Virus record (IMG/VR): IMGVR_UViG_3300042876_000238
Coordinates: 1-64,000 of that record
Direction: 5' to 3' (one strand)
DNA length: 64,000 bases
From: a virus
The translations under genes and the position numbers were made by a program. The notes beneath the pieces were generated by a model. The model was not told the origin of the DNA and made no database searches. It was given only the letters and a program-made list of their open reading frames with translations. Position 1 is the first letter of the stretch; the number at the start of each line of letters is the position of its first letter. This document shows positions 1 through 64,000 of the stretch, piece by piece.

Positions 1-5
1 GCCCA

Positions 6-32
6 CCAAAAAGAAGCCCCCTTGCGGGGGCT
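6..32 (-). terminator. Rho-independent terminator
   Basis: Read leftward, a 7-bp GC stem (15-21 with 26-32, 4-base loop) is followed by a T-rich run (TCTTTTT). It closes the two leftward genes at 95-971. Confidence 0.75.
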
Positions 33-94
33 AGGTGGCTGGCTGCCGAAAGTAGAGCGTCGCCGAAAATTCCCACGTTGGCAAGGGCGTCGCG

Positions 95-331
95 TCAACG
101 TGCATCGACCTTCCGGCGACGCGAAGCGAAATTACCGAGGTTACGCCGCGGTTTCGCGTAATGCTCGTCGAACCACTTCTTGATCGGGGCCTGCGAGAAG
201 TCCCGCAAGTGCCCTTCCCGCTCGAACTGCTGCGCGGCTTCCCATCCACCGTGAAGGAGCATCCACGCTTGGTGCTCCTCCACGGGGGACAGGATATACC
301 GCTTTAATCTTGGTTTCTTCCGTTTAGCCAC
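95..331 (-). CDS. Small basic phage protein, function unknown
   Basis: A 78-residue product, rich in Lys and Arg at both ends, with no membrane segment and no domain I recognise. Its ATG at 331 lies inside the 3' end of the upstream gene (8-base overlap), so it is probably translated by coupling. It is the last gene before the terminator at 6-32. Basic character could suit nucleic-acid binding, but that is only inference. Confidence 0.6.
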   Translation of the reverse strand: MAKRKKPRLKRYILSPVEEHQAWMLLHGGWEAAQQFEREGHLRDFSQAPIKKWFDEHYAKPRRNLGNFASRRRKVDAR

Positions 332-971
332 AGTACGTCGCGACGATCGCCGACTTCGGCATCTTCGACAACGTCACGGCATCGAGGCTTACCTCATATA
401 CCTCGCCCTTCTGCGTCGGAATAGGTTCACCGATGCATTTAGTGCCGATGGGCGCGGTGCCTACGGCGCGGCCGAGTTTGGCACCGTCCCAGCGGTCGGG
501 CAGGACTTCGTAGACGAGGCGAACCGTCGTACTCAGTACCGGCGGGTTCGGGTTGGGCCACGGCACGATGTTCGAGACGACCCCAGAGGCCCGTGACTCC
601 CCACCGCCCGCGGCTGCGGTAGCACGAGAGAAGCCACGATAGCACCACGTACCGGGGGCGACGTCGATGGTCGTGGCCGCGGTCGGTGCCGGGACGATCT
701 TCTCGCCCTGCTTGGTGCCGAAGACGCCGGGCGAGCTACAGGTACCCACCTCGATGCGGGTCTGCGCAAGCTGCGTGATCGTGAGCGGCGTGCCGTCCTC
801 GAACTGCGTCGGGTGGGTCCACGTGACCTCGACCGTGGCGGCGAGCGAACTGACCGCGAAGGCGAGCACGCCCACCACGATCAGCATGAGCGAGCCCAAC
901 GCGTACAGCGCGCCGCGCTGCGGGTTGACCTCGTACCAGTTCAGCAGTCGATCGAGCATTTTGTGACTCAT
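324..971 (-). CDS. Membrane-anchored protein with exported C-terminal domain
   Basis: A 215-residue protein with a short cytoplasmic N-terminus (about 1-19), one strong hydrophobic segment (about 20-44) and a long beta-rich, Pro/Thr/Val-rich remainder. The remainder has four cysteines, which could form two disulphides outside the cytoplasm. A Shine-Dalgarno AAGGAG lies 11 bases before the ATG, and a TTGACA-bearing promoter lies at 1020-1047. Topology suggests a periplasmic domain tethered to the inner membrane. A superinfection-exclusion or envelope role is possible but not shown. The C-terminal part may be a fibronectin-like beta sandwich, which is a guess from composition. Confidence 0.65.
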   Translation of the reverse strand: MSHKMLDRLLNWYEVNPQRGALYALGSLMLIVVGVLAFAVSSLAATVEVTWTHPTQFEDGTPLTITQLAQTRIEVGTCSSPGVFGTKQGEKIVPAPTAATTIDVAPGTWCYRGFSRATAAAGGGESRASGVVSNIVPWPNPNPPVLSTTVRLVYEVLPDRWDGAKLGRAVGTAPIGTKCIGEPIPTQKGEVYEVSLDAVTLSKMPKSAIVATYCG

Positions 972-1001
972 GGGGGGAGCACTCCTTGAAGCGGAAAACC
1001 A

Positions 1002-1012
1002 GTGTCAGACAC
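1002..1012. promoter_or_regulatory. 11-bp perfect palindrome downstream of leftward promoter
   Basis: GTGTCAGACAC lies between the -10 of the leftward promoter (1020-1047) and the start codon at 971. Position suits an operator, but no protein is known to bind it and short palindromes also occur by chance. Confidence 0.25.
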
Positions 1013-1019
1013 CCCCTAC

Positions 1020-1047
1020 AGCGTACTCCCAGCACGTGTTATGTCAA
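1020..1047 (-). promoter_or_regulatory. Sigma70-like promoter for the leftward pair
   Basis: Read leftward: perfect -35 TTGACA (1042-1047), 16-base spacer, -10-like TACGCT (1020-1025, 3 of 6 matches). It sits 50 bases upstream of the gene ending at 324. The -35 is convincing and the -10 is weak. Confidence 0.5.
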
Positions 1048-1302
1048 GTTTCGGGAAATTTTTGTGGTGGGGTTTTTACGTGTGCTTAGTGCGCACATGG
1101 TGGAGTTTTTGCGGGATACGGGGCCGAGGGACCTAAAGCGTACCCCCACCCCCCTCCCCCCGTGGCCCGGTACCCCGGTGGGCCGTCGTGCTTCGGTACA
1201 GGTGCGCCGCTGGCTTTCCCCACGCGCGGTATATGAGGGAAGCACACCGCAACCCTTACGCCGCACTGGCGTTACACCGGTGTAATTCATAGGAGCAATC
1301 AC
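1048..1302. other. Divergent intergenic control region
   Basis: Non-coding space between the leftward pair and the first rightward early gene. It holds a very C-rich tract (about 1143-1160), an imperfect GGCCC/GGGCC hairpin (1164-1184), a -10-like TATATG in GGTATATGAG around 1229-1238, and the palindrome at 1272-1285. A rightward early promoter is expected here, but I cannot point to a convincing -35/-10 pair. Confidence 0.45.
1272..1285. promoter_or_regulatory. Palindromic site P1 (TTACACCGGTGTAA)
   Basis: Perfect 14-bp palindrome ending 17 bases before the ATG at 1303 and just upstream of its AGGAG ribosome binding site. First of ten family members between 1272 and 13651. Confidence 0.75.
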
Positions 1303-1881
1303 ATGGCTAAGGCCAAGACGACACAGACCCCCGCAGTTGCCACGCTCACGCAGGCAAAGGCCGAGCGCATCGCGCGCATCTGGATCGCTGGTGACGCAGC
1401 GCTCGCGAAGGCGGGCGGCGAACTCGCTACGCGCATCGCGCAGGAAGCGTCCGCAGTGTTCGAGCGCAACGCGACGCCGGGCAAGCCGGACGCGGACCTC
1501 GTCACGAAGATCGTCGGCAAGTCGCGCGGCTGGAGCGCAGCGTCGCTGAACGTCCGCTCGTCGGAGATCCTCGCGATCATGCGCGCTCGCACCGGGCTGC
1601 CGAAGGGTGTCGCCGCGATCGAGAAGGCGTTTGCTGGTACGTGCCGCTGGAATGACGCGGTCAACGCGGCCCGAGCGATCAACGACGGCAAGGACCCCGT
1701 TCGCTTCGTGAAGGGCAAGCGCAAGGGCGCGGGCGAGGAGCCGAAGGACGCGGAAGCCGTGAAGAAGTCCATCGCGATCGCCGTGAAGAAGTGGCTGGAG
1801 TGGAGCGCGACGCCGCGTGCGCTCAAGACGTCGCTGCGCCAGATGTGCGGCGAGCACCGCATCAACATCGGCAAGGCGTAA
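1303..1881 (+). CDS. Early phage protein, function unknown (192 aa)
   Basis: First gene of the rightward early region, started by ATG behind a good AGGAG. The product is Ala/Lys/Arg-rich, highly basic and predicted helical, without membrane segments or a motif I can name. The gene is flanked on both sides by perfect copies of the TTACACCGGTGTAA palindrome (1272-1285 and 1888-1901), so it is probably under the same control as its neighbours. The basic, helical character would fit a DNA-binding protein. The family is not recognised. Confidence 0.7.
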   Translation: MAKAKTTQTPAVATLTQAKAERIARIWIAGDAALAKAGGELATRIAQEASAVFERNATPGKPDADLVTKIVGKSRGWSAASLNVRSSEILAIMRARTGLPKGVAAIEKAFAGTCRWNDAVNAARAINDGKDPVRFVKGKRKGAGEEPKDAEAVKKSIAIAVKKWLEWSATPRALKTSLRQMCGEHRINIGKA

Positions 1882-1887
1882 TCGCAA

Positions 1888-1901
1888 TTACACCGGTGTA
1901 A
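1888..1901. promoter_or_regulatory. Palindromic site P2 (TTACACCGGTGTAA)
   Basis: Perfect copy in the 40-base gap between the genes at 1303-1881 and 1922-2098. Confidence 0.75.
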
Positions 1902-1921
1902 CTCACCGAGGGAGAACGACG

Positions 1922-2098
1922 ATGCGAGTCGCACTGTTTGAGTTCGACGGCACGCTGGACGCGCAGGAGAAGATCCTGCGGGAACGCGTGGAGCGAAAGC
2001 GCAAGGGCTGGGATCGCCGCACCGCGGAGGATCACCAGCGCTTGCTCGATGTGCAGCGGGAGAAGGCCCGCCGCATGAAGCGCGAGGCGGGCCGCTAG
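1922..2098 (+). CDS. Small charged helical protein (58 aa)
   Basis: ATG at 1922 is chosen because GGGAGAA lies 7 bases upstream and a longer reading would run back through the palindrome into the previous gene. The product is a highly charged (Arg/Lys/Glu), probably single-helix protein with no recognised domain. A strong terminator follows at 2113-2145. Confidence 0.6.
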   Translation: MRVALFEFDGTLDAQEKILRERVERKRKGWDRRTAEDHQRLLDVQREKARRMKREAGR

Positions 2099-2112
2099 GC
2101 TCGTAGCACGTG

Positions 2113-2145
2113 GGGCCGGAGGGCGTTGAGCCTTCCGGCCCTTTT
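2113..2145 (+). terminator. Rho-independent terminator
   Basis: An 11-bp stem with one wobble pair (2113-2123 with 2131-2141), a 7-base loop, then TTTTGCTTT. It ends the first rightward unit. Confidence 0.8.
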
Positions 2146-2164
2146 GCTTTGCCCGCATGAGTCA

Positions 2165-2178
2165 TTACACCCGTGTAA
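2165..2178. promoter_or_regulatory. Palindromic site P3 (TTACACCCGTGTAA)
   Basis: One-base variant of the palindrome in non-coding DNA just after the terminator; flanking bases extend the symmetry to 16 bp (ATTACACCCGTGTAAT). Confidence 0.7.
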
Positions 2179-2310
2179 TCTCATATCACGATGTCTCAAA
2201 ATACCGTGTTACCAGATGTACATCATTCATACGTGTGCGTGGATCGGCGGGCTCTCGGGCCGAGGGGCCGTTATCATAGGCACGTACATTGGCGCGACGG
2301 CGAGGCTGGC

Positions 2311-2347
2311 AATGTGGATATGATGTTTTCGACAAAACCGTTGCAGC
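2311..2347 (+). repeat. Iteron-like repeat I1
   Basis: AATGTGGATATGATG (2311-2325), then 10 bases, then AACCGTTGCAG. Partial match to the full unit. Confidence 0.55.
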
Positions 2348-2385
2348 GCAAGGGTTCTACTATTCATTACCATCATATCCACATT
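2348..2385 (-). repeat. Iteron-like repeat I2 (inverted)
   Basis: On the minus strand this reads AATGTGGATATGATGGTAATGA, 7 bases, AACCCTTGCG: the same composite unit as I3, in opposite orientation. Arm 2371-2385 is the exact reverse complement of 2311-2325. Confidence 0.65.
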
Positions 2386-2477
2386 GTTTAGAGATACCCT
2401 GTGTTTTCAATCGCAGTCCGGGGCATGTGTGTCTTTGGGGGCTGAGTGAATGTTATAGGTTACTCGTCCGCAAAAGT

Positions 2478-2512
2478 GTGGATATGATGGTAATGACCTG
2501 AAAACCCTTGCG
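2478..2512 (+). repeat. Iteron-like repeat I3
   Basis: GTGGATATGATGGTAATGA (2478-2496), 6 bases, AACCCTTGCG. Best copy of the composite unit. Confidence 0.65.
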
Positions 2513-2542
2513 GCACTAAGGCACCTTGGCACATACTGCGCA

Positions 2543-2581
2543 GGATATGATGGAAATGACCTGTCAATATGATGGTAATGA
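2543..2581 (+). repeat. Iteron-like repeats I4 and I5 in tandem
   Basis: GGATATGATGGAAATGA (2543-2559) and AATATGATGGTAATGA (2566-2581), spaced about two helical turns apart and ending 9 bases before the ATG at 2591. Position over the start region suggests control of that gene or binding by its product. Confidence 0.6.
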
Positions 2582-2590
2582 GGGGGTAAG

Positions 2591-2947
2591 ATGCTCGAAC
2601 GCACCGCCAAATTCACTCCGAAACAGTTTCGCCTGCTCTGTGAGGCCCTTCGGCACCACGGCACGAAACTGCGCGCCGACCGCAATCATGAGGCACTTCG
2701 TGTGCTGACCATGTTCGTCCGCACCCTCCCAACGTGTGCGCCTTACGATGTGACCATCAGCACGCGCGAGTGGCCCATCGTCAGCCGGGCACTGCGGCCC
2801 GAGGGCATGAAGCCCACGCCGGGCTCGGACGCCGCCCGCTGGCTGGCGCTATACCAGTGGATGATCCTGCCACAGAACTTCTATGGCATGCGCTCGTTAT
2901 CATCCCGCACGCAGCGCGAACAGGACCGCAAGCTCCCCACGCTCTGA
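2591..2947 (+). CDS. Phage protein next to the repeat region (118 aa)
   Basis: ATG behind AGGGGG, directly after the last iteron-like repeat. The product is basic at its N-terminal half (many Arg, His, Lys), with no membrane segment and no motif I can name. Gene position suggests it could be the protein that binds the repeats, as origin-binding proteins often sit next to their iterons; that is inference only. It contains one CGTTATCAT 9-mer (2895-2903) and is followed without a gap by palindrome P4. Confidence 0.6.
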   Translation: MLERTAKFTPKQFRLLCEALRHHGTKLRADRNHEALRVLTMFVRTLPTCAPYDVTISTREWPIVSRALRPEGMKPTPGSDAARWLALYQWMILPQNFYGMRSLSSRTQREQDRKLPTL

Positions 2948-2961
2948 TTACACCCGTGTAA
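2948..2961. promoter_or_regulatory. Palindromic site P4 (TTACACCCGTGTAA)
   Basis: Begins on the base after the TGA of the gene at 2591-2947. Same one-base variant as P3, again with 16-bp extended symmetry. Confidence 0.7.
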
Positions 2962-2972
2962 TCCGACGCTGT

Positions 2973-3051
2973 ATCAGACAGCACCCTGTCTTCTCCTACG
3001 CTCCCGTCCTGCTCCTTCGGGGGCGCGGGGGCGGGCAGGGTGCTGCCTGAT
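2973..3051 (+). other. Long hairpin in the leader of the gene at 3082
   Basis: Arms 2973-2988 and 3036-3051 pair over 16 positions with a single G-T pair, enclosing a 47-base GC-rich loop. It lies between a stop codon and the next ribosome binding site, and there is no T-run after it. It could be a transcript-stabilising or attenuating structure in the mRNA, or a DNA-level inverted repeat. Confidence 0.5.
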
Positions 3052-3081
3052 GCAACGTGCATCGCACAGAAGGAGCAACCA

Positions 3082-3855
3082 ATGACTGACATCAAGATCA
3101 CCAACGAACTGTACCAGCACGTGCTGGGCGTGCTGCTGCGTACACACGGTACGCTGGAGCGGCAGATGAACGGCACCGCGCAGGACACCTACGAGGTGTG
3201 GGAGATGTGCGCCCAAGCGTACGACAAGCTCCATGCCTTGCAGCCCACGGTGCCGCAGGCCGAAGGGCAGCAGGGCACGAAGCGCTGGGGATGGGATCGG
3301 TCCACGCTCGAAGAGATCTTCTTGGCGATGGAAGAGGCGGGCGAGGAGTCGAACTCGTGGGCGGCACGGCTGCGCAAGCTGTTCGATGAGGTGCAGCACG
3401 AGACGAAGGGCAAGCAGATCGCTGGCAAGCTGCGTGCGCTGTCGTACGCATACAAGTACGACTCGAAGCCTGCGCGTACGTTGTGCGAGGCGGCCGACAT
3501 CGTCGAGTCGATGTCGATGGACACAGCCCAGTACAAGGCAGCCGGTAAGGCAGCCGTCGACTCGATCGCGCAGCGTGCGTTCATGCAGGAGGCTGAGGAA
3601 GCGGGCGTTATCATGTCGCACCCGGACGCAGCCGAGGCACAGCGCATCGGCGAACAGGTTGCGCAGAAACTGAACGCCACGCCAGTGCCAAAGACGCGTT
3701 GGTTCGTACGCATCATCTCACGCAAGCAGAATGCATTGATCCAGCAGATCGGTGCACGCGACTACGCTGACGCGAAGGCGATTTACACCGGTGTAATGGG
3801 CAAGCTCGACCTGTCGCGCTTCAAGGTGAAGCTGGTCAGCGAGGTCGAAGAGTGA
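3082..3855 (+). CDS. Phage protein, function unknown (257 aa)
   Basis: ATG at 3082 with AAGGAG nine bases upstream is preferred over a GTG at 3040, which lies within the hairpin arm. The product is mostly helical and mildly acidic in the first two thirds. Its last 60 residues look like a small alpha/beta domain with basic residues. No family is recognised. The palindrome P5 (3783-3796) is inside its coding sequence near the 3' end, and a CGTTATCAT 9-mer is at 3606-3614. Its TGA overlaps the GTG of the next gene. Confidence 0.65.
   Translation: MTDIKITNELYQHVLGVLLRTHGTLERQMNGTAQDTYEVWEMCAQAYDKLHALQPTVPQAEGQQGTKRWGWDRSTLEEIFLAMEEAGEESNSWAARLRKLFDEVQHETKGKQIAGKLRALSYAYKYDSKPARTLCEAADIVESMSMDTAQYKAAGKAAVDSIAQRAFMQEAEEAGVIMSHPDAAEAQRIGEQVAQKLNATPVPKTRWFVRIISRKQNALIQQIGARDYADAKAIYTGVMGKLDLSRFKVKLVSEVEE
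3783..3796. promoter_or_regulatory. Palindromic site P5 (TTACACCGGTGTAA), intragenic
   Basis: Perfect copy inside the 3' part of the gene at 3082-3855, where it encodes Tyr-Thr-Gly-Val. Confidence 0.7.
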
Positions 3856-3986
3856 ATAAGCTGCACCTGATCTTCGGCCTGTTGTTCAGCGCTGTCGGCA
3901 TCTGGGCCTACGATCACACAGGTATGGGATTCTCGATCTTCCTGATGATCACAGGCGCGGCCCACATTCACAGCATATGGAGGTGA
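3852..3986 (+). CDS. Membrane micro-protein, two segments (44 aa)
   Basis: GTG at 3852 overlaps the previous stop (GTGA), a junction type used throughout this phage. The 44-residue product has two hydrophobic stretches, about 5-19 and 26-39, separated by a short polar turn, so it is probably a small inner-membrane hairpin. It is too short for family assignment. One of five membrane micro-proteins in the window. Confidence 0.55.
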   Translation: MNKLHLIFGLLFSAVGIWAYDHTGMGFSIFLMITGAAHIHSIWR

Positions 3987-3988
3987 GC

Positions 3989-4363
3989 GTGATCCGCAAG
4001 CACATCTTCACCGTGCGCTGGGAACGCAGGGGATGGGAGGCCGTGCCGACGTTCGAGCGTTACACGTTCTGCGACTGGCCCGAAGACATGCCAGACAACG
4101 ACGCGCTGCCTGCGATCGGCGTACTCACCGGCCGGGACCCGCACGAGTACATGACGTCGCTCCTGCCACAGGACTGCAAGGAAGCGCTCTCCGTACTGGC
4201 AGGCATGGAGGTCCGTTGCCGCTACAGCAACGACACCAAGGGGCCGTACATCATCGACGACCCCGAGTCCCTGTTCGATGAGGATCTCCTGCTGATGGTG
4301 GTTGCACACGCATCGGACAAGGAGTTGGATGGCTATCACATGCGAAGGAGAAAGAGAGTATGA
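3989..4363 (+). CDS. Phage protein, function unknown (124 aa)
   Basis: GTG at 3989 is preferred because GGAGG lies 5 bases upstream; an ATG at 3977 has no ribosome binding site. The product has an acidic middle (Asp/Glu-rich around 'EDMPDNDA' and 'DDPESLFDED') and a basic C-terminal tail. No motif is recognised. It is coupled to the next gene by an ATGA overlap at 4360. Confidence 0.6.
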   Translation: MIRKHIFTVRWERRGWEAVPTFERYTFCDWPEDMPDNDALPAIGVLTGRDPHEYMTSLLPQDCKEALSVLAGMEVRCRYSNDTKGPYIIDDPESLFDEDLLLMVVAHASDKELDGYHMRRRKRV

Positions 4364-4821
4364 AGAAGCGCAAAGTTCCCCTCACACGAGGGGCGAAGAA
4401 GGCCGTGCAACAGGACATGTTCCCGGCACGCAAGAAGCTAGCCGAGGCGGCGCGCATCGGGCAGCTAGGTCCGCCTTCCAAGTCCCGCGACCCGAGCGAG
4501 TGGCCTGTCATCGCCTTGCAGGGCGAATACAAGCGGCTCGATAAGAAAATCACGGATCTGGATGCACGCGTGCAGAGTCTCGCCCATGCCGTCGAGTTGC
4601 TGGCCGAAGTCACGAAGCGTGCGGTACCACCGAGACCGGCGAAGGTCTGGTCGTCTGAAGAGTACATCCGTCTGAGTGGCGAGCATGACCTGATGCTGCG
4701 CGTGGATGGAGAGGTGGACTACGAAGTCCTGATGGATGTACACCGGTGTAGCTGGGATGAACTCAAGCTGGCACTCAGGCACATCGGCAAGGAGTGGGCA
4801 GATGAACAAAAGACTGTCTGA
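4360..4821 (+). CDS. Phage protein with central coiled coil (153 aa)
   Basis: Started by the ATG of an ATGA junction. The basic N-terminus is followed by a heptad-like stretch at about residues 55-85 (LDKKITDLDARVQSL...), then a charged C-terminal part. Function unknown. The imperfect palindrome P6 (4738-4751) lies in its coding sequence. Confidence 0.6.
   Translation: MKKRKVPLTRGAKKAVQQDMFPARKKLAEAARIGQLGPPSKSRDPSEWPVIALQGEYKRLDKKITDLDARVQSLAHAVELLAEVTKRAVPPRPAKVWSSEEYIRLSGEHDLMLRVDGEVDYEVLMDVHRCSWDELKLALRHIGKEWADEQKTV
4738..4751. promoter_or_regulatory. Palindromic site P6 (core TACACCGGTGTA), intragenic
   Basis: 12-bp core intact at 4739-4750 but the outer T:A pair is replaced by G and G. 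The least perfect member, inside the gene at 4360-4821. Confidence 0.5.
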
Positions 4822-4897
4822 CGCGATCGTTATCATCGCCTGTCTCGCCGCGTTCGCAGTGTTCGTAGTGATGTGGTGGATCGAACTCACTGATTGA
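4802..4897 (+). CDS. Membrane micro-protein, one segment (31 aa)
   Basis: ATG at 4802 with AAGGAG upstream, overlapping the end of the previous gene by 20 bases in another frame. The product is a charged N-terminus, one hydrophobic segment (about 8-26) and an acidic end. The CGTTATCAT 9-mer (4828-4836) lies inside it. Too short to classify. Confidence 0.5.
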   Translation: MNKRLSDAIVIIACLAAFAVFVVMWWIELTD

Positions 4898-4907
4898 AGG
4901 AGCAACA

Positions 4908-5288
4908 ATGAAACTGACACCTGAACAGGTTTCCCATGTCATGCATGGGCTCAACATACTGGCCCAGTCCGTCGGACCGAACACGGCCCGCGAGATCGAG
5001 GCGCTGCTCAACACCATCGAGACCAACGAGGTGCACCTGATGCGGCGCGGGCTGCTGGAAGACGTCAACGCGAAGTTCAATGAACTCTGCGTGCTGCACG
5101 ACAAGATGCGCGTGACCGTCAACACGTACATCGAGCACGTGCAGAGGGTGTGCACGCACCAGTTCTGGAAGCCCGACCCGAACGACAGGCATCGCGTCTA
5201 TCCACGCCGCATCAAGCTCGATAGCTGCCGCCTGTGTGGCAAGGCTGCCGAGCCCGTGACCGATACGTTGCGCGTCTCCAGTGACTGA
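4908..5288 (+). CDS. Phage protein with Cys cluster near the C-terminus (126 aa)
   Basis: ATG with GAAGGAG upstream. Helical N-terminal two thirds; the last 45 residues contain Cys-Thr-His and Cys-Arg-Leu-Cys-Gly separated by about 25 residues, a spacing compatible with a single zinc site. Function unknown. Ends 1 base before palindrome P7. Confidence 0.6.
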   Translation: MKLTPEQVSHVMHGLNILAQSVGPNTAREIEALLNTIETNEVHLMRRGLLEDVNAKFNELCVLHDKMRVTVNTYIEHVQRVCTHQFWKPDPNDRHRVYPRRIKLDSCRLCGKAAEPVTDTLRVSSD

Positions 5289-5835
5289 TTACACCGGTGT
5301 AAAGGTCGAGGAAGCCGTGCTCGTATGTCAGGGCAGGTATGTCGACCAGTTCGCCGACGACCGCAACTACACTGAAGAATTTCACTGGTACACCAACGTG
5401 TCACAACTGATCATTCCCGATACATCGATCGAACAGCCGAGCGACAGCTTCATTTGGTGTACGCCGATCCCGGCGCGTGACTGGAACACGCTCGTGGGGC
5501 TGGCAGTGCAGTTCAAGTGCGTCACTCCGAATGGAGTTCTGTACGTGCATCGCATCGGAGCCCGCAGGCAGCGGATCATCATCGTGCCGTGGCATCCCGC
5601 CGGTACGGACACGAAGGACTTGCATAGGGAGAGGGGCAAGGGACACTCGAAGGAGGAGATCGAGCAGGAGTGTGCATGGCTGCGCTTGATCAAGAACTTC
5701 CAGCATCCGATCTACGTGGTGCCGCACGGCGTCACGCTCACGACGAAAGAGATCATCCAGCGTTCGATGAACGTGTCGCCGTACCTGCTGCAGAGCCTCG
5801 ACTCACTGAAGGATGTGCCGGATGATCCATCCTAG
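5281..5835 (+). CDS. Phage protein, function unknown (184 aa)
   Basis: The open frame begins at GTG 5281, overlapping the previous stop; palindrome P7 then encodes residues 4-7 (Tyr-Thr-Gly-Val). A GTG at 5317 has a better ribosome binding site (GAGGAA) and could be the true start, which would leave the palindrome in the leader. The product is an alpha/beta protein without a recognised motif. Confidence 0.55.
   Translation: MTDYTGVKVEEAVLVCQGRYVDQFADDRNYTEEFHWYTNVSQLIIPDTSIEQPSDSFIWCTPIPARDWNTLVGLAVQFKCVTPNGVLYVHRIGARRQRIIIVPWHPAGTDTKDLHRERGKGHSKEEIEQECAWLRLIKNFQHPIYVVPHGVTLTTKEIIQRSMNVSPYLLQSLDSLKDVPDDPS
5289..5302. promoter_or_regulatory. Palindromic site P7 (TTACACCGGTGTAA)
   Basis: Perfect copy immediately after the stop at 5286-5288, at or just before the start of the next gene. 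Confidence 0.7.
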
Positions 5836-6235
5836 GAAGCGCAGCAAGGAGAAGTGGCACGACCTGAATATGAAGGATCTCACCGAAGAGGAGCGTGCGT
5901 GGGCTGCGATCTACACGCTCCGCTTCGGCATTGATCAATGGGCAAGGGGATTCTGCGAAGGAGAAGAAGACTTCTTCAATGAGATGTCGCTTGCGCTGTA
6001 CGGAGAAGTCAAAAGCCCAGCGGCCCATCAGGACAGGATTTGCTGTGCGATGGACGTCATCATCTGCGCATACAACCATAGAGATACGGAGGGTAGGAAC
6101 AATGGCAATACCGAAAGGAACGAAGAAGAACTTCGAGACCCTGCAGCTAGCAATGGCCGCAGGGCACGTGTGCGTGATGGAAGTGCTCGACGGCAAGACC
6201 GGCGAGGTGGTCGACGCGATCTGCATGATCAATAA
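5822..6235 (+). CDS. Early protein of the 'WA-x-Y-x-LRFG' paralog family (137 aa)
   Basis: ATG at 5822 with GAAGGA upstream, overlapping the previous stop. Residues about 28-63 (RAWAAIYTLRFG...) align with the proteins at 7044 and 7491, so this is the first of three paralogs. The last 45 codons overlap the gene at 6102-6356 and have the Arg/Gly/Asp-rich look of out-of-frame translation. The functional part may therefore end near residue 93, with a lost stop or frameshift. Function unknown. Confidence 0.5.
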   Translation: MIHPRKRSKEKWHDLNMKDLTEEERAWAAIYTLRFGIDQWARGFCEGEEDFFNEMSLALYGEVKSPAAHQDRICCAMDVIICAYNHRDTEGRNNGNTERNEEELRDPAASNGRRARVRDGSARRQDRRGGRRDLHDQ

Positions 6236-6356
6236 GGTCGACGACATGTACCAGATGGCTCCGATTGCGTTCATGCCGAGGGAGAATCCGTACGACCGGT
6301 TCTCGCCGCCGGACCCGAACAACCCGGAGATGTTCGCCACTGGGGAGAAGCACTGA
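6102..6356 (+). CDS. Small phage protein, function unknown (84 aa)
   Basis: ATG at 6102 with GTAGGAA upstream. Mostly beta/alpha in character, with a Pro-rich acidic C-terminus. No motif recognised. It overlaps the tail of the preceding gene by 134 bases and is joined to the next by a TGATG junction. Confidence 0.6.
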   Translation: MAIPKGTKKNFETLQLAMAAGHVCVMEVLDGKTGEVVDAICMINKVDDMYQMAPIAFMPRENPYDRFSPPDPNNPEMFATGEKH

Positions 6357-6760
6357 TGCCGTGGAATCAGAAGAACGCACGGTTCTATTGCGAGGTCTAC
6401 TCTGCGCGCAGGACAAAGGAGGTCATCCTGTCCGATGCGTACAAGGGGCTCGTTATCATCGCGGCAGGAGAGCAGGGCATGTTGCGCGTCACGCTGCGGG
6501 CTGACGGCATCGAGGAGAAGACCCGAACCGGTCCGCGTGGTGGCATCCACGTGGAGTCCAGACGGCATCTCGATAAGTTCATGGTCGAGTTCTGCCCGTG
6601 GCGCTCGTGCGAAGCGGAGGGCGACCCTGTCGTGATTGCTTCCGGCCCCTTGGACTTCGATCGCGTGAAGCACGGCGAGGCGATGGTGCGCTTCGACGAT
6701 CAGGCAATCGAGGTGTACCGGACGATGCGGGCGATCGAGATCATCAAGGAGACTTCCTGA
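6356..6760 (+). CDS. Phage protein, function unknown (134 aa)
   Basis: ATG overlapping the previous TGA. Alternating beta strands with many Arg/Glu and two Cys; no recognised motif. It contains a CGTTATCAT 9-mer (6451-6459) read here as Val-Ile-Ile. The next gene starts on its stop codon (TGATG). Confidence 0.6.
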   Translation: MPWNQKNARFYCEVYSARRTKEVILSDAYKGLVIIAAGEQGMLRVTLRADGIEEKTRTGPRGGIHVESRRHLDKFMVEFCPWRSCEAEGDPVVIASGPLDFDRVKHGEAMVRFDDQAIEVYRTMRAIEIIKETS

Positions 6761-7047
6761 TGCGCGCGTCACCGCACGGCTGGTACGGAGGGACGAGCGG
6801 AACTTCCGAGTCATCTCTCGTGTATCCGGACAAGCGCAAGGTCGGCCCTGTCCGGCCAAGCGCTTCGCCGTACACGGCCCGTGCTCGCACGATCAACGAG
6901 ATGAACTCTCACACGAGGTTCTATAAGTACTGCATCGTCGACCGCCACAACATCCCGATCTTCCTGTTCACGACGATCACTGAGGCTGAGTTCGTCGCCG
7001 AGAAGATCAATCTCAATATGGCGAAAGCCGTCCTCAGTGCGCCATGA
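6760..7047 (+). CDS. Early protein of the 'DRH' paralog family, copy 1 (95 aa)
   Basis: ATG at 6760 with AAGGAG 8 bases upstream. A Ser/Gly-rich N-terminal 50 residues precede a C-terminal segment with the pattern Tyr-x-x-x-Ile-Val-Asp-Arg-His, then hydrophobics and a helix. That segment is repeated in the protein at 7295-7498. Together with the next gene it forms a two-gene unit that occurs twice in tandem. Function unknown. Confidence 0.6.
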   Translation: MRASPHGWYGGTSGTSESSLVYPDKRKVGPVRPSASPYTARARTINEMNSHTRFYKYCIVDRHNIPIFLFTTITEAEFVAEKINLNMAKAVLSAP

Positions 7048-7328
7048 GACGAAAGCCAACCATCGTGATCAAGCAAGGGTTGGCCGAGTTCGATGATGAA
7101 GTGATCGAAGAATGGTGGGCGCAGTACTGCCTATGCTTCGGTCCAGACGCGTTCTATGGCAAGGCAGTGCCGGGTGAGTACGAGTTCTACGAGCGCATGG
7201 CGAAAGCCTTGGGCGTGTCACGCTGGGTAGCCCGGCAACTGCTGAAGCCGTTCGCCGGGCTGCTGCCAGACTCTTACGGGCACGAGCCGACATCATGCCA
7301 GACAAAGACGTTGCGACCTACCCGATGA
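7044..7328 (+). CDS. Early protein of the 'WWA-x-Y-x-L-x-FGPDA' paralog family, copy 1 (94 aa)
   Basis: ATGA junction with the previous gene. The motif EEWWAQYCLCFGPDAF lies about residues 20-35, followed by a Gly-Glu-x-Glu-Phe helix; the same arrangement is seen at 7491 and, more distantly, at 5822. No enzyme signature. Probably a small host-directed early protein; that is inference from location and size. Confidence 0.6.
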   Translation: MRRKPTIVIKQGLAEFDDEVIEEWWAQYCLCFGPDAFYGKAVPGEYEFYERMAKALGVSRWVARQLLKPFAGLLPDSYGHEPTSCQTKTLRPTR

Positions 7329-7498
7329 TCGCTAATATCCGTAAACGTGCCCCGTTCAAGGTCTGGGGATTCTGCAACGTGTACGACCTCATCGATCGGC
7401 ACGGGAACTTCGTCATCCTTGGTGTAAGCAAGAAGAGGGCAGAGGAGATCTGCGAACTCTGGAACACCGAGGCAGCAAAGGAGATTCTGCGTGGCTAA
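7295..7498 (+). CDS. Early protein of the 'DRH' paralog family, copy 2
   Basis: Similar to the C-terminal half of the protein at 6760: Tyr-x-Leu-Ile-Asp-Arg-His, a beta strand, then a helix with Glu/Trp/Asn. No start has a clear ribosome binding site: ATG 7295 gives 67 residues, while ATG 7325 forms an ATGA junction with the previous stop and gives 57. I regard 7325 as at least as likely. Function unknown. Confidence 0.55.
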   Translation: MPDKDVATYPMIANIRKRAPFKVWGFCNVYDLIDRHGNFVILGVSKKRAEEICELWNTEAAKEILRG

Positions 7499-7742
7499 AC
7501 ACACGTTACAGGAATGGTGGGCAATCTACTGCCTGCGCTTCGGCCCAGACGCACTGAACGATGTGTACGCGAAGGGGGAACGTGAGTTCCTGTTGGAAGT
7601 TGCCGACGATCTGGAAGTCCCGCCTCTCAGCGATCTCGGCCTGAGAGACTCAGCTAACCCCCGTGCAGGGCATCGTATCGCCGTCATTGCCTTGTTTTCT
7701 GATCTACGTATGAGGGAGAAAATAGCGGCCCGCAAGCCGTAA
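7491..7742 (+). CDS. Early protein of the 'WWA-x-Y-x-L-x-FGPDA' paralog family, copy 2 (83 aa)
   Basis: GTG at 7491 with AAAGGAG upstream and an 8-base overlap with the previous gene. Motif QEWWAIYCLRFGPDAL at about residues 7-22 matches the protein at 7044 almost position by position. Last gene of the small-gene string before the promoter at 7749. Confidence 0.6.
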   Translation: MAKHTLQEWWAIYCLRFGPDALNDVYAKGEREFLLEVADDLEVPPLSDLGLRDSANPRAGHRIAVIALFSDLRMREKIAARKP

Positions 7743-7748
7743 GACTTA

Positions 7749-7777
7749 TTGAGTTTGTGACACATGTTCGTTATCAT
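7749..7777 (+). promoter_or_regulatory. Sigma70-like promoter containing the CGTTATCAT 9-mer
   Basis: -35 TTGAGT (7749-7754), 17-base spacer, -10 TATCAT (7772-7777), which is the end of CGTTATCAT. Palindrome P8 starts 6 bases after the -10, over the expected start of transcription, an ideal position for repression. It drives the AAA+ ATPase gene at 7816. Confidence 0.6.
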
Positions 7778-7782
7778 GTCCA

Positions 7783-7796
7783 TTACACCGGTGTAA
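7783..7796. promoter_or_regulatory. Palindromic site P8 (TTACACCGGTGTAA)
   Basis: Perfect copy at +1 of the promoter at 7749-7777 and just before the GGAGGAG of the gene at 7816. Confidence 0.8.
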
Positions 7797-7815
7797 CCGG
7801 AGGAGCAAAGAAACT

Positions 7816-8874
7816 ATGAACCTGAAGGAAGCGAAGAACCTCATCAAGACCGTCTTCAAGACCCAGATCGAAACCGGCGTGCGGTTCGCCATCGAACTGT
7901 CGTCCGGCCCCGGCTTGGGCAAGTCCGAGGGTTGTGAACAGGTGGTCGACGAACTCAGCAAGGAGTTCGGCGAGCCCGTCGCGTTCATCCCCTACTTCCT
8001 CTCCACGCTCGAAGCCCCGGACGTCGGCGGCTTCAAGATCCCGACCAAGGACACCGACGGCACGCCGATCACGGTCTCCTCTCGCGCCCCGTGGATGCCC
8101 CGAGCGAACGCGCCGAAGTACGGCCTCATCCTGCTCGACGAGTTCCGACAGGCGTCCCACGATGTGCAGAAGCCCGCGGCCGAGTTGCTGCTCAACGGGC
8201 GGGTGGGTGAGTCGCAGTTGCCCATCACGTACTTCGTGTTGGCAGCGTCGAACCGGGAGAAGGATCGGTCAGGTGTGCAGCGCGAACTGGCGTTCATCGC
8301 CAACCGCCGCATGCTCATCACGGTCGACCCCAACCTCGACGCGTGGGTGGAGTGGGCGGAGCGCAAGAACATCCATCACGCTGCCATCTCGTTCGCCAAG
8401 TCGCATCCGGGCAAGGTGTTCCAGACGGAGATCCCGGACAAGCCGGGTCCCTTCTGCACTCCTCGCACGTTGGTGAAGACGTCGTACCTGATCGGCAAGC
8501 TCGACATGGCCTCGTTCACCGAGGCTGCGATGGGCTACATGGGTGAAGGCACGGCGGCCGAGTTCGTCGCGCACTTGCGGGTGGTCGATGAGTTGCCGGA
8601 CTACGAAGAGATCGTCGCTGCGCCCAACAAGGTGACGGTCCCGACGCGCCCGGACGCTTGCTACGCAGTAATGCAGATGATCGCCCATCGGGTCGACGGC
8701 CCGACGGCATCGGCTGCGTTCACCTACCTCAAGCGGCTGGGGCGTGAGTTCCAGATCGCGGGGCTGAAGGCGACGGTGCGGCGTTCGTCCGTACTGATGC
8801 AGACGCCTGAGTTCGGGGCGTGGATTCGCGAGAACAAGGACATCGTCCTCGCCGCGAACCTCGTGAAGAAGTGA
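7816..8874 (+). CDS. MoxR-type AAA+ ATPase (352 aa)
   Basis: ATP-driven remodelling protein. Walker A GPGLGKSE at residues 31-38, Walker B LILLDEF around 104-110 (Asp108, Glu109), and a sensor-1-like LAASNRE near residue 145; total length is typical of MoxR ATPases. These proteins usually act with a von Willebrand factor A (VWA) partner, and one is encoded three genes on (11035-12237). A strong ribosome binding site (GGAGGAG), a sigma70-like promoter and palindrome P8 lie upstream, so this starts its own controlled unit. Several phages carry a MoxR-VWA pair; the substrate here is unknown. Confidence 0.85.
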   Translation: MNLKEAKNLIKTVFKTQIETGVRFAIELSSGPGLGKSEGCEQVVDELSKEFGEPVAFIPYFLSTLEAPDVGGFKIPTKDTDGTPITVSSRAPWMPRANAPKYGLILLDEFRQASHDVQKPAAELLLNGRVGESQLPITYFVLAASNREKDRSGVQRELAFIANRRMLITVDPNLDAWVEWAERKNIHHAAISFAKSHPGKVFQTEIPDKPGPFCTPRTLVKTSYLIGKLDMASFTEAAMGYMGEGTAAEFVAHLRVVDELPDYEEIVAAPNKVTVPTRPDACYAVMQMIAHRVDGPTASAAFTYLKRLGREFQIAGLKATVRRSSVLMQTPEFGAWIRENKDIVLAANLVKK

Positions 8875-9011
8875 TCGGCAGCTTCACGAAGCTTTCCCAC
8901 ACTGTGCGGATGATGTTGTTCTGGGCACTCATGCTCATCAACATCATCCTGCTCAGTGCTGCCGGTTGGTTAGTTGTCAAATACGAGGAAGGAGACAAAG
9001 AACATGGCTAA
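8871..9011 (+). CDS. Membrane micro-protein (46 aa)
   Basis: GTG at 8871 in a GTGA junction with the ATPase gene. A polar N-terminus (about 12 residues), one long hydrophobic segment (about 13-35) and a charged C-terminus. Its position between the ATPase and the other members of the trio suggests a membrane anchor or effector for that complex, which is inference. It overlaps the next start by 8 bases. Confidence 0.55.
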   Translation: MIGSFTKLSHTVRMMLFWALMLINIILLSAAGWLVVKYEEGDKEHG

Positions 9012-9552
9012 GAAGAGAAAGGCTCAGTTCAAGACCCAGACGACGTCCATCGAGAGTGCCGTCAGCGACGCGTACTCCGGCATGGAGGAACTCAAGGACG
9101 AGTTGCAGAACTGGTACGACAACCTGCCCGAGAGTTTCCAGAACGGCTCGAAGGGCGATGCGTTGCAGAGCGCGATCGACCAGATCGACTGCGCGTCCGA
9201 GATCACGGTGCCCGACTGCCTGTGCAACGGCCCGGACTTGCCGGAGGTTTCCTACGACGAGTCGGTGAAGACCTCTCGTAGCGCGCGTAGGGATACTTGT
9301 GTGTCCATGCTGAATGGCGCAGCCGATGCCGCCCGCGACTACATCGACACGCTCAACGAGTTGGAGTTCGACGAGGACGGCAATCGCAAGCGCACACTCA
9401 CGGAGGGGGACGACGATGTCGAAGAAGACGGGTATCCGACGACCGAAGACGAGCGTGACTCGTGGGTCAGCGAGATCGAAGACTTTGCCAACGAGTGCGA
9501 GAACAACGTCGGCGAGTACGAAGCCGTCGAGTTCCCCGGAATGTACGGCTGA
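9004..9552 (+). CDS. Acidic phage protein, function unknown (182 aa)
   Basis: ATG at 9004 with GAAGGAGA upstream is preferred to an upstream ATG at 8974 inside the membrane gene. The basic N-terminal 10 residues are followed by a strongly acidic helical protein with a Cys-rich patch near residues 60-75 and a very acidic linker around 125-145. Not recognised. Embedded in the MoxR/VWA unit, so possibly part of that complex. Confidence 0.6.
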   Translation: MAKKRKAQFKTQTTSIESAVSDAYSGMEELKDELQNWYDNLPESFQNGSKGDALQSAIDQIDCASEITVPDCLCNGPDLPEVSYDESVKTSRSARRDTCVSMLNGAADAARDYIDTLNELEFDEDGNRKRTLTEGDDDVEEDGYPTTEDERDSWVSEIEDFANECENNVGEYEAVEFPGMYG

Positions 9553-9639
9553 TCTTCCGTACATCTGCGACAACTTCCTTGGCACGGCGCGTGACCCGCG
9601 CCGCTGCCACATCTGTCTCAACTTGAGAGAGGTACACAC

Positions 9640-11007
9640 ATGAGCGAAGAGTTTGACGAGATCCAAGACATCCTTGCAGGCATCCTTGGCGACAAGCCGA
9701 AAGCCCCGGCAGCGGCTCCGCCGCCGAAGGCGGCAGCGAGGGTGGCGACACCCGAGCCCGACGAGGACTTCCTCAATCTGGATGAGTTCACCCCGGCCCC
9801 GGTCGTTATCACGACGACGATCGACAAAAGCGGTGAGCGCAAGCACGCGCTGACGAGCGGCGTCCTGCCGAAGGGCATGGCACTGCCGGGCAGCGACGAG
9901 GACGTCATGTCCATCTTCGACAACCGAGACGACGACTACGGCTCCGACCCCACGGAAGACGCGCGAATCGAAGCAAGCCTCCCGAAGGGCGACGTCACGG
10001 TGGCGATCGACACGAGCGGGTCGGTCTCCGACGAGATGTCGAAGATGTTCGCGGACAGCGTCGAGCAGTCCCACATCAAGGTGCCAGTCCCGACGTTCAC
10101 TTCTGCAGACATGATGCAGTCGTTCGACATCCGCAACTTCGCTACGCTGGTGACGTTGCAGACGAACCGTTGGCACGCGAAGGTGAAGGACCGGCAGGCG
10201 TCGAAGGATGCGGCGAAGGCCAACTCTGCCGACGAGCGTGCGTTCGAGACCCGCAAGAAGTTGCTGGTCGGTGCTGACAGCATGTTGGTGGCGATCCACA
10301 AGGCGATCGACGCCGCACGCATCGAGCACTACGCGATGACCCTGCCGTGGTCGACGACTGGACTCGACGACACCGGGCGTCGGACGGGCGGTCGCCTCCT
10401 GATGAACACGCTGTTCTTCGAGTACACGCAGAAGATGGCGAAGTACCGGAAGGAGATGGAGGACGCGCTCAACGCGTTCGAGCCCGAGTATCCGAACCTG
10501 ATTGCCATTGCGAAGACCAAGCTGGGCAAGCGGTTCGATCCTCGTGAGTACCCGAACCCGTCGGCGATCCGTACGCACTTCAACCTGTCGTTCGACTTCC
10601 AGCCGATCCCCAAGGGCGAGGATTTCATGGGGCTGCCGAAACAGCAGTTGGACAAGCTGGCGCAGCACCTGAACAACCAGACCCAGACGATGCTGGAGAA
10701 CGCGATGCAGGAGAACTGGGTGCGGATGCGCGAGGTGATCGCAGCGATGGTCGAGCGGCTGTCGTCGCCCGACAAGCGGTTCCACTCCACGCTGGTGGAG
10801 AACGTGCGCGAAGCGGTGCGCCTGACTGCGCATCTCAACGCTACGAAGGACAAGCGCATCGAGGCGGTTCGCCAGTACGCCGACAAGCACCTGTGCCAGC
10901 ACGACGCCGAGGAACTGCGGAAGAACCCGACCCTGCGCGTGCAGGTTGCCGGGCATGCGCAGTCGGCGATCGACATGATGGACAAGACGGCCCTGAAGAA
11001 GCACTGA
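9640..11007 (+). CDS. Alpha-helical phage protein of the MoxR/VWA unit with an isolated MIDAS-like motif (455 aa)
   Basis: Pro/Ala-rich acidic N-terminus (1-60), then VTVAIDTSGSVSDEM (Asp124, Ser126, Ser128), which looks exactly like the first strand and metal-binding loop of a VWA domain. The rest of that fold is absent: from residue about 150 on the protein is a long helical domain with LQTNRWHAK, MTLPW and FEPEYPNLI segments. The helical part resembles a phage family often found beside MoxR ATPases (DUF3150-like, from memory). ATG with a weak GAGAGG upstream. Function unknown; probably an adaptor between the ATPase and the VWA protein. Confidence 0.65.
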   Translation: MSEEFDEIQDILAGILGDKPKAPAAAPPPKAAARVATPEPDEDFLNLDEFTPAPVVITTTIDKSGERKHALTSGVLPKGMALPGSDEDVMSIFDNRDDDYGSDPTEDARIEASLPKGDVTVAIDTSGSVSDEMSKMFADSVEQSHIKVPVPTFTSADMMQSFDIRNFATLVTLQTNRWHAKVKDRQASKDAAKANSADERAFETRKKLLVGADSMLVAIHKAIDAARIEHYAMTLPWSTTGLDDTGRRTGGRLLMNTLFFEYTQKMAKYRKEMEDALNAFEPEYPNLIAIAKTKLGKRFDPREYPNPSAIRTHFNLSFDFQPIPKGEDFMGLPKQQLDKLAQHLNNQTQTMLENAMQENWVRMREVIAAMVERLSSPDKRFHSTLVENVREAVRLTAHLNATKDKRIEAVRQYADKHLCQHDAEELRKNPTLRVQVAGHAQSAIDMMDKTALKKH

Positions 11008-11021
11008 TTACATCGGTGTAA
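11008..11021. promoter_or_regulatory. Palindromic site P9 (TTACATCGGTGTAA)
   Basis: One mismatch from the consensus; begins at the base after the TGA of the gene at 9640 and ends 13 bases before the next ATG. Confidence 0.6.
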
Positions 11022-11034
11022 TGGAGGTAGGAAG

Positions 11035-12237
11035 ATGACAGACTCTGTGAAGCTGACGACGTTGAAGACGGCCATGCTCCTGTATGTGCCGTTCTTCGCG
11101 TCACTGATGATCGACATTCTGGAGTTGAAGGTGGGCAAGTTCCCCGAGGTATTCGGGGGACACAAGCCCACGGCAGCGACGGATGGCAAGACGGTGTGGT
11201 TCGACGAGGACTTTCTCGACTCGTTGAAGCTGCCTGAAGCGGTTGCCCTGCTGTGTCACGAGATCGGGCATGTCATGTGGATGCACATGGCCCGAGGCAA
11301 GACGTATCAGGACACCGGCTTCGAGGGCGCGCCGTTCGATGCGAGCATCTGGAACATGGCGGGGGACTACATCATCAACGATATGTTGGTGGTATCGCAG
11401 ATCGGTGACTTGCCGAAGGGCGGCTTGCACGATCCGAGGCGTTTCCCGCACACGATGTCCGCTGAGGATGTGTACCGTGAGTTGATCAAGAATCCGCCGC
11501 AAGGCATGGGCGGCGGTACACCTGACCAGCACGGCAACACGGGTGTCACTCTCGACAAGCACATCCTGTCCCCGCAGGCAGTGACGGATCAGGAGATGCG
11601 CCGGGCGGTGAAGACGGCGAGCGAAGCAGCCAAGGCGATGGGCTCGATGCCTGCCGCACTGGAGCGTTTCGTCAACGAACTCATGAATCCGCAGGTGCCG
11701 TGGCAGGAAAAGCTGCGCTTCCACGTGGCTCGAAACATCGGCCGAGACTGCAAGACATGGCGCTCGCCCAACCGGCGTAGACTCGTGCTGCAGAAGATCT
11801 ACATGCCGAGTTACGTGGGGTATCAGGCAGGTGAAGTGGTCGTCGCTATCGACACATCCGGGTCGATCGGCCAGAAGGAACTCGATACGTTCCTGTCGGA
11901 ACTGTCGGGCATCCTCGACGACTGCAAGCCCGAGCGGGTGTGGGTGCTGGCGATCGACGCCGCGGTGGCGTCGGTTACTGAACTCGAATCCGGAGCGGAC
12001 ATCGCTTCCAATCCACCTGCGCTGAAGGGTGGCGGCGGTACGTCGTTCATTCCGGCGTTCGAGTGGTGCCAAGAGAACGGCATCGAGCCCGCGTCGCTCA
12101 TCTACTTCACCGACATGATGGGTAGCTTCCCGAAGGAAGCTCCATCGTATCCGGTGATCTGGTGTGCGACGTACGACTCTCCGCCGCCGTGGGGCGAGTA
12201 CATCCGCATCAACGTGGGAGGTCGCGATGATCGTTAA
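11035..12237 (+). CDS. Metallopeptidase-like plus VWA domain protein (DUF2201 type, 400 aa)
   Basis: The N-terminal domain carries a zinc-binding HEIGH motif (His75, Glu76, His79) within LLCHEIGHVMWMH, as in the putative metallopeptidase domain of DUF2201 proteins. The C-terminal domain is VWA-like, with the complete MIDAS motif Asp273-x-Ser275-x-Ser277 in VVVAIDTSGSIG, a later GGGGTSF and TDMMGSFP. This is the known partner architecture of MoxR ATPases (compare 7816-8874). ATG with GGAGGTAGGAAG upstream, behind P9. A role in protein processing or metal insertion, or in attacking host protein complexes, is conceivable but not shown. Confidence 0.8.
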   Translation: MTDSVKLTTLKTAMLLYVPFFASLMIDILELKVGKFPEVFGGHKPTAATDGKTVWFDEDFLDSLKLPEAVALLCHEIGHVMWMHMARGKTYQDTGFEGAPFDASIWNMAGDYIINDMLVVSQIGDLPKGGLHDPRRFPHTMSAEDVYRELIKNPPQGMGGGTPDQHGNTGVTLDKHILSPQAVTDQEMRRAVKTASEAAKAMGSMPAALERFVNELMNPQVPWQEKLRFHVARNIGRDCKTWRSPNRRRLVLQKIYMPSYVGYQAGEVVVAIDTSGSIGQKELDTFLSELSGILDDCKPERVWVLAIDAAVASVTELESGADIASNPPALKGGGGTSFIPAFEWCQENGIEPASLIYFTDMMGSFPKEAPSYPVIWCATYDSPPPWGEYIRINVGGRDDR

Positions 12238-12841
12238 TCCGGGCGCTGATGCCATGCGCGCAATCATCAAGCGAGATCCGACTACAGTCCTGTCCCGGCT
12301 TATCGATCGATTGGAGCTAACGGTTCCGTTCCCGATAGATATCAGAGCGTTCCACCTCTCGCTGTTCCCGGAACAGTTCATCGCTGCAGTGCACGAGCAT
12401 GCAGCCTACTCGCAGAACATGCGTGCGGTGTTGACGACGTCACATCAGGTGACTGTGCACTTAGGGTACGACCGCTTCATTAGACTGTCTCTGGAGTATG
12501 GCTCTCTGTCGCCGAAAGAGGAATTTCTGCAGTGTATGAACCATCCACGGCAGGAGGAGCTAGTCGAATGGCACGAAAAAGCGACGACCTACAACGTCAT
12601 ACTGACGGAGATGCAGGAGACGATGGCCGCCGTCCTGCTCGACTCACACGCGTTGGGAGCTTGGCCCGAGCTAGCACATGCTGTCGGCATCACGAGACTG
12701 CCCAGAAGCAGTACCGCTGCGTTACAGCGGCATCTGGAGGGTACTCAGGGCAAGGCGAAGCTGGATGCGTTGCTGGCCCAAGCCTCCCTCCTGCCAGACA
12801 TCAGGGCCCCACACGCGTGGGTCGGGCTGATAGGCAGGTGA
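12227..12841 (+). CDS. Phage protein, function unknown (204 aa)
   Basis: ATG at 12227 with GGGAGG upstream, overlapping the VWA gene by 11 bases. Largely helical, without membrane segments or a recognised motif. From here to 13519 codons such as CTA, ATA and TAG-bordered rare codons are more frequent and the GC content is lower than in flanking genes, hinting at a different origin. Confidence 0.6.
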   Translation: MIVNPGADAMRAIIKRDPTTVLSRLIDRLELTVPFPIDIRAFHLSLFPEQFIAAVHEHAAYSQNMRAVLTTSHQVTVHLGYDRFIRLSLEYGSLSPKEEFLQCMNHPRQEELVEWHEKATTYNVILTEMQETMAAVLLDSHALGAWPELAHAVGITRLPRSSTAALQRHLEGTQGKAKLDALLAQASLLPDIRAPHAWVGLIGR

Positions 12842-12844
12842 CAT

Positions 12845-13519
12845 ATGGGGCGTAGACGATATGGCCCTCGCGTCAAACAAGTCCTCACCAAGATCGATCG
12901 TGACGTCAACCGGCAAGTAGTCCTAAGTCGTGTATACAAACTCATGCGACACCGGCTGTTTGCGATGACGCCGTTTCCTTTCCCCTATCAGGAGGTGTTT
13001 GATTTCGTGTGGGGAGAGGAGCGGCTGGCACACATCGTCGCACTACCACGGGACTTATTCAGTTACGATCGTAGGTTTCGGTTTGACTACAAGCTATCTG
13101 CTGGCGAAGCTAGAAAGGTTACGCTGACCTTTGACGAGCCCGTAATAGTTCTGCGCAACTTCCAAGTCCTATCAGGAGATCATCTACCTGACTCTATGAA
13201 GACAAGCATCGAGGACTGGGTAGTACGGCGCAGGATGGCGACACACGACTATGGAGTAGTTAACGAGGCCGTGAAGAAGTTACTGGAGACTGCGCGCACA
13301 TACCGGCAGTTGAAAGGCTTCTGGCCCACGTTCAGTAAGTTCCTAGAGCCGGGGGCGCGTTACGAGTTCGATAGCGTAGCTCCGACCAAGCCATCGACGT
13401 TACTTCTCAACACGTGGGCACAAAGCACAGTGTTAACTCCTGACGAGGTCGATACGATGTTGAGCGAGGCGATGCTGCTCGAAGACTTGCCGATGGATGA
13501 GTCGGCGACGTACGACTAA
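12845..13519 (+). CDS. Phage protein, function unknown (224 aa)
   Basis: ATG three bases after the previous stop, with AGGTGA upstream. Basic N-terminal 30 residues, then a mixed alpha/beta protein with an acidic C-terminus. No recognised motif. Shares the lower-GC codon use of its neighbour at 12227. Last gene before the strong terminator at 13540. Confidence 0.6.
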   Translation: MGRRRYGPRVKQVLTKIDRDVNRQVVLSRVYKLMRHRLFAMTPFPFPYQEVFDFVWGEERLAHIVALPRDLFSYDRRFRFDYKLSAGEARKVTLTFDEPVIVLRNFQVLSGDHLPDSMKTSIEDWVVRRRMATHDYGVVNEAVKKLLETARTYRQLKGFWPTFSKFLEPGARYEFDSVAPTKPSTLLLNTWAQSTVLTPDEVDTMLSEAMLLEDLPMDESATYD

Positions 13520-13539
13520 CACGTAGATCGAAACCTACT

Positions 13540-13577
13540 GGCCCCCGGCGCTTCGGCGTCGGGGGCCTTTCTTTTTG
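13540..13577 (+). terminator. Strong rho-independent terminator
   Basis: 12-bp GC-rich stem (13540-13551 with 13556-13567, one T-G type mismatch) capped by a TTCG tetraloop and followed by TTTCTTTTT. It separates the accessory region from the replication region. Confidence 0.9.
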
Positions 13578-13603
13578 CCCAAAATCGGTCCTGTTGACTT
13601 CGG

Positions 13604-13612
13604 CGTTATCAT
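13604..13612 (+). promoter_or_regulatory. CGTTATCAT 9-mer upstream of the replication genes
   Basis: Lies between the terminator and the gene at 13665, 25 bases before palindrome P10. No -35-like hexamer sits 16-18 bases upstream, so if it is a promoter it is not a plain sigma70 one. Confidence 0.4.
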
Positions 13613-13637
13613 GGGCCACTATTGCGATAAGTCGGTT

Positions 13638-13651
13638 TTACACCGGTGTAA
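13638..13651. promoter_or_regulatory. Palindromic site P10 (TTACACCGGTGTAA)
   Basis: Perfect copy 13 bases before the ATG at 13665; the last one found going rightward. Confidence 0.75.
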
Positions 13652-13664
13652 GTGAGGTGATCGC

Positions 13665-13928
13665 ATGGCAGTCAAGACGAGTAACCCGAAGATGGGCCGC
13701 CCAGTGACCAACAAGCATAAGGTCGGCACTCGCCTCTGGGACAAGTGGAGCAACACGGCAAAGCGGGTCTTCAACAAGACGTTCGAGCGCATGCTGCGCA
13801 ACCAGTCGGTGTTCATGCATCCAAAGGCACCGCCGATGTCGAAGGTGCACTGGCGCACCGTGGCATGGAACGCAGCGGTCATCGCTGCCTGCGCCGCAGA
13901 CGACGTCATTTTCGTGGTGCGCAAGTGA
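13665..13928 (+). CDS. Basic phage protein, function unknown (87 aa)
   Basis: ATG with GAGGTGA upstream, first gene of the replication unit. Lys/Arg-rich N-terminal half and a hydrophobic stretch (about 66-84), which may be a buried helix rather than a membrane segment. Not recognised. Confidence 0.6.
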   Translation: MAVKTSNPKMGRPVTNKHKVGTRLWDKWSNTAKRVFNKTFERMLRNQSVFMHPKAPPMSKVHWRTVAWNAAVIAACAADDVIFVVRK

Positions 13929-14245
13929 AGCCTGAGCGCATCCTGAAGGAGGCTGCGCTCACGTTGCAGCAGCGCGGCGTGGAGCGAGACACCCCGAACG
14001 GTGAACGCTCCATGCAGCGTGCAGTCGAGATCTTCCGTGCGATCACGGATATCGACCTAACTGAGCGGCAGGGGTGGACGTTCATGCTCGCACTGAAGAT
14101 GGCGCGCATGACCCGTGGCAAGCCGAACCCGGATCACTTCGTGGATCTGGCAGGCTACGCGGCACTGTTGGGGGAGTGTGCATTGGAGGGACGCTTCGAT
14201 GAAGCCGCCGAAAGCACTGCGACAGATAGTGCAAACCGCGCTTGA
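13925..14245 (+). CDS. DUF6378-like phage protein (106 aa)
   Basis: GTG at 13925 in a GTGA junction. The sequence pattern ILKEA...RG...YGNGERSM-like start, then TDIDLTERQGWTFMLALKMAR and DHFVDLAGYAALLGE is that of the small helical DUF6378 family common in phage replication regions. The fold is probably MazG-like, but a nucleotide-hydrolysing activity is not evident. Confidence 0.6.
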   Translation: MKPERILKEAALTLQQRGVERDTPNGERSMQRAVEIFRAITDIDLTERQGWTFMLALKMARMTRGKPNPDHFVDLAGYAALLGECALEGRFDEAAESTATDSANRA

Positions 14246-14396
14246 TAGCGGCTGGACCGTGACGAAGACGAAGCGCAGTCACATCAAGCTGCGCGCTCCC
14301 TCCGGCGCGATCGTCTTTGCCAGCGGCACGCCGAGCGACGTTCGAGCCGTGCATAACCTGAAGGCCATGCTGCGCCGAAACGGGCTTGACGTATGA
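14199..14396 (+). CDS. HicA-like (YcfA) RNA-binding protein, no HicB partner (65 aa)
   Basis: ATG at 14199 with GGAGG upstream, overlapping the previous gene by 47 bases. The pattern GWTVTKTKRSHIKL (catalytic-type His near residue 24), then hydrophobic strand and SDVRAVHNLKAMLRR helix, is the dsRNA-binding-like fold of HicA mRNA interferases. No HicB antitoxin follows; the DNA polymerase gene does, coupled by an ATGA junction. It may be a stand-alone RNA-binding protein or a phage-borne toxin. Confidence 0.65.
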   Translation: MKPPKALRQIVQTALDSGWTVTKTKRSHIKLRAPSGAIVFASGTPSDVRAVHNLKAMLRRNGLDV

Positions 14397-16267
14397 AGTG
14401 TTGTGTCGTCGATTTCGAGACGTATTACGCCAGCGACTACTCCCTGTCGCGCATGTCGACAGAGGACTACGTCAACGACCCGCGCTTCGAGATCATCTTG
14501 GTCGGGCTCACGTGGTCTGATGGCACGAAGTGCTGGACTACCGGCACGAAGGCGCAGATCGGCGCATGGCTCGAAGCACAGGGCGTGTTCGACGCGTTCG
14601 TCATCGCACACAACGGCTTCTTCGACTTCCTGATCCTCGCCGTGCACTTCGGCAAGGTACCGAAGATGATGTGCTGCACGCTGAAGATGGCCTACGTCTT
14701 CCTTCGGCCGCACGTGATCTCCTGTTCGCTGGAGAACTGCCTGAAAGAACTCGGCTCGCCTGTTCAAAAAGGCGACGAAGTCAAAAACATGATCGGACGC
14801 ACCCGGCAGTCGCTCTCCAAACCTGAGATGGCAAACTACGCGAAGTACTGTCTCGACGACTGCGACGGGACGATGTACATCTTCAAGACCCTCGCGTCCC
14901 AATTCCCCAAAGAAGAGTTCCAGATCATCGACATGACGCTGCGCATGTGGACGCAGCCGCAACTCCTGCTCGATGCCAAACTGCTGGCAGAGAACCTCGC
15001 AGAAGTCCGCGCCAAGAAAGCGCAGCAGATGGCCCAGCTTCCGCCTTCGATCACGGCGACTGACCTCCGCTCCAACCCGCGTTTCGCCAAGTTGCTGCAG
15101 TCGTACGGCATCGAGCCGCCGATGAAGATCTCCAAGACGACGAAGGAGGAGACCTTCGCGTTTGCTAAGACGGACACCGGCTGGAAAGACCTCGAAGAGA
15201 AGTGGGGCGACCACCCCGAGCTTGGTCCCATTCTGGCAGCACGTGTTGGGGCAAAGAGTACGATCGAGGAGTCCCGCTCTGCTCGCCTGCTGGACATCGC
15301 CAAGCGCTATAAGAAGTTCCGTATCCCCCTGATGTATTACGGGGCGCATACGGGGCGCTATGGCGGGCGCGAGGGCATCAACGCCCAGAACCTGCCTCGC
15401 ATCGACAAGTCGCGCATGCGCTTCGCTGTGAAGGCCCCGAGGGGCTGCGTGGTGTTGGCTGCCGACCTCGCCCAGATCGAGGCGCGCATCACCGCATGGC
15501 TGGCGGGGGCGAAGGATCTCGTCGAGGGCTTCCGCCGCGGCGAAGACCTGTACTCGCGTTTCGCAACACGTGTGTTCAACGTCGAAGTACCCCCCGGCAA
15601 GGAGGCCCGCAACGCCGAGGACAAGATGCGCCGGTTCGTCGGCAAGACATGCATCTTGGGACTCGGGTTTGGAATGGGCGGCGAGCGCCTCAAGACGACG
15701 CTGCGCAAGGACAACCTGAAGTTCACCATCCAGCAGACGAGTGCGATGGTGCAGCTTTATAGACACGAGTACTGGCAGATTCCGGAACTGTGGAAGCGAT
15801 TTGACAGTGCCATCCACGTGATCGCGGACGGTGCGCGTGGACAGGTGGCGATCGGTCCAGTCACGATCGGCAAGAACACCATCGTTTTGCCCAACGGCAT
15901 GCCACTCACTTACCCCCGTTGTTTCCTACGTGAGGTGGAGAACGAGCTTGGGCGCAGGCAGATGCGCTGGAGCTACCGTTACGGAACGGAGATACGGTAC
16001 CTGTGGGGCGGCACGCTTACGGAGAATGTGGTGCAGTCGCTGGCACGGATCGTGGTCATGCGCAACATGGTCGCGATCAAGAAAGAGCTTGGGTTACGTC
16101 CTGCTCTGCAGCAGCACGACGAACTTGACTATGTCCTGTTCGAGGAAGATGCTGAGGAAGTGTCGAAAGTGATCGCGCAGATCATGAGTACACCCCCGGA
16201 ATGGGCACCAGACTTGCCTGTTGCGGTCGAAGTCGCGTACGGAAAAACACTGGGAGACTGCAAGTGA
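14393..16267 (+). CDS. Family A DNA polymerase with 3'-5' exonuclease (624 aa)
   Basis: Replicative polymerase. Exonuclease motif DFETYY with Asp7 and Glu9; polymerase motif A DLAQIEAR (Asp358, Glu363); motif B region FVGKTCILGLGFGMG; motif C HDE (His575, Asp576, Glu577). Length matches compact phage Pol A enzymes without the 5' nuclease. Coupled to the HicA-like gene by ATGA and followed by a GTGA junction. Confidence 0.93.
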   Translation: MKCCVVDFETYYASDYSLSRMSTEDYVNDPRFEIILVGLTWSDGTKCWTTGTKAQIGAWLEAQGVFDAFVIAHNGFFDFLILAVHFGKVPKMMCCTLKMAYVFLRPHVISCSLENCLKELGSPVQKGDEVKNMIGRTRQSLSKPEMANYAKYCLDDCDGTMYIFKTLASQFPKEEFQIIDMTLRMWTQPQLLLDAKLLAENLAEVRAKKAQQMAQLPPSITATDLRSNPRFAKLLQSYGIEPPMKISKTTKEETFAFAKTDTGWKDLEEKWGDHPELGPILAARVGAKSTIEESRSARLLDIAKRYKKFRIPLMYYGAHTGRYGGREGINAQNLPRIDKSRMRFAVKAPRGCVVLAADLAQIEARITAWLAGAKDLVEGFRRGEDLYSRFATRVFNVEVPPGKEARNAEDKMRRFVGKTCILGLGFGMGGERLKTTLRKDNLKFTIQQTSAMVQLYRHEYWQIPELWKRFDSAIHVIADGARGQVAIGPVTIGKNTIVLPNGMPLTYPRCFLREVENELGRRQMRWSYRYGTEIRYLWGGTLTENVVQSLARIVVMRNMVAIKKELGLRPALQQHDELDYVLFEEDAEEVSKVIAQIMSTPPEWAPDLPVAVEVAYGKTLGDCK

Positions 16268-16494
16268 GCAAAGACAACGAACATTTACCGTCGCCCCGCA
16301 ATAGCGGCAAGGCGTGGACAAAAGACGAAGACGAAATCGTCATTCAGTTAATGAAGGATGGTAAGTCGTTGTTCGAGATTGCAGGGGAATTGGAACGTAC
16401 CCCCGGTGCCGTCGTCGCTCGCGTGGAACATCACATCATGTTGATTGCGCAGTTCGAGAGGTTCCGCAAGATCATCAGCACGGGGGTCATGTAA
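16264..16494 (+). CDS. Myb/SANT-like helix-turn-helix DNA-binding protein (76 aa)
   Basis: GTG at 16264, overlapping the polymerase stop. AWTKDEDEIVIQLMKDG followed by SLFEIAGELERTPGAVVARV is a typical three-helix Myb/SANT or GcrA-like DNA-binding unit (about residues 16-55). Possible regulator or accessory replication protein; it is one of two evident DNA-binding regulators in the window. Confidence 0.65.
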   Translation: MSKDNEHLPSPRNSGKAWTKDEDEIVIQLMKDGKSLFEIAGELERTPGAVVARVEHHIMLIAQFERFRKIISTGVM

Positions 16495-16730
16495 TGCCTT
16501 TCACATCCGTCCCTGCGCCAGCTTATATACCCCCAATGCCACGCGAGGAAATTCCGAACGAGGCAGCTATATTCCTGACAGAGCGCGGCTGGAAGATGAC
16601 TACCAACAACCCATGCAACGGTGAGCCTCTATACCAGCATTCGCGCTATTCGGGTGGCGACTACTACCGTTGGTACGAAGCCGTGGCAATGGAAACGATC
16701 GGACTGATGAGGATCGGCCATGACTGCTAA
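16494..16730 (+). CDS. Small phage protein, function unknown (78 aa)
   Basis: ATG in a TAATG junction. Pro-rich start, then an aromatic-rich segment (GGDYYRWYEAV). No motif recognised. Overlaps the next start by 11 bases. Confidence 0.55.
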   Translation: MPFTSVPAPAYIPPMPREEIPNEAAIFLTERGWKMTTNNPCNGEPLYQHSRYSGGDYYRWYEAVAMETIGLMRIGHDC

Positions 16731-17391
16731 GGAACTCGCATGGTCATTCTCGGCGCTCGTCCGCTACGAGACTTGCCCCAAGCAGTACTACCACCTGAAC
16801 GTCATCAAGGACTTTCAGGACACTGGCAGTGAGGCATCGAACGACGGCAATCTCGTGCACGAGGCGCTCGCCAAGCGCATCGCCAAGAAGGTCCCGTTGC
16901 CTCTGGAGCAACGTCATCTGGAAGGCATGGCTGTGAAGTTCGCTTCCTTGCCGGGCACCAACAAGGTCGAAATGAAGCTGGCGGTCAACCGCAAGCTGGA
17001 ACCCGTGGATTACTTCGCCAACGACGTCTGGGTGCGCGTGGTAGTCGACTTTCTCAACGTGCAGGATGACGTCGCACTGATGATCGACTGGAAGACTGGC
17101 AAGCGTAAGCCGGACTTCACGCAGCTAGGGCTCTCTGCCGCAGTGCTGGCGCGCTGGATGCCGGAACTGCAACTGATCAAGACGGCCTATGTCTGGACGC
17201 GCGACCGTGCCATCGATCCGAAGAATTACTCGCTGTCGAAGTTGACCGCAGTGTGGGACGAACTCCTCCCACGTGTGAACAAGATGGAGGAGGCTCGCAA
17301 GACGACGTCATTCCCGGCGAAACCCTCTGGTCTGTGCAAGAAGTACTGCGTGGTGAAGTCATGCCCGTATCACGGAATCGGCAATCGCTGA
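16720..17391 (+). CDS. PD-(D/E)XK nuclease with four-cysteine (Fe-S type) cluster, Cas4/RecB-like (223 aa)
   Basis: DNA exonuclease of the RecB/Cas4 group. His47 in LVHEA, Asp110 in VVVDF, then Asp123-x-Lys125 in IDWKTGK and a Gln/Leu helix are the catalytic motifs. Cys19 near the start and Cys206, Cys210, Cys215 at the end match the split iron-sulphur cluster of Cas4/AddB-type nucleases. Located between polymerase and helicase, it probably processes DNA ends in replication or recombination. Confidence 0.8.
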   Translation: MTAKELAWSFSALVRYETCPKQYYHLNVIKDFQDTGSEASNDGNLVHEALAKRIAKKVPLPLEQRHLEGMAVKFASLPGTNKVEMKLAVNRKLEPVDYFANDVWVRVVVDFLNVQDDVALMIDWKTGKRKPDFTQLGLSAAVLARWMPELQLIKTAYVWTRDRAIDPKNYSLSKLTAVWDELLPRVNKMEEARKTTSFPAKPSGLCKKYCVVKSCPYHGIGNR

Positions 17392-17648
17392 TTGCCCCGG
17401 ACGCAGAGTTCGCCCCGGCATTGGAGCGCGGGATGCGTGGCTATACGCAGACGCTGGAAGCAGTCCTAATGGCGTGGCTGAACCGCAATCTCTCGTTCGA
17501 GGTGAAGAGATTGGAGATCGATCCGATCACGCACGAACTCGCAGTGCAATTCAAGAATGGGCACACTGCACGCACGACGTTGGAGAAGGCGAAGACCGAC
17601 GAGTTCCTCGCCTTGTGCGTTATCATCTACGACCTTCCTTCGCCGTGA
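17361..17648 (+). CDS. Small phage protein, function unknown (95 aa)
   Basis: Open frame continues upstream, but ATG 17361 is the most sensible start; it overlaps the nuclease gene by 31 bases. Central alpha/beta segment with RLEIDPITHELAVQF and TLEKAKTDEFL; no motif recognised. A CGTTATCAT 9-mer lies near its end (17618-17626). Joined to the next gene by GTGA. Confidence 0.5.
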   Translation: MPVSRNRQSLIAPDAEFAPALERGMRGYTQTLEAVLMAWLNRNLSFEVKRLEIDPITHELAVQFKNGHTARTTLEKAKTDEFLALCVIIYDLPSP

Positions 17649-17956
17649 CTCCCGAAGGCAAGGTCAAGAAGCGAGTGAAGCGGATGCTCGCCGTGTTCCA
17701 GCCTAAGCTGTGGGCACACTGGCCCGTGCAGGCAGGCTACGGCGCACCCACTCTCGACTGCACCGGAGCCATCAGCGGTCATGCGTTTGCGATCGAGACT
17801 AAGGCCCCCGGCGAGCATCCGACGAAGCGTCAGCAACTGACGATCGAGGAGATGCGGGCTGCGGGCATTCAGGTATTCGTGATTGGAGAAGAGATTGTCG
17901 ACGGCTATTACAGCGGGGAACTGGAGCTATGGAATTGGCTGAAAAAGCACTTGTGA
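17645..17956 (+). CDS. VRR-NUC type nuclease (103 aa)
   Basis: GTG at 17645 in a GTGA junction. GAPTLDCTGAISGHAFAIE-type Asp, then Glu-Thr-Lys and a Gln-containing helix, with EMRAAGIQVFVI at the end, give the compact VRR-NUC (virus-type replication-repair nuclease) fold. Such proteins often stand beside a SNF2-like helicase in phages, as here. Probably a structure-specific DNA nuclease. Confidence 0.75.
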   Translation: MTPEGKVKKRVKRMLAVFQPKLWAHWPVQAGYGAPTLDCTGAISGHAFAIETKAPGEHPTKRQQLTIEEMRAAGIQVFVIGEEIVDGYYSGELELWNWLKKHL

Positions 17957-19491
17957 GTGCGAAGCACCGCCGCTTCGCCCTACCGTTCGATCCGGCTCTG
18001 GCGAACATGGTGCCCGGTGCGTTGAAGCACGAGGGACGAGTGATCCTTCCACACACGATCGAGACGACCCGACTGGCCCGCAATCTCGGCCACCGCGTAC
18101 CTGCCCCGATCATGTCCCAGTACGACTGGGTTGGCACGACGCCATTCAAGACGCAGCGCATCACTGCGGCGATGTTGACGATGAACCGCCGTGCCTACGT
18201 GTTGTCGGAGATGGGCACTGGCAAGACTCGCGCTTCGTGTTTCGCGTTCGACTGGCTCATGCGGGAAGAGGTGATCCGCAAGGTACTGATCGTCGCCCCG
18301 CTCTCGACTCTGTCGCTCGTCTGGGGACGAGAACTGTCGCTCTACTTCCCCCACATCACGCACGGAATCTTGCATAACAGCGATCGCAAGAAGCGGCTCA
18401 AGGTGCTGGACACCGACTACGACTGCTACATCATCAATCACGATGGTGTGAAGACCATCCTGCCGGAACTGAAGGCCCGTAATGACTTCGATCTCATCCT
18501 GATCGACGAGATCGCTACCTTCAGGAATGGCAGCACGGAGCGCTGGAAGGCGCTGAATACGCTCGTTCAGGGCAAGCCGTACGCATGGGGGCTCACCGGC
18601 TCGCCCGCGCCTAACGACCCTACGGACGCTTGGGCGCAATGCCGCCTACTCACCCCGAACTCAGTGCCGAAGTTCTTCGGTCGCTTCAAACGTATGACGA
18701 TGCGACAGGTGAGCCAGTTCACGTGGGTACCGCAGCCGGACGCCCTAGACAAAGTCTACGAGGCCATGCAGCCCGCGGTGCGGTTCAAGCGTGACGACTG
18801 CGTCGAACTGCCGCCCATCAGCTACGTGGGTCGCCTGACCCCCCTGTCGGCTTATCAGGAACGTGTATACAAAACCCTGATGAAGGAACTACGGGTCAGC
18901 TTCCAGAAGGGCGAGGTCACGGCTGCCAACGAAGGCGTCCTGTTCTCCAAACTCCTGCAGATAGGATCTGGGTTTGTATACACGAAGGACAAGGGGGTAA
19001 TCGACCTTGACCCCAAGCCCCGGCTCGAAGAACTGATGGCCGTGATCGACCAGTCGGTCGGCAAGGTGATCGTGTTCGTGGACTTCATCCATGCAGTGCA
19101 GCATGTGACTGCTGTCCTGAAAGCCAATAAGTACTCTCCGGCACTCGTGACCGGAGAGACTGGCAAGGGAGAGCGCGACCGCATATTCGGCGCTTTCCAG
19201 AACGAAGCGAAGCCGCGTATTCTTGTCGCCCACCCCAAGTGCATGGCGCACGGACTTACCCTCACTGCCGCCAGTACGATCGTGTGGTACACACCGACGA
19301 CGTCGCTGGAGACTTATGAGCAAGCGTGTGCGCGTATCACTCGGCCCGGCCAGAAGCAAAAAAGTTTGATTGTGCACTTGACTGGGACGCCAATCGAAGC
19401 GAAGCTTTACAAGAGGCTGCAGAAGAGGGCAAAGCTCCAAGGCAGTCTGCTCGAAATGTTTGAGGAAGGAGACAAAGAATGGCAAGTGTGA
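17929..19491 (+). CDS. SNF2-like superfamily 2 DNA helicase (520 aa)
   Basis: Walker A MGTGKT (Gly96-Thr100), Walker B Asp-Glu-Ile-Ala (193-196), SPAPNDP motif III region, and a C-terminal RecA domain ending with RITRPGQKQKS, the motif VI signature of SNF2/DEAD-like ATPases. ATG 17929 has GGAG upstream; a GTG at 17953 in a GTGA junction is the alternative. Together with the two nucleases it forms a replication-recombination set. Confidence 0.88.
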   Translation: MELAEKALVSAKHRRFALPFDPALANMVPGALKHEGRVILPHTIETTRLARNLGHRVPAPIMSQYDWVGTTPFKTQRITAAMLTMNRRAYVLSEMGTGKTRASCFAFDWLMREEVIRKVLIVAPLSTLSLVWGRELSLYFPHITHGILHNSDRKKRLKVLDTDYDCYIINHDGVKTILPELKARNDFDLILIDEIATFRNGSTERWKALNTLVQGKPYAWGLTGSPAPNDPTDAWAQCRLLTPNSVPKFFGRFKRMTMRQVSQFTWVPQPDALDKVYEAMQPAVRFKRDDCVELPPISYVGRLTPLSAYQERVYKTLMKELRVSFQKGEVTAANEGVLFSKLLQIGSGFVYTKDKGVIDLDPKPRLEELMAVIDQSVGKVIVFVDFIHAVQHVTAVLKANKYSPALVTGETGKGERDRIFGAFQNEAKPRILVAHPKCMAHGLTLTAASTIVWYTPTTSLETYEQACARITRPGQKQKSLIVHLTGTPIEAKLYKRLQKRAKLQGSLLEMFEEGDKEWQV

Positions 19492-19865
19492 CTATTGCTG
19501 AGAAAGTCAAACAGTACATTCGACTGCGGGACCACAAGCGTGCCGCCGACGAAGAGTTCAAGAAGTCGATGGAGCGGGTCAACCAAGCCATGAAGGTGTT
19601 GGAGTCCGAACTCCACGAAGAACTGATCAAGACCGGGGCCGATCACATTGGTTGCGAGACCGGTACGGTCTACCTGAAGGAGGAACTCTCCTGCACGGTC
19701 GAAGACCGCGACGCGTACTTGGAGTATTGCGTCAATCACGAAGAATGGGACGCGCTCGACGTAAAGGCCAACAAGACCTTTGTGCGCGAGCTAATGAACA
19801 AGGGCGAAACGCTCCCGCCCGGCGTCAAGGTGAGCACGTTTCAGACAGTTGGGATTCGGAGGTAA
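19479..19865 (+). CDS. Phage replication-region protein, function unknown (128 aa)
   Basis: ATG with GAAGGAGA upstream, overlapping the helicase stop by 13 bases. N-terminal half is a long amphipathic helix rich in Lys and Glu (coiled-coil like), C-terminal half alpha/beta ending in GVKVSTFQTVGIRR. Proteins with this look are common next to phage helicases; no activity is known to me. Confidence 0.6.
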   Translation: MASVTIAEKVKQYIRLRDHKRAADEEFKKSMERVNQAMKVLESELHEELIKTGADHIGCETGTVYLKEELSCTVEDRDAYLEYCVNHEEWDALDVKANKTFVRELMNKGETLPPGVKVSTFQTVGIRR

Positions 19866-19870
19866 CTAGA

Positions 19871-20998
19871 ATGGGCAACATCGTGAAGGTGCAGGCTTCG
19901 CAGCTTCCTGCTGCGTTCGCACCGTTTGTGGGGAAGACGGCGAACAAGGAACTCACCGATGGCGTGACTTCCGGATTCCCGATCATCTCGTTCCGCGGCA
20001 AGGTCTGGCGGGTCCGCAAGAGCGGCACCGAGGAGAACTACGTCAACGACGAAGGCGAGGCGATGCCGTCGATCGAACTCGTCCTCATCCGCGCCAACCC
20101 GCACCCGGCGAAGACGTTCTACGACTCGGCGTTCGAGGAAGGTTCCAACGAGCCGCCGCGCTGCTTCTCGGCCGACGGCATCAAGCCGGATGCTTCCGTG
20201 CAGGAGCCGATCTCGCGCACCTGCGCTGCCTGCCCGAAGAACGTGTGGGGCTCGAAGCTCACGCCGTCCGGGGCGAAGAGCCGCGCGTGCTCCGACGTCC
20301 GCCGCATGGCGGTGGTTTTCGCACACGAGTTGGAGGAGAAGGGCAAGGAGGCGACGCTGCTCCTGCTGCGCGTGCCGCCCGCCTCCCTCAACCCGCTGAA
20401 GGACTATGCCGAGAAGATGCTGGAGCCCCGCGGGCTGCAGTACTTCATGCTGGTGACAAAGGTCGGCTTCGATGCCAACGTCGCGCATCCGAAGCTCACG
20501 TTCAAGCCGAAGCGTCTCCTCAACGAAGAGGAAGCGGAGGCAGTGGTTGCACTGCGGGACAGCGAGGACGCTCGCCGTATTCTCGCGGAGGCAGCGGAGT
20601 TCGAGGCGGCGGGATCTACCGAGGGAAGCGAGGCATCCGCAACGTCGGATGAAGCGACCCCGGCTCCCGCCGCTTCGAGCCCGTCTCGCAAGCCGAAGAC
20701 GCGCCCGGCTGAGGAAGAGGACTTCGAGGACGAGCCCGCGCCGCCCAAGAAGGCCAAGCCCGCCCCGGCTCCCGCTGCGGACGATGACGACGACGAGCCC
20801 CCGGCTCCCAAGCCGAAGGGCAAGAAGGCGAAGCCCGCCCCGGCACCCGCCGCGGACGATGACGACGATGACGGCGCAATCCCCGCGCCTAAGCCCGCCA
20901 AGGCAGCCAAGGCTGCGCCGCCCCCGGCCGCGGCGGACGACGACGAGGACAGCTTCGAGGGCATGCTGGACGCGATCCTGAAGCCCGTGAAGGGCTGA
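19871..20998 (+). CDS. Putative single-stranded DNA-binding protein with long acidic tail (375 aa)
   Basis: ATG at 19871 with GGAGG upstream. Residues 1-220 are a globular domain with a Cys pair and further Cys (TCAACP...ACSD, about 117-140), compatible with a zinc site. From about 250 on the protein is low-complexity: Pro/Ala/Lys blocks alternate with runs of five or six Asp, and the motif KKAKPAPAPAADDDDD occurs twice. It ends with an acidic, hydrophobic tip. An acidic C-terminus and position between helicase and primase suggest an SSB, but sequence similarity is not evident. Confidence 0.5.
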   Translation: MGNIVKVQASQLPAAFAPFVGKTANKELTDGVTSGFPIISFRGKVWRVRKSGTEENYVNDEGEAMPSIELVLIRANPHPAKTFYDSAFEEGSNEPPRCFSADGIKPDASVQEPISRTCAACPKNVWGSKLTPSGAKSRACSDVRRMAVVFAHELEEKGKEATLLLLRVPPASLNPLKDYAEKMLEPRGLQYFMLVTKVGFDANVAHPKLTFKPKRLLNEEEAEAVVALRDSEDARRILAEAAEFEAAGSTEGSEASATSDEATPAPAASSPSRKPKTRPAEEEDFEDEPAPPKKAKPAPAPAADDDDDEPPAPKPKGKKAKPAPAPAADDDDDDGAIPAPKPAKAAKAAPPPAAADDDEDSFEGMLDAILKPVKG

Positions 20999-21012
20999 CG
21001 GTCTGGTGAGTC

Positions 21013-21044
21013 GAGCCCGGCGGGGTTGCAGCCCTGCCGGGCTC
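21013..21044 (+). terminator. Hairpin between SSB-like and primase genes (attenuator-like)
   Basis: 13-bp stem with one wobble pair (21013-21025 with 21032-21044), 6-base loop, but no T-run follows. It may slow transcription or protect the upstream mRNA rather than terminate. Confidence 0.4.
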
Positions 21045-21060
21045 TGTCGCGGGGACGGGA

Positions 21061-23949
21061 ATGGATCTATTACACTTTCTGAACACGATCGTCCCAAGCG
21101 GTCGGGTTGTGGTGGGGCGACGGGTGGAGCGCCGGGACGCGCCCGGCGAGTACACTATTGCCCACACGTGTTACAAGCTTCATTCGGAGGCTGCCGCGGC
21201 AATCGAGCGGATGGCCGCTGGGCAGGAGGACGTCTATTACGCCCTCGCCACCTATCAGCAGGGGTTCCACCAGAACCCCAAGACCGGCAAGAAGCAGATT
21301 CGCGTCCGGGACAACGTCGAGGCGCTGAAGGCCCTCTGGTTCGATATCGACTTCAAAGGCGCGTATCCCGACGCCAAGACCGCGGTGCTGGCGCTGCGTG
21401 CGTTTGCGCAGGCCACGACGCTGCCTCCTCCAGCCACGCTGGTGGGCTCTGGGAACGGTCTGCACGCCTACTGGCCGATGACCGAGGCTGTGCCGCCCGA
21501 TCGCTGGCAGCGCCTCGCAGACGCGCTTAAGAGCGCCGCCAAGGACAAGGGGCTGGCGGTCGATCTGGTCTGCACCGGCGACTCCTGCCGGGTCCTCCGG
21601 CCGCCGGGCACCTTCAACTGGAAGGACCCCGCCAACCCGAAGCCGGTAGAGATTCTGTACACGAGTGGGAAGACTTTTGAGTACGAGCGGCTGGAGGCCG
21701 CCCTCATGCCGTGGATGCCCTCCCGGCGTCCTACCCCCCGTCTCTCCACACCTGTTACGGGAGCGAACTCCGACCTGACCGGCGGGCTGGCCCCGCGGGA
21801 GGTCGTCGCCACTCGGTTCGACGAGATCGTCAAGCACTGCGGCGTCATGCGCCATATCGCCGAGGTGCACGGCAAGGACTCCCTAGAGCCTGAATGGAAA
21901 GACACCCTGCAGTTGCTGAAGCACTGCGAGGATGGCGAACTCTGGGTGCATGCGGTATCAGACGGACACCCCGGCTACAGGCCAGACGCCACTGACAGGA
22001 AGTGGCAGCAGCGCCTCGCGAACACCGCCGGGCCAACCCTGTGCAGCACGTTCGAGGGCTATCGCCCGGCACTCTGCTTGAAGTGTCCGCACAACGGCTT
22101 CGTGAAGACGCCTGCGCAGCTTGGCGTCGAGGGCGTTCAAGCGGTCGACGGCCTGCCGAACGGCTGGCGTGTCGCCGAGAAGAAGTCCGGCGTCGAGCGC
22201 CTCATGATCGTCGATCAGGGAGAAGGCAAGACGGAGAAGGAGTGGGTCCGCGTCCTGCGTTACATCCCTGCCAACCTGCGGGTGACGCGCTCGATCGTGA
22301 GCGGGCGTTACGAACTGATGTTCGACGTCGAGATGCAGAACTCGAAGGCTTGGTCGGTCTCCATCCCCGGCGGCACGCTGGGCAATGTGCGCAAGCTGTG
22401 CGAGACCTTGGCAGACTCCGGACTCGTGTTCAAAGGGCGTGAGCCAAAGGACTTCGTGGATCTTATGGCTTCGTGGCTACAGAAAATTCAGGCGGCGCGT
22501 CGCGTCGCAGACGTAACCGAGCAGCTTGGCTGGCTGGCAGACGGCGAGAAGGTCGTGGGATTTTCCACGGGACCGACGACGTTCTATACCGATGGCCGTG
22601 TTCGTAACGACGTTCGCGCAGCGCGCGAGTTCGTGGCGATCAGTCGCTTCTATGAGGCGCGTGGAGGTATAGAGCCGTGGAAAAAAGTGGCGAGTTTTAT
22701 TGCCGAGCAGAACAACCCAGCCTTTACAGCGATTCTTGCGTCCGCTTTTGGGTCGCCACTGTTAAAGTTCACGGGGTTGAGCGGCGGGATTCTGGCAATC
22801 GTTTCTACTGCCAGCGGTGTAGGAAAATCTTCAGCTTTGAAGACAAGTCAAGCCGTGTGGGGCAGCCCGACGCACGGGGTGAATGCGGTTGACGACACAC
22901 CGAAGTCGGTGGCCCGCAAGCTGGGGTTCCTCAATAACCTGCCAGCCTTCTGGGACGAACTTCGCGGACGCAAGACGGTCGAGGACTTCCTGACACTCGC
23001 GTTCCAGATCACGCAGGGCAAGGAGAAGTCGCGGCTCGATTCGAGCGCGCAGCTTCGCGAGTCGGCCACGTGGGAGACGATGTTGATCGTCGCCTCGAAC
23101 GAATCGATCTTCGATGCGATGGGTCGCGGCACGGCGGGCTCAGACGCCGGTGTGGTCCGCACCTTCGAGATCTTCGTCGAACCGTTCAAGAGTGAGCGCA
23201 ACCGCGCCGAGATATCACTGCTGTTCGAGCAGTTGAACCAGAACTACGGGCACGCTGGCCGTGTGTACGCTCAGTACCTCGCCACGCACTACACGGAAGT
23301 CTCGACACGCGTGCAGGATGTCTTCAAGCAGCTTGCGATGGTCGGCAAGATGGAGGCGCAAGAGCGCTTTTGGTTTGCGATCATGGCCTCACTCGTGGTG
23401 GGAGCGGAGATCGCCGACAAGCTCGACCTCGTCAAGATCGATCGCCGCAAGCTCCTCGCCTTCCTGATGTCCACCCTCAACCGGCTGCGCGGGCGCTCAG
23501 GCGAAACGCTGCACGCGACGGAACCGGCAGAAGTGGCGGCGGCGTTCATGCAGGCGTATCAGGATCGCGGCCTGACGGTGGATCGGTTTCCGCAGCCGCG
23601 GCAGAACACCGCGACGTATCTGCCGCAGATCCTTGGCGGCTCGCCGAAGGCCGACAAGATTGCGTATCACGTGAGCCAAGAAGAGCGGCTGCTCCGCGTC
23701 CCGGTCAACGAGTTCATGCGGTGGATCGACCACCGCGGCTTGCCGCCGTTCACGATCATGAAGCGGCTGAAGGACGATGCTGGCGTGAAGACGTTACGCT
23801 GCAGGCTGGGCATCGGCACGAAGTGGGAACTCCCTGCGCAACGCTGCCTGCAGTTCTCCCTCGATGCCGTGGAAGCGGCTAAATCGGGCGATTCTTCGCG
23901 TCCCGCCGATAGCCCCGATTCACTCCCCGAGGCTGGACCCGCAGATTAG
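21061..23949 (+). CDS. Primase-helicase, AEP prim-pol domain plus DUF927-like ATPase (962 aa)
   Basis: The N-terminal domain (about 1-220) has the archaeo-eukaryotic primase motifs: Asp95-x-Asp97 in WFDIDF, His135 in GNGLHAYW and RVLRPPGTFNWK. A middle domain with four Cys (about 335-350) may bind zinc. The C-terminal ATPase has Walker A TASGVGKSS (about 586-595) and a Walker B-like PAFWDEL, as in DUF927 helicases. It primes and unwinds DNA for the polymerase at 14393. The start has only a G-rich GGGGACGGGA before it. The last 71 bases overlap the convergent HNH gene. Confidence 0.85.
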   Translation: MDLLHFLNTIVPSGRVVVGRRVERRDAPGEYTIAHTCYKLHSEAAAAIERMAAGQEDVYYALATYQQGFHQNPKTGKKQIRVRDNVEALKALWFDIDFKGAYPDAKTAVLALRAFAQATTLPPPATLVGSGNGLHAYWPMTEAVPPDRWQRLADALKSAAKDKGLAVDLVCTGDSCRVLRPPGTFNWKDPANPKPVEILYTSGKTFEYERLEAALMPWMPSRRPTPRLSTPVTGANSDLTGGLAPREVVATRFDEIVKHCGVMRHIAEVHGKDSLEPEWKDTLQLLKHCEDGELWVHAVSDGHPGYRPDATDRKWQQRLANTAGPTLCSTFEGYRPALCLKCPHNGFVKTPAQLGVEGVQAVDGLPNGWRVAEKKSGVERLMIVDQGEGKTEKEWVRVLRYIPANLRVTRSIVSGRYELMFDVEMQNSKAWSVSIPGGTLGNVRKLCETLADSGLVFKGREPKDFVDLMASWLQKIQAARRVADVTEQLGWLADGEKVVGFSTGPTTFYTDGRVRNDVRAAREFVAISRFYEARGGIEPWKKVASFIAEQNNPAFTAILASAFGSPLLKFTGLSGGILAIVSTASGVGKSSALKTSQAVWGSPTHGVNAVDDTPKSVARKLGFLNNLPAFWDELRGRKTVEDFLTLAFQITQGKEKSRLDSSAQLRESATWETMLIVASNESIFDAMGRGTAGSDAGVVRTFEIFVEPFKSERNRAEISLLFEQLNQNYGHAGRVYAQYLATHYTEVSTRVQDVFKQLAMVGKMEAQERFWFAIMASLVVGAEIADKLDLVKIDRRKLLAFLMSTLNRLRGRSGETLHATEPAEVAAAFMQAYQDRGLTVDRFPQPRQNTATYLPQILGGSPKADKIAYHVSQEERLLRVPVNEFMRWIDHRGLPPFTIMKRLKDDAGVKTLRCRLGIGTKWELPAQRCLQFSLDAVEAAKSGDSSRPADSPDSLPEAGPAD

Positions 23950-24142
23950 AGTCGTCGTTCGAGCCGCCGCGCGACAGCGGCTTCTTGTGGTCGATGTCCT
24001 TGCCGTCGCCCTTGCGAACCAGCCCCTTCTTCTCGAACTCGGAGCGAGCCGCGTTGCGCATGGCCCGCTCCTTCTTCGCTTTCGGAGAAGCGTGGTACCG
24101 CTCGTAGTATTCCTTCGTCGATTCGCGTGTCGCCATTGTCAT
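23879..24142 (-). CDS. HNH endonuclease domain protein (87 aa)
   Basis: KDIDHKKPLSRGG, then SNDDSNLRVQPRGVNRGYR, is the HNH pattern (Asp-His ... Asn ... Asn) without the zinc-finger Cys pairs. Basic N-terminal helix. The second ATG at 24136 has AGGGG at better spacing and may be the real start. Small HNH proteins near packaging or structural genes often assist cleavage at termination of packaging or act as homing nucleases; here it sits at the boundary of the replication and virion regions. Confidence 0.75.
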   Translation of the reverse strand: MTMATRESTKEYYERYHASPKAKKERAMRNAARSEFEKKGLVRKGDGKDIDHKKPLSRGGSNDDSNLRVQPRGVNRGYRRDAKNRPI

Positions 24143-24145
24143 CCC

Positions 24146-24349
24146 CTAGTGGACCGTGTACCCGTACTGGGCAAGTTCGCACATGGCATCCCACGCCCGC
24201 TGCGTGCAGCGAAGTGTCTCCATGCGCAGTGAAAGTTCCGGATGTCGTTTCAGGTATTTCTCGACGATCGCTTTGTTGGTGGCGTAGTACCTTGGCTCGC
24301 CTGTGCTGGACTCGACGACGTAGAGTTCAAGCTCGTGCTCATTCGTCAT
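24146..24349 (-). CDS. Small phage protein, function unknown (67 aa)
   Basis: ATG at 24349 overlaps the end of the giant virion gene by 11 bases; GAGGGAG lies about 12 bases upstream. Acidic start, then helices with Cys and aromatic residues. No motif recognised. Confidence 0.55.
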   Translation of the reverse strand: MTNEHELELYVVESSTGEPRYYATNKAIVEKYLKRHPELSLRMETLRCTQRAWDAMCELAQYGYTVH

Positions 24350-27300
24350 ACTCGTACGGATCTCCCTCTTCAGCGAGGAGGACGTTACGACCCCTGAGAT
24401 CTGCGCCGAACTCCGCGATGCGCGCGTTGCGATCATAGCGGCGGCGCATGTACTTGAGGATATCCGAACGCGTGACGGGATTGGTAGCCGACTTGGAAAA
24501 CTCGCGGATGGCTTCGAGCGCCTCCGCCCTTTCGGCGTCGGAGTCCGCGTTCACGAACCGGCGCATGAGCTTCGCACGCTTGGCTTTCTGGACGTCTTCC
24601 CGGACACGGATCGCCTCACCCTTGGCAAACGACTCCGAGGCCCGCATGGTGCCGAAGCCGAGCCCCTGCCGGACGGTGTCGCCGAAGGTGATCTTGTCCG
24701 GACTCACGTAGACAGTACCGTCACGGCCCGTGATACCTTCGTCGGCCATCCGCGCAGCCTTGAATACGTCCTTGACGAACTTGGGCGTGATGGCCTCGAC
24801 CGCCTTCGACACATCGCCCTCAGCGAGGTACTTAGGCGCGTTGAGTGCCGTCATGCCGATGTTCAGCGCCGGGCCGCCGAACGAGGCCACGAGGGAGCCC
24901 AGCAGCGACTCGGTGTTCTCCGCGTTCAGGTCGAGGAAGTACAGCGTGCCGAGGGACATGCGTGTGGAGAGATCGACTCCCAACATTGCACCGACAGGCC
25001 CCTTACTGACTGCGCGGCCGAGGTCGTCTCCCAACGCGTTGTAGGCGAACTCGCGGACGGAGCGGTCGTACTTCGCGCCGGAGATGACGTCCTGTGCACG
25101 GTCGTCTTCGTCATCGAGTCCCGCGATGATCATGCCGAGCGCCCACTTGAACGGCTGCAGCGTCCAGCCGAGGATGCCGCCGACGGCAAGGTGAGTGGCA
25201 GAGATGCCGCCCAGAATCTTCAGGGCCTCCCTGCGCTCAGTCGGGTTGCGCAGCGCCCGGAACACCTGCCGGATCATCAGCGCGTACATATGCTGCGGGT
25301 ACTTCATGAACTGGAACAGCAGCGGACCCGCCTTACCCAGCGGTCCGCCCTGCTGGAACAGCCGCGGCGCGTTGGCACCGGAGTAGTTGAACTGCGTGCG
25401 CTCGACCGCGCCTTCGGCTTCCTTGATTGCCTGCTCGTGCGTGAGGCCGCGATCGAGTGCGAGGTCGTACGCCGCCACCGCCGTGAGGATGCGGTTATTC
25501 ACTTCGGTCAGGTGCGACATGATGCGCGAGGCATCGAGGGTACGCTGCCACTTCGTGTTGACGTTGCTGCCGTCGGCGATCTGCCGCAGTTCCGCAACGA
25601 GCGACAGGTCGATGATCGACTGCCGCTGCAGCTTCGTCAGCATGTCGAGGTAGTCGTTGCTCCGTGCACCGCCGTTGCGCCGGATCGTGTCCTTGACGTC
25701 GTCGAGGACGGAGAACGCATTCTCGGCCGCGGCCTTGCTGCCGAGGGCCTTGAGGCCCAGCCACGACGCCTTCGCTTCGTCCTTAATAGGCTTGAAGATC
25801 AGCGACTGTGCGCGACTGAGGGCCTTGGCTGCGTTCGCCTGCCCGTATTTCGCGCCGAGGTACGGCAGCGTCACCATCCACGGCTGCGTCAGGTTGATCG
25901 CCCAGTAAGAGACCGACGTCAGCAGCATGAACTGCGTGATCTCGTTGGCCTTCATCACGCCCGGCGACATTTCCTCCGGGTCGATCGACATGTCGTCGCG
26001 CAACTTGATCTCGCGCGCCACCTGTCCTGCACGCACGCCGCGCTGCTCCGCAAGGTTCTTGATGTCGGCCCGAGCGTCCGCCATCTTCCAGCCATAGCGA
26101 AGCTGCGACATGTAGTACGCCGCGGCCTTGGAGTAGGATGCGAACGTGCGGTGCTGCTCCGTCTCAGGGAACCCGCGCGTGTTCTTGCGGCGGGCTTCGC
26201 GCTTGCGGAACGAGGTGTCGGCGAGCGAGGCAAGGTAGAAGTTCTTGATCGCCGCCTGTGCCGCCGCGTTGCCTTCCAGCCGGTCGAGGATGCTGCGCAG
26301 TCCACGCGTGCCAGCAATCGCCGCGCCGTCAGTGAACGCGTCACGCTTGATGTTGACCGGGCGCGCACCCTGCTCCGTGGCAGGGTCGAACTTACCGTAG
26401 AGGGCGACCATCTCGTCGTACGCACGCTGGGCTTCCGACGGCGTCTCGGCCATGCGGAACTCGACTTCCCAAACTTCGAGCGACAGGTTGTCGCTACCAC
26501 GCTTGAACTGCAGCGTCGGGTCGTCACTCAGCAGCGCCTCACGGTACGCGTTGAGTTCCTTGGTCGTACCGAAGGTCTTCGTCTCCCTGAGCTTCTCTGC
26601 GTACACGGCGTACTTGCCAAAACGCTGCACGGGGAAGTACGGGCCGTCGGACATCGTCCGCAGTGCGCCGAGTCGCGCCATGCTGGCGACGGCATTCTGG
26701 GTCAGGGCTCCCTCTTCGATCAGGCTGGCGAACTCCTTTTCCAGTCCCTTCTTCGTATTGAGGCCCTTCTTCAGTACGTTGTCTTCGTTGTACTTGGCCT
26801 CGAATTCGGCGAGCTTCATCGGCGCGTTCTTGCCGATCGTGAGGTAAGCACGCAGTGCGTTCAGCACGGCCAGCGCCTGCTGCTTCTCGTGCGTCTCGGC
26901 GTAATACTTCTTGACCGCCTGATAGTGGTCTTTCCACTCCTGCGGCAAGGCGGCATACGCCCTCGACAGTTCGGCGTGCTTCGCGCGCTTGCCGTCGGTC
27001 TTGATGTGCTCGTTGTTGGCGTGCGAGAGCGGGACGTCCGGGTGCACGCCGTGCACCGTCGCCTGCGTCATGATGCGCGAGGTGTTCGCCTCGTTGTCGC
27101 GATCCTTCTCCTTAAGCGTCGACCAGACCCGCGAGCGGCGATCGACTTCCTCCATGTTCGCTGAGTTGTCGGCGTTACGGGCCGCGAACGCCCGATACCA
27201 GTTACTCAGCGGGTTGCCGGTCTCCGTCTCGAACAGCTTCTTGAACGAGTCTTCGATCTGCGACACGGTCATGGCAGAGAGGACGCCGGAGTGAGTGGCC

Positions 27301-30300
27301 TCCTTCGATTGCACGGCGAAGTCGTACGTGCGCCCACGCCACGCTGCGGTGGAGCGGAAGCGATCGATCAGGTCGTCGGCGACATCGACGCCCGTATAAC
27401 GCCGGTAGGCAAGCTTGCGCCCTTCCGACAGGTTCTGATACTTCGCGTTTTCGCGAGCCGTGAACTCGCGTCCGGAGAACGTCTGGTCACGCAGCGAGAT
27501 TGCGATGTCCAGCAGATTGTCGTACTCCGGCGACATTCCGAGCAGCCGACGTACAAGCTCGACGACACGCTCCCAGAGCGTGCCGTTGATAGACTGGACC
27601 CGCGCCGCTTTCATCTCATCCTGAAGGGACTTGTTCGAGAACACCTCCGCCACGAACTCGAATACGTCTTCGTCGCCATACATGAGCGCGTCGCGGTTAG
27701 CGACAAACTTCGAGTTGATGCGGTTGTAAGTCATGCGGCGAAGCTGCTGCCACGCGCCCCGCAACGAAGCATTGTTGAGAAGTTCCGTGGTGCTCGCCGC
27801 ATGCACTGCCTCGTGCAACACGACATGTATGAACTCGTTCGGATACCGCATGAACGGCGCGTTCATGTTGAGCGCTATGAACGGCCGACCGCCCGGCTCG
27901 TTCGGAGCGAACAACTGTCCGCCGTCAGCGTTGTCCGCAAAGTCCCACGAAGGAATGACTTCGAGAGTATTCATGTTAGGCAGGCGCAGAAGTGCCTTCA
28001 CCGTATTGCGGTACGGGCTGTCAGCGGGCAGGTGCGTATCGAGGATACGTAGCACCTGTCCGAGCTTCGGCAGCGTAGACTCCTCGAAGCCACCAACGTA
28101 GCTCGCCAACCGCTCCATCGCCTCCGAATGTGTGCCGTCGAGTTCAGATGCGACGATGGGGGAGACTACCCGCACCTTCAGTCCGCGCTTGCGCGCATCG
28201 AGGCGTGCAGCACGAATCCTGTCACGCTCCTCTTTCGGCAACGCACGGAACTGTTCCGACGTTACGTCGGGGCGAGTTGGGTCGAATGAAGTGAGGGCCT
28301 CGACGTTCTGCACGTTCGCGCGGGGGTTGTCGAGCAGCATGCGTGCCTGACGGATCGTGGCCCGCTCTTCCGCTGGCAGGGCGCGGAACTGCGAAGCCGT
28401 AAGATCCTTGCGTGCCTGCTTGATAAGCGCCAGACGCGCAGTACGGATGCGTGCGCGCTCTTCTTGCGGGAGCACCCTGAACTGCGCCGCAGTGAGATCC
28501 GGCCGATGCGGAAGCAGTTCAGGCCGTACGTCCGTTTCCGACTCAGACGGCAGTGCCGAAGTCCGCCTGAACTCGGCGATGCGCGCAGCGCGCACCTTTG
28601 CCTGCATTTCCTTCGACAGGTTGCGAAACTCGGTCGGGGAGACGTTGAGGTACTCCTGAACGTCCAAGCGTTCGGCGGCCCGGCGGGCTTCCGGCGTCAT
28701 GTTGGCGCGACGCTTGGCTTCTGCCACACGTGCAGCGCGAATAGCCTCGCGCCGGGCCTCCGGCAACCTGCGAAACTCGGCTTCTGTGATGTCGGGCCGA
28801 TACGGCAACAGCGAAGCCGTGGTCGGCGTGACGCTATCAATCACGAGCTTGGTGTCGGCCTTCGGCTTTCCGAGATCGAGGAATGTATCCCGAAGCTCCT
28901 GCTTTGCCTGTCGCGCAGTAATCTCCTTGCGGGCGAGACGCGGCCCAACGCGCCGATTGTACGAACGTGCGTCGGACGAAAGCAGATCGCCGATACCGTC
29001 CCGCTGCCACACGCCAATCTTGCGCAGGCTGTCGTAGAACTTCTGTTCTGCAAGCGAGATGTCGGCGTTTACAACCGCCCTGTCGAGCACATCCATCAGC
29101 TTGTTGACGGCAGTATCGTATTGCTCCATCTGGCGAGCACGTACTTCCTCGCGCGTCGGTGCTGGAGGAGCGGGCGGGGGCTCTTCGACGCGTTGCGGGA
29201 GTTCGGCCTCTGCCGCACGTTGCTCCTTGATTTCAGGCCGCGTCCAGCCGATGACGTTACCGTCCTCGTCGATATCAAAGCCGAGCCCCTCCAGCCGACG
29301 AAGTAGCGGGGCTTCGATCATATCCATTACGGGCTCCGCGGCTTCCTGTAGCCGCATGGACCCGCGGGCAAAGCGACGATCTCCAAAGTCTGCCCACACG
29401 TTCGTACGCAGCTTATCGAGCCCACGTGCGACGGTAGCGACCGCTACGTCGCTGACTGTCCCGCCCCGCCGCGCAAGCATCATGATCGGCTGAATGTCAC
29501 GCCGATACACTTCTTGCGCAGCATCCATCCACTGCCGGTACGCATTCTGCAGATCGTCAAGCGCCTTGACGCTCGCCTCTTGCTGCGGCCCAGTACGCCA
29601 CTTGACGCCGCGCAGGTAATTCATCTGATCGACAGTCATCTGGCGTAGCAAGTTACCGAGCGCGTCGGACTTACCATCTACCCACGCATCGAACGCCTTG
29701 AGTAGCTCGTTACGATCGAGCTTAATAGCCGGAGCGTCAGAAAGTATCCTTGGGTCAGAGCGCACGGCCAACCGCACGTTCTCGCGCGTCTGGGCACGCC
29801 CAAGCGCGGCAAGCCTTGCCGCCAGCTTGTCTTCTGGCGCGCTAGACAGGGACGTCAGTAGGTCTGAGATCTCGTCGGCCATCTTGGCTGCGGCGAGCGT
29901 GCGGTTGCCGCTACGCAGGAGCGCGATAGCGAGCTTGTGCATGCTGCGCAGGTAAGCCCGGCCGTAGGCTGCGTCGTAGTTGTCGGTGACTATGCTATGC
30001 ATGCGCACCATAAGACGTTCTGCCGCCTGAGTCGCCTTGGAAAGTGCGCGCATCGACGCGTTTGCTTTCTCGACGTTAGCCTTGCGTTGCTCTGCGCTGA
30101 CTTCGCGCTCCTTGGCCGATACGTCTTCGCGGAACAGCGGCGACAAGTCGAGGGTGCCGCCTTTCGCCCCGCGACGTTCAGACTTGACGGCTTTCGGCGA
30201 ACGCCCCATCACGCCGGACTCGCGCTGACTCAGCAACGCCTGTGCACGACGGATGATCTTGAGCTTCTCGGAAGGCGTGGTGTAGTCGGCGACGTACTGA

Positions 30301-33300
30301 TCGACCGTACGCCCAGACGCCATACCTTGCGACATGTCTGCGATGGACGGATCGATCGAAACATCGGCTTCCTGCAGCGCGTCGGCACGGCGCTCGAAGT
30401 CACGGGCACGGGCAGGGCGCAGCCCCGACAGGAAGTTCGCGGCCTTAAGGAACTCCTGTTCGAGACGTCCGCCTTTGAGGTTGTCGACCTCTTCCGGCGT
30501 CATCGGCGTTAGCGTGCCGATTTCAGGCGTCTCGACGCGTGTCACCCGATCGTTGTAACGCGTGGCACGGCGCGCTTCAGTGCTATCGACCTCGATGGCG
30601 GCGCGCGACAGGTCTCCTGCCACGGTCTCGATGGTGTAAGACTGAAGCAGCGCACGCAGACCTTGCTCGACATCGTCAATATCGGAATCGATATCAGAGA
30701 TGGCTTTCTCTGCTGCGGCTTTGCGCTCGCGCACGGCGTCGAGCCGCTTCTGATATGCAGGAGTGTTCTGCCCGCGCTCGTTGCGCAGGGTCGACGTCTG
30801 TGGCGTCTTCAGTAGCTCGCCTTCTTCCTCGAAAGCAGCGTCGAGTTCGTCCTGCTGATTACGACGTTCGTCCAGCAGCGTGCTCCGCTTCTCGTGGAGA
30901 GTGGCGTATCGCTCGTTCGCATCTTCCGAGCGCTGAGTCCGTGCCGCAGCGATCTCTTCTTTCGTCCGCTTCCGTGTGCGGGACTTAGCCCACTCTCCCT
31001 GCTCCCGCCGCTGCGTGATGCGCTGCGCTTCGTAACTTGCTCTCGCCTTGCGAGCTTCGTCGCGCGCAGCCTTGGCTGTGGCAGTAGCGGCATCACGGGT
31101 GCTCTCGCTCGCACGACGCGCAGCCTTCTCCAGCTTCGCCGCACGAGCGCTGAGACGCTCCGCCTGCTTCTTGACTCCCCGCAATGCCTTGCGCCGCTCG
31201 CGCCACGACTGAAGTTCTTCCTCCGGCGCTTCCACGACGGTGTCCGAAACGTCCGCACGCGAAGCGAGGCGAATATCTCTCGGTGCGGGAATGCCGCTGC
31301 TTCCGGCACGCATCCGCCGTTCTGCCTCTGCCTGCAGCGCGGCATCGGTGAGGCGCTGGGCCGCGACACGCTGATTGCCCTCAGTGAAGTTGGCCGTGGC
31401 GACCTTCTTGGCCTGTTCGGCAACCTGCGGGTCGCCGACGCGCTCAAGGGCTTTCGACACCCTCTTGGTCGTGCGACCAACGTCACGCTCTTCGCCCAGT
31501 GCTTCGTCTTCGGCGGCGACGATGCGCGCACGCCGGGAAAGCGCAGCACGCGGATCGAGGATCACCGTCTCGCGCGCCGGATCTTCGCGATCCCACTGCG
31601 CAGCGAGGGCGTCAGCTTCTGCCTCGTCGCGAACCAGCGATTCGCGCGTGACACTGCCAGTCGCCGGATCACGCTGCTGGACGACGACGCGCCCGTCAGC
31701 AGGCTTGCCCGAACCCGCGCCCGTAGCGAGCCCGAGGATCTCCTGCATCGGTACGCCCTGCTTGCGCATCGCCAGCAGTTCGTCAGCGACCTTGCGGTTC
31801 TTCGCGATCAGCGTGCCGCCACGGAGATCGAAATTCATCAGTGGTACGCCGTTGCGGCGCACACGCTCCAGAACGCCCCGCTGCCGCAAGCTGGCTACGT
31901 TGTCCCGAGACAGGTAGAGACCAAGCCGCGGGCTGTCAGGGTCAGCCAGATCGATGCTCTGAGTGAGGATGTCCTGCAGTGGCTCCGCTGTCGGCTGGTC
32001 AGGTGCCTGACGCTCCCGTCCCGCGAGTACGGAGACCGGCTCGACCGTCCACAACGTGTCGTCGCTCGTCAGTTCTCCCTGCTCGTTGAGGGAGTACTCG
32101 TCCACGAGCGCCTGTCCCTCTTCACGGCTCGCAACGTCCTGCGTGAAGCGGACCGTCCCGTCCGGGGCGCGACCGGTGACGGTGAAGCCGAGTAGCTGAC
32201 GCCCCGACGGCACGGACGGACCGGCGGGGGGTTCGCCGGGGCCGCCGTCCGCCGGGGCGTCGAACATGTCGATCTGGTTCTCGTCCCTGACCGTGCCACC
32301 GTAGGCAGGCATCAGGAGCGGGTTGGCGATGTCACTGCCCTCGCGCGTGCGCTGCTGCGCCGCCCGGATGACATCGGCGCGCGTCGGCCGCCGCCCGGCC
32401 GGGTCGGTGTTGACCGGCAGGCGCTCGTTGGAGAACTCCGGCGGCACGCTCTGGTCGGCCATCGGGTCCTGTGCTGCCACGCCGGGCGTGGGAGTGATAA
32501 TGGGTGCGCCCATCCCCCGCTCGCGCGGGCCGCGGAGCCCGAGCGACTGCTGGATCGGCTCCGCCGGGACGAGCGCGGTCGACGGCGGCGTCGGCGGCTC
32601 CCCGTACGTGTACTGAAACTGGTTCTGGCGTAGCGCGAACCCGGCCGGGTCCGTGCCGCCGAACGCCATCGGCTCTTCCGTCGTGAAGTCCCGTTGGATG
32701 AGGCCGCGGTCCATCTCCCCGCCGCGACGGTTGGCGTACGCCACCGCATCGACCAAGGCAGGGTTGTTTCCGCCGCCGACCCGCGCCATAGCTACGTCGC
32801 GAGGCGGGTCTGGCGCGAGGATGTCGGGCTGCCCCGGCGGCGGGCCGAACATCTCGCCCTGCCCGTAAGACATCGTCGGCTGGGCGGCAAGGTCTGCCTC
32901 CTGCAGCGACTGGAGGTCGGAGTTCTTGATCGCCGCAGCGACCGCCGGGTCCACGAACTGCTCCGTGGGGGTCGTCTGGGGGACAGGAGGCGCAGGTTCG
33001 CGCCGCTGCCGCTGCCCAAGGGCCGCAGAGAAGCCGCCGCCCATGAGGCCACCAATGACGCCACCCTCGACCGTCGCCTCGCCTACGCCTTCGTAGGGGC
33101 TCCTGTCGGTGTCGTAGATCTGGGCGGCGATGTTCTGTGCCGCCTGCTCCGCCGCGCTCTGGGCGGCCTCCTGTGGGGCTTCTGCGGCGAAGCCCGTGAG
33201 CGCCCGGCGGCTGAGGGACATCCCGCCCTCCCGGACGAACACCGGTTCGAGGTAGCGGCCCGCGACGGCCGAGATCGCGCCGACGGTCGCGCCGCCGATC

Positions 33301-34100
33301 AGCGGGGCCGCGCCCTGAGCCTCTTGGATCAGACGCTGTCTCGCTTCACCTGCTGGGAGACCTTCCCGGAGCATCTGCTGGTAACGGGGAGACTCAGTCT
33401 GGAGTTCCTCCTCCGTCATCCCCTCGATCTCCTGCGCCACGCCGTTGGCGATGCCGCCCATCGAGAGTGCGCCTTCGGAGGCTCCGAGGTAGGTGATTGC
33501 CCCCGGCGTCATGCCTGCCTTGAACAGGCGCGCCGCAGGGAGAAGCGTGACGAGCGTGGAGGGAAGCGCCCGGCCGAGCTTGTAGCCCACGGCGGAGAGG
33601 AACTCGCCCGGTCCCCCCTGCCAGATGCGCTGCTCAGGGTCGAGCGTCAGCCACTGCCGGGCAAGGCGCTCCTGCGCCTCCGGACTCATGCTGGCAGTGA
33701 TGTCTTCGGCGACCCCCGAGAGGCCGCGCCGCCCGGCCGCGAGCCGGTCGGTGACGAACGAGTTGTTCTCGTCTCCCAGCAACTGCCGGGAGCCGTATTC
33801 GAGCGCGCCGGTCGCCATCGCGCCGGTCTCGGCGAGCGCCGCGCCGATGTTCTTGATCGAGTCGCCCCACTTGGTCTCCCCCGTCGCCTTGGGAGCGACG
33901 GGCGTACCCATCAGCGCGTCGAGGTCGGCCTCGAACTGGTTCAGGTCGAACCCGGCACCGCCGTCGGTGGGGAGTGCACGGCGCGTCGCGGCACCCAGTG
34001 AACTGCCGAACGACTGCGTACCCAAGGCGCGCGGCTTGTTCGGGTCGATCTCCGAGAGGCGTGGATCGCCGTACGGGAACAACTCGTTGTAGGTAGCCAA
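24339..34100 (-). CDS. Giant internal virion (ejection) protein with HExxH and LPD38-like region (3253 aa)
   Basis: At 9.8 kb this is the largest gene. It starts with TTG, supported by AGGAG 7 bases upstream and an otherwise closed frame. Seen in order: Gly/Ala-rich hydrophobic segments (about 170-350), long Pro-rich and polar linkers, a strongly charged coiled coil (about 965-1100), five repeats of about 35 residues (about 1757-1980), a zinc-peptidase-like HEAVH (2096-2100), and a C-terminal region (about 2715-2960) with NLTQPW, QFNYSGAN-like and FQFMKYPQHMY segments typical of polyvalent phage proteins (LPD38-type, from memory). Such giants are packaged in the head and ejected with DNA. No RNA polymerase motifs are visible. 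Confidence 0.8.
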   Translation of the reverse strand: MATYNELFPYGDPRLSEIDPNKPRALGTQSFGSSLGAATRRALPTDGGAGFDLNQFEADLDALMGTPVAPKATGETKWGDSIKNIGAALAETGAMATGALEYGSRQLLGDENNSFVTDRLAAGRRGLSGVAEDITASMSPEAQERLARQWLTLDPEQRIWQGGPGEFLSAVGYKLGRALPSTLVTLLPAARLFKAGMTPGAITYLGASEGALSMGGIANGVAQEIEGMTEEELQTESPRYQQMLREGLPAGEARQRLIQEAQGAAPLIGGATVGAISAVAGRYLEPVFVREGGMSLSRRALTGFAAEAPQEAAQSAAEQAAQNIAAQIYDTDRSPYEGVGEATVEGGVIGGLMGGGFSAALGQRQRREPAPPVPQTTPTEQFVDPAVAAAIKNSDLQSLQEADLAAQPTMSYGQGEMFGPPPGQPDILAPDPPRDVAMARVGGGNNPALVDAVAYANRRGGEMDRGLIQRDFTTEEPMAFGGTDPAGFALRQNQFQYTYGEPPTPPSTALVPAEPIQQSLGLRGPRERGMGAPIITPTPGVAAQDPMADQSVPPEFSNERLPVNTDPAGRRPTRADVIRAAQQRTREGSDIANPLLMPAYGGTVRDENQIDMFDAPADGGPGEPPAGPSVPSGRQLLGFTVTGRAPDGTVRFTQDVASREEGQALVDEYSLNEQGELTSDDTLWTVEPVSVLAGRERQAPDQPTAEPLQDILTQSIDLADPDSPRLGLYLSRDNVASLRQRGVLERVRRNGVPLMNFDLRGGTLIAKNRKVADELLAMRKQGVPMQEILGLATGAGSGKPADGRVVVQQRDPATGSVTRESLVRDEAEADALAAQWDREDPARETVILDPRAALSRRARIVAAEDEALGEERDVGRTTKRVSKALERVGDPQVAEQAKKVATANFTEGNQRVAAQRLTDAALQAEAERRMRAGSSGIPAPRDIRLASRADVSDTVVEAPEEELQSWRERRKALRGVKKQAERLSARAAKLEKAARRASESTRDAATATAKAARDEARKARASYEAQRITQRREQGEWAKSRTRKRTKEEIAAARTQRSEDANERYATLHEKRSTLLDERRNQQDELDAAFEEEGELLKTPQTSTLRNERGQNTPAYQKRLDAVRERKAAAEKAISDIDSDIDDVEQGLRALLQSYTIETVAGDLSRAAIEVDSTEARRATRYNDRVTRVETPEIGTLTPMTPEEVDNLKGGRLEQEFLKAANFLSGLRPARARDFERRADALQEADVSIDPSIADMSQGMASGRTVDQYVADYTTPSEKLKIIRRAQALLSQRESGVMGRSPKAVKSERRGAKGGTLDLSPLFREDVSAKEREVSAEQRKANVEKANASMRALSKATQAAERLMVRMHSIVTDNYDAAYGRAYLRSMHKLAIALLRSGNRTLAAAKMADEISDLLTSLSSAPEDKLAARLAALGRAQTRENVRLAVRSDPRILSDAPAIKLDRNELLKAFDAWVDGKSDALGNLLRQMTVDQMNYLRGVKWRTGPQQEASVKALDDLQNAYRQWMDAAQEVYRRDIQPIMMLARRGGTVSDVAVATVARGLDKLRTNVWADFGDRRFARGSMRLQEAAEPVMDMIEAPLLRRLEGLGFDIDEDGNVIGWTRPEIKEQRAAEAELPQRVEEPPPAPPAPTREEVRARQMEQYDTAVNKLMDVLDRAVVNADISLAEQKFYDSLRKIGVWQRDGIGDLLSSDARSYNRRVGPRLARKEITARQAKQELRDTFLDLGKPKADTKLVIDSVTPTTASLLPYRPDITEAEFRRLPEARREAIRAARVAEAKRRANMTPEARRAAERLDVQEYLNVSPTEFRNLSKEMQAKVRAARIAEFRRTSALPSESETDVRPELLPHRPDLTAAQFRVLPQEERARIRTARLALIKQARKDLTASQFRALPAEERATIRQARMLLDNPRANVQNVEALTSFDPTRPDVTSEQFRALPKEERDRIRAARLDARKRGLKVRVVSPIVASELDGTHSEAMERLASYVGGFEESTLPKLGQVLRILDTHLPADSPYRNTVKALLRLPNMNTLEVIPSWDFADNADGGQLFAPNEPGGRPFIALNMNAPFMRYPNEFIHVVLHEAVHAASTTELLNNASLRGAWQQLRRMTYNRINSKFVANRDALMYGDEDVFEFVAEVFSNKSLQDEMKAARVQSINGTLWERVVELVRRLLGMSPEYDNLLDIAISLRDQTFSGREFTARENAKYQNLSEGRKLAYRRYTGVDVADDLIDRFRSTAAWRGRTYDFAVQSKEATHSGVLSAMTVSQIEDSFKKLFETETGNPLSNWYRAFAARNADNSANMEEVDRRSRVWSTLKEKDRDNEANTSRIMTQATVHGVHPDVPLSHANNEHIKTDGKRAKHAELSRAYAALPQEWKDHYQAVKKYYAETHEKQQALAVLNALRAYLTIGKNAPMKLAEFEAKYNEDNVLKKGLNTKKGLEKEFASLIEEGALTQNAVASMARLGALRTMSDGPYFPVQRFGKYAVYAEKLRETKTFGTTKELNAYREALLSDDPTLQFKRGSDNLSLEVWEVEFRMAETPSEAQRAYDEMVALYGKFDPATEQGARPVNIKRDAFTDGAAIAGTRGLRSILDRLEGNAAAQAAIKNFYLASLADTSFRKREARRKNTRGFPETEQHRTFASYSKAAAYYMSQLRYGWKMADARADIKNLAEQRGVRAGQVAREIKLRDDMSIDPEEMSPGVMKANEITQFMLLTSVSYWAINLTQPWMVTLPYLGAKYGQANAAKALSRAQSLIFKPIKDEAKASWLGLKALGSKAAAENAFSVLDDVKDTIRRNGGARSNDYLDMLTKLQRQSIIDLSLVAELRQIADGSNVNTKWQRTLDASRIMSHLTEVNNRILTAVAAYDLALDRGLTHEQAIKEAEGAVERTQFNYSGANAPRLFQQGGPLGKAGPLLFQFMKYPQHMYALMIRQVFRALRNPTERREALKILGGISATHLAVGGILGWTLQPFKWALGMIIAGLDDEDDRAQDVISGAKYDRSVREFAYNALGDDLGRAVSKGPVGAMLGVDLSTRMSLGTLYFLDLNAENTESLLGSLVASFGGPALNIGMTALNAPKYLAEGDVSKAVEAITPKFVKDVFKAARMADEGITGRDGTVYVSPDKITFGDTVRQGLGFGTMRASESFAKGEAIRVREDVQKAKRAKLMRRFVNADSDAERAEALEAIREFSKSATNPVTRSDILKYMRRRYDRNARIAEFGADLRGRNVLLAEEGDPYEYDE

Positions 34101-34103
34101 GAG

Positions 34104-35924
34104 TTACTCCTGAGCGTCGTTACCCAGCACGCGCTTCATCACATGTTCGATGATCAGGTTGTCCGGAGCACTGGGGTACTGCAGCTTCATCTGGCTCATG
34201 ATCGACGCGAGCCGATCGGCTTCCGCTTCGTTGGTCATGCCCATCATCATGAGCCGGTCGCGAAACACCTTCTCCGAGTTGCGGAACCCAGCGCCGCCGC
34301 TGCCACCGCCACCACCGGCCGCGCCAAGGGTCGCGCCGGTCTGCGCGTCCAGCATGCGCGCCTGCGATCCGAGCATGTTGGCAGAGGCATTGGTGAGCAT
34401 CGCGGAGCCCTGCGCTTCGGAGAGCGGCTTCTCCATCTCCAGATACTTCTTCAGCGTCAACTGGAAGTCGCGCTGGTCCTTGGCGTACTCGTTCCACGCG
34501 CCGGGCTTGTTCGCCTGATCGACGAGCGAGAGGATCGACTCCGGCGTGATCGCGATCGGCTGGCCCGTGGGCTTGCCGGTCTCCTCGTCGATCGTGATGC
34601 CGTAGATCTGGCCGTTGTAGGTGCCGAGCTTCACATCGTCACCGGACGGGAACATCTGGTAGGCGGCCTTGATCGCCGCCATCGCGCCCTTCTCGTTGCC
34701 AGCACGCATGAGCGACGCAGCCTGCATCGCGAAGTGGTTGAAGCCCTGCTGCTGCATGCGGACCACCTGCGAGTCCACCTGCTCCGCCGCCTGCGCGAGC
34801 GGCATGCCGCGGGCCACGAGGCCGTCGAGCGCCTTCTCGCGGAAGTCGCTCCAGTCACGCGTGCGGAAGTCCGGGATGGACTCAGGGCCAACGTCCGAGA
34901 CGTTGATCTTGGTGATGTCCATCATGTCCTGCGGAGCCGGGGCTGCAGATGCCGTCGCGCCGGTCGCCGAGCGAGCGACACGCGTACCGGCCGAAGGCTT
35001 CGCCGCCGGTGCAGGTGTCGGCGCAGGTGTCGGCGTCGGAGCGGCGGCCGGTGCCGCCGGGGCAGGCGCACTGGCGTTCTGCTTGTCGCGGAAGAACCGC
35101 CCAGCCTGCCCGAACGTCAGGACGTTACCGAGGTCAGACGCCGCCCCCAGTGCGCGCAGCAGGAACTGCGACTGCAGACGCGGATCGACGTCATCTCCCG
35201 GAGCGAAACGCTCCTGATAATCTTCCGTCGGCGTCGAGGCAACGGTAGCCGCCGTCGCGGCGAGTGCGCCCAACGTGCCGAGCTTGCCAGCCTTCGACGA
35301 TGCCCCACGGTCGATCGCACGGCGCGCATTGTGCGTGCTGCTGGGGCCGCCGACGCGCCCCTTGCCCTGCGTGTCGACGTTGCCGAGTGAATTGGCGGTC
35401 GCACCGCGCACGGGCTTCTTCACGTTCTCGGTGGCGTTGTCGACGCGGCGACTGCCCTTCGTGCCTTCGCGCTCCTGTGCCGCGCGCTCCAGCACTTCTT
35501 CGTCGTAGGTCCGGCCGTCGGCGAACCCGAGCGCCGAGCGGCGCGGCCTGCCGCCGTCGGCATATATCTCCTCTTCGGGCAGTGACGGAGCCGGGCCGTC
35601 ATAGATCTGCTCCGGCGTCATGCCGTCAAACGTCGGGTCCTCCATCGCAAGCGCGACGCGGCCTGCGGGAGGACGCGACATCTTGCCCGCGCCCCAGCCC
35701 TTCGCGAAGCTGAAGAACTTGTCCATCCACGGATTCTTCAGCCCCCACGATGACGGCGTGAGCCCACGCTCCTCCATCTCCAGCCGGTGTGCACCTTCGG
35801 CGTCTTTGCCGCTGCGGATGAGGATGTCGCGGATCTCCTCGTCCTGACGATTTGCGCGCCAGCGCTGCGTCGCATCCATGCCCCGCATGAAGCTGTTGAA
35901 TGCACCACCCTGTTCGTACGACAT
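34104..35924 (-). CDS. Probable internal virion or ejection protein (606 aa)
   Basis: Directly upstream of the giant gene (3-base gap, whose ribosome binding site it carries). Contains a 'YADGGRPRRS...FADGRTY' segment near residue 122, an Ala/Pro/Thr-rich linker (about 285-330) and a helical C-terminal half ending with Gly/Ser-rich and Met-rich helices. Length, composition and position resemble the middle-sized ejection proteins of podoviruses. No enzymatic motif. Confidence 0.65.
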   Translation of the reverse strand: MSYEQGGAFNSFMRGMDATQRWRANRQDEEIRDILIRSGKDAEGAHRLEMEERGLTPSSWGLKNPWMDKFFSFAKGWGAGKMSRPPAGRVALAMEDPTFDGMTPEQIYDGPAPSLPEEEIYADGGRPRRSALGFADGRTYDEEVLERAAQEREGTKGSRRVDNATENVKKPVRGATANSLGNVDTQGKGRVGGPSSTHNARRAIDRGASSKAGKLGTLGALAATAATVASTPTEDYQERFAPGDDVDPRLQSQFLLRALGAASDLGNVLTFGQAGRFFRDKQNASAPAPAAPAAAPTPTPAPTPAPAAKPSAGTRVARSATGATASAAPAPQDMMDITKINVSDVGPESIPDFRTRDWSDFREKALDGLVARGMPLAQAAEQVDSQVVRMQQQGFNHFAMQAASLMRAGNEKGAMAAIKAAYQMFPSGDDVKLGTYNGQIYGITIDEETGKPTGQPIAITPESILSLVDQANKPGAWNEYAKDQRDFQLTLKKYLEMEKPLSEAQGSAMLTNASANMLGSQARMLDAQTGATLGAAGGGGGSGGAGFRNSEKVFRDRLMMMGMTNEAEADRLASIMSQMKLQYPSAPDNLIIEHVMKRVLGNDAQE

Positions 35925-35933
35925 GTTCGCTCC

Positions 35934-37016
35934 TTACGCCGGAAGTGCGCGGCGCATCTCAGCGCGCTGCTGGGTAGCCGGGGTGTGGTACTTCTCGACG
36001 AGCTTGTCGAAGAACTCGACGCCCTTCTTGCGTACGACGTCGGCCGGGATGATGTACTCCTCCGTCGACACGCGCGCTTCGTCGTGCACTTCGCCCGTCT
36101 TCGGGTTGATGATCTGCATCGGCACCTGATCGTCGATGCCGGAGCCGTCGCCCGGACCGTCGGCGATGTAGCCCGGCGTCGGCAGTGCGCGGCGTGCACG
36201 GCCACCATCGGCGAGCCCGGCGACCATGCCGACGCCGCCCATGATGTTGCTCCACATGTTCGCGCTGTTCTGGTTCGCCATCTGCTGCGAAGCCATCTGG
36301 TTCTGGAACCCCTGCGATGTGATGTTGGCCGCGCCGCCGTAGCCCGCCTGTGCCATCTGCCCCCACTGCCCCGGACTGCCTGCGAGCCCGCCCGAGGTCG
36401 CCGAGGTCTGGTTCGCACCACCCACGCCCGAGTTGCCTGCGGCCACCGCCTGTCCGTAGGAGGAGGCGACGTTGGAGAGCGAGCCGCGACCCAAGTTGAC
36501 CGCGTCGGCACGCAGGGCGCGAGCCTTGTCCTCGACGTTGCGCGTGGCGTTGGTCATCGCGCCTGCGGTCGCTGCCGCCTGCTGCGAACGCACGCCGATG
36601 TCGAGCGCGGCATTGCGGGTCTGCGAGGGGTCGACGCCGTAGCTCTCCAGTCGCTGCAGCGCGTTGCGCCGGGCGGCGTCGAACGACGTCGTCATGTCGG
36701 CTGCCGCACGACCGCGCTCCATCGCGCGACGCTCCGGCGAGTCGAACGACTGGAAGTCGGCGATCAGGTCATCTTCGAGCGGACGGAAGACGTTCTCGTA
36801 ACGAGAGCGATCTTCCCGCGCGTTCGCAGCCTGCTCTTCCATTGCTGGAAGCTGGATGCCGAGTACGCGATCGAGGATCGCGCGGTTCTTGACGTCCTGC
36901 TCGCGAGCCCATGCAAGCTGCTCTTGCGAGATGCGCTCCGCGGACTCGCCGCTCGCCATCATCGCGTCGGCGTACGGTCGCATGTTGGGAGCCTTGACTG
37001 TGCCTTTACCGCCCAT
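35934..37016 (-). CDS. Probable internal virion protein with ADGG/'EYIIPADVVRKKG' module (360 aa)
   Basis: Helical Ala/Gln/Asn-rich protein without membrane segments. From about residue 265 it contains LADGGRARR, then GPGDGSGIDDQVPM and EEYIIPADVVRKKGVEF, a module seen in many phage virion proteins. ATG with AAAGGG upstream, overlapping the GNAT-like gene by 11 bases. Third member of a likely ejection set with the 606- and 3253-residue proteins. Confidence 0.65.
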   Translation of the reverse strand: MGGKGTVKAPNMRPYADAMMASGESAERISQEQLAWAREQDVKNRAILDRVLGIQLPAMEEQAANAREDRSRYENVFRPLEDDLIADFQSFDSPERRAMERGRAAADMTTSFDAARRNALQRLESYGVDPSQTRNAALDIGVRSQQAAATAGAMTNATRNVEDKARALRADAVNLGRGSLSNVASSYGQAVAAGNSGVGGANQTSATSGGLAGSPGQWGQMAQAGYGGAANITSQGFQNQMASQQMANQNSANMWSNIMGGVGMVAGLADGGRARRALPTPGYIADGPGDGSGIDDQVPMQIINPKTGEVHDEARVSTEEYIIPADVVRKKGVEFFDKLVEKYHTPATQQRAEMRRALPA

Positions 37017-37431
37017 GTGCGTAGCCCTTTATCCAGCGACAATCGTCGCGATGCATGGTGAGGATGTGGATGCCGCCGTCCGGATGTGCTTCCGGCAGGT
37101 GGAGGCGATCCTTGAAGCCGAGCTTGCGATCGATCCTGAGTGCGATCTCGTTATCGCCCGTGACGCGGCCGATGACCATCAGCAAGCCAAGCTGTACGAA
37201 CGGGTAGTAGAACGCGCGGTAGATGAACTCGCGCGTCATCCAGCCCGGATCGCCCGCCATGTGCATCTCGCACGAGGTGGGCGTGAAGCCGCAGTATCCG
37301 ACGACACCAACCAGATCGTTACCAATCACGCGCCCGAGGGCGCAGAAGTCCGTGCTCCACGGAAGCTGTACTCGCTTGGCGAGCCACTCGTAGAGCACCA
37401 TCACGGGCTCATTTACGAAAAAGGTGTTCAT
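37006..37431 (-). CDS. GNAT acetyltransferase-like virion-region protein (141 aa)
   Basis: The pattern REFIYRAFYYPFVQLG, then NEIALRIDRKLGFKDRLHL, is that of GNAT N-acetyltransferases. Homologous folds occur next to internal virion proteins in T7-like and related phages, where enzymatic activity is uncertain. It overlaps its neighbours at both ends (11 and 23 bases), consistent with an operon. Confidence 0.65.
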   Translation of the reverse strand: MNTFFVNEPVMVLYEWLAKRVQLPWSTDFCALGRVIGNDLVGVVGYCGFTPTSCEMHMAGDPGWMTREFIYRAFYYPFVQLGLLMVIGRVTGDNEIALRIDRKLGFKDRLHLPEAHPDGGIHILTMHRDDCRWIKGYAHGR

Positions 37432-37708
37432 CGCCTGACTGGATCGTGCTCTTCAGGTCCCTGAAGTCACCACGCAAGTCGTTCTGGTTGGCGAGTACGG
37501 CAGCCAGCTTCTCCTCGATGCGCGCAATGCGCTCCGCCGTCACCTGTTGTGATTCGAGTGCTGCGACACGAGCCTCGACACGGTTGACGATCGTTGTCCC
37601 TAAGACTAGGAAGATTCCAGTCTGGATAGCCATCGTGACGATGAACTCTGCCGACAAGAAGAACGTCTGTCGGCGGCGAGTGATGTCAGGCTCATTCGCT
37701 TCGGTCAT
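37409..37708 (-). CDS. Membrane protein with C-terminal coiled coil (99 aa)
   Basis: ATG with AGAAGGAGCG upstream. One hydrophobic segment (about 23-42) after a charged N-terminus, then a heptad-rich helix (about 45-90). The topology fits a lysis accessory or holin-like protein beside the lysis genes, but also a virion membrane protein. Confidence 0.55.
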   Translation of the reverse strand: MTEANEPDITRRRQTFFLSAEFIVTMAIQTGIFLVLGTTIVNRVEARVAALESQQVTAERIARIEEKLAAVLANQNDLRGDFRDLKSTIQSGDEHLFRK

Positions 37709-37774
37709 GCTCCGCTCCTTCTAGGCTTGCGGTCTTCCCGGCGTAGGAGCCTGCCGGGGCGTATCGTACGGTCT

Positions 37775-38014
37775 CTAATCACGTGTGTCGAGAGGGGTCG
37801 CCAACGCCGCCTTCCGGCAGGAGTGGTACAGGCTGTACATCTCCATGAGGGCGTTGGTCGTGTCCCCGAAGTCCTTGTGGGGGATGGCCCCTAGCTCAGG
37901 GCACTCCGCGACCACCGTCGGGCTGGGCTTGCACGCGGCCTCCCGCACGGGCTTGGTCGAGCAGCCCAGTAACGGCAGGGTCATGCACGCAATCGCGATA
38001 GACAGGTACTTCAC
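37775..38014 (-). CDS. Rz1: Outer-membrane spanin (Rz1-like lipoprotein, 79 aa)
   Basis: GTG at 38014, inside the Rz-like gene in another frame. Signal peptide (about 1-17) ends with the lipobox LPLLGC, so the mature protein would be lipidated at Cys and sorted to the outer membrane. Pro and Cys in the mature part are usual for Rz1. It extends 121 bases beyond the end of Rz. Acts in the last step of lysis with the inner-membrane spanin. Confidence 0.75.
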   Translation of the reverse strand: MKYLSIAIACMTLPLLGCSTKPVREAACKPSPTVVAECPELGAIPHKDFGDTTNALMEMYSLYHSCRKAALATPLDTRD

Positions 38015-38243
38015 GGGTGAGGGTCTCCACCTTGCGGTTGATGGTCTGCTGCACGACCTTGATCTTGGCGATCTCGGCCGCCGCCCCTGCCTGCGCACGG
38101 GACTCGACGGCGGCGATGAGCTTCTGTTGCTCCGCCTGCTCCAACTGGGCGCTCTCGATCCCGAGGTTGCGCCCGTAGAAGAACGCGCCGATCCCGCTAG
38201 CGAGGTAGACCACCAGCAGGATGAGCGGGACGTACGGGTTCAT
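37896..38243 (-). CDS. Rz: Inner-membrane spanin (Rz-like, 115 aa)
   Basis: N-terminal membrane segment (about 4-22), then a periplasmic coiled coil (about 30-85). It overlaps Rz1 out of frame, the classical nested arrangement. Coupled to the holin gene by an ATGA-type overlap at 38240-38243. Confidence 0.75.
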   Translation of the reverse strand: MNPYVPLILLVVYLASGIGAFFYGRNLGIESAQLEQAEQQKLIAAVESRAQAGAAAEIAKIKVVQQTINRKVETLTREVPVYRDCVHDPAVTGLLDQARAGGRVQAQPDGGRGVP

Positions 38244-38446
38244 GCCTTGTCCGCCAGCGACTGCGTCGTGTAGAAGCGCAGGCCGATATTGATCAGCGCG
38301 CCCACCATCACCGTCGCTGCGGCCACCTTGGGGCCGAACATGGTCGTCACGTGCGACCCCATCAGTTCGAGTCCGGCGAGGACCGTCAGGGCCGTGTTGA
38401 CCCAGATGACCTTGGACTTCTTCGCGCCACGCAGTGTTTCGTTCAT
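38240..38446 (-). CDS. Holin (68 aa)
   Basis: ATG at 38446 with GGAGAAG upstream, starting 1 base after the endolysin stop. Two hydrophobic segments (about 15-30 and 38-56) with a charged N-terminus and C-terminus, as in class II holins. Gene order endolysin-holin-Rz-Rz1 supports the call. Confidence 0.7.
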   Translation of the reverse strand: MNETLRGAKKSKVIWVNTALTVLAGLELMGSHVTTMFGPKVAAATVMVGALINIGLRFYTTQSLADKA

Positions 38447-38447
38447 G

Positions 38448-38918
38448 TCACTTCTCCACATCGACGAAGCCGGGAAGGTACACAGTCGTCGGACCCTTGG
38501 ACTTGGTCGCGGTCACTTTCTGCTGCCGCGGCTTCTGCCCGTCCACCTGTACGGAGATGTGGGTCCAGACTCCGAACTCGTGTATGCACTGATTGTAGGG
38601 CAAGTCCTTCAGGAAAGGCTCCAGCTTTCTGACGACCTCGATAGGCCGCATGCCCTGCACAAGGAAGTCGCAGGCCCTTCCCACCATATGCTCCGAAGTC
38701 GCGCTGCCGCCAACCATCTTGTTGAGCCACGGCGGCCGGTACCCTGACAGCACCGTGATCGGGCGGCCAAGATGGTCGCGGATCGGCTGCATGATGAGAG
38801 AGACGAGCCGCTGTAACTGGATGGTCGTCTCGGTCGTCGGCTCGATGATCCTGCCCTTGCGGGCCGCGGTCTCGGAGCGATGGAACTCGTGAAGCCAGAA
38901 ATTCTTGGATAGCTGCAT
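38448..38918 (-). CDS. Endolysin, peptidase M15 family (156 aa)
   Basis: Zinc-dependent peptidase that cuts cell-wall peptides. SGYRPPWLNKMVGGS followed by SEHMVGRACDF (the S-x-H-x-x-G-x-A-x-D motif) and a later WTHISV carry the zinc ligands and catalytic residues. Length fits single-domain M15 endolysins; there is no signal sequence, so release depends on the holin. Confidence 0.88.
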   Translation of the reverse strand: MQLSKNFWLHEFHRSETAARKGRIIEPTTETTIQLQRLVSLIMQPIRDHLGRPITVLSGYRPPWLNKMVGGSATSEHMVGRACDFLVQGMRPIEVVRKLEPFLKDLPYNQCIHEFGVWTHISVQVDGQKPRQQKVTATKSKGPTTVYLPGFVDVEK

Positions 38919-38927
38919 ATGCCCTCC

Positions 38928-39926
38928 CTACGGAACCTGCCGTGCGACTATGAATGACCCTTTCATCACCGTCGTATTGTTGACGGCGTCGAGGGCGTTC
39001 GGCCCCCATGCGATGTTGAGCGTCGGTGCGTTCGCGCCGGTATCGACTATAGCCATGATCCGAACGGCGAACTGCGCGTTGACGAAGTTGCCGTTAAGCA
39101 CTGGTATCGTGCCGCTCGCGCCGGGCTGGTGAATCTGTATTCCGCAAGTCACTGGCCCTTGTGAGGTATCACTGCCTCCGGTCGCAGCCATGCCAGTACT
39201 TTGGGTGATGACGAGCACGTTCGACTCTTGGAACGCGTTGAAAGACGCATTAAAGTCCTGATCGGAGTCGAGACGGAACTTGAAGTCCGGCGTCGTAGAC
39301 GTCTGCACCAGCAGGCAGACTTCAAGCAGGTATTGGGTATTGGCGGCGAGTAGGAGGCTAAGGTCTGTATCGGCGGTCAGCGCGGTCGTATTGACCCGCG
39401 CCTCGTCGTTCGGTTTCTGTATGTAGAGGACCGTCTCCGCTTCAGCAGCATCCACGCGCTCTACTGCGAGCCAAGACCCCTGTTTAATAATCGCCTGCTG
39501 TCCAGCAGTATTACTGAGCGTATTCTGCGCGTGTCTGATGGAGATGGTACCTGCTGTATCCGTCCAAACAATACATTCGCAAAACACAAAACCGCGGTGG
39601 CTTGTCGTAGCACTGCCGTTAATGAGGAACCCTGTGCCGTTGAATGCAGCGACATCGCTGGAGGATAGGTTTGAAGTAGGCGCGGTCAGCGAAGTTATAG
39701 TGCCGACGCCTTTATGGAACCGCATACCAGCGCAGTGAGCCAACGTACCCGAATAATGCATGTCGTACGCAACGTCGCCCGTCGTGCCGCCGTACACGTT
39801 TACGCAGAACAGCAGCCGATAGATCGCCCCCGCAGCTAGGTCCGCCTGCAGTACAGGATCTGCAACGCGAGTAACAGAATTGAGAATACTGTTGTCGGAA
39901 GTGCGACGTTTGATGACGAGCGGCAT
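38928..39926 (-). CDS. Virion appendage protein with two tandem beta domains (332 aa)
   Basis: Beta-rich, with two copies of one domain. Each half starts with a strand plus a '(V/I)-T-x-x-x-D-x-x-L-x-x-x-L-A-A-x-x-x-Y-x-L' stretch (about 15-40 and 180-210) and ends with 'KGS(W/F)-hydrophobic' (about 150 and 325). Such duplicated jelly-roll-like domains occur in tail fibre tips and capsid-associated proteins. ATG in a TGATG junction. Confidence 0.6.
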   Translation of the reverse strand: MPLVIKRRTSDNSILNSVTRVADPVLQADLAAGAIYRLLFCVNVYGGTTGDVAYDMHYSGTLAHCAGMRFHKGVGTITSLTAPTSNLSSSDVAAFNGTGFLINGSATTSHRGFVFCECIVWTDTAGTISIRHAQNTLSNTAGQQAIIKQGSWLAVERVDAAEAETVLYIQKPNDEARVNTTALTADTDLSLLLAANTQYLLEVCLLVQTSTTPDFKFRLDSDQDFNASFNAFQESNVLVITQSTGMAATGGSDTSQGPVTCGIQIHQPGASGTIPVLNGNFVNAQFAVRIMAIVDTGANAPTLNIAWGPNALDAVNNTTVMKGSFIVARQVP

Positions 39927-40420
39927 CAGTTCAACTTCCGTAGAAGGGCAAACAGTTTTACCGTCTGTGCTACAGCCGAATAGTCACGAAGCTGGAACTT
40001 CAGAACCTGCGGCGCACCACCCACTTGGATGACGAAACTGCCGCCCAGACTTGCAGTACGGCTTGCCGCACCGCTGCTCGAACTATGCCCGAACGTAATC
40101 GGCGAGCCGTCACCGCACATCGTATAGAAGAACGGCCCTACGCCAGCGGGGAATCCAAGCGAGTTGACTGGAATCAGTTCGTGCCCGTGCCCATATCCTC
40201 CCATGTTGTCGCTGGTGCAGAAGATACGAACGAGGTGATCTGCGACACCAAGCGCGCCTTGGATACGGCAGAAGTACTGCATGTAGTAGTCGCCATTGGC
40301 GTCGAGCGTGATCGACCCGACATCGATGAAAGTCGAGTTGTTGACTGCGGGCAGGGTCGTGAACGTATTGATGTACGGCAGGCTAGCCCCAACCGCTGCG
40401 AACATCTGCAAGATGCTCAC
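39926..40420 (-). CDS. Beta-rich virion protein, probable tail fibre partner (164 aa)
   Basis: GTG at 40420 in a GTGA junction with the fibre gene. Predicted all-beta, with strand patterns like those of its 332-residue neighbour (DANGDYYMQYFCR, ASLGGSFVIQVGG). Likely a fibre-tip or accessory protein; no specific family recognised. Confidence 0.6.
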   Translation of the reverse strand: MSILQMFAAVGASLPYINTFTTLPAVNNSTFIDVGSITLDANGDYYMQYFCRIQGALGVADHLVRIFCTSDNMGGYGHGHELIPVNSLGFPAGVGPFFYTMCGDGSPITFGHSSSSGAASRTASLGGSFVIQVGGAPQVLKFQLRDYSAVAQTVKLFALLRKLN

Positions 40421-43400
40421 GACAGCCCCACCCCGAAGCAAACCCACACGGTGCTGGTGACTTTGCGGCAGGTGATGACACCGTACTGGGCGACGGTGCG
40501 GGTTCCCGTCACACCGGTCGGCAGCCAGTACATCGTGTCCGAAGTGATCGCAACGGACACCGCGCTGGAGTCGATATTGCAGACAGAGAACGTGAATCCG
40601 ATCGGGAGTGCCACGGAAGCGTTCGCCGGGATTGTGTAGATATCCCCCGCGCCGTCGCCTACCAGATGGTCGATCGAGCGCCCATTGTCAGTAAGCTGGA
40701 TCGTGTAGTTGCCAGTCTGGTTATTCTGCGGGATACCAATGCGAAGGTTGTTATGCAGAACCTTCTTCATTTCAGCCGCAGAAGTGTCGTACGAGAGCAG
40801 GAAGTCAGCCTGCTCGTCAGGCAAAGTGTCCGCCGTAAAGCTGTCGACGGTGATCTGTTCGATGTCTCCGCTTCCAGCAGTGACTCGTCCGAGAAGCCTG
40901 TTCGTGTTGACGGCTTGCATCTTCGAGAAATTCACTGCGCGCGGATCTATCGTCCACACGCGACCGGCGTTCGATACAGTGATGTCGCCTTTGTCCCCGT
41001 CGCTGAGTCGTGGTATGGCTCCGGGGAAGAATCCACCCAGAGTGTCGTACGGCTCTACGCCTTCCGGAGTCGGGTAGGCGAACGGTCCAGAAAGATTGAA
41101 CGTCAACTCTACGTCGGGGCGGCTATCGCTCGTAGCCTCAGCAAACGCCCACATCGGTTCGAGGGCGTACTCGCCACCAGTACTGTAGTCGTTCAATAGC
41201 GCGATAGACTCATCGAGTACGCCGTTACGATATACACGTACGTAACCTTCGGCATAGTCAACTAAGAAGCCGACGATATCGTTGTCGAGTATGACTAGCG
41301 AGTCTGAGCCAGTAGAGCCGTTGTCGTTGAAAAGTGCATCGATATCAAAACTTGCGCGATAATATGAACCAGCCTCGAACAGGCACGATCCGCCACCTAA
41401 AGAAGCGACACCTATCTGGATGCCGGAATCGTCACCCGTAGTGCCGCTGACCGACACCTCGAAATACCTGCGTTGCAGATTGCCGTTGGCGTCTTTCGGC
41501 ATGATCGGGCGCGTCGCGCGGGCAACACCGTTATTGAACCTGTTACTTGCGCGGGGGCGATACCGCACGGTTAGTTTGTCGGGCGCAATACCGACGTCTC
41601 CGTCTGCCAAACTCGCTCCACCGATATCCAGCGTCGTAAACGGAAGTGTTGCCCTGCCGTTGATCTGGAGCCGCATATGGAGGGTGTTGCCGGGACTATC
41701 CTCAAAACCGTTGTAGTGCCAGCCAAAGCCATCCGCACGCCGCATATCGTTACCGCCGTAGACCGGCCCGACGGGCGTCCAGACAATTCCCGGCGTATGA
41801 AATCCTGCGCGGAACAGTACGTGTGATACGAGCAGTGGTGCAGTGGTGTCGCCGTTCGCCCAAGTCACTGCGCCGCCGCTGTCTGCTTCTGCCGCGTAGA
41901 TACGGAACTTATGAATGCCGTCAGCCTGCGCAGTGAAGTGAATGACTACCCAGCCTCCAGTATCAGCCGGAATGCCGCTCTCTCCCATCTTGACTGCGGT
42001 CAGCCGCCATACCGATCCGTGATCGGTGAGAGGGTCACGACGGTCAGATACAGACTCTTCCCATGAAGGCGTACCGGTGCTGCGGTACAGTCCGCCACGT
42101 TCGTTACTCGACGGATCGACATAAGTCACGCCGATGGGCTGCCTCGTAGAAGTCGTCCTGCCGCGTGTCAATACGGCGAACGTGTACTTCTGCCCGTTCA
42201 CGAGCAGGAAGCTTTGCTCTATGTAACGGTCAGTAACCGTCGAAGATGCCGCTCGTAGCTCCGTTGTCGCCGTCCCAGCGGGACGAGTAATGGTCAATCC
42301 ACTATTGACCCAAGCCGGTCCCTGACAGGATGAGTCGTCAGTCTCGCCGCCGACCCAGTTTTCGTCGCCGTTATAGTCGACGCCCACAGAAGCAAGGTGC
42401 CAGTAGTAGTCACCAATCTGTTTGGTGACGACCGCCGACGGACTTGGGTGGAGGCCGATCTCAGGTTCCGTCGTGATCGGCCAGCCAGTACCAGATGACT
42501 TATAGTGCCGCCGAACGCTCAGGATGTGCCCGGACTCAGCATCCAGCGGCATAGGGTGTGACCACATGACGTTGGAGTGCCGGTATAGGTCTCGTTCCCA
42601 ACTGCATGCACCAAACGGCGCTTCAGTGTTGTAGTTGCGATACAGGAACGCCGCGGAACAGACCGTACCGCTGGCCTTACCGCGAGACACAGTGAACGTG
42701 GTGGAGAGATCCGCTTCCTGCAGCACTTTGTAGATGATCATCTCGGCTGCGCCGGGGGAGACTGTCGTGTTCTCCTTCTCCAGATAGATCATTTCCCAGC
42801 TAGAAGGCTTAATCATGAAGCGTTCGCTGCTATATACAATTCCGCTGAACGAACTCATGACACTGACCCAGACACACAGATCTCCTGCCTGTGCGCCTGT
42901 CAAGTTGATGGACGGCGTAAGCGTCGTCTCCGTGCCGCAACCGAGGTCTGCGACATCGATAAGCGTGGGCGGTCCTACGTCAGCCCCATCGCCAGTACTC
43001 AGGTCGATCTCGTTGTCAGTCTGATTGATCGTGATGGAACTGTCGTTGCTGGTGATCGAGCGAAAGCGATGAACGCGCGGATTAGCGCCAGTGATTGTGT
43101 CGCGATATACGTCAGCACCAGCACCTAGATTGGAGCCTATGTAGTCGGCTCCATTGAAGTTGTTAACTGTGTTCGACTCACCCGCCTGAAAGCCGCCAAG
43201 CACATCCTCCAACTCGTAGAGTCGGACGAAGCTGTCGAGCGCGGCTTTGGAGTTACGACGTTCGTGCGTCTCGATCGCCTCGCGCATTGCACGGAGCGCG
43301 TTCGTGTGCGAAGTGATTGAGTCGTCGATCGTCGGGATGGCAGGGTACTGCCGGTTCCCGTCGAAGCTGATGCCACGGTTGCGAAGACGACGGATGACTT

Positions 43401-43431
43401 CCTTGACGTCCCGGATGAGCTTGTTCGCCAT
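40417..43431 (-). CDS. Large tail fibre/appendage protein with SPRY-like domain (1004 aa)
   Basis: ATG at 43431 in a TGATG junction with GGAGAGG upstream. Helical N-terminal 60 residues (virion attachment), then beta-rich modules. A SPRY/concanavalin-like domain lies at about 655-785 (YFEVSVSG, GIQIGVAS, DIVGFLVDYAEGYVRVYRNG), and the C-terminal part has the shaft motif DGDKGDITVSNAGRVW, then LLGRVTAGSGDIEQIT, common in tail fibres. Probably the main receptor-binding structure. Confidence 0.75.
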   Translation of the reverse strand: MANKLIRDVKEVIRRLRNRGISFDGNRQYPAIPTIDDSITSHTNALRAMREAIETHERRNSKAALDSFVRLYELEDVLGGFQAGESNTVNNFNGADYIGSNLGAGADVYRDTITGANPRVHRFRSITSNDSSITINQTDNEIDLSTGDGADVGPPTLIDVADLGCGTETTLTPSINLTGAQAGDLCVWVSVMSSFSGIVYSSERFMIKPSSWEMIYLEKENTTVSPGAAEMIIYKVLQEADLSTTFTVSRGKASGTVCSAAFLYRNYNTEAPFGACSWERDLYRHSNVMWSHPMPLDAESGHILSVRRHYKSSGTGWPITTEPEIGLHPSPSAVVTKQIGDYYWHLASVGVDYNGDENWVGGETDDSSCQGPAWVNSGLTITRPAGTATTELRAASSTVTDRYIEQSFLLVNGQKYTFAVLTRGRTTSTRQPIGVTYVDPSSNERGGLYRSTGTPSWEESVSDRRDPLTDHGSVWRLTAVKMGESGIPADTGGWVVIHFTAQADGIHKFRIYAAEADSGGAVTWANGDTTAPLLVSHVLFRAGFHTPGIVWTPVGPVYGGNDMRRADGFGWHYNGFEDSPGNTLHMRLQINGRATLPFTTLDIGGASLADGDVGIAPDKLTVRYRPRASNRFNNGVARATRPIMPKDANGNLQRRYFEVSVSGTTGDDSGIQIGVASLGGGSCLFEAGSYYRASFDIDALFNDNGSTGSDSLVILDNDIVGFLVDYAEGYVRVYRNGVLDESIALLNDYSTGGEYALEPMWAFAEATSDSRPDVELTFNLSGPFAYPTPEGVEPYDTLGGFFPGAIPRLSDGDKGDITVSNAGRVWTIDPRAVNFSKMQAVNTNRLLGRVTAGSGDIEQITVDSFTADTLPDEQADFLLSYDTSAAEMKKVLHNNLRIGIPQNNQTGNYTIQLTDNGRSIDHLVGDGAGDIYTIPANASVALPIGFTFSVCNIDSSAVSVAITSDTMYWLPTGVTGTRTVAQYGVITCRKVTSTVWVCFGVGLS

Positions 43432-45293
43432 CAGACCCTCTCCAACTCCTTGCCCGTCTCCGCAATCTGTACGGAGTAGACGTTGGAGTTGCTGGCAAGC
43501 TCGAACTGCCAGATGTCGCGCTTGAACCCGGTCGGCAGGCGCATGATGTCTTCGCCGGTGATCGCGTTGTCGTACACCAGTTGCCCGCCAGCCCACGCCC
43601 TGAAGCGCGTAACCGCAGGCTGCGAAGAGAGCGGCGGCGACAGGTTATAGAGTTCACTTCCGCCGAGCGGACCGCGGTTCTGCGTCTCCGTCCATGAGAA
43701 GTACATGTCGCTGACGTTCTTCTTCATCGCACGGTTCAGCGGGCGCATGTTCAGCGTGTTGAGCGGTTGCTGGATGCGCGCGTCATTGAACGTCTGGTAG
43801 TACGCCGAGTTCGTCTGGTCCGGGACGTACGCCTGCGCCTGAGTGATGAATTTGATCTTCACCGCACCGAAATTGACCGGCTTCGGCAGGTGGAACTCCT
43901 TCGAGCGCCATTGCCAGAACAGCCGCTCTTCGGTGTTGGGGTCCCACTCGAACACGCGTCCCGCGCGGAGGATGTAGACGTTACCGGTGTACTTGTCCGT
44001 CGTCACCGAAGTGACTTGGTCGAAGAAGTCCAGTTCGATGAGCTTGGTTTTCGGCTCCGTCGGGTTGAACACGAATCCGAAGTTCGGCGCGTTGAACGCG
44101 ATGTACTGGAGTCCGAGCGGTGCAGCGAAGATGTTGCGTGGGGAATAGTCTTCCCACTCCTCCTTCGTCAGTACGTCCGTCGTAATGACGTTGACGCCAC
44201 CAGCGTTCACCATCACGAGGCCGTTGAGCGACGGGTAGTACGCGCCAGCAACTGTAGCGACCATGCCGCGCCGGGACAGGCAGGGCTCGACTGCATCCAT
44301 CTTCTGCATCGTGAAGGACTGCGGCGTGACGCCCTGCCCGAGGTACGGCTGCGACTTCGTACCGATGACGAGCGCGGTCCCCCACACGACCATGCCGACA
44401 ACCTCGAACTCGGTCGAGATCTGGTACTCGGTCGGCCAAGCGTGCGGGCGATACGGTTCGGAGAAGCAGATCGTCTTGCCCTTCCACCCTACGAGGTAGC
44501 CGTTCGGCATCATCACCCAACCGTCGAGGTCGTTGGGTGGCGGCTGCCAGTACACGCTTTCGAGGATGTTGTTGAGCGATACAACGTCGTCGGCGATATT
44601 GTCGACGAACGTCGTCGTGACCATGTCATTGATCTCGCCGACATAGAAGTACGACGTAGACGCGTTGCCCGTGACGGTGCGATAGATACGCCGCTTGACG
44701 ACGTTACGGTTCGCAGCGTCCTCGACGCTCGTCGAGATGTTCGACAGGTTGATCGTCTCGTCGGACGGTGCGGTGACGAGCGTCGGAGTGGAAGGGGGGC
44801 CCTCCTCTCCATAGGCGGTCACGAACGTATAGACGTAAGCCTTGGTGACTTCCGTCGCCACGCCGCCGCCTGCGGGCGTACACGTGAGCGCGTTCGGAGG
44901 CTGCGGCACGCCGAGGTAGTACGGATCGAGCCCAGCGAGAATCCTGTCACGCGTGTTGTACAGGGGCCTCGCGTATGTCGCGCCGGTCCAGTAGTACCGG
45001 TCGAACGAATCGTTCAGGACGGGAGAACGGATGACGTCGGTCGTCGGATCGGCAAAGGTCTGCCAGAACTCGTGAACGTCTCCGTACGCGTCGATCCACT
45101 CCCAGCGGTACGCGCGCTTGACTTCGTACGCGAGGAGGGAGAAGTCCTGCAGCAGTCGCGGAACACGAAGTCCGCGAATCTCGCCGCTCAGGAGCTTGAC
45201 GTTGCGGGCGACCGTCGCGGCTGGATTTGGCAGAAGCCGCTTCGATTGCCGCGGGATCAGTCCGCCGAAATCTTCCAGCCGGATTGCGGTCAT
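43431..45293 (-). CDS. Tail tubular/nozzle-like protein (620 aa)
   Basis: ATG at 45293, just after the previous stop; the longer upstream reading is Arg/Thr-rich and implausible. Beta-rich with VTKAYVYTFVTAYGEEGPPS, VKRRIYRTVTG, WVMMPNGYLVGW and VVWGTALVIGT segments, the usual look of T7 gp12-like nozzle proteins in podoviruses. Position between fibre and adaptor genes supports this. Confidence 0.7.
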   Translation of the reverse strand: MTAIRLEDFGGLIPRQSKRLLPNPAATVARNVKLLSGEIRGLRVPRLLQDFSLLAYEVKRAYRWEWIDAYGDVHEFWQTFADPTTDVIRSPVLNDSFDRYYWTGATYARPLYNTRDRILAGLDPYYLGVPQPPNALTCTPAGGGVATEVTKAYVYTFVTAYGEEGPPSTPTLVTAPSDETINLSNISTSVEDAANRNVVKRRIYRTVTGNASTSYFYVGEINDMVTTTFVDNIADDVVSLNNILESVYWQPPPNDLDGWVMMPNGYLVGWKGKTICFSEPYRPHAWPTEYQISTEFEVVGMVVWGTALVIGTKSQPYLGQGVTPQSFTMQKMDAVEPCLSRRGMVATVAGAYYPSLNGLVMVNAGGVNVITTDVLTKEEWEDYSPRNIFAAPLGLQYIAFNAPNFGFVFNPTEPKTKLIELDFFDQVTSVTTDKYTGNVYILRAGRVFEWDPNTEERLFWQWRSKEFHLPKPVNFGAVKIKFITQAQAYVPDQTNSAYYQTFNDARIQQPLNTLNMRPLNRAMKKNVSDMYFSWTETQNRGPLGGSELYNLSPPLSSQPAVTRFRAWAGGQLVYDNAITGEDIMRLPTGFKRDIWQFELASNSNVYSVQIAETGKELERV

Positions 45294-45297
45294 TGGA

Positions 45298-46188
45298 TCA
45301 TCCCGTGTACATGATGTAGCACAGCGCGTAGTACGGCGGCAGCGTATCGACGGTCGCGGTGTGCGTGTGAGCGCCGTCCGAGGAGATCGTGTGGGTGTGC
45401 GCGTTGCCACTGCCAGCAGACGTCGTCGCCACCTGCCCGTCGAGGTTGGGGCTACCCTGTTCGGTAATGAAGTCTATGTCCGCTCCAGAAGAGCTTGCGT
45501 TCGACCCACGATAGCCGACGTTATGCGTATGCGCTGGCATCTGGTCGACCGTCAGAGACGTCCCGCCAGTTGCACCGGAGTGCGTGTGTGCGCCTTCTGA
45601 CGAAGTCGTGATCGCGTCGGTAGCTGCGCCGCCAGTGGCGGCCGGGGCATATGCGCCACCTGCGCCGACGATGAACCGGCCGCGAAGATCCGGCGTACCG
45701 TTAGTGCCGTCGCACAGGGACCAGCCAGTCGGGATCGAGACGACCGAGCCGCTCCACAGCATGATCATGCCGTTGATGTAGACGCTGTCGGTCGGAATCG
45801 AGACGTTCGATCCGAGCGCGCCTGAGTCAATCGTGTAGCCGCCAAGGTTCAGGTTGCCGCCGAGCGTGTCGCCTGAACGCTGCAGGAAGCGCTCCATCGT
45901 CCCCTTCGTGTCGCGAAGCTCGCAACGGGTAACGGTATTCGTGAACGCCTGCGCCAGCGTGCCCTCCTGCGCTCGCTGCACGGTGAGCAAGTCACCTGAA
46001 CGCGCCGTGCACTTCATCACCTCGATGTTGGCGGTATTGTCTTCGAGCGTCAGCATGAACCAGTCACCACCGGTGGGCGAAGGGAACAGCGCACCGTAAC
46101 CCGCCTGAACCTGTACGGTCAGGTCGGAATCGATGATGCTCACCGCAAGCGTAGCGCTGGCACCGTTAGAGAAGAGTTGCTTCGCCAC
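45298..46188 (-). CDS. Tail collar-domain fibre protein (296 aa)
   Basis: GTG at 46188 with TAGGAGTAGG upstream. The N-terminal half resembles a virion-binding fibre start (QAGYGALFPSPTGGDWF). Residues about 140-175 (GMIMLWSG, IPTGWSLCDG, TPDLRGRFIVGAG) are a phage tail collar domain. A His-rich C-terminus with repeated HTH/AHTHT likely coordinates metal ions in a trimeric fibre. Confidence 0.8.
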   Translation of the reverse strand: MAKQLFSNGASATLAVSIIDSDLTVQVQAGYGALFPSPTGGDWFMLTLEDNTANIEVMKCTARSGDLLTVQRAQEGTLAQAFTNTVTRCELRDTKGTMERFLQRSGDTLGGNLNLGGYTIDSGALGSNVSIPTDSVYINGMIMLWSGSVVSIPTGWSLCDGTNGTPDLRGRFIVGAGGAYAPAATGGAATDAITTSSEGAHTHSGATGGTSLTVDQMPAHTHNVGYRGSNASSSGADIDFITEQGSPNLDGQVATTSAGSGNAHTHTISSDGAHTHTATVDTLPPYYALCYIMYTG

Positions 46189-46197
46189 GACCTACTC

Positions 46198-46824
46198 CTA
46201 CTTGCCGAAACGCGGGAACGACCAGTTCTGCGCGTTGTTGTGACCCTGCTTGGCGTCACCCGACGCCTGCTGGATCGATGTGCGGAAGCGGCGCAGGTGA
46301 TACTCCGCGCCAGTGAGGTTCGAGTACGCCTTTGCCGGATGTGCGTAGAGCCTGCCGAGCGTACCGTCGAGCAACGCATCGTAGTACCGCTGGAACACCC
46401 AGTCAGGAAGCACCGTCGCGGTGATCGTCGGCACCAGCGAGATATGGAACCGAAGACCATCCGCCTGATCCTGATTCGGTGTGGGCCATACCGATACCGC
46501 GCCGGGCTCAGGCGAGAACCATGCCCACGGACTGATACCTGTCGTATCCGTACCGGGCGGACGGCCAGCCAGCTTGTTGAGGGGACGACCGTTGAACTCG
46601 ACAGCGTCGACCGCCAGCAGTTCGGAGTTCGTCGGGTCGGTGGGGACGGGCGTGTACTCCGCCTGATCCGCGACCACCGCGACCGGCGGCAGGGTCTCGC
46701 GCCATGCACGGCTCTGCGAGAAGAACTCACGTGCCGCAAGGCGGAACTCGCGCGTCGCCACCGTTCGCGAGACGCCCGGCGTACGCGGCAGCAGATCCTT
46801 CAGCCAGACATTGATGTCGGTCAT
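46198..46824 (-). CDS. Head-tail or tail-tube adaptor protein (208 aa)
   Basis: Joined to the upstream gene by ATGA. REFRLAAREFFSQSRAW, then ALLDGTLGRLYAHPAKAYSN, is the pattern of podoviral adaptor/T7 gp11-like proteins. Located between nozzle/fibre genes and the capsid gene, as expected. Confidence 0.65.
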   Translation of the reverse strand: MTDINVWLKDLLPRTPGVSRTVATREFRLAAREFFSQSRAWRETLPPVAVVADQAEYTPVPTDPTNSELLAVDAVEFNGRPLNKLAGRPPGTDTTGISPWAWFSPEPGAVSVWPTPNQDQADGLRFHISLVPTITATVLPDWVFQRYYDALLDGTLGRLYAHPAKAYSNLTGAEYHLRRFRTSIQQASGDAKQGHNNAQNWSFPRFGK

Positions 46825-47174
46825 ATGCCCACCAACTCAGTCTTGAAGTTCGCGAGCAGCGCCGCCGCCCTGCCGTCGTTCGTGAACTCGTCGTCCACGA
46901 TCTCAGCCCACGCCACGATGAACGAGACGAGCGGCGAGTAGAACTGCATCGGCAACGGGAAGGTTGTATCGATCGCGGCGAGCGTCACCTCCGGGATGAC
47001 GATGTCGCCGTTCGAGAAAGTGTCCCAGAACGCGTCCGGGCGGATGCGACCCATCGATTGCAGGCCGCGGTTGAGCTTGTTGACGAGAAGGTCGTCGCTG
47101 TAGCGATACGGTTCGAGCGTATCCTGCAGAATCTCTCGGGCCTCCGTCAGAAGCGTGGCGTAAGTTTTCGCCAT
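46821..47174 (-). CDS. Head-tail adaptor-like protein (117 aa)
   Basis: ATG at 47174 with AAGGAGAGGG upstream. AREILQDTLEPYRYSDDLLVNKLNRGL at the N-terminus (helical) is typical of small connector proteins that bind the portal. First gene after the terminator that follows the capsid gene. Confidence 0.65.
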   Translation of the reverse strand: MAKTYATLLTEAREILQDTLEPYRYSDDLLVNKLNRGLQSMGRIRPDAFWDTFSNGDIVIPEVTLAAIDTTFPLPMQFYSPLVSFIVAWAEIVDDEFTNDGRAAALLANFKTELVGI

Positions 47175-47186
47175 CACCCTCTCCTT

Positions 47187-47219
47187 GAAAAATCCCCCGG
47201 AGGGCTACCTCCGGGGGAT
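47187..47219 (-). terminator. Rho-independent terminator after the capsid gene
   Basis: Read leftward, a perfect 12-bp stem (47192-47203 with 47208-47219, 4-base loop) followed by TTTTTC. Placing a terminator right after the capsid gene keeps capsid mRNA in excess over the genes downstream. Confidence 0.9.
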
Positions 47220-47244
47220 CGGTCTGCCCGACCGTCAGGGAAGG

Positions 47245-48234
47245 TTAGCCCTTCTCGACGAACGCGCGTCCCATCGCGACGCCGTTCACCACCCGGAAGC
47301 CGTAGACCTGAAGGCCACGGAGCAGGTTGCTGAACGAGCGCTCGCTGCGCAGGGTCTCCATCTTCGTGAACTGCGACGCGAACGTGAGCGCCGCCGTCGT
47401 GCCGAAGAAGACCGCCTTCTCTTCCGTGTAGCCGCCGCCCGACGCCGGGAGGAGGTTCGACAGGTAGAGCGTGAAGCGGTCGATCATGCCGAGACGACCG
47501 TTGCGCAGGATCGAGGTGCCGTCACCCGCGAGCGAGGCGTCGCGGAGATCCGACTTCTTGATCATCGACGCCATCCACGCCGGGATGATCATCCAGCGGC
47601 CCGACTCCGGGATGTTCTGCTCGTCGAGAACCTGACCGGCATCGACGATGAAGTCGATGACGGACTTGTCGTTCGAGTTGCTGGAACCGTCGCCGGTACC
47701 CGCGGAAGCCTTCTGCACGAAGCAGGGTGCGCCCGGCGTACCGAGGCGGATGTCCTGCGAAATGCGTCCGGCCGTGTTGCCACGGTTGAAGGCGCTGATG
47801 TCGGTCGTGGTGCCGAGCGAGGTCAGGACCGCGGTGTCGATCGCGATCTTGAACTGCTCCGACGCCTCTTCCGCCCAGACAGACATCTGGTCGATGTCCG
47901 ACTGCACGGCCATGACGTCGTCGAGGGCGACGTTGAAGTACTTGCCCTTGTCGATCTGCAGTTCGATGACATCCGAACCCGGACGCTCGACCAGCAGGTC
48001 TTGGTTGACTTCGTAGTCGCGGATCGTGATCGACGGGCGCGTGCGGATGATGACCTTGTCGCCCTGATTCTTGATCTCACCTTCGTAGTCGGTGTTCGAG
48101 ATCGCGGCGAGCACGGTGGCATCGTAGAACTTCTCCAGCAACTTCCCGGACCAGATCTCCGGGATGAACGTGCCAGAGTAGGCCGGGGTCGGGTTACTAC
48201 CCGTCCACGGCGAACCTGAAATTGGATACGGCAT
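47245..48234 (-). CDS. Major capsid protein (329 aa)
   Basis: ATG with AGGAG upstream. The sequence has features of an HK97-like coat protein: N-terminal arm with FIPEIWSGKLLEKFY, long strands (GDKVIIRTRPSITIRDYE), the spine helix QSDIDQMSVWAEEASEQFKIAID, and a C-terminal A-domain-like portion (SERSFSNLLRGLQVYGF). Follows the scaffold gene and precedes a strong terminator. Confidence 0.85.
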   Translation of the reverse strand: MPYPISGSPWTGSNPTPAYSGTFIPEIWSGKLLEKFYDATVLAAISNTDYEGEIKNQGDKVIIRTRPSITIRDYEVNQDLLVERPGSDVIELQIDKGKYFNVALDDVMAVQSDIDQMSVWAEEASEQFKIAIDTAVLTSLGTTTDISAFNRGNTAGRISQDIRLGTPGAPCFVQKASAGTGDGSSNSNDKSVIDFIVDAGQVLDEQNIPESGRWMIIPAWMASMIKKSDLRDASLAGDGTSILRNGRLGMIDRFTLYLSNLLPASGGGYTEEKAVFFGTTAALTFASQFTKMETLRSERSFSNLLRGLQVYGFRVVNGVAMGRAFVEKG

Positions 48235-48259
48235 GGTGGATTACTCCTGAAGGAACTGA

Positions 48260-49324
48260 CTAACGAATGCGTCCCTCGCGCTGCGCCGCGAAGATATCCG
48301 CCTCGATCGCAGCAGCCTTCTGCGGGTTGCCCCGGTAAAGACCCTGCTGCTTCTCGTGGTAGAACTTCCCGATCTCAGCGCGAGACCAGATCCGCTTGTT
48401 GCTAGCTCCATCCTGAGCGCCAGCCGCCCCGGCTTTCGGTGCACCGGGGACCACCATGTCTTCGAGCCGGGGCTGCGGTAGTGCGCCGTTGGGCGCAGCC
48501 GAGTTGGCTGAAGCAGGCGGCGTTACAGCCGCGTGTTCGTTCAGATAGCCCTTGAAGAACGCAACGACGCGCGGTCCGTCGTACGCCTTGTATGCCTCGT
48601 TCAGCATCTCGCCCCGTGTGCGACCGGAGAAGGGATCGGTCTGGTCGAGCCAGCCGAGGAACCCTTCGTCAGTGTCCAACTGCTGCCAGTTGGGCACGTG
48701 CTCCGATAGCAAGCGGTGCACTGACGCCTCATCCTGCTTCACGATCCGCCGCGCGACCGAGGTCGCCTGATTGGCGACGCTCTCGACCTTTTGCGCGACG
48801 GGCTGCACGCGCTGCTCAATGCGCCGATCCAGTTCCGGCAGGACAGCTTCCTGCGCGGCCCGGCGGACGACGTCGAGCAGATCGGCACCGTACTCACGGA
48901 CTTCTTCGTCTTTGACGAGCTTCATCGGCTGAGGCGCAGCCGACGAACCAGAAGCAGGACGTTGTGCCTGCCCGCCAAGCGATGCCAGAAGTGCGTTCGT
49001 CGCAGTCACCTGCTCCTGCAACGCACGATTGGCCCCCATGAGTTCACGAATCTGAGCCTGCAGCCGCGGGATCTCCGCGTTGTACTTGCCCTGAAGGACG
49101 CGGTACTGCTGCTCGAAGTTCGGCGCTGGCTGCTGCGTCTGCTGCGTCTGCTGCGTCTGCTGCGTCTGCTGCGTCTGCTGCGTCTGCTGCGTCTGCTGCT
49201 GAACTTCACCCGTCGCAGGAGGTTGCGGCGCGTCCCCTGCGGGCTGCTGCGGGTTGTTGATCTGGTCGATTAGCTGGTTGGCGAGTTCGACCTGTTTCTT
49301 GACTTGTGCTGGGAGAGCACTCAT
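48260..49324 (-). CDS. Capsid scaffolding protein with (Thr-Gln-Gln)n repeat (354 aa)
   Basis: Directly upstream of the capsid gene. Helical, acidic/Gln-rich, with a coiled coil (about 70-115) and a basic C-terminus (capsid-binding in scaffolds). Residues about 43-66 are a run of Thr-Gln-Gln repeats encoded by a near-perfect 9-bp DNA repeat. ATG with GGAG upstream. A separate protease domain is not visible. Confidence 0.75.
   Translation of the reverse strand: MSALPAQVKKQVELANQLIDQINNPQQPAGDAPQPPATGEVQQQTQQTQQTQQTQQTQQTQQTQQPAPNFEQQYRVLQGKYNAEIPRLQAQIRELMGANRALQEQVTATNALLASLGGQAQRPASGSSAAPQPMKLVKDEEVREYGADLLDVVRRAAQEAVLPELDRRIEQRVQPVAQKVESVANQATSVARRIVKQDEASVHRLLSEHVPNWQQLDTDEGFLGWLDQTDPFSGRTRGEMLNEAYKAYDGPRVVAFFKGYLNEHAAVTPPASANSAAPNGALPQPRLEDMVVPGAPKAGAAGAQDGASNKRIWSRAEIGKFYHEKQQGLYRGNPQKAAAIEADIFAAQREGRIR
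49130..49203. repeat. 9-bp tandem repeat (CTGCTGCGT)n
   Basis: About eight nearly perfect 9-bp units in the scaffold gene, encoding Thr-Gln-Gln repeats on the minus strand. Copy number is likely to vary by slippage in threes of codons without breaking the frame. Confidence 0.8.
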
Positions 49325-49336
49325 GAGTCTTCTCCG

Positions 49337-49570
49337 TTACCGCTGTTGCTTGAATTTTTCGAGCGCGGCCGGAGCTTCGATGAACGTCTTGTAGACTTCG
49401 CGCAGCTTCAGTGCGGCTCCCTGTGCGCGATAGCACTGGGTACCTTCTGAAGCGAGTGCGCGGTCGGTCTCAGTGTTCACTTCATCCACGATCGCGTTCA
49501 TGAAAACCTGAAAGTCGGAGCTACTCCGCAAGCTGGCAAGTGCCGAGGCGAGTTGCGGAGTGAGCTTCAT
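49337..49570 (-). CDS. Small phage protein, function unknown (77 aa)
   Basis: ATG in a TGATG junction with the next upstream gene. Helical; no recognised motif. Lies between scaffold and a small repeat protein, so probably virion-related. Confidence 0.55.
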   Translation of the reverse strand: MKLTPQLASALASLRSSSDFQVFMNAIVDEVNTETDRALASEGTQCYRAQGAALKLREVYKTFIEAPAALEKFKQQR

Positions 49571-49776
49571 CAGCGACGGTTGCCGCGACCGCCGTGACCG
49601 CTGGAAACGCCACTGGTGCGATCCGGCGGAAGGTCACGGTTGCCCTTCGTGTGGCCGATGAACTTGCTCGACGGACCCTTCGAGTGGCCCTCACCCGAAC
49701 CGCCACCGCCCTGCGAGCGGTTGTTGTTCAGGTCACGGTTGCCCTTCGTGTGACCGAGAAACTTACTACCCTTCAT
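49570..49776 (-). CDS. Small Gly-rich protein with duplicated GHTKGNRDL motif (68 aa)
   Basis: ATG at 49776 (GGGAG upstream) is preferred to a longer reading. Contains GSKFLGHTKGNRDL and SSKFIGHTKGNRDL, separated by a Gly/Ser-rich linker; basic and disordered in look. May be a short virion-binding or cement peptide in tandem; function unknown. Confidence 0.55.
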   Translation of the reverse strand: MKGSKFLGHTKGNRDLNNNRSQGGGGSGEGHSKGPSSKFIGHTKGNRDLPPDRTSGVSSGHGGRGNRR

Positions 49777-49801
49777 GTTTGCAAATCTCCCTGAACACGT
49801 G

Positions 49802-50647
49802 TCAGAAACCGAGGCCGAGTCTATACCAAGGCTTCGATTCGTCAACTTGTCCTACTACGTAATAGGAAACGGCTGCTTGTCCGGCGAACAGAAAACCGCC
49901 GTTTCCCAGCGCGATTTTCTGGAAATTCATGGCTGCCTGACCCCCCATGACCAGCCCGCCGGAAGGGGTCACAGACCGGGCTCTTGTGGCGGCTGCCGCG
50001 CCAGAAACGACGATTCCGCCGGTAGCGACCGCGGCACGATGACGGGCTCTGGTGGCGGTCCCGGCAAGAGTCAGGCCACCCGACGCGGTACGCGCCGCCT
50101 GCCGTGTTTGCGCCGCAGTACCACCAAACGACGCCCCACCCTGTGAGGTCTTGACGCGATGCCGCGCGAGCGTTGCAGCTCCGCCCGTAACGAGCCCGCC
50201 CGCTCCGGCCGCGACCCGATGCCGGGCCTTATCGCTCGTGCCGCTGAAAGTGACGCCACCTGTGCCGGAATAGGAGTACGTCTGGCTCCCAGTCTGGGAC
50301 GAGTATGGGAACGATCCACTGATCGTCAGCCCGCCGGAAGGTGTGACAGCGCGAGTTCTGGTCGCAGCTACGGCTCCGCCGAATACAGCGCCGCCTGACG
50401 CGACTGCACCTCTCGCCCTTGCGGCAGTCGCTGCCCCGGCAAACGTCGCGCCACCAGCCGCCTGCGCAGCCCTAGCGCGTGCGGCAGTCGCTGCCCCGGC
50501 GAACGACGCCCCACCTGCTGAAGTCTTGGTTCGATGCCGAAGTACGCCAGCAGAACCACCGAACTGCGCACCACCCGAACCCGTGACGTTTAGGATCTGG
50601 GTAGTTGTGACTTGCTGCTGTTCTGGGACATCCCACAGGAATGTCAT
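49802..50647 (-). CDS. Repetitive Gly/Ala/Arg virion protein, about ten 20-residue repeats (281 aa)
   Basis: Between a short N-terminus and a C-terminal tail the protein is built of units of about 20 residues with the pattern 'GG-A-x-F-x-G-x-A-x-x-x-R-x-R-x', about ten times. Regular Gly-Gly and Arg-x-Arg suggest a beta-solenoid or fibrous structure. A role as fibre or head decoration is inferred from its location among structural genes. Confidence 0.65.
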   Translation of the reverse strand: MTFLWDVPEQQQVTTTQILNVTGSGGAQFGGSAGVLRHRTKTSAGGASFAGAATAARARAAQAAGGATFAGAATAARARGAVASGGAVFGGAVAATRTRAVTPSGGLTISGSFPYSSQTGSQTYSYSGTGGVTFSGTSDKARHRVAAGAGGLVTGGAATLARHRVKTSQGGASFGGTAAQTRQAARTASGGLTLAGTATRARHRAAVATGGIVVSGAAAATRARSVTPSGGLVMGGQAAMNFQKIALGNGGFLFAGQAAVSYYVVGQVDESKPWYRLGLGF

Positions 50648-50656
50648 GGGACCCCC

Positions 50657-51010
50657 TTACGGCGAGCGAATGCTCCACGCGATCGTGCGATCGGTGCCAG
50701 CGATCTTGTCGAGCGTCACATCCCATCCATGCATGACGGAGAACGGGATCGAGATCCAGTGCGGCGGCGACTGCGCGCCAATGAAGCGTTTCACATACAC
50801 GATGCGTTGCGAACCCGCCGACTGCACCTTTTCGTAGACCTTGAGTTCGTAGTCGTCGCCGGAAGCGAGAGCGTTGAGATCCAGCCAGATCTGGATGTAC
50901 CCGTCGGCGGTCTGCGAAGCAGGTACGCCAGACGTTGAGTTCAACGTGAGTGAGTACTCAGTCGTACTGATGCTCGCGCTGTTTTCGTAAAGAGCGTTAA
51001 GCGTTGCCAT
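50657..51010 (-). CDS. Beta-rich virion protein (117 aa)
   Basis: ATG in a TAATG junction. All-beta pattern with GYIQIWLDLNAL and YELKVYEKV strands. Possibly a decoration or fibre partner; no family recognised. Confidence 0.55.
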   Translation of the reverse strand: MATLNALYENSASISTTEYSLTLNSTSGVPASQTADGYIQIWLDLNALASGDDYELKVYEKVQSAGSQRIVYVKRFIGAQSPPHWISIPFSVMHGWDVTLDKIAGTDRTIAWSIRSP

Positions 51011-51855
51011 TATCCGATCCCGATTGCGACAGCGTTATAACCAGCGGTGGGCGCGGCGTTGCAACGGCCACGGACGTAAATCGTGGACCCCGACGGGATG
51101 TGCCAGTACCCCTCGATAAGGTTCGTGCCGAACGGAGCGTTGATCGTCTCCGCCGTACCTGAGACGTTCAGCACCTGTCGCGCAAGAATCGTCGGCGTAC
51201 CCGTATTGGCGAGCGCAATCTCGACGTACGTGTACTGAGCCGTGATCGTACCGTTACTGATCTGCGCCGCCACCTGAATGTGGCGAAGCTCGCGATCCGT
51301 CGTACCGAGCGACACCCACGTTCCGTCGGCCGCGTTGCCGGGAGTAAACGTCACCCCCTGCGAGTTCGTGATCGTGCCAATGGTCTGGGAAGTCTGTCCC
51401 GCCCAGACAAGTTCCGGACGGCGCGGGAGGCCGTACCCCTTGATCATCACGCGGACAGAGCCAGCCGTTGCCTGCACGCCCTGCACACGGACGCCTAGTG
51501 TCGCGCCTTTGGGAATACGGATCGGGAACCAGAACTGCTGTCCGAACCCAGTACCGACCGGCGAAGAAAGCCCGCATACGACGTTGCTGATGATCGCCGA
51601 ATATGCCGATCCCGCTGCGGGGTCGACGCCTATATCGAGCAGGTGGCTCTTGTCCGTGCCGGTCGTCGATCCGGTGTGTACCGCAACCCAAATACCGCAG
51701 AGTTCTTCCGCGAGAGTACCAAGCCCAGACGCCGTCCAGCCGCCTTCTCCGTTTGAAGCACCGGGAGTGACGGAGATCCCGTAAGTGGTACTGGGATTCG
51801 CACCCCAGTTATCCACCCGGTACTGGTAGATCGGCGGCTCAGGCGCAAGACACAT
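51010..51855 (-). CDS. Beta-rich virion protein, duplicated domain (281 aa)
   Basis: ATG in a TGATG junction. Two halves both begin and end with alternating strands and share FWFPIRIPKGATLGVRVQGV versus GYWHIPSGSTIYVRGRCNA, which look like copies of one small beta domain with a 'P-x-G-x-x-(L/I)-x-VR' turn. Likely fibre or capsid decoration protein. Confidence 0.6.
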   Translation of the reverse strand: MCLAPEPPIYQYRVDNWGANPSTTYGISVTPGASNGEGGWTASGLGTLAEELCGIWVAVHTGSTTGTDKSHLLDIGVDPAAGSAYSAIISNVVCGLSSPVGTGFGQQFWFPIRIPKGATLGVRVQGVQATAGSVRVMIKGYGLPRRPELVWAGQTSQTIGTITNSQGVTFTPGNAADGTWVSLGTTDRELRHIQVAAQISNGTITAQYTYVEIALANTGTPTILARQVLNVSGTAETINAPFGTNLIEGYWHIPSGSTIYVRGRCNAAPTAGYNAVAIGIG

Positions 51856-52259
51856 CAGTCCGCCGTGATCTGGGGCGTCAGGAGGATCTTGTCACCGTTG
51901 TTCGTCGGCGTGAACGAGGTGAACGTCTCAGCCAGAATCAGGTCGAGGTCCGTCACGCGCGTCATGTAGTAGCCGTACACGGTGCCGTTCGTGGTGAGCG
52001 GACCAGTGAAGGTATAGTCCTGCTGCGCGTACGATGCCGTTGACGGTGCCCCGCCCGTGACTGTCCAGCTTGCACCAGTGAGGGTCTTGTTGGCGTATCC
52101 GCCACCCGTAGCCTCAGTGTAGGTGCCTGCGGTATCCGTCTCCGCGGGAGTGACGTTCGTCGCAAACAGCCGCAAGACAAGATCTCGCGTCGTCGTGACT
52201 TTGTTGACGAGGAGGCTGAGAGCAACCACCTCGCCGTTGTTCACAAGTACCAATGGCAT
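51855..52259 (-). CDS. Beta-rich virion protein (134 aa)
   Basis: ATG at 52259; N-terminal hydrophobic strand-rich region, then Thr/Gly-rich strands. Like other small proteins between the portal and capsid genes it is probably part of the head decoration. Not recognised. Confidence 0.55.
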   Translation of the reverse strand: MPLVLVNNGEVVALSLLVNKVTTTRDLVLRLFATNVTPAETDTAGTYTEATGGGYANKTLTGASWTVTGGAPSTASYAQQDYTFTGPLTTNGTVYGYYMTRVTDLDLILAETFTSFTPTNNGDKILLTPQITAD

Positions 52260-52270
52260 GGCGAGTTACC

Positions 52271-52639
52271 TCACGAATATCCGAGATTGATCGCAACGGT
52301 TGCGTCCGGGCGGCGCGGAGCGGGGATCTCCATCAGCTTCGCCTGACGTACGCCCATGAGGGGTACCGAAATCGCGATCTTGTTTTCGCCGACTTCGTCG
52401 GTGAGCATGACCGTGGCACCGCCACCTTCGTAAACATTGGTCAGGATGCCCACGCCGTGCAGCGGGACAACGACCCACATGCCGCGGCGCACGCGATACA
52501 CCTGCGCCGTCGGTCGATGGAATGTGCGATCCGCACGCTGTACGGTGTCGCTGACGACGGGCGTAGCGTTCGCTCCCGCCCACGGTGATTCCGGCGGAAG
52601 AGAGTCGCTGCCGAGAATCTTCTTGATCTTCGAGAACAT
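52271..52639 (-). CDS. Small phage structural-region protein (122 aa)
   Basis: ATG with AGGAGCC upstream. N-terminal basic helix, then beta-barrel-like pattern (VYRVRRGMWVVVPLHGVG, ATVMLTDEVG). Function unknown; location suggests virion assembly. Confidence 0.55.
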   Translation of the reverse strand: MFSKIKKILGSDSLPPESPWAGANATPVVSDTVQRADRTFHRPTAQVYRVRRGMWVVVPLHGVGILTNVYEGGGATVMLTDEVGENKIAISVPLMGVRQAKLMEIPAPRRPDATVAINLGYS

Positions 52640-52647
52640 GTTGGCTC

Positions 52648-52923
52648 CTAGAAGAGGCCGACCAGATTTGAGGCCGAAGTGCCGGTGAACCGCACCATCG
52701 TCGCCTCGACAGGAACGACGCCACCCGCAACCATCGTGAAGGTGACGAACTGCCCGGCGGAATTACCGACAGGCAGTACCGAGACAGTGCCAGCCGAACC
52801 GACGTAGACCGTCATGGCACGTGGCTGGTTGTCGTAGTCAAGCAGAGGAGTAATGTCAGAAGGCGTGATCGCCTTGGCGCACGCCGGAAACCCCGTCACT
52901 ACGATTGGCGTGCGCGTGCGCAT
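52648..52923 (-). CDS. Small beta-rich virion-region protein (91 aa)
   Basis: Strand-rich with TVYVGSAGTVSVLPVGN and MVRFTGTSASNLVGLF; small decoration-like pattern. Joined to the gene upstream by a TGATG junction. Confidence 0.55.
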   Translation of the reverse strand: MRTRTPIVVTGFPACAKAITPSDITPLLDYDNQPRAMTVYVGSAGTVSVLPVGNSAGQFVTFTMVAGGVVPVEATMVRFTGTSASNLVGLF

Positions 52924-53168
52924 CAGCAGCCCTTACGCTTCTTCACCTTGCCGCCGTCAGCGTACTCGTTGAGCGCTTTCTTGCGCTTTGCGAGGACGTC
53001 GCCCATCGTGGTCGCGGCGTTTGCGACGTTCATGCGTTTCGGCGCGGCCGGTTTCGGGTTGCCGTAGCCGTCGCCGACTCCCACCCGCGCCGCGACTGCC
53101 CGCGCAAACGTGGGCTTGCCGTATTCGTTCGCCTTGCCGCCGTCGGCGTACTTGCGTACCTTCTTCAT
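52923..53168 (-). CDS. Small basic protein with two ADGGK motifs (81 aa)
   Basis: ATG with AGGAGG upstream. Lys/Ala-rich, with YADGGKANEYGK near the N-terminus and YADGGKVKKRKG at the very end. The same ADGG element is present in the 606- and 360-residue virion proteins, so it may be a shared interaction tag. Function unknown. Confidence 0.55.
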   Translation of the reverse strand: MKKVRKYADGGKANEYGKPTFARAVAARVGVGDGYGNPKPAAPKRMNVANAATTMGDVLAKRKKALNEYADGGKVKKRKGC

Positions 53169-53169
53169 C

Positions 53170-55263
53170 TCAGCCTCCTGAAGGGGTGCCGCTACCAGCG
53201 CGGCCGTTGTTGGCGAACTGCTGCTCGCTCCCGGACTCCTTGCGCACCTGCTCGGGACCGTTGCGCGCGTTCTCGGGGCCGGGGATCTGCCCCATCGGAA
53301 CGCCGCCGGGCGCGCCGGGAGCGAGCGGCAGTCCGCCCATCATCTGCTTGAGTGTGTCGTCGTCCGGCACGATGACTTCGCCATCGAGGCCAAGCTCGTT
53401 CGCCACCGACCGCAGTACGTTCGCGCGGCCAATCGGACCGATGAGGTTGCTGTCGAGCGGGTTGGCCGTGATCTGCAGGAACTCCAACTGGCGCATGCGG
53501 TCCTGCTCGCGCTTCTGCGCGTGGTTCACGCCCTTGACGATGATCTTCTCGTCACCGCGGAACACGCCCGGCATGGTCATCATGATCATGTCGTAGAGTT
53601 CCTGCAGCATGGGTTCCACGACGTCACGGTCGATTGACGCAGCGACGTTCTGCAGCGTCTTCGACGCATTGCCCATCAGCATCGCAAGACCGGACGCCGT
53701 ACGCCCAGCGCCGCCCACCTTCTCGTTGCCGACCATGTAGCGCGGAAGTGCGCTCACCTCGTCAGCCATCGCGTTCAGTTTCTCGTAGACGCCCAGCAAG
53801 ACGTCAGCGTATGAGTTGGGCTGGAAGAACTCGATCGGTTTCGACCCGCTCGCTGCGAGCATGGGGTCGTAACGCGTATGCCAGCGCTTCCACGGGTACA
53901 TGTCGTCGGTCTCGCCGGGAGCGAGTACTTCGTCGTTGATCACCACCTGCGGACCGGATGCGATCGACAGGTTGTTGACGAGTGCACGCATCGTGGCATT
54001 GCCGACCGACTGGACGTCGTCGAGCAATTCCGGAAGTGCGGTACCGGCGATCGAGCCGGGCACCTTCTCGAAACTGGAGATGTAATAGTTCGGCCGCTGC
54101 CGCGGCGACGGTGCAATCTGCACCTTGATCACGTGGCGATCGATCAGCCACGCCTGCACTTTGTACTCTTCGAGCGGGTCGGGAACCTTCATCGGGTCCA
54201 TACCCCAGTCGAGTAGCGTCTTGCCGCTCACGCTGCCGTGATATTCCGCGGTGTCGATGAGACCACCGCTCGTGCGCGGCCAGCGCTCACGTTCTTCGAG
54301 CGCCGCACGCTCCGCGTCCGTGGTGTCCCACCAGTCGCGGAACCCGCGATTGCTGAACTGGTCGAGCACCTGATCGATCGCGACCTTGTTGTAGCCGGGA
54401 AGATCGCGGACGGAACGAAGATCTTTGCGCGTGAGGCGGATGCGCTCGACGAACTCCGCCTCCATCACATTAGATGCGCCGGGCGACCAGTACAGGTCGA
54501 ACGGCGAGACGCGATACCAGTTGAGCTTCGGCTTCTGGACGACGACACACTGCCCGCCCTGCCATGTGATCTGCGGAGCCATCCGGACGACAGGACCCTT
54601 GATCACTGCGTACGGGAAGATGGGCAGATCGATCAGGAACTCGGCAAACGCCTCGTAGAAACTGCCCTCCCACAGGAGGTCGTCGACCTTCTCCGCGGCG
54701 CGAGAGACTTCCTCTTCCGCCTGCTTTTTGGCAGCGCGCTCGGCCGCCTTGCGCAGCATCTGTACCCGGTCGGCGATCTGCTGCTGATCAATTGGCATGC
54801 CAGACTGCTGCAGTGTCGCGACTTCGACGCTGACAAGCTGCTGGATCGTCTGCTCGATGTTCTGGGGGACTTCGGGGACCGGGGTGGGGTCGATGTCCCA
54901 CGGACGGTCAGGGCCGAGATAGACGTCGCGGAGGAGGGCCGTAGCGGCTCGGCATTTGGTTGCCGTGATGCGGGCGTAGACTTCACTGCCTGACGTCTTC
55001 CTGATCTCCTGCAGCTTCGCTGCATCGTACTGGCCGCGGTACGCGCGCAAGCCGTCGATCAGTTTCTGCGCGATGCCTTCCGTGTTACGGAAGTTGCGCA
55101 TCTCCTGCATTCGATCCCTGATGTGGGAGACGAGTGCGGGAAGCTCCGGTTCCTGCTCCGGCTGCGGTAGGGCAGCCTGCGCCATCTCGTCCAGCCCACG
55201 ATTGGTGACGACCCTGAGTAACCCGTGGCGGGTAGGAACGGAGGAGGCGGGGGGTTGGAGCAC
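53170..55263 (-). CDS. Portal protein (697 aa)
   Basis: GTG at 55263 with AAGGGGA upstream. Size and sequence fit podoviral portals: MQEMRNFRNT near the start, a long helical/wing region with Gln/Glu-rich coiled coil, FPYAVIKGP, PRYMVGNEKVGGAGRTASGLAMLM, and a Gly/Pro-rich C-terminus. Forms the dodecameric ring through which DNA enters and leaves. It is divergent from the terminase genes. Confidence 0.85.
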   Translation of the reverse strand: MLQPPASSVPTRHGLLRVVTNRGLDEMAQAALPQPEQEPELPALVSHIRDRMQEMRNFRNTEGIAQKLIDGLRAYRGQYDAAKLQEIRKTSGSEVYARITATKCRAATALLRDVYLGPDRPWDIDPTPVPEVPQNIEQTIQQLVSVEVATLQQSGMPIDQQQIADRVQMLRKAAERAAKKQAEEEVSRAAEKVDDLLWEGSFYEAFAEFLIDLPIFPYAVIKGPVVRMAPQITWQGGQCVVVQKPKLNWYRVSPFDLYWSPGASNVMEAEFVERIRLTRKDLRSVRDLPGYNKVAIDQVLDQFSNRGFRDWWDTTDAERAALEERERWPRTSGGLIDTAEYHGSVSGKTLLDWGMDPMKVPDPLEEYKVQAWLIDRHVIKVQIAPSPRQRPNYYISSFEKVPGSIAGTALPELLDDVQSVGNATMRALVNNLSIASGPQVVINDEVLAPGETDDMYPWKRWHTRYDPMLAASGSKPIEFFQPNSYADVLLGVYEKLNAMADEVSALPRYMVGNEKVGGAGRTASGLAMLMGNASKTLQNVAASIDRDVVEPMLQELYDMIMMTMPGVFRGDEKIIVKGVNHAQKREQDRMRQLEFLQITANPLDSNLIGPIGRANVLRSVANELGLDGEVIVPDDDTLKQMMGGLPLAPGAPGGVPMGQIPGPENARNGPEQVRKESGSEQQFANNGRAGSGTPSGG

Positions 55264-55343
55264 AGGCGTCCCCTTGCTAAATTTGCGCGGAGTGTGGGGT
55301 TTCCCCCATCATGTTGTCAAATCTCTCCGAACAGGGTATGGGA
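55264..55343. promoter_or_regulatory. Divergent portal-terminase intergenic region
   Basis: Only 80 bases, with leftward TTGACA at 55316-55321 but no convincing -10 at 16-18 bases. A promoter in each direction is expected here since the genes diverge. Confidence 0.35.
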
Positions 55344-55838
55344 ATGGCAACCAAGCAGGCTGTCGTGCCAAGCGACAAGACCGTGGTGCCGGGGACCGAC
55401 ACGGAACTCGACATCTCTGATTTGAGCCCACAAATCGCTGCAGAACTCGCGGCGGGGCTGCTCGACGCCGACGGCGTTTGTGAGAAGTACGGAATCGCCG
55501 CGGCGCAGTGGGAACGCCTGCGCAAGAACCCCTCGTTTCGTGACATGCTGAAGGAAGCCGTGACCGTCTGGCGCGGCGAACTGAATGCAGGTCAGCGCAT
55601 CACCAAGAAGGCGGAGATCGTACTGGAAGAGGCGATCCCGATTCTGGATACGATGATCCACGACAGTAAGCTCCACCCTGACTCGCGCCTGAACGCGATC
55701 AAGCAGGTGGAGTCCCTCACCGGTCGCAAGGCGAAAGAGATGGGACAGGGCGGTGCGGGCATGTTCAACCTGACGATCAACATCGGAAAGGGCAAGGGCG
55801 TGACCGTGGAAGGCGTTGCGGAGCCCGTCAGTGAGTAG
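55344..55838 (+). CDS. Terminase small subunit (164 aa)
   Basis: ATG 55344 is preferred; ATG 55311 gives 11 more residues but no ribosome binding site. Helix-turn-helix-like N-terminal region (AAGLLDADGVCEKYGI...WERLRKNPSF), a helical middle, and a C-terminal tail. Directly upstream of the large terminase with an 8-base overlap, so it probably binds the packaging site on DNA. Confidence 0.75.
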   Translation: MATKQAVVPSDKTVVPGTDTELDISDLSPQIAAELAAGLLDADGVCEKYGIAAAQWERLRKNPSFRDMLKEAVTVWRGELNAGQRITKKAEIVLEEAIPILDTMIHDSKLHPDSRLNAIKQVESLTGRKAKEMGQGGAGMFNLTINIGKGKGVTVEGVAEPVSE

Positions 55839-57279
55839 TTCGCCGTGGGTAGGTCAGAACCCCGGTCCGCAACCTGCGAGCGGCCCGATCGCCTATAACG
55901 CGCCTCCGACGATCTCGCAGTTCATGCTGGACAACAGCGAGGTCCGGCTCATCCTCGGACCGTACGGCTCCGGCAAGACGACAGGCTGCATCATGGAACT
56001 TGCCCGTCGCATGCTGGAGGAGTATCCGGACACGCAGGGCGTGCGCCGTACGCGCTTCGTGATCGTCCGTAACACCGCGCAGCAGTTGCGCCAGACGATC
56101 CTCGAAGACATCCGCAAGTGGCTCGGTAGCGTGATGAGCTACAAGGTCACTGACTCGACCGTGCAGTTCAATTTCCGGCATCCGCAACTCGGCAAAATCG
56201 AGTCCGACTGGATGCTCATCCCGCTCGACAAGCCGGAAGACCAGCAGCGCCTGTTGTCGCTGAACATCACCGGCGGTTGGGTCTCGGAGTTCCGCGAGAT
56301 CCCCATCAGCGTGTTGGAAGCGCTGCTGGGACGCGTCGGCCGCTACCGTCCCCTCGGTGTGGCGAAGAACGCGTGGCACGGCATCATCGGCGAATCCAAC
56401 CCGCCCGACGAAGACAGTGAGTGGTACACGAAGCTGGAGATCGAGTGCCCGAAGAACTGGAAGCTGTTCAAGCAGCCGGGCGGCATGTCTCCCGAAGCCG
56501 AGAACCGTGAGAACCTGCGTGACGGCTACTACGAGTCGTTGATCGAGTCGAACAACGCCGACTGGGTCGACGTACACGTGCACGGAAAGTACGGCAAGAG
56601 CCTGTCAGGTCAGGCCGTGTTCCGTGCCAGCTTCAAGCCCGACTTCCATGTCACGTACAACGACCTGAAGCCCGTGCCGGGACGTTCACTCCTGCTGGGA
56701 CAGGACTTCGGTCGTACGCCCGCGAGCCTGATCGGTCAGGTCGATCCGAAGGGCCGCCTGCTCATCTTCCGTGAAGTAACGACGGCTGACATGGGCATCG
56801 AAGGCTTCTGCACATCGCTGCTCCGCCCTGAGCTTATCGAGCACTTCCCCGGCTTCGCGCACCTGATGGTGGGAGACCCGACAGGGCGGTACAAGGGCCA
56901 GTTGAATGAAGATAGCGCGTTCGATGTCCTGAGCCGCCTCGGCTTCAAGGTGCGCGGCGCGCCGACCAACGACGTCGAGCCCCGGCTGCGTGCGGTCGAG
57001 CAACTGTTCCTGCGCCAGATCGACGGCGGGCCTGCGATCCTCATCGACGGCGGGAACTGCCCGCTGCTCGTGCAAGCACTGAAGTTCCACTATCGCTACA
57101 AGCGAAAGCAGAACAAGGAGCTTGAGGACAAGCCTGAAAAGACGCACCCGTGGTCCGACATCGTGGACTGCCTGCAGTATATGTCGCTGGCAGTCTCAGG
57201 AAATATAGTCGGGCGGTTTCTCTCCGAAAATGTTTCCCGGATCACTGCCCCCCGCCCGTCCGTGCAAGGTTGGACGTAG
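55831..57279 (+). CDS. terL: Terminase large subunit (482 aa)
   Basis: Packaging motor and nuclease. Walker A GPYGSGKTT (Gly43-Thr51), an ATPase domain to about residue 250, then the RNase H-like nuclease with Asp292 (GQDFGRTP), Asp349 (GDPTG) and Asp443/Asp446 (SDIVDC). GTG 55831 has GGAG upstream and an 8-base overlap; a TTG at 55816 is the alternative. The 3' end overlaps the leftward orphan segment at 57196. Confidence 0.9.
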   Translation: MSSSPWVGQNPGPQPASGPIAYNAPPTISQFMLDNSEVRLILGPYGSGKTTGCIMELARRMLEEYPDTQGVRRTRFVIVRNTAQQLRQTILEDIRKWLGSVMSYKVTDSTVQFNFRHPQLGKIESDWMLIPLDKPEDQQRLLSLNITGGWVSEFREIPISVLEALLGRVGRYRPLGVAKNAWHGIIGESNPPDEDSEWYTKLEIECPKNWKLFKQPGGMSPEAENRENLRDGYYESLIESNNADWVDVHVHGKYGKSLSGQAVFRASFKPDFHVTYNDLKPVPGRSLLLGQDFGRTPASLIGQVDPKGRLLIFREVTTADMGIEGFCTSLLRPELIEHFPGFAHLMVGDPTGRYKGQLNEDSAFDVLSRLGFKVRGAPTNDVEPRLRAVEQLFLRQIDGGPAILIDGGNCPLLVQALKFHYRYKRKQNKELEDKPEKTHPWSDIVDCLQYMSLAVSGNIVGRFLSENVSRITAPRPSVQGWT

Positions 57280-57402
57280 CGGCTTGAATCCGAACTCGGC
57301 CAGTATCTGCGCGTCTATCTGCGCAGCCATCTGCGCCGACAGGTAGCTGAGATACTCCTCCCTGAAGTCTTTTTCTTCCGGGTTAGCGCGCTGCCACGGG
57401 CT
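57196..57402 (-). pseudogene. Orphan coding segment after the glycosyltransferase gene, no start codon
   Basis: Continuing the leftward gene at 57402-58127 in the -1 frame gives 67 further residues with a strongly protein-like, helical pattern (FREEYLSYLSAQMAAQIDAQI...). Nothing encodes it on the plus strand except the terminase tail up to 57279. There is no ATG, GTG or TTG near its beginning; the first ATG (57330) would leave 44 residues. It is either a frameshifted extension of the glycosyltransferase, or the remains of a truncated gene, or a small gene with an unusual start. Confidence 0.4.
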
Positions 57403-58127
57403 TACTTGTAGTGTAGCGGTATCCAGTCGCACATTTGGAGAGCAGTGGGCGACCAAGGATCGATATGCCCCTCGAAGAACACGATGCGCGCAGTCTCGGG
57501 CAGCTTTCCAGCGTGAGGCTTGATGTCCATGCGGAAACTGAACACGCCGTCCTTCTTCGTCCATCGTGATTCGTGCGGCCCCAACTTGTAGCTGATCCAA
57601 GCCTGATCCGAACCATGATATCCGGCATTCATGGCTTTCTGCGGAGAGGTTGCCGGATCGAAGTCGTCCCAGATTTGTCTGCGGGCACCCGCGGTCATCA
57701 TCTGCATCGACCCGTTGTATGGCGTCGTCCTGAGCGTCTCTCCCCATATCACGAACTCCTCTTTGCGGTCCCATACGGGCGTGACGTCACGGACGATCAC
57801 GACATCGAGATCGAGCGACACGAACCTTTCCGCCAGCCATTCGCTCGCGTCAGCGCCATACATCGGCAGGCGGCGATAGCATGTCGGATTGAGTCCTCCA
57901 TGCGGTGAGGGCAGTGCCGCAAGCTCTTTCCACTTCGGCACAAAACTCGGCGGAATCACGCGGATGCCGGAATCGAGCCCGGCCCAGTCATCGGTGATAC
58001 AGGTGAACTGGTGCGGCGACTTATAGTTGCGCTGCACCATGTTGTAGAGCGCATTCACGTGGCTCGCATCGTGCCTGCTGCGATAGTCGCGCAGCGGCTT
58101 CCACTTCCAGCAGACGACGTTGAACAT
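57402..58127 (-). CDS. Glycosyltransferase-like protein (241 aa)
   Basis: ATG at 58127 in a TGATG junction. VSLDLDVVIVRDV is a GT-A type DxD motif in a 'SLDLD' context, and the rest (HVNALYNMV, FTCITDDW, GSDQAWIS) fits nucleotide-sugar transferases that act on glycans. Last coding gene of the modification cluster. May transfer a sugar onto a host or virion glycan. Confidence 0.7.
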   Translation of the reverse strand: MFNVVCWKWKPLRDYRSRHDASHVNALYNMVQRNYKSPHQFTCITDDWAGLDSGIRVIPPSFVPKWKELAALPSPHGGLNPTCYRRLPMYGADASEWLAERFVSLDLDVVIVRDVTPVWDRKEEFVIWGETLRTTPYNGSMQMMTAGARRQIWDDFDPATSPQKAMNAGYHGSDQAWISYKLGPHESRWTKKDGVFSFRMDIKPHAGKLPETARIVFFEGHIDPWSPTALQMCDWIPLHYK

Positions 58128-58861
58128 CAGATCACCCGCTCCCACTTGAACCTCAGCGGGTTCTTCGCCCGCTCGTCGCCGCTGCGCCGCTTGGCGTCGA
58201 AGCGCTTGCGGTACTCGTCGCCGAACTTCCCTTCCTTGCGGGGGAGGTCCGTGTTCGCATCCGCGACGACATCTCTCTCAACACCGTAGAGCAGAACATC
58301 GTCGAGGTGGCAGCGAGGAGCAAGCACGTTAAGCTGGCGAAGGAAAGGACCGTCACCGCCGTACGTGCCGCAGTAGTCTTCGTCATAGCCGTTCACCGCC
58401 CAGTAGACGCTGTGCTTCACGAGGAACGTGTTGCAGTGGTACTTCCTGCGCGTGCAGTCAGGGAGGAAAGTGCGCTCGAACGTGTAGTACCGCGCCGGAT
58501 CGAGCTTGCGCGAAAACAGGTCGTACGCAACTTCGGGCGTGAGGATGATGTCCATGTCGGACATGAAGAGCCAGTAGTTGTCGTCCACGTGACAGGCGAC
58601 GTTCGCGCCAAGATTGCGCGCCCCGTGCTGGTTCCACGGGATGTCCTCAGTGATCCGGTACAGCCGCTTCGGGATCTTGCAGTCGCGGAAGATCGGCTCC
58701 GCCGGGTACTTCTGGCTGCCGTCGTCAATCAGGATTACCCGCACGTGTTTACGCAAGTCACCGGCATAGCGATTCCAGTTGTCCACCTGCCGCGCGAGCA
58801 TCTGCGGGTTCTCGTAGTACGGATACACCATCCGCACGGTGTTGAACTCAACATCCGCCAT
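58127..58861 (-). CDS. Family 2-like glycosyltransferase (244 aa)
   Basis: GT-A fold: LIDDGS near residue 44, MSDMDI (DxD) near 96, and NGYDEDYCGTYGGDG near 155, as in GT2 enzymes. Overlaps the upstream gene by 14 bases. Probably transfers sugars from nucleotide-sugar donors. Confidence 0.8.
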   Translation of the reverse strand: MADVEFNTVRMVYPYYENPQMLARQVDNWNRYAGDLRKHVRVILIDDGSQKYPAEPIFRDCKIPKRLYRITEDIPWNQHGARNLGANVACHVDDNYWLFMSDMDIILTPEVAYDLFSRKLDPARYYTFERTFLPDCTRRKYHCNTFLVKHSVYWAVNGYDEDYCGTYGGDGPFLRQLNVLAPRCHLDDVLLYGVERDVVADANTDLPRKEGKFGDEYRKRFDAKRRSGDERAKNPLRFKWERVI

Positions 58862-59468
58862 CGAGCATCCCCTTCATCTGATCGAAGCTGATTTTCGGAA
58901 AGACCGAAAGCTCGCTGCGATGAGTGACGTTGTAGACGTTGATTCCCTCCACGAGTAGCTGGGCGTGGAAGCGCGAAAGCTCGACCACCCAGTCACGGAA
59001 GTGCCCCGGCTTGGTCGCGCCCGCAGGCTGCGTCCACGGATACGGCGGGTACCAGTACGGCTCGCCGTTCGGTCCCTTGCACATGTCGAAGCCGAGCAGA
59101 TAGATGTTGTCGCCGCGCTTGGAGTGCTGGTACGCGAGGTTGAGCGCGCACGCACCGGAGTTCGACCCGGCCAGCGTGCCTTCGTCCTTCTGCAGGTAGT
59201 CCGTACGCAGGTGCTTGAAGACCTTGCCGTGATGCACCTTCACGTTCTTGTCGCAGCCTTCGCGAATCCAGATGTCCATCACCTGCTTCGCCTTCAGGTA
59301 CGGCCAGCGGTTCTCGAACCACAGCCGATCCATCGTGATGCAGGTGTGTACGTCGGTCCACAACGCCGCGTCGTTGATTCCGTACACGTGTGCCTGATGC
59401 GTCAGGTAACGGTGCGGGTATCCGGCGACGGTAGATCCGCCGCCGATGACGATCTTGTTAGACGACAT
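58848..59468 (-). CDS. DUF115/sialyltransferase-like (MptE-like) protein (206 aa)
   Basis: GGGSTVAGYPHRYL at the start and GSNSGACALNLAYQHS, then NIYLLGFDM, are the Rossmann-type pattern of DUF115-like and phage 'norphogenetic' glycosyltransferase relatives. Aromatic-rich PYWYPPYPW may bind a sugar. Lies inside the glycan cluster. Confidence 0.65.
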   Translation of the reverse strand: MSSNKIVIGGGSTVAGYPHRYLTHQAHVYGINDAALWTDVHTCITMDRLWFENRWPYLKAKQVMDIWIREGCDKNVKVHHGKVFKHLRTDYLQKDEGTLAGSNSGACALNLAYQHSKRGDNIYLLGFDMCKGPNGEPYWYPPYPWTQPAGATKPGHFRDWVVELSRFHAQLLVEGINVYNVTHRSELSVFPKISFDQMKGMLDGGC

Positions 59469-60006
59469 CCCAAGTCCTCGACCCGGACACGACGAGTTGC
59501 GACTTCGTCTCCTTGTGCACCTTCCACTTCATCTCGCGGAACGCCGCCTGCAGCTTGGCGAACCACCAAGAGGCGGGGTGGATCGTGATGTGCGTGTTGC
59601 GCCCGTCTGGCAGCAGGCTCTTAGAGAGTGCGGTGTCGATGTTGAAGAAGATACCCCACTTGGCGAGCCGGTCGAGCGTCTCCAGCGTCGCGTCGACCTT
59701 GTCTTCCTCCACGTGCTCCATGACGTCGGTGCAGACGATGAAGTCGACGCAGTGCCACTCCAGCTTGTCCTTGCCGCGCACGCCGGGGTCGTACTCATAG
59801 ATGACCGCGTCGGGGCGGTATTCGAGCATCGTCGGCTTGAACGTACCGCGCCCGCAGCCGAAGTCGAGGATCGTGAAGCCCTCGTTGAAGCGATTCAGCA
59901 GCGGCGCGATCGTTGGAATCCACGAGGCTCCGCCGCCGCCCCACGCCTTCTGGTCGTGCTTCTGCGTGAGCAGGGCTTTGTATTCCGGGCTGATCAGGGT
60001 TTCCAT
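59458..60006 (-). CDS. SAM-dependent methyltransferase (182 aa)
   Basis: ILDFGCGRGTF (motif I, SAM binding) near residue 46, and a CTDVMEHVEED region (motif II/III). Small class I methyltransferase. Overlaps its neighbours by 11-13 bases. In this cluster it likely methylates a sugar. Confidence 0.75.
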   Translation of the reverse strand: METLISPEYKALLTQKHDQKAWGGGGASWIPTIAPLLNRFNEGFTILDFGCGRGTFKPTMLEYRPDAVIYEYDPGVRGKDKLEWHCVDFIVCTDVMEHVEEDKVDATLETLDRLAKWGIFFNIDTALSKSLLPDGRNTHITIHPASWWFAKLQAAFREMKWKVHKETKSQLVVSGSRTWDVV

Positions 60007-60593
60007 GCGAGCCTCACGTGCTTCTTGCCGCGATCGAGGACTTCAGGACGGCCGAAGGCGCGGACAAACTCTTCGAGCCAATCCCTCCGCGTGTGGCGAA
60101 CGTCCAGCACGACGGTTGCATTCTTGTTGAGGGAAGCCTTCACCTGCGGCAGGTAGTCGCCGGGGAGGATGTGGAACCCCCACGCCGCAAAGCTGACGAC
60201 CAGATCGAACTTCGTCCCGAAGTCCTGCGTGTGCGGCGGAAAGTGCGTGTGTCGTAACACGCCGTTCTTACGTAAGAAGTCACGGGTCACTCGGGCGTCG
60301 TTAAACGGCTTCGAGTGGCTCGAAACCACTGGTGGATCGTCGAGCCCGTCGAGAGTGTGAACATGTAGATCGGGATAGCGATGAGCAAGCAGAACATCGA
60401 TACCGCCCAGACCGCTGCCCACATCAAGTACGCTAGCGCACTCATCAGGAAGAGCAGAAGCGATAGAAGCCATGATCGCATCGAGCGATTCGAGGTAGGC
60501 GTCGCGCCATGCGTCGAACCCCTTCTTGTGCGCATCGCTGACTTCTCCCCGTTGGATCAGCAGATACTTGAAGTGATCTTTCTCGATGATCAT
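59994..60593 (-). CDS. SAM-dependent methyltransferase (199 aa)
   Basis: ATG at 60593 in an ATGA junction. VLDVGSGLGGIDV (motif I, near residue 57) and LVVSFAAWGFHILP place it in class I methyltransferases; it is distinct from the neighbour at 59458. Probably acts on a glycan with the other cluster enzymes. Confidence 0.75.
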   Translation of the reverse strand: MIIEKDHFKYLLIQRGEVSDAHKKGFDAWRDAYLESLDAIMASIASALPDECASVLDVGSGLGGIDVLLAHRYPDLHVHTLDGLDDPPVVSSHSKPFNDARVTRDFLRKNGVLRHTHFPPHTQDFGTKFDLVVSFAAWGFHILPGDYLPQVKASLNKNATVVLDVRHTRRDWLEEFVRAFGRPEVLDRGKKHVRLAWKP

Positions 60594-61243
60594 TTGGCAT
60601 ACCCCCGCCAGAACATGCCAACGTGCCCAAGGTCGATCGCGTGTACGCCCTTGCGCGAGAGGCGCATGGCGAGGCACGTGGCGGTCGGCCCGGCGCAGAG
60701 GATGACGCGATCGAACTTCGATTTCAATACAGCAGTTTCGAGATCGTCGATCACGGCGTAGGCGTCGCGCCGCGGGCACTGGATGAAGGCGACTGCCGCC
60801 GCCCCGGTGTCCATCAGGAACTCGGTCTTGATCGACCGTTCCCCGCAGCCCACGAGCGCTACCTCGCGTCCCTCCCACAGCGACTGCATGCGGTCGAAGT
60901 ACTCCTTGCAGTCGATCCACGGGGCACTGTCGGGGCGGGAGATGAAGGCCGAGAAGTACTCCTTCTTCGGGCTCATCTGCCGCGGATAGATGTGCTTGTA
61001 GCGCGCCCACCTGTCGTACTTCGGCCCCGCCGGGTCCATCGTCGGGATGCCGACGAGACATTGCTTGTCGTTTGCCAGCAGGATTGAGGAAAGCTCCTCG
61101 GCGAGCTTCTTGTCCGCAATCTGGGAGACGCAGGAGCCGCCCTTGGCAATCTTGAACTCGCCGTCGCCGAAGCGCGCGATGCTGCGCCCCTTGAGGACTT
61201 CCGCGAGGGTGAGGTGTTCGTTGACGACGCGTGGATAGTGCAT
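60590..61243 (-). CDS. GT-D fold glycosyltransferase (DUF1792-like, 217 aa)
   Basis: SIARFGDGEFKIAKG at residues about 21-36 is the signature of the DUF1792/GT-D glycosyltransferase family; VGCGERSIKTEFL and GPTATCLAMRL complete the Rossmann-like pattern. First gene of the leftward glycan cluster, with AGGTAA before the ATG. Confidence 0.75.
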   Translation of the reverse strand: MHYPRVVNEHLTLAEVLKGRSIARFGDGEFKIAKGGSCVSQIADKKLAEELSSILLANDKQCLVGIPTMDPAGPKYDRWARYKHIYPRQMSPKKEYFSAFISRPDSAPWIDCKEYFDRMQSLWEGREVALVGCGERSIKTEFLMDTGAAAVAFIQCPRRDAYAVIDDLETAVLKSKFDRVILCAGPTATCLAMRLSRKGVHAIDLGHVGMFWRGYAK

Positions 61244-61297
61244 TTACCTGCCGCCTGAGCTATATTCAAATCTTCTTTGCTTCCTTCCCCCCAATTT

Positions 61298-61323
61298 GGC
61301 CCGCCTCGTGCGGGCCACTTTTT
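61298..61323 (+). terminator. Terminator-like hairpin facing right
   Basis: 7-bp stem (61298-61304 with 61310-61316, 5-base loop) followed by ACTTTTT on the plus strand; on the minus strand there is no T-run after it. All nearby genes run leftward, so it would stop rightward or antisense transcripts. Confidence 0.5.
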
Positions 61324-61612
61324 ACGCCTTATGTATGGGAGGCGGTGGGGTCTTATAGATCGGCAACGGGTCAACCTTGCGCCGTGCCATCTCCACGAAC
61401 GGTACGTCCGCCGTCGGCAGCCACTTCATCTCCGCCATCTCGACAATATTGCCGATGAGCGACTTGAGTGCCTCGACATCCTGCGCGACGAACGAGCAGC
61501 GTTGCGGTGGCATGTCGTGAGAATAGTTAGGGCGGTAATCCACCGCCATCACGACAAACCCGTTCTGTACACGACGAATTTCGATGTGCGTGACTTCGGC
61601 GACGACGGTCAC
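61322..61612 (-). CDS. Small phage protein, function unknown (96 aa)
   Basis: GTG at 61612 overlaps the stop of the ribbon-helix-helix gene. Alpha/beta N-terminal half, Pro-rich C-terminus (TPPPPIHKA). No motif recognised. Confidence 0.55.
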   Translation of the reverse strand: MTVVAEVTHIEIRRVQNGFVVMAVDYRPNYSHDMPPQRCSFVAQDVEALKSLIGNIVEMAEMKWLPTADVPFVEMARRKVDPLPIYKTPPPPIHKA

Positions 61613-61785
61613 TTCGCCGCCCTCAGCTTCTCGGCCACATCCTGCAGATACGCCTCGATCGCGCGGCGGATGTGCTCCGAAGTGGTGATGCCGGTGCGCC
61701 GCGCGTACGCCGTGAGCGCCTTGCGGTACTGCGCCGGAACGATTACGTGCATGCGGGAACCGCGGTCGATACGTGCCTTAGCCAT
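61609..61785 (-). CDS. Ribbon-helix-helix (CopG-like) DNA-binding protein (58 aa)
   Basis: 58 residues: one basic strand (GSRMHVIVPAQY) followed by two helices with RRTGITTSEHIRRAIEAYL, the RHH/Arc-MetJ-CopG pattern. ATG at 61785 in close coupling with the gene at 61789. RHH dimers bind short palindromes; whether it is the ligand of the TTACACCGGTGTAA sites is an open question. It is the only clear repressor-type gene I see. Confidence 0.7.
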   Translation of the reverse strand: MAKARIDRGSRMHVIVPAQYRKALTAYARRTGITTSEHIRRAIEAYLQDVAEKLRAAK

Positions 61786-61788
61786 AAG

Positions 61789-62163
61789 TCAGTCCTTCGT
61801 CAGTATGTGAATCGTCACTGCGGAGTCGAGCGCCTGCGCCAGCGTGGCGCGAAGCTCGGTACCCTGCGAGTTAGCGCCGGGGATGTTGTTCACATTCACC
61901 TTCCAGCAGCCGTCATAGCTTACCGTGATGGAGCGCTTGCGCGAAAATAGCTGCTTGAACACCTTCTCTTCGCTGGCCGTCATCTCGGAAACTTCCATCG
62001 GCCCCGACACGGCGGCGATCAGAGCCGTCGCGATCAGGTAAGCGTCCACGTTCTCCTCGCGACGCTTCTCAAGCTCCACGCTCAAGTTGTGCGCCACCTT
62101 CACCATCTCGGCAAAGGGGAGGGAGCGGATCTGTTTCGTCAAGTTAGTGAGGTGTGCGCTCAT
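61789..62163 (-). CDS. Phage protein, function unknown (124 aa)
   Basis: ATG at 62163, in an ATGA-like overlap with the next upstream gene. Helical N-terminal half with a hydrophobic stretch (about 40-55), beta-rich C-terminal half. No recognised motif. Confidence 0.55.
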   Translation of the reverse strand: MSAHLTNLTKQIRSLPFAEMVKVAHNLSVELEKRREENVDAYLIATALIAAVSGPMEVSEMTASEEKVFKQLFSRKRSITVSYDGCWKVNVNNIPGANSQGTELRATLAQALDSAVTIHILTKD

Positions 62164-62561
62164 GTGACTGCTCCGGGCTTATCAGCGGCTCTCGCAGCAT
62201 CTATGGCCGCGTCTAGTTGCTCCGCGCTGCCCCCCTGTAAGAACCGGGGCAGATACCAGTACAAGCCGGGGCCGTTACGATCACGGAAAGTCGCATTGCC
62301 CCGCATCCACCGATAGCGCAGGGCGTCGGTGAGCAACGTGCTGCCCTCGTCCTCGCAATGCTTGCAGATAGCGGCTGACGGTTGATCAGTAGTTGCGCCG
62401 TCTATCGCTTCGCGGATGCGCTCATGCAGGCGAGTCGGCCAGTCGGGGACAAACTGGCGCATGTCCTGCACCAGCCCGCGCAGGCGTTCGTTTTCCTCGT
62501 GCAGCCGGATAGCGGCTTCGCCCGCCGCCTTGATCGCACTTAGCAGTTCGGCGTTCTTCAT
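62160..62561 (-). CDS. Phage protein with N-terminal coiled coil (133 aa)
   Basis: ATG at 62561 in a TGATG junction with the membrane micro-gene. Heptad-rich N-terminal 35 residues, a Cys pair with His (ICKHCED) near the middle and an aromatic-rich segment (YRWMRGN, GLYWYLPRF) known from small phage proteins of unknown role. Confidence 0.55.
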   Translation of the reverse strand: MKNAELLSAIKAAGEAAIRLHEENERLRGLVQDMRQFVPDWPTRLHERIREAIDGATTDQPSAAICKHCEDEGSTLLTDALRYRWMRGNATFRDRNGPGLYWYLPRFLQGGSAEQLDAAIDAARAADKPGAVT

Positions 62562-62659
62562 CAGCGGCTCCACGGGTTGCGAAGGGCATAGGCCAGCACG
62601 ACAAAGCCGACAAGCAAGCCGACACCCAAGCCGATCAGGATTCCCCAGAAAAGCGTCAT
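62561..62659 (-). CDS. Membrane micro-protein (32 aa)
   Basis: ATG at 62659 with GGAGGAA upstream. A 32-residue product with one long hydrophobic segment (about 4-26, Gly/Leu/Val-rich) and a basic tail. Its stop overlaps the next start. Confidence 0.55.
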   Translation of the reverse strand: MTLFWGILIGLGVGLLVGFVVLAYALRNPWSR

Positions 62660-62973
62660 CGCGGTTCCTCCGCTGACTGTGGTTCGGCGGTCGGTTGAAC
62701 AGTGTCGTCAAGCACGGCACGCGCCTTGTCGCACGGGAATCCAGCCGCCTCGCACAGAGCAACAAGTCCCTGCAACGCCCCGCGCAGGCATTCGATCTCA
62801 GCGCTCTTCTCCGCAATGATGCGGTTGCGCTCAATGATCTCGCGGTCGTGGTGCGCGATCGCCTTCTCGTGATCCTCGACGTACATGAACGCGCCGGGGA
62901 TCTCGGCGTCAGGCGGAGTCTCGACCATGCGCCGGTCGAGCGGGTCCGTACCGTCGAGATAGAAGCGTTTCAT
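62656..62973 (-). CDS. Phage protein with coiled coil (105 aa)
   Basis: ATG at 62973 in an ATGA junction with the 25-residue membrane gene. Central heptad-rich helix (HHDREIIERNRIIAEKSAEI). No recognised domain. Confidence 0.55.
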   Translation of the reverse strand: MKRFYLDGTDPLDRRMVETPPDAEIPGAFMYVEDHEKAIAHHDREIIERNRIIAEKSAEIECLRGALQGLVALCEAAGFPCDKARAVLDDTVQPTAEPQSAEEPR

Positions 62974-63047
62974 AGCGACAGGATCAGGTAGATGATTGCC
63001 GCAGCCAGCGCCAGCAGGAAGGCGGCGAACAGGACTTTCGCGTTCAT
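62970..63047 (-). CDS. Membrane micro-protein (25 aa)
   Basis: ATG at 63047 in an ATGA junction with the gene at 63044, and its own stop in an ATGA junction with the next. After a four-residue start the whole product is hydrophobic (Leu/Ala/Ile). Double coupling argues for a real gene. Confidence 0.5.
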   Translation of the reverse strand: MNAKVLFAAFLLALAAAIIYLILSL

Positions 63048-63259
63048 CCGAGCCCCGGAGGCGGCGAGGTGTAGCACGTGTTCTGGATGCCGTGCTGGTT
63101 GCGCACCTTATCGAGCCAGTCGTTGAGCCCCGGATGGTCGAGGAACGACGTATCCGCACGCGAGTCGAGCTTGCGCTGCCCGGACAGCGCCTTCTGGCGC
63201 ATGTCGAAGTACAGGGCCATGCGGATGAGCGTCGGCTCGTCCGGAACCGGGAACTTCAT
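63044..63259 (-). CDS. Small phage protein, function unknown (71 aa)
   Basis: ATG at 63259 with GGAGGCG upstream. Helical, with a Pro-rich C-terminus. No recognised motif. Confidence 0.55.
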   Translation of the reverse strand: MKFPVPDEPTLIRMALYFDMRQKALSGQRKLDSRADTSFLDHPGLNDWLDKVRNQHGIQNTCYTSPPPGLG

Positions 63260-63585
63260 ATCGCCTCCGCTGCCAGCCTGATCTTCTCTTGCTTCGAGTA
63301 CCATGTTTCATACCCCTCGTAAATTACGTCCACAATCGTCCTTTCCTTCGCCACGAACAGCGCCGTAAGGAACAGTTGCCTGTTGAACTCGTCCTCGCAC
63401 GGGCGACCAAGTTCATGCCACAGGTTGATCAGCCGAAGCCTGTACGTGTAAAGCTGGATGGGCCGCGGCTCCGCAGGCTTTGCCACCTTGCCTCCCACCA
63501 TCGTGCCGGACGAGATGCCGGAGTGATCGACGGGTAGCGGACCGAGTGCTAGCGCCGCGGCAGCGAAGAAATCTTCTTTTTCCAA
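63256..63585 (-). CDS. Phage protein, function unknown (109 aa)
   Basis: Frame opens with TTG 63585; the only alternative start is ATG 63501, without a ribosome binding site. C-terminal two thirds are helical (LYTYRLRLINLWHELG...). No recognised domain. Joined to the next gene by an ATGA-type overlap. Confidence 0.5.
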   Translation of the reverse strand: MEKEDFFAAAALALGPLPVDHSGISSGTMVGGKVAKPAEPRPIQLYTYRLRLINLWHELGRPCEDEFNRQLFLTALFVAKERTIVDVIYEGYETWYSKQEKIRLAAEAI

Positions 63586-63752
63586 AACCTGTACGCTCCC
63601 TTGATCGTGCGCGGGTCGACCTCAACCCTCTTGTCGTTGCGCCCTTGCGGCACGACGTAGGATGAGGGTTGCACGGCTAGCCCGTCGCTTGCCATCTCCG
63701 CTGCCCGTGCGCGCAACAGCTTGCGCAGCCTTTTTGCCCTTTTCGAGTTCAC
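63549..63752 (-). CDS. Small basic phage protein (67 aa)
   Basis: GTG at 63752. Very basic N-terminal helix (KRAKRLRKLLRARA), then a short beta part and a C-terminal 'TIKGAYRFWKK' helix seen in small phage proteins of unknown role. It overlaps the next gene by 131 bases in another frame, so one of the two ends may be extended in error. Confidence 0.5.
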   Translation of the reverse strand: MNSKRAKRLRKLLRARAAEMASDGLAVQPSSYVVPQGRNDKRVEVDPRTIKGAYRFWKKKISSLPRR

Positions 63753-64000
63753 CTTCCATCACCTTCAGTTTGCCGTGGACTTCGTCCCGCTCCATCCGTG
63801 CTTGGTTTGCCGCAAGCTCCGCCTTGACGCAGCGCTCCTCCATCTCGGACGTCTTCCGCGCGATGTTGTCGAGCGCACGCATGTAGGCGACGAAGTTGCG
63901 AAGCTCCGCGGCGGTCATCGTGAGCGGGACCGGCATGTCGGGGGGAGAGTCGGCGATCAGGCTCTCGGTACCCTCGATCGCGGAGCAGGCGCTGCGCAGC
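63622..64000 (-). CDS. Partial coiled-coil phage protein cut by the right edge
   Basis: The frame stays open to 64000, and residues upstream of the first ATG (63936) look equally protein-like (for example SACSAIEGTESLIADSPP), so the true start probably lies outside the window. The visible part has a helical, charged centre (RKTSEMEERCVKAELAANQ). Its C-terminal 40 codons overlap the 67-residue gene. Confidence 0.5.
   Translation of the reverse strand, partial: LRSACSAIEGTESLIADSPPDMPVPLTMTAAELRNFVAYMRALDNIARKTSEMEERCVKAELAANQARMERDEVHGKLKVMEGELEKGKKAAQAVARTGSGDGKRRASRATLILRRAARAQRQEG

Follow-up and report, generated by a model that had tools for sequence, protein, structure and literature searches.

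The DNA stretch analysed here (the window; 64,000 nucleotides of IMG/VR record IMGVR_UViG_3300042876_000238) belongs to a tailed phage with portal, head, internal virion protein and terminase genes. Its first 14 kb, where a single plus-strand block of genes leads up to the DNA polymerase gene (14393), contain ten copies of the 14-letter palindrome TTACACCGGTGTAA: six perfect, three with one change and one with two. A preliminary description of the sequence had reported ten copies, all between 1.2 and 13.7 kb, and had proposed a count against shuffled sequence. A mismatch search recovered the same ten coordinates, and allowing up to three mismatches over the 64 kb retrieved these sites only (mean of 0.77 and maximum of 3 in 100 dinucleotide shuffles). 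Early confinement also held: the sites span 1272-13651 with none outside, and no further copy with up to two mismatches was found in the whole 64,256-base record. The chance of ten out of ten sites falling within this 19% of the sequence is about 7e-8, and the term 'genome-wide' used earlier for the system is wrong for this phage.

The first palindrome (1272-1285, perfect) lies in the leader of the first early gene, 17 bases before its ATG at 1303, and a second perfect copy (1888-1901) lies 6 bases past the stop codon of that gene (1303-1881), ahead of the next ribosome binding site. The one-change form TTACACCCGTGTAA is found at 2165-2178, after a terminator-like hairpin (2112-2142), and at 2948-2961. 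Two copies are intragenic: a perfect one at 3783-3796, close to the 3' end of gene 3082-3855, and the two-change form GTACACCGGTGTAG at 4738-4751 within gene 4360-4821. The perfect copy at 5289-5302 runs into the beginning of the ORF that follows. Further downstream, a perfect copy (7783-7796) precedes the ATPase gene 7816-8874 (phrog_1297) by 19 bases, the one-change form TTACATCGGTGTAA (11008-11021) precedes the metallopeptidase/vWA-like gene 11035-12237 (phrog_1314) by 13 bases, and the last, perfect copy (13638-13651) stands 13 bases before gene 13665-13928, with a terminator-like hairpin at 13540-13567. Seven of the ten sites are intergenic, compared with 16% expected. A start codon follows 13-20 bases past the end of sites 1272, 1888, 7783, 11008 and 13638, and sites 2948, 5289 and 11008 are immediately 3' of a stop codon, in agreement with the earlier remark that most copies stand before ribosome binding sites or after stops. 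One copy had also been said to cover the start point of a good promoter; a consensus promoter, TTGAGT-N17-TATCAT (7749-7777), is present at site 7783, but such matches are no commoner than in shuffles.

The early region contains other elements. A conserved leader lies ahead of it at 1160-1240 on the plus strand, with GTGGCCCGGTACCCCGGTG and GGCCCGGTACCCCGGTG, then CTTTCC..CGCG.TATATGAG, from an alignment of 14 leaders. In each of these 14 genomes it stands ahead of the first gene, and in most of them a palindrome is found in or near the leader, upstream or downstream of the TATATGAG-like element. The leader is probably the early promoter region, although an RHH target or a packaging site might be considered as alternatives to an early promoter. 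Iteron-like repeats GGATATGATGG(T/A)AATGAC occupy 2310-2590, between sites 2165 and 2948, with an inverted pair at about 2310-2390; they form a possible replication origin. A directional element, CGTTATCAT/C, occurs nine times on the plus strand (2269, 2895, 3606, 4828, 6451, 7769, 9804, 13604 and 17618) and never on the other strand of the window phage.

Palindromes of related phages

The named cousins, Rhizobium phage RHph_TM3_14A and Pseudomonas phage Rollin, are distant. A primase search identified 12 and then more metagenomic relatives, to a total of 32 loci with weak ones included; single-protein searches with 9640-11007 and 11035-12237 did not find relatives. The ATPase and metallopeptidase/vWA-like genes flank 9640-11007, and this trio is conserved in the relatives. 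The word TTACACCGGTGTAA was absent from every relative checked. The exact palindrome had 60 single matches in 2.9 million viral contigs, never repeated within a contig and none in the relatives found later, which looks like chance.

The relatives were then searched in an unbiased way for inverted repeats that recur. Almost every one with a covered early region has its own, different dispersed palindrome there, with 3-13 sites each compared with 0-1.4 in shuffled genomes. The palindrome is TCACACANTGTGTGA in contigs G001 and G002 (and, with variants, in G021), ACACACANTGTGTGT in G008 and G012, TTAACAGNCTGTTAA in G004 and TTARCAGNCTGYTAA in G022, TTACTCANTGAGTAA in G007, TCACACAATTGTGTGA in G009, CCACACAN(N)TGTGTGG in G013, TCACACGNNCGTGTGA in G014, TTACACANTGTGTAA in G016, TTACACAGCTGTGTAA in G017 and G018, TTGCTAGNCTAGCAA in G019, TTACACAGNCTGTGTAA in G020, and TTACAACNGTTGTAA in G026. 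Where the record is 55 kb or longer, all but two of the 97 sites (95 of 97) are found no more than 15 kb upstream of the DNA polymerase gene.

The places of the sites are conserved as well, although the word differs between phages. The counts of position are based on our own simple gene predictions and on landmark intervals picked after viewing the site table, so their P values are only descriptive: 92 of 140 sites are outside genes or at gene edges (about 15% expected), and a site occurs before the ATPase gene in 6 of 15 contigs (1.1 expected), before the vWA-type gene in 5 of 15 (1.1 expected), 100-450 bases inside the 9640-type gene in 11 of 15 (3.5 expected) and before the 13665-type gene in 8 of 10 (2.4 expected). 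The window phage shares the positions at 7783, 11008 and 13638 and has no site inside its 9640-type gene, the intragenic position that the family keeps most often. A large group of sites ends 9-21 bases ahead of a start codon. The preliminary description had taken a lack of conservation in relatives as an argument against its reading; the sequence of the sites is indeed not conserved, the word being absent, but the system is, with each relative's own palindrome at kept positions.

RHph_TM3_14A (W01) carries 34 gapped palindromes, TTACC-N4-7-GGTAA, across its whole genome compared with 0.2 expected, and one copy coincides with the presumed start point of the early leader promoter. A homologue of the 1303-1881 protein was not detectable in this phage, so dispersed palindromes may be older than the 1303-1881 family or may have arisen twice.

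Other repeated words were also noticed in the relatives. CTAACAA-type words are strongly over-represented on both strands of the whole G002 genome, and in G007 too. The relatives' version of the directional element, (A/C)(A/G)YTATCAY, is strongly biased to the early transcription strand (14:0 in G002, 13:0 in G020 and 13:1 in G016) and often lies inside genes in differing reading phases.

The first early gene as candidate regulator

The first early gene (1303-1881, plus strand), bracketed by sites 1272 and 1888, encodes a 192-residue protein that is predicted to be all-alpha and is our candidate for the cognate regulator. It has no match in Pfam or PHROGs, and was missed in the preliminary description because it matches no known family. 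The AlphaFold model shows nine helices (pLDDT 89) and has no structural match at E<=0.001 in the PDB or among viral models. No recognisable DNA-binding domain is present, and a PDB sequence search returned only weak, unrelated chains. The protein represents a new family, predicted to be all-alpha.

An iterated profile search located members in 14 contigs, always in the corresponding position and nested in the palindrome cluster; the copies of G008 and G012 are identical, and in several relatives a site lies within the gene itself. In a fifteenth contig, G019, an equivalent gene is assigned by position; its profile score is borderline (E=0.1), and its model, of low confidence, has a comparable helix run. 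No member was found on the G001 contig, which has sites and contains gaps, and a named-phage search with one family member gave no match.

Divergence of this gene tracks divergence of the palindrome. After correction for backbone divergence, the partial Mantel r was 0.61 (P=0.001), and 1303-1881 ranked first among 31 families. The partial r was 0.53 without G019 and 0.30 (P=0.08) without G004, G019 and G022, so the covariation rests largely on those three contigs. By primase, SNF2 helicase and terminase, only one pair of contigs is closer than G019 and G022; yet their palindromes differ, and their first genes are 18% identical. G004 and G022 have a common palindrome and the second most similar regulators. 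From these comparisons, regulator and sites look to have changed together among G019, G022 and G004.

Mode of action and competing readings

We consider that the palindromes are probably dispersed operators at which a regulator of the early region, encoded by the phage and controlling its own gene, would bind; this is most likely the 1303-1881 product, and the sites would act as stoperator-like roadblocks. Early transcription would begin at the conserved leader, so that the regulator is made first. The product would bind the dyad, probably as a dimer; as it accumulates, it would occupy the site in the leader and those next to or within its own gene, giving autoregulation, and also the remaining sites scattered to just before the DNA polymerase gene. 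Bound regulator would lower or stop early transcription, chiefly as an obstacle to RNA polymerase during elongation. A roadblock is the simplest mechanism, because the majority of the sites fall within genes or between the genes of one operon, at a distance from promoters. No other motif stands at a fixed distance from the sites, which means that they are not promoter parts. Early expression would thereby be shut off, or the phage might possibly enter a silent state resembling immunity. Searches for tyrosine integrase (PF00589), serine integrase (PF00239), ParA (PF13614) and ParB_N (PF02195) found none in 14 records, some incomplete, and no close prophage was found in a scan of 84,980 species genomes, where matches were mostly MAG fragments with one distant homologue on an isolate scaffold. 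Lytic early shut-off is thus at least as likely as lysogenic immunity, although absence from partly incomplete records is no proof of virulence.

Several other binders were weighed against the first-gene product. The preliminary description had named two, the RHH protein of 58 residues (61609-61785, minus strand) and a Myb-like protein (16264-16494). The latter was found in the window phage only and, being unique to it, cannot explain a family-wide system. The RHH assignment was confirmed (Pfam RHH_1, E=4e-6), and the protein is widespread: it is encoded in all 14 contigs with the 1303-1881 family, divergently and just outside the early region, and palindromes are typical targets of RHH proteins. 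The sites could then be its operators and the first gene merely a regulated target. We regard this as quite unlikely, given that the predicted contact ribbon R-x-H-x-(I/M), which we take from comparison with CopG, is invariant while the palindromes differ greatly between phages, and that RHH divergence does not follow the palindrome (partial r 0.08). The first-gene product appears the better candidate on these comparisons, and both the RHH and Myb-like proteins are disfavoured. It is very unlikely that each phage is instead matched to a regulator of its own bacterial host. Different palindromes might be expected in phages with possibly different hosts, but a host protein fits poorly with sites that covary and swap with a phage gene and that are strictly confined to the early region before the polymerase.

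The sites might also work in a different manner. A role as RNA hairpins in early mRNA, whether in its processing, in the control of translation or as promoters of hairpin type read by a virion RNA polymerase, would suit the many sites that end 9-21 bases ahead of start codons, and the profile of a virion RNA polymerase is matched, in its N-terminal part, by a giant virion-side protein. The best stretch of the match, however, spans only positions 230-432 of 3406, the giant protein does not covary with the palindromes when intact ORFs are used, and mismatched arm pairs (9 GU, 13 AC and 26 other) show no G-U excess. The sites therefore most likely act as DNA dyads, and we find RNA hairpins very unlikely. 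Activation or organisation of DNA (looping, compaction or anchoring) by the same palindrome-binding regulator, in place of an elongation roadblock, is unlikely; many sites per genome suit bridging, and sites are found both upstream and downstream of the leader promoter element, but no promoter element stands at a fixed distance beside them and ParA and ParB_N domains are absent.

The giant protein was also a rejected candidate in the covariation analysis: this 3253-residue product (24339-34100, minus strand) scored 0.44 at first and -0.01 with intact ORFs. Its C-terminal part is DarB-like antirestriction (phrog_10089), with Pfam LPD39, in addition to the short match to the N-terminal part of the virion RNA polymerase profile.

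Known systems of dispersed sites

A small number of temperate phages are known to maintain the prophage by means of dispersed stop sites. The likeness to stoperators suggested in the preliminary description gains support from the dispersed, early-only and mostly intergenic placing of the sites, their turnover throughout the family and the covarying gene. In mycobacteriophage L5 (cluster A), the sites are 13-bp, asymmetric and transcription-oriented, number more than 20 and occur genome-wide, and the repressor of these temperate phages binds as a monomer with an HTH (PMC6550527, PMC9283540). Both systems have many dispersed sites for a phage protein (as we infer for the window phage), several at short gene junctions and one at the regulator's own promoter, and in both the motif and the regulator diverge together between relatives. 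The sites described here differ in being palindromes of 14-17 bp, 3-13 per record and early-only. The all-alpha candidate had no match to the L5/TipsytheTRex repressor (HTH plus stoperator domain) in the PDB sequence search, and lysogeny genes (integrase, parABS) were not found in 14 records. In directionality, the CGTTATCAT/C element is closer to L5 stoperators than the palindromes are.

Streptomyces phage phiC31 has inverted repeats of about 17 bp scattered in its early region, many near start codons; its repressor binds them and controls itself. Dispersed early inverted repeats with a self-controlling phage repressor (a predicted one in the window phage) are the shared features, but phiC31 is temperate with an integrase, and its repressor is much larger than the 1303-1881 product. 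ParB/parS and KorB also use palindromic sites in several copies. This idea, raised in the preliminary description as well, does not agree with the lack of ParA and ParB_N in the 14 records or with sites that occur only in the early gene block and end before the replication genes. A Photobacterium plasmid with a portal relative and ParA was set aside, as only its portal is shown to be related. Within the RHH (MetJ/Arc) repressor class, the window phage has a member, but its predicted ribbon residues do not vary with the operator. In Bacillus phage SPbeta, the 15-bp element SPBRE at intergenic regions across the genome is bound by MrpR, a protein of tyrosine-recombinase fold that maintains the prophage, and the SPBRE sites are at promoters (PMC10516654). 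The common trait is a repeated intergenic element with one phage protein as its (here predicted) binder; the difference lies in the absence of PF00589 from 14 records and in an all-alpha model with no structural match. The window system would work like those of L5, phiC31 and SPBRE/MrpR, but site symmetry or protein places it outside the L5 and MrpR families.

About 18 diverse phages or fragments of phages, none of them showing lysogeny genes, share a similar layout here, and their regulator family resembles no known fold. We tentatively propose that a new all-alpha DNA-binding protein and palindromic roadblock operators shut off early genes during lytic growth in phages without recognisable lysogeny genes, and that the protein and whole sets of about ten sites switch specificity jointly, even among close relatives, with the places of the sites unchanged. 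Because the same places bear a different word in almost every relative, the phages are well suited to comparing how the specificity of a regulator and of its many scattered sites shifts in concert, and to reading the DNA-recognition code of a new protein family.

Outside the early region, seven tandem copies of the 9-base unit GCAGACGCA were found at 49130-49195 on the minus strand. Glycosyltransferase and methyltransferase-like genes lie near the terminase gene (57402-61061, minus strand), possibly for surface or DNA modification.

Follow-up and report, generated by a model that had tools for sequence, protein, structure and literature searches.

The window analysed here is a stretch of 64,000 nucleotides from an IMG/VR virus record of 64,256 bases, an uncultured phage contig in which a coding-potential gene call placed 84 genes. 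The original prediction had taken this DNA for a phage genome, and this is borne out by the presence of a large terminase subunit (TerL), an SU10-type portal and a major head protein. According to the portal (PF23899/phrog_332) and the major head protein (phrog_267), the genome is classified as that of an SU10-like podovirus. The window has no nucleotide similarity to known phages, and the nearest cultured relatives that we have found are the Rhizobium phages RHph_TM3_14A and kin, which have the same gene layout and share 57% identity in the major capsid protein (MCP) and 44% in TerL. The neighbourhood of TerL is also the same in related phages. The structural genes used in this work and the six genes under study are listed below.

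45298-46188: tail fibre protein, 22% Ser+Thr
47245-48234, minus strand: MCP (phrog_267, E 3.8e-56), C-terminus GRAFVEKG
53170-55185, minus strand: SU10-type portal protein (PF23899, E 6.5e-9; phrog_332, E 1e-54)
55831-57279, plus strand: TerL (phrog_2, E 3e-20), converging with the cassette
57402-58127, minus strand: GT6, GT8-like GT-A glycosyltransferase, 241 aa (phrog_1962 'glycosyltransferase', E 5.1e-10)
58127-58861, minus strand: GT2, GT2-family glycosyltransferase, 244 aa (PF00535, E 4.2e-6)
58848-59468, minus strand: SIA, DUF115/sialyltransferase-like transferase, 206 aa (phrog_4603 alpha-2,3-sialyltransferase, E 9.3e-13)
59458-60006, minus strand: MT2, class I SAM methyltransferase, 182 aa (PF13489, Methyltransf_23, E 3e-9; phrog_24759 methyltransferase, E 1e-23)
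59994-60593, minus strand: MT1, class I SAM methyltransferase-like protein, 199 aa (Methyltransf_23, E 3.8e-5, under the curated cut-off)
60590-61243, minus strand: GTD, GT-D fold (DUF1792) glycosyltransferase, 217 aa (PF08759, E 8.9e-32; TIGR03728, E 1e-30)

The minus strand between 57402 and 61243 is filled by six ORFs, in the order GTD, MT1, MT2, SIA, GT2 and GT6, and all five junctions between them overlap (by 4, 13, 11, 14 and 1 bp), which is why we consider them a coupled leftward operon, as had been proposed from the ORFs alone. The start of MT1 was revised to give a protein whose ATG overlaps the GTD stop and which replaces an ORF of 355 aa, and the best start for GT6 is the ATG at 58127. 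The cassette adjoins TerL and shares its strand with the portal and MCP genes. A sigma-70 promoter scan gave no match above chance, and none of the six cassette proteins contains a hydrophobic segment resembling a membrane helix. The cassette genes have no match in RHph_TM3_14A and kin, where a BNR-repeat protein occupies the equivalent position.

The family assignments uphold both the gene identities and the reading of the locus as a glycan-modification cluster. GTD scored 111 bits against PF08759 (cut-off 27), its family profile matched the DUF1792/GalT1 structures 5v4a and 4phr at about 1e-36, and the RxGDGE motif, with D27-G28-E29, is invariant in its relatives. GT2 profiles matched chondroitin synthase, the glycosyltransferase listed under 6h1j and GmaR, among others, and its relatives have invariant DD and DxD motifs. 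In the case of GT6, the AlphaFold model (pLDDT 91.7) matched LgtC (1g9r, E 9e-9) and glycogenin (E 3.5e-8) in Foldseek, and the DLD and CYRRL motifs are invariant among its relatives. The SIA model (pLDDT 85) gave weak Foldseek matches, the top ones including human ST8SiaIII (E 4e-3, TM 0.38), and a sequence search of the PDB with SIA found no match. The family profile of MT1 matched phosphoethanolamine N-methyltransferase structures (E 7e-5), and the glycines G59, G61, G63 and G64 of its LDVGSGLGG motif are invariant; nevertheless, with its weak family match MT1 is the least secure assignment of the six.

A tblastn search with the six proteins against fetched viral contigs revealed the order GTD-MT1-MT2-SIA-GT2-GT6 in many IMG/VR contigs. 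This recurrence of the families in a fixed order across many other phages shows that the cluster is not a chance assembly. The carriers include relatives of the window phage and also a second group that has no other gene in common with the window (L006-L010, L016 and L020). Wider scans found 454 viral loci with GT6 and 205 with GT-D. Outside viruses, a scan of the genomes of 84,980 species of bacteria and archaea found GT6 at 7 loci, several of which are prophage-like and carry terminase genes; the GT6 family is practically restricted to viruses. A prophage-like cassette locus (L180) is present in Bradyrhizobium. Within the MCP clade of the window, GT6 was present in 15 of 24 searched records and absent from several long ones (62-67 kb), so that the cassette is accessory. 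At the level of gene content and order, these comparisons confirm the cassette as a portable, conserved enzyme set.

We also analysed what surrounds the cassette in 97 non-identical loci containing three or more of the six families, by iterative HMM searches for proteins of the head and of packaging. Genes of either kind were found on the fetched piece in 70 loci; this number must be a lower bound, given the short length of many pieces and the limited set of HMMs. In 58/97 such a gene lay within 1 kb of the cassette, compared to the 15-20% of positions that would lie so close by a rough estimate, which is not an empirical one. The distance to the head or packaging gene had a median of about 200 bp, and in 60 loci both were on the same strand. 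At least five unrelated head-gene sets carry the cassette. These include the SU10-type set; an HK97-type set in which TerL, portal and MCP are directly followed by the cassette; sets with protease-MCP fusions; phages with a phrog_146 portal, in which the cassette is located ahead of the protease; and Tetraselmis viridis virus S20, in which it lies between head and head-closure genes. This neighbourhood speaks for head genes more than for fibre genes. Glycosylation of the tail fibre or another appendage, with a Ser/Thr-rich fibre as acceptor, would be a particular case of virion glycosylation with the same kind of mechanism, and the Ser/Thr content of the tail fibre protein encoded in the window, together with a group of DUF115, methyltransferase and GT9 genes beside the tail genes of Caulobacter phage CcrPW, is in line with it; as most cassettes abut head or packaging genes instead of fibre genes, we consider it unlikely.

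Taken together, we propose, with a probability of roughly 70%, that the six genes constitute a mobile cassette for virion glycosylation, whose product would be a methylated oligosaccharide on a structural protein of the phage. In such a pathway, four cytoplasmic glycosyltransferases (the GT8-like, GT2, GT-D and DUF115/sialyltransferase-like enzymes) would draw on host nucleotide sugars in the infected cell, a short oligosaccharide would be assembled directly on the structural protein, and one or two of the SAM methyltransferases would then methylate the sugars. What we infer here is the product, a glycan attached to a virion protein, the action of the methyltransferases on this glycan, and the order of the steps. 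The original prediction had named three possible targets, namely virion proteins, the host O-antigen and phage DNA, and we favour the first, since cassettes homologous to this one are found inside the head-gene operons of unrelated phages. However, as the head operon is a late operon, this location informs about timing and association, not about chemistry, and it may mirror late expression instead of the target.

Late expression would also fit a role at the host surface, where modification of sugars of the LPS core or the capsule at a late stage of infection could block superinfection or free the virions from debris by preventing re-adsorption to it. Genes for glycosyltransferases and methyltransferases are typically found in loci for surface glycans and LgtC, the fold neighbour of GT6, is an LPS galactosyltransferase. 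However, O-antigen conversion of the Gtr type requires membrane proteins and none was found: neither a membrane protein nor a flippase, polymerase or GtrA-type gene was detected, and the GtrA search was negative in all 32 cassette-bearing records (0/32) with a control that was positive in 7 genomes. Furthermore, GT6 is hardly found in bacterial genomes, unlike the glycosyltransferases of surface-glycan loci, and the steady position of the cassette beside head genes in unrelated phages is not what this role would lead one to expect. Gtr-type conversion is therefore disfavoured and, even if other late effects on the host surface are possible, a function at the surface seems rather improbable to us.

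The third target, DNA, would involve glycosylation of a hydroxymethylated base by the transferases as a defence against restriction, and virus-encoded glycosyltransferases that hypermodify DNA with diverse glycans have been reported, according to the citation of Pyle (2024) in PMC12619734. Such a pathway needs a modified base, and the thymidylate synthase/dCMP-hydroxymethylase family (PF00303) is absent from the window phage and from 31 of the 32 cassette records; its presence in only one of them disfavours this possibility. No member of this family was found among the replication-region genes scanned either, and the cassette sits with head genes instead of replication genes. TET/JBP oxygenases (Tet_JBP) were found in none of the 32 records, a search in which the control genomes did not give any signal either. 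Hypermodification of DNA is, in our opinion, very improbable.

If the cassette does glycosylate the virion, a candidate acceptor is suggested by one HK97-type clade, in which an MCP that is followed by the cassette, or by its first gene at least, has a short tail of the kind GAFPAGSTT, GAFPSGTST or GAIPAGESTH and the MCP of relatives without the cassette ends in GDLGRVA, GDLTPA or GDVNAPETP. A Ser/Thr tail is what one would expect in an acceptor. At least two Ser/Thr among the last five MCP residues were found in 30 of 37 cassette-bearing records and in 4 of 16 without it (Fisher p 3e-4, mostly due to one clade), and on the tree this association involves five label changes, again mainly in one clade. 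Two loci without the cassette (L188 and L353) have an MCP ending in SFPSTGYLE, and another that keeps the first gene ('S'; L190) has the end TFPSTGYVE. Glycans have been reported on the C-termini of capsid and tail-tube proteins of mycobacteriophages in work cited in PMC12619734. The C-terminal Ser/Thr tail of the HK97-clade capsid protein would be a suggestive candidate acceptor, confounded by clade membership, and such tails are not proof of the acceptor, since they belong largely to one clade. Inspection of the SU10-type MCP of the window did not reveal a Ser/Thr tail at its C-terminus. An N-terminal MCP motif, WxGSxPSPAYxG, was also considered as acceptor in the SU10 group and rejected, as a very similar motif is present in relatives that lack GT6 (for example L341).

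To our knowledge, from the literature searched, demonstrated virion glycosylation is confined to a few mycobacteriophages. Hundreds of relatives of this conserved cassette occur in contigs of uncultured phages, next to unrelated head modules, and this suggests that modification of the particle with sugars takes place in many phages; if true, it would have consequences for the stability, adhesion and diffusion of the particles and for their immune recognition. A broader proposal would be that the cassette is a hitherto unrecognised, horizontally mobile island which is common among environmental phages and covers their capsids with a methylated oligosaccharide, in many cases via a short Ser/Thr tail at the C-terminus of the capsid protein. 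We regard this as tentative, with slightly less than even chances; if it were true, virion glycosylation would be a widespread phage trait and not a feature of a few actinobacteriophages. Virion glycosylation by the cassette predicts mass shifts of the capsid or another head protein that depend on the cassette genes.

Several known systems resemble the cassette in part. One of them is Tetraselmis viridis virus S20/SI1, an otherwise unrelated siphovirus, which has homologs of GTD (44% identity), MT2, GT2 and GT6 (46%) and also two 'sialyltransferase' genes in the same interval between head and head-closure genes; a match for MT1 was not found, and these genes have only been annotated one by one. 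Virus S20 is not named in any paper of the literature searched. Pseudomonas phages D3 and PAJU2 contain a reduced set in their head-tail operon, consisting of a gene of the DUF115/sialyltransferase-like type and one for a methyltransferase; GTD, GT2 and GT6 have no match there, and the methyltransferase has no detectable relation to MT1 or MT2. The 2025 paper on the D3 capsid structure does not contain glyco- or post-translational terms.

In the pathway for streptococcal serine-rich repeat adhesins, the GT-D enzyme (DUF1792/dGT1), whose profile is strongly similar to that of the cassette GTD, works on a protein: in Streptococcus parasanguinis the DUF1792 domain adds the third sugar of the O-glycan on the adhesin Fap1 (PMC5063993). 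However, neither a Gtf1/Gtf2 initiating pair nor a serine-rich repeat substrate was seen in the cassette, which in addition has methyltransferases and lies in the context of a phage head operon.

Finally, the mycobacteriophages of cluster O (Corndog and Firecracker) have, like the window phage, a methyltransferase and glycosyltransferases near structural genes. In Corndog, an O-methyltransferase gene lies together with three genes of glycosyltransferase type between portal and protease, and those who described this cluster proposed that the capsid is modified by glycan and methyl groups (PMC4351075). The original prediction that methylated glycans on phages are hardly described is fair, but the idea itself had already been published for Corndog in 2015 (PMC4351075). 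Glycosylated proteins have furthermore been reported for Che8, Corndog and Myrna (PMC12363180). Homology of the cassette to the Corndog glycosyltransferases was considered and rejected, as none was found except for GT2: against the Firecracker equivalents, GTD, GT6, SIA, MT1 and MT2 gave no match, and the relation of GT2 to Firecracker gp35 (E 3e-10) was the only one detectable. By analogy, the Corndog/Che8 system is best regarded as a functional precedent for the cassette and not as its homolog.

In the window, the gap immediately upstream of the cassette holds a strong GC-rich hairpin (61297-61317; 8 pairs, 7 of them G-C), and the terminase small and large subunit genes (55311-57279) are inverted with respect to both the portal gene and the cassette. 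The large subunit gene of the relatives L018 and L019 runs in the opposite direction to that of the window. Elsewhere, there is a DUF2201 metallopeptidase/VWA-like gene and a second gene (11035-12237 and 7816-8874). Rhizobium phage RHph_TM3_14A has a homologue of each, with the annotations metallopeptidase and ATPase, and together they look like an ATPase/VWA pair. The gene at 24339-34100 encodes 3,253 aa and is similar over part of its length (25%) to a very large gene in the same Rhizobium phage.

Among the phages that carry the cassette, those with a protease-MCP fusion have a gene for a collagen-like Gly-X-Y repeat protein placed between the portal gene and the first gene of the cassette, at the following places (coordinates of each comparison locus):

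L029 5688-6464, collagen-like Gly-X-Y repeat protein
L041 4571-6067, the same
L063 2148-3539, the same
L170 6513-7304, the same
L175 2638-3504, the same

Partial gene sets were also found in other phages:

L268 6445-12077, MptE-like (DUF115)/MT2 homologue/GT9-like group, Caulobacter phage CcrPW
L267 12127-12660, MT2 homologue, Roseobacter phage CRP-9
L351 5951-9143, DUF115/sialyltransferase-like, other gene and methyltransferase group, Pseudomonas phage D3

In the Caulobacter jumbo phages, the three grouped genes adjoin tail genes. The solitary homologue of the methyltransferase MT2 in CRP-9 adjoins the coat protein gene, suggesting that methyltransferase-only versions of the cassette exist. 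Finally, the head-tail operon of D3 and PAJU2 carries a DUF115/sialyltransferase-like gene, a methyltransferase gene and one other gene without assignment. The two phages provide a model in culture for a reduced cassette. PAJU2 gp07 occupies a place comparable to that of the collagen-like proteins in the protease-MCP fusion phages, and the motif at its end is similar to theirs.
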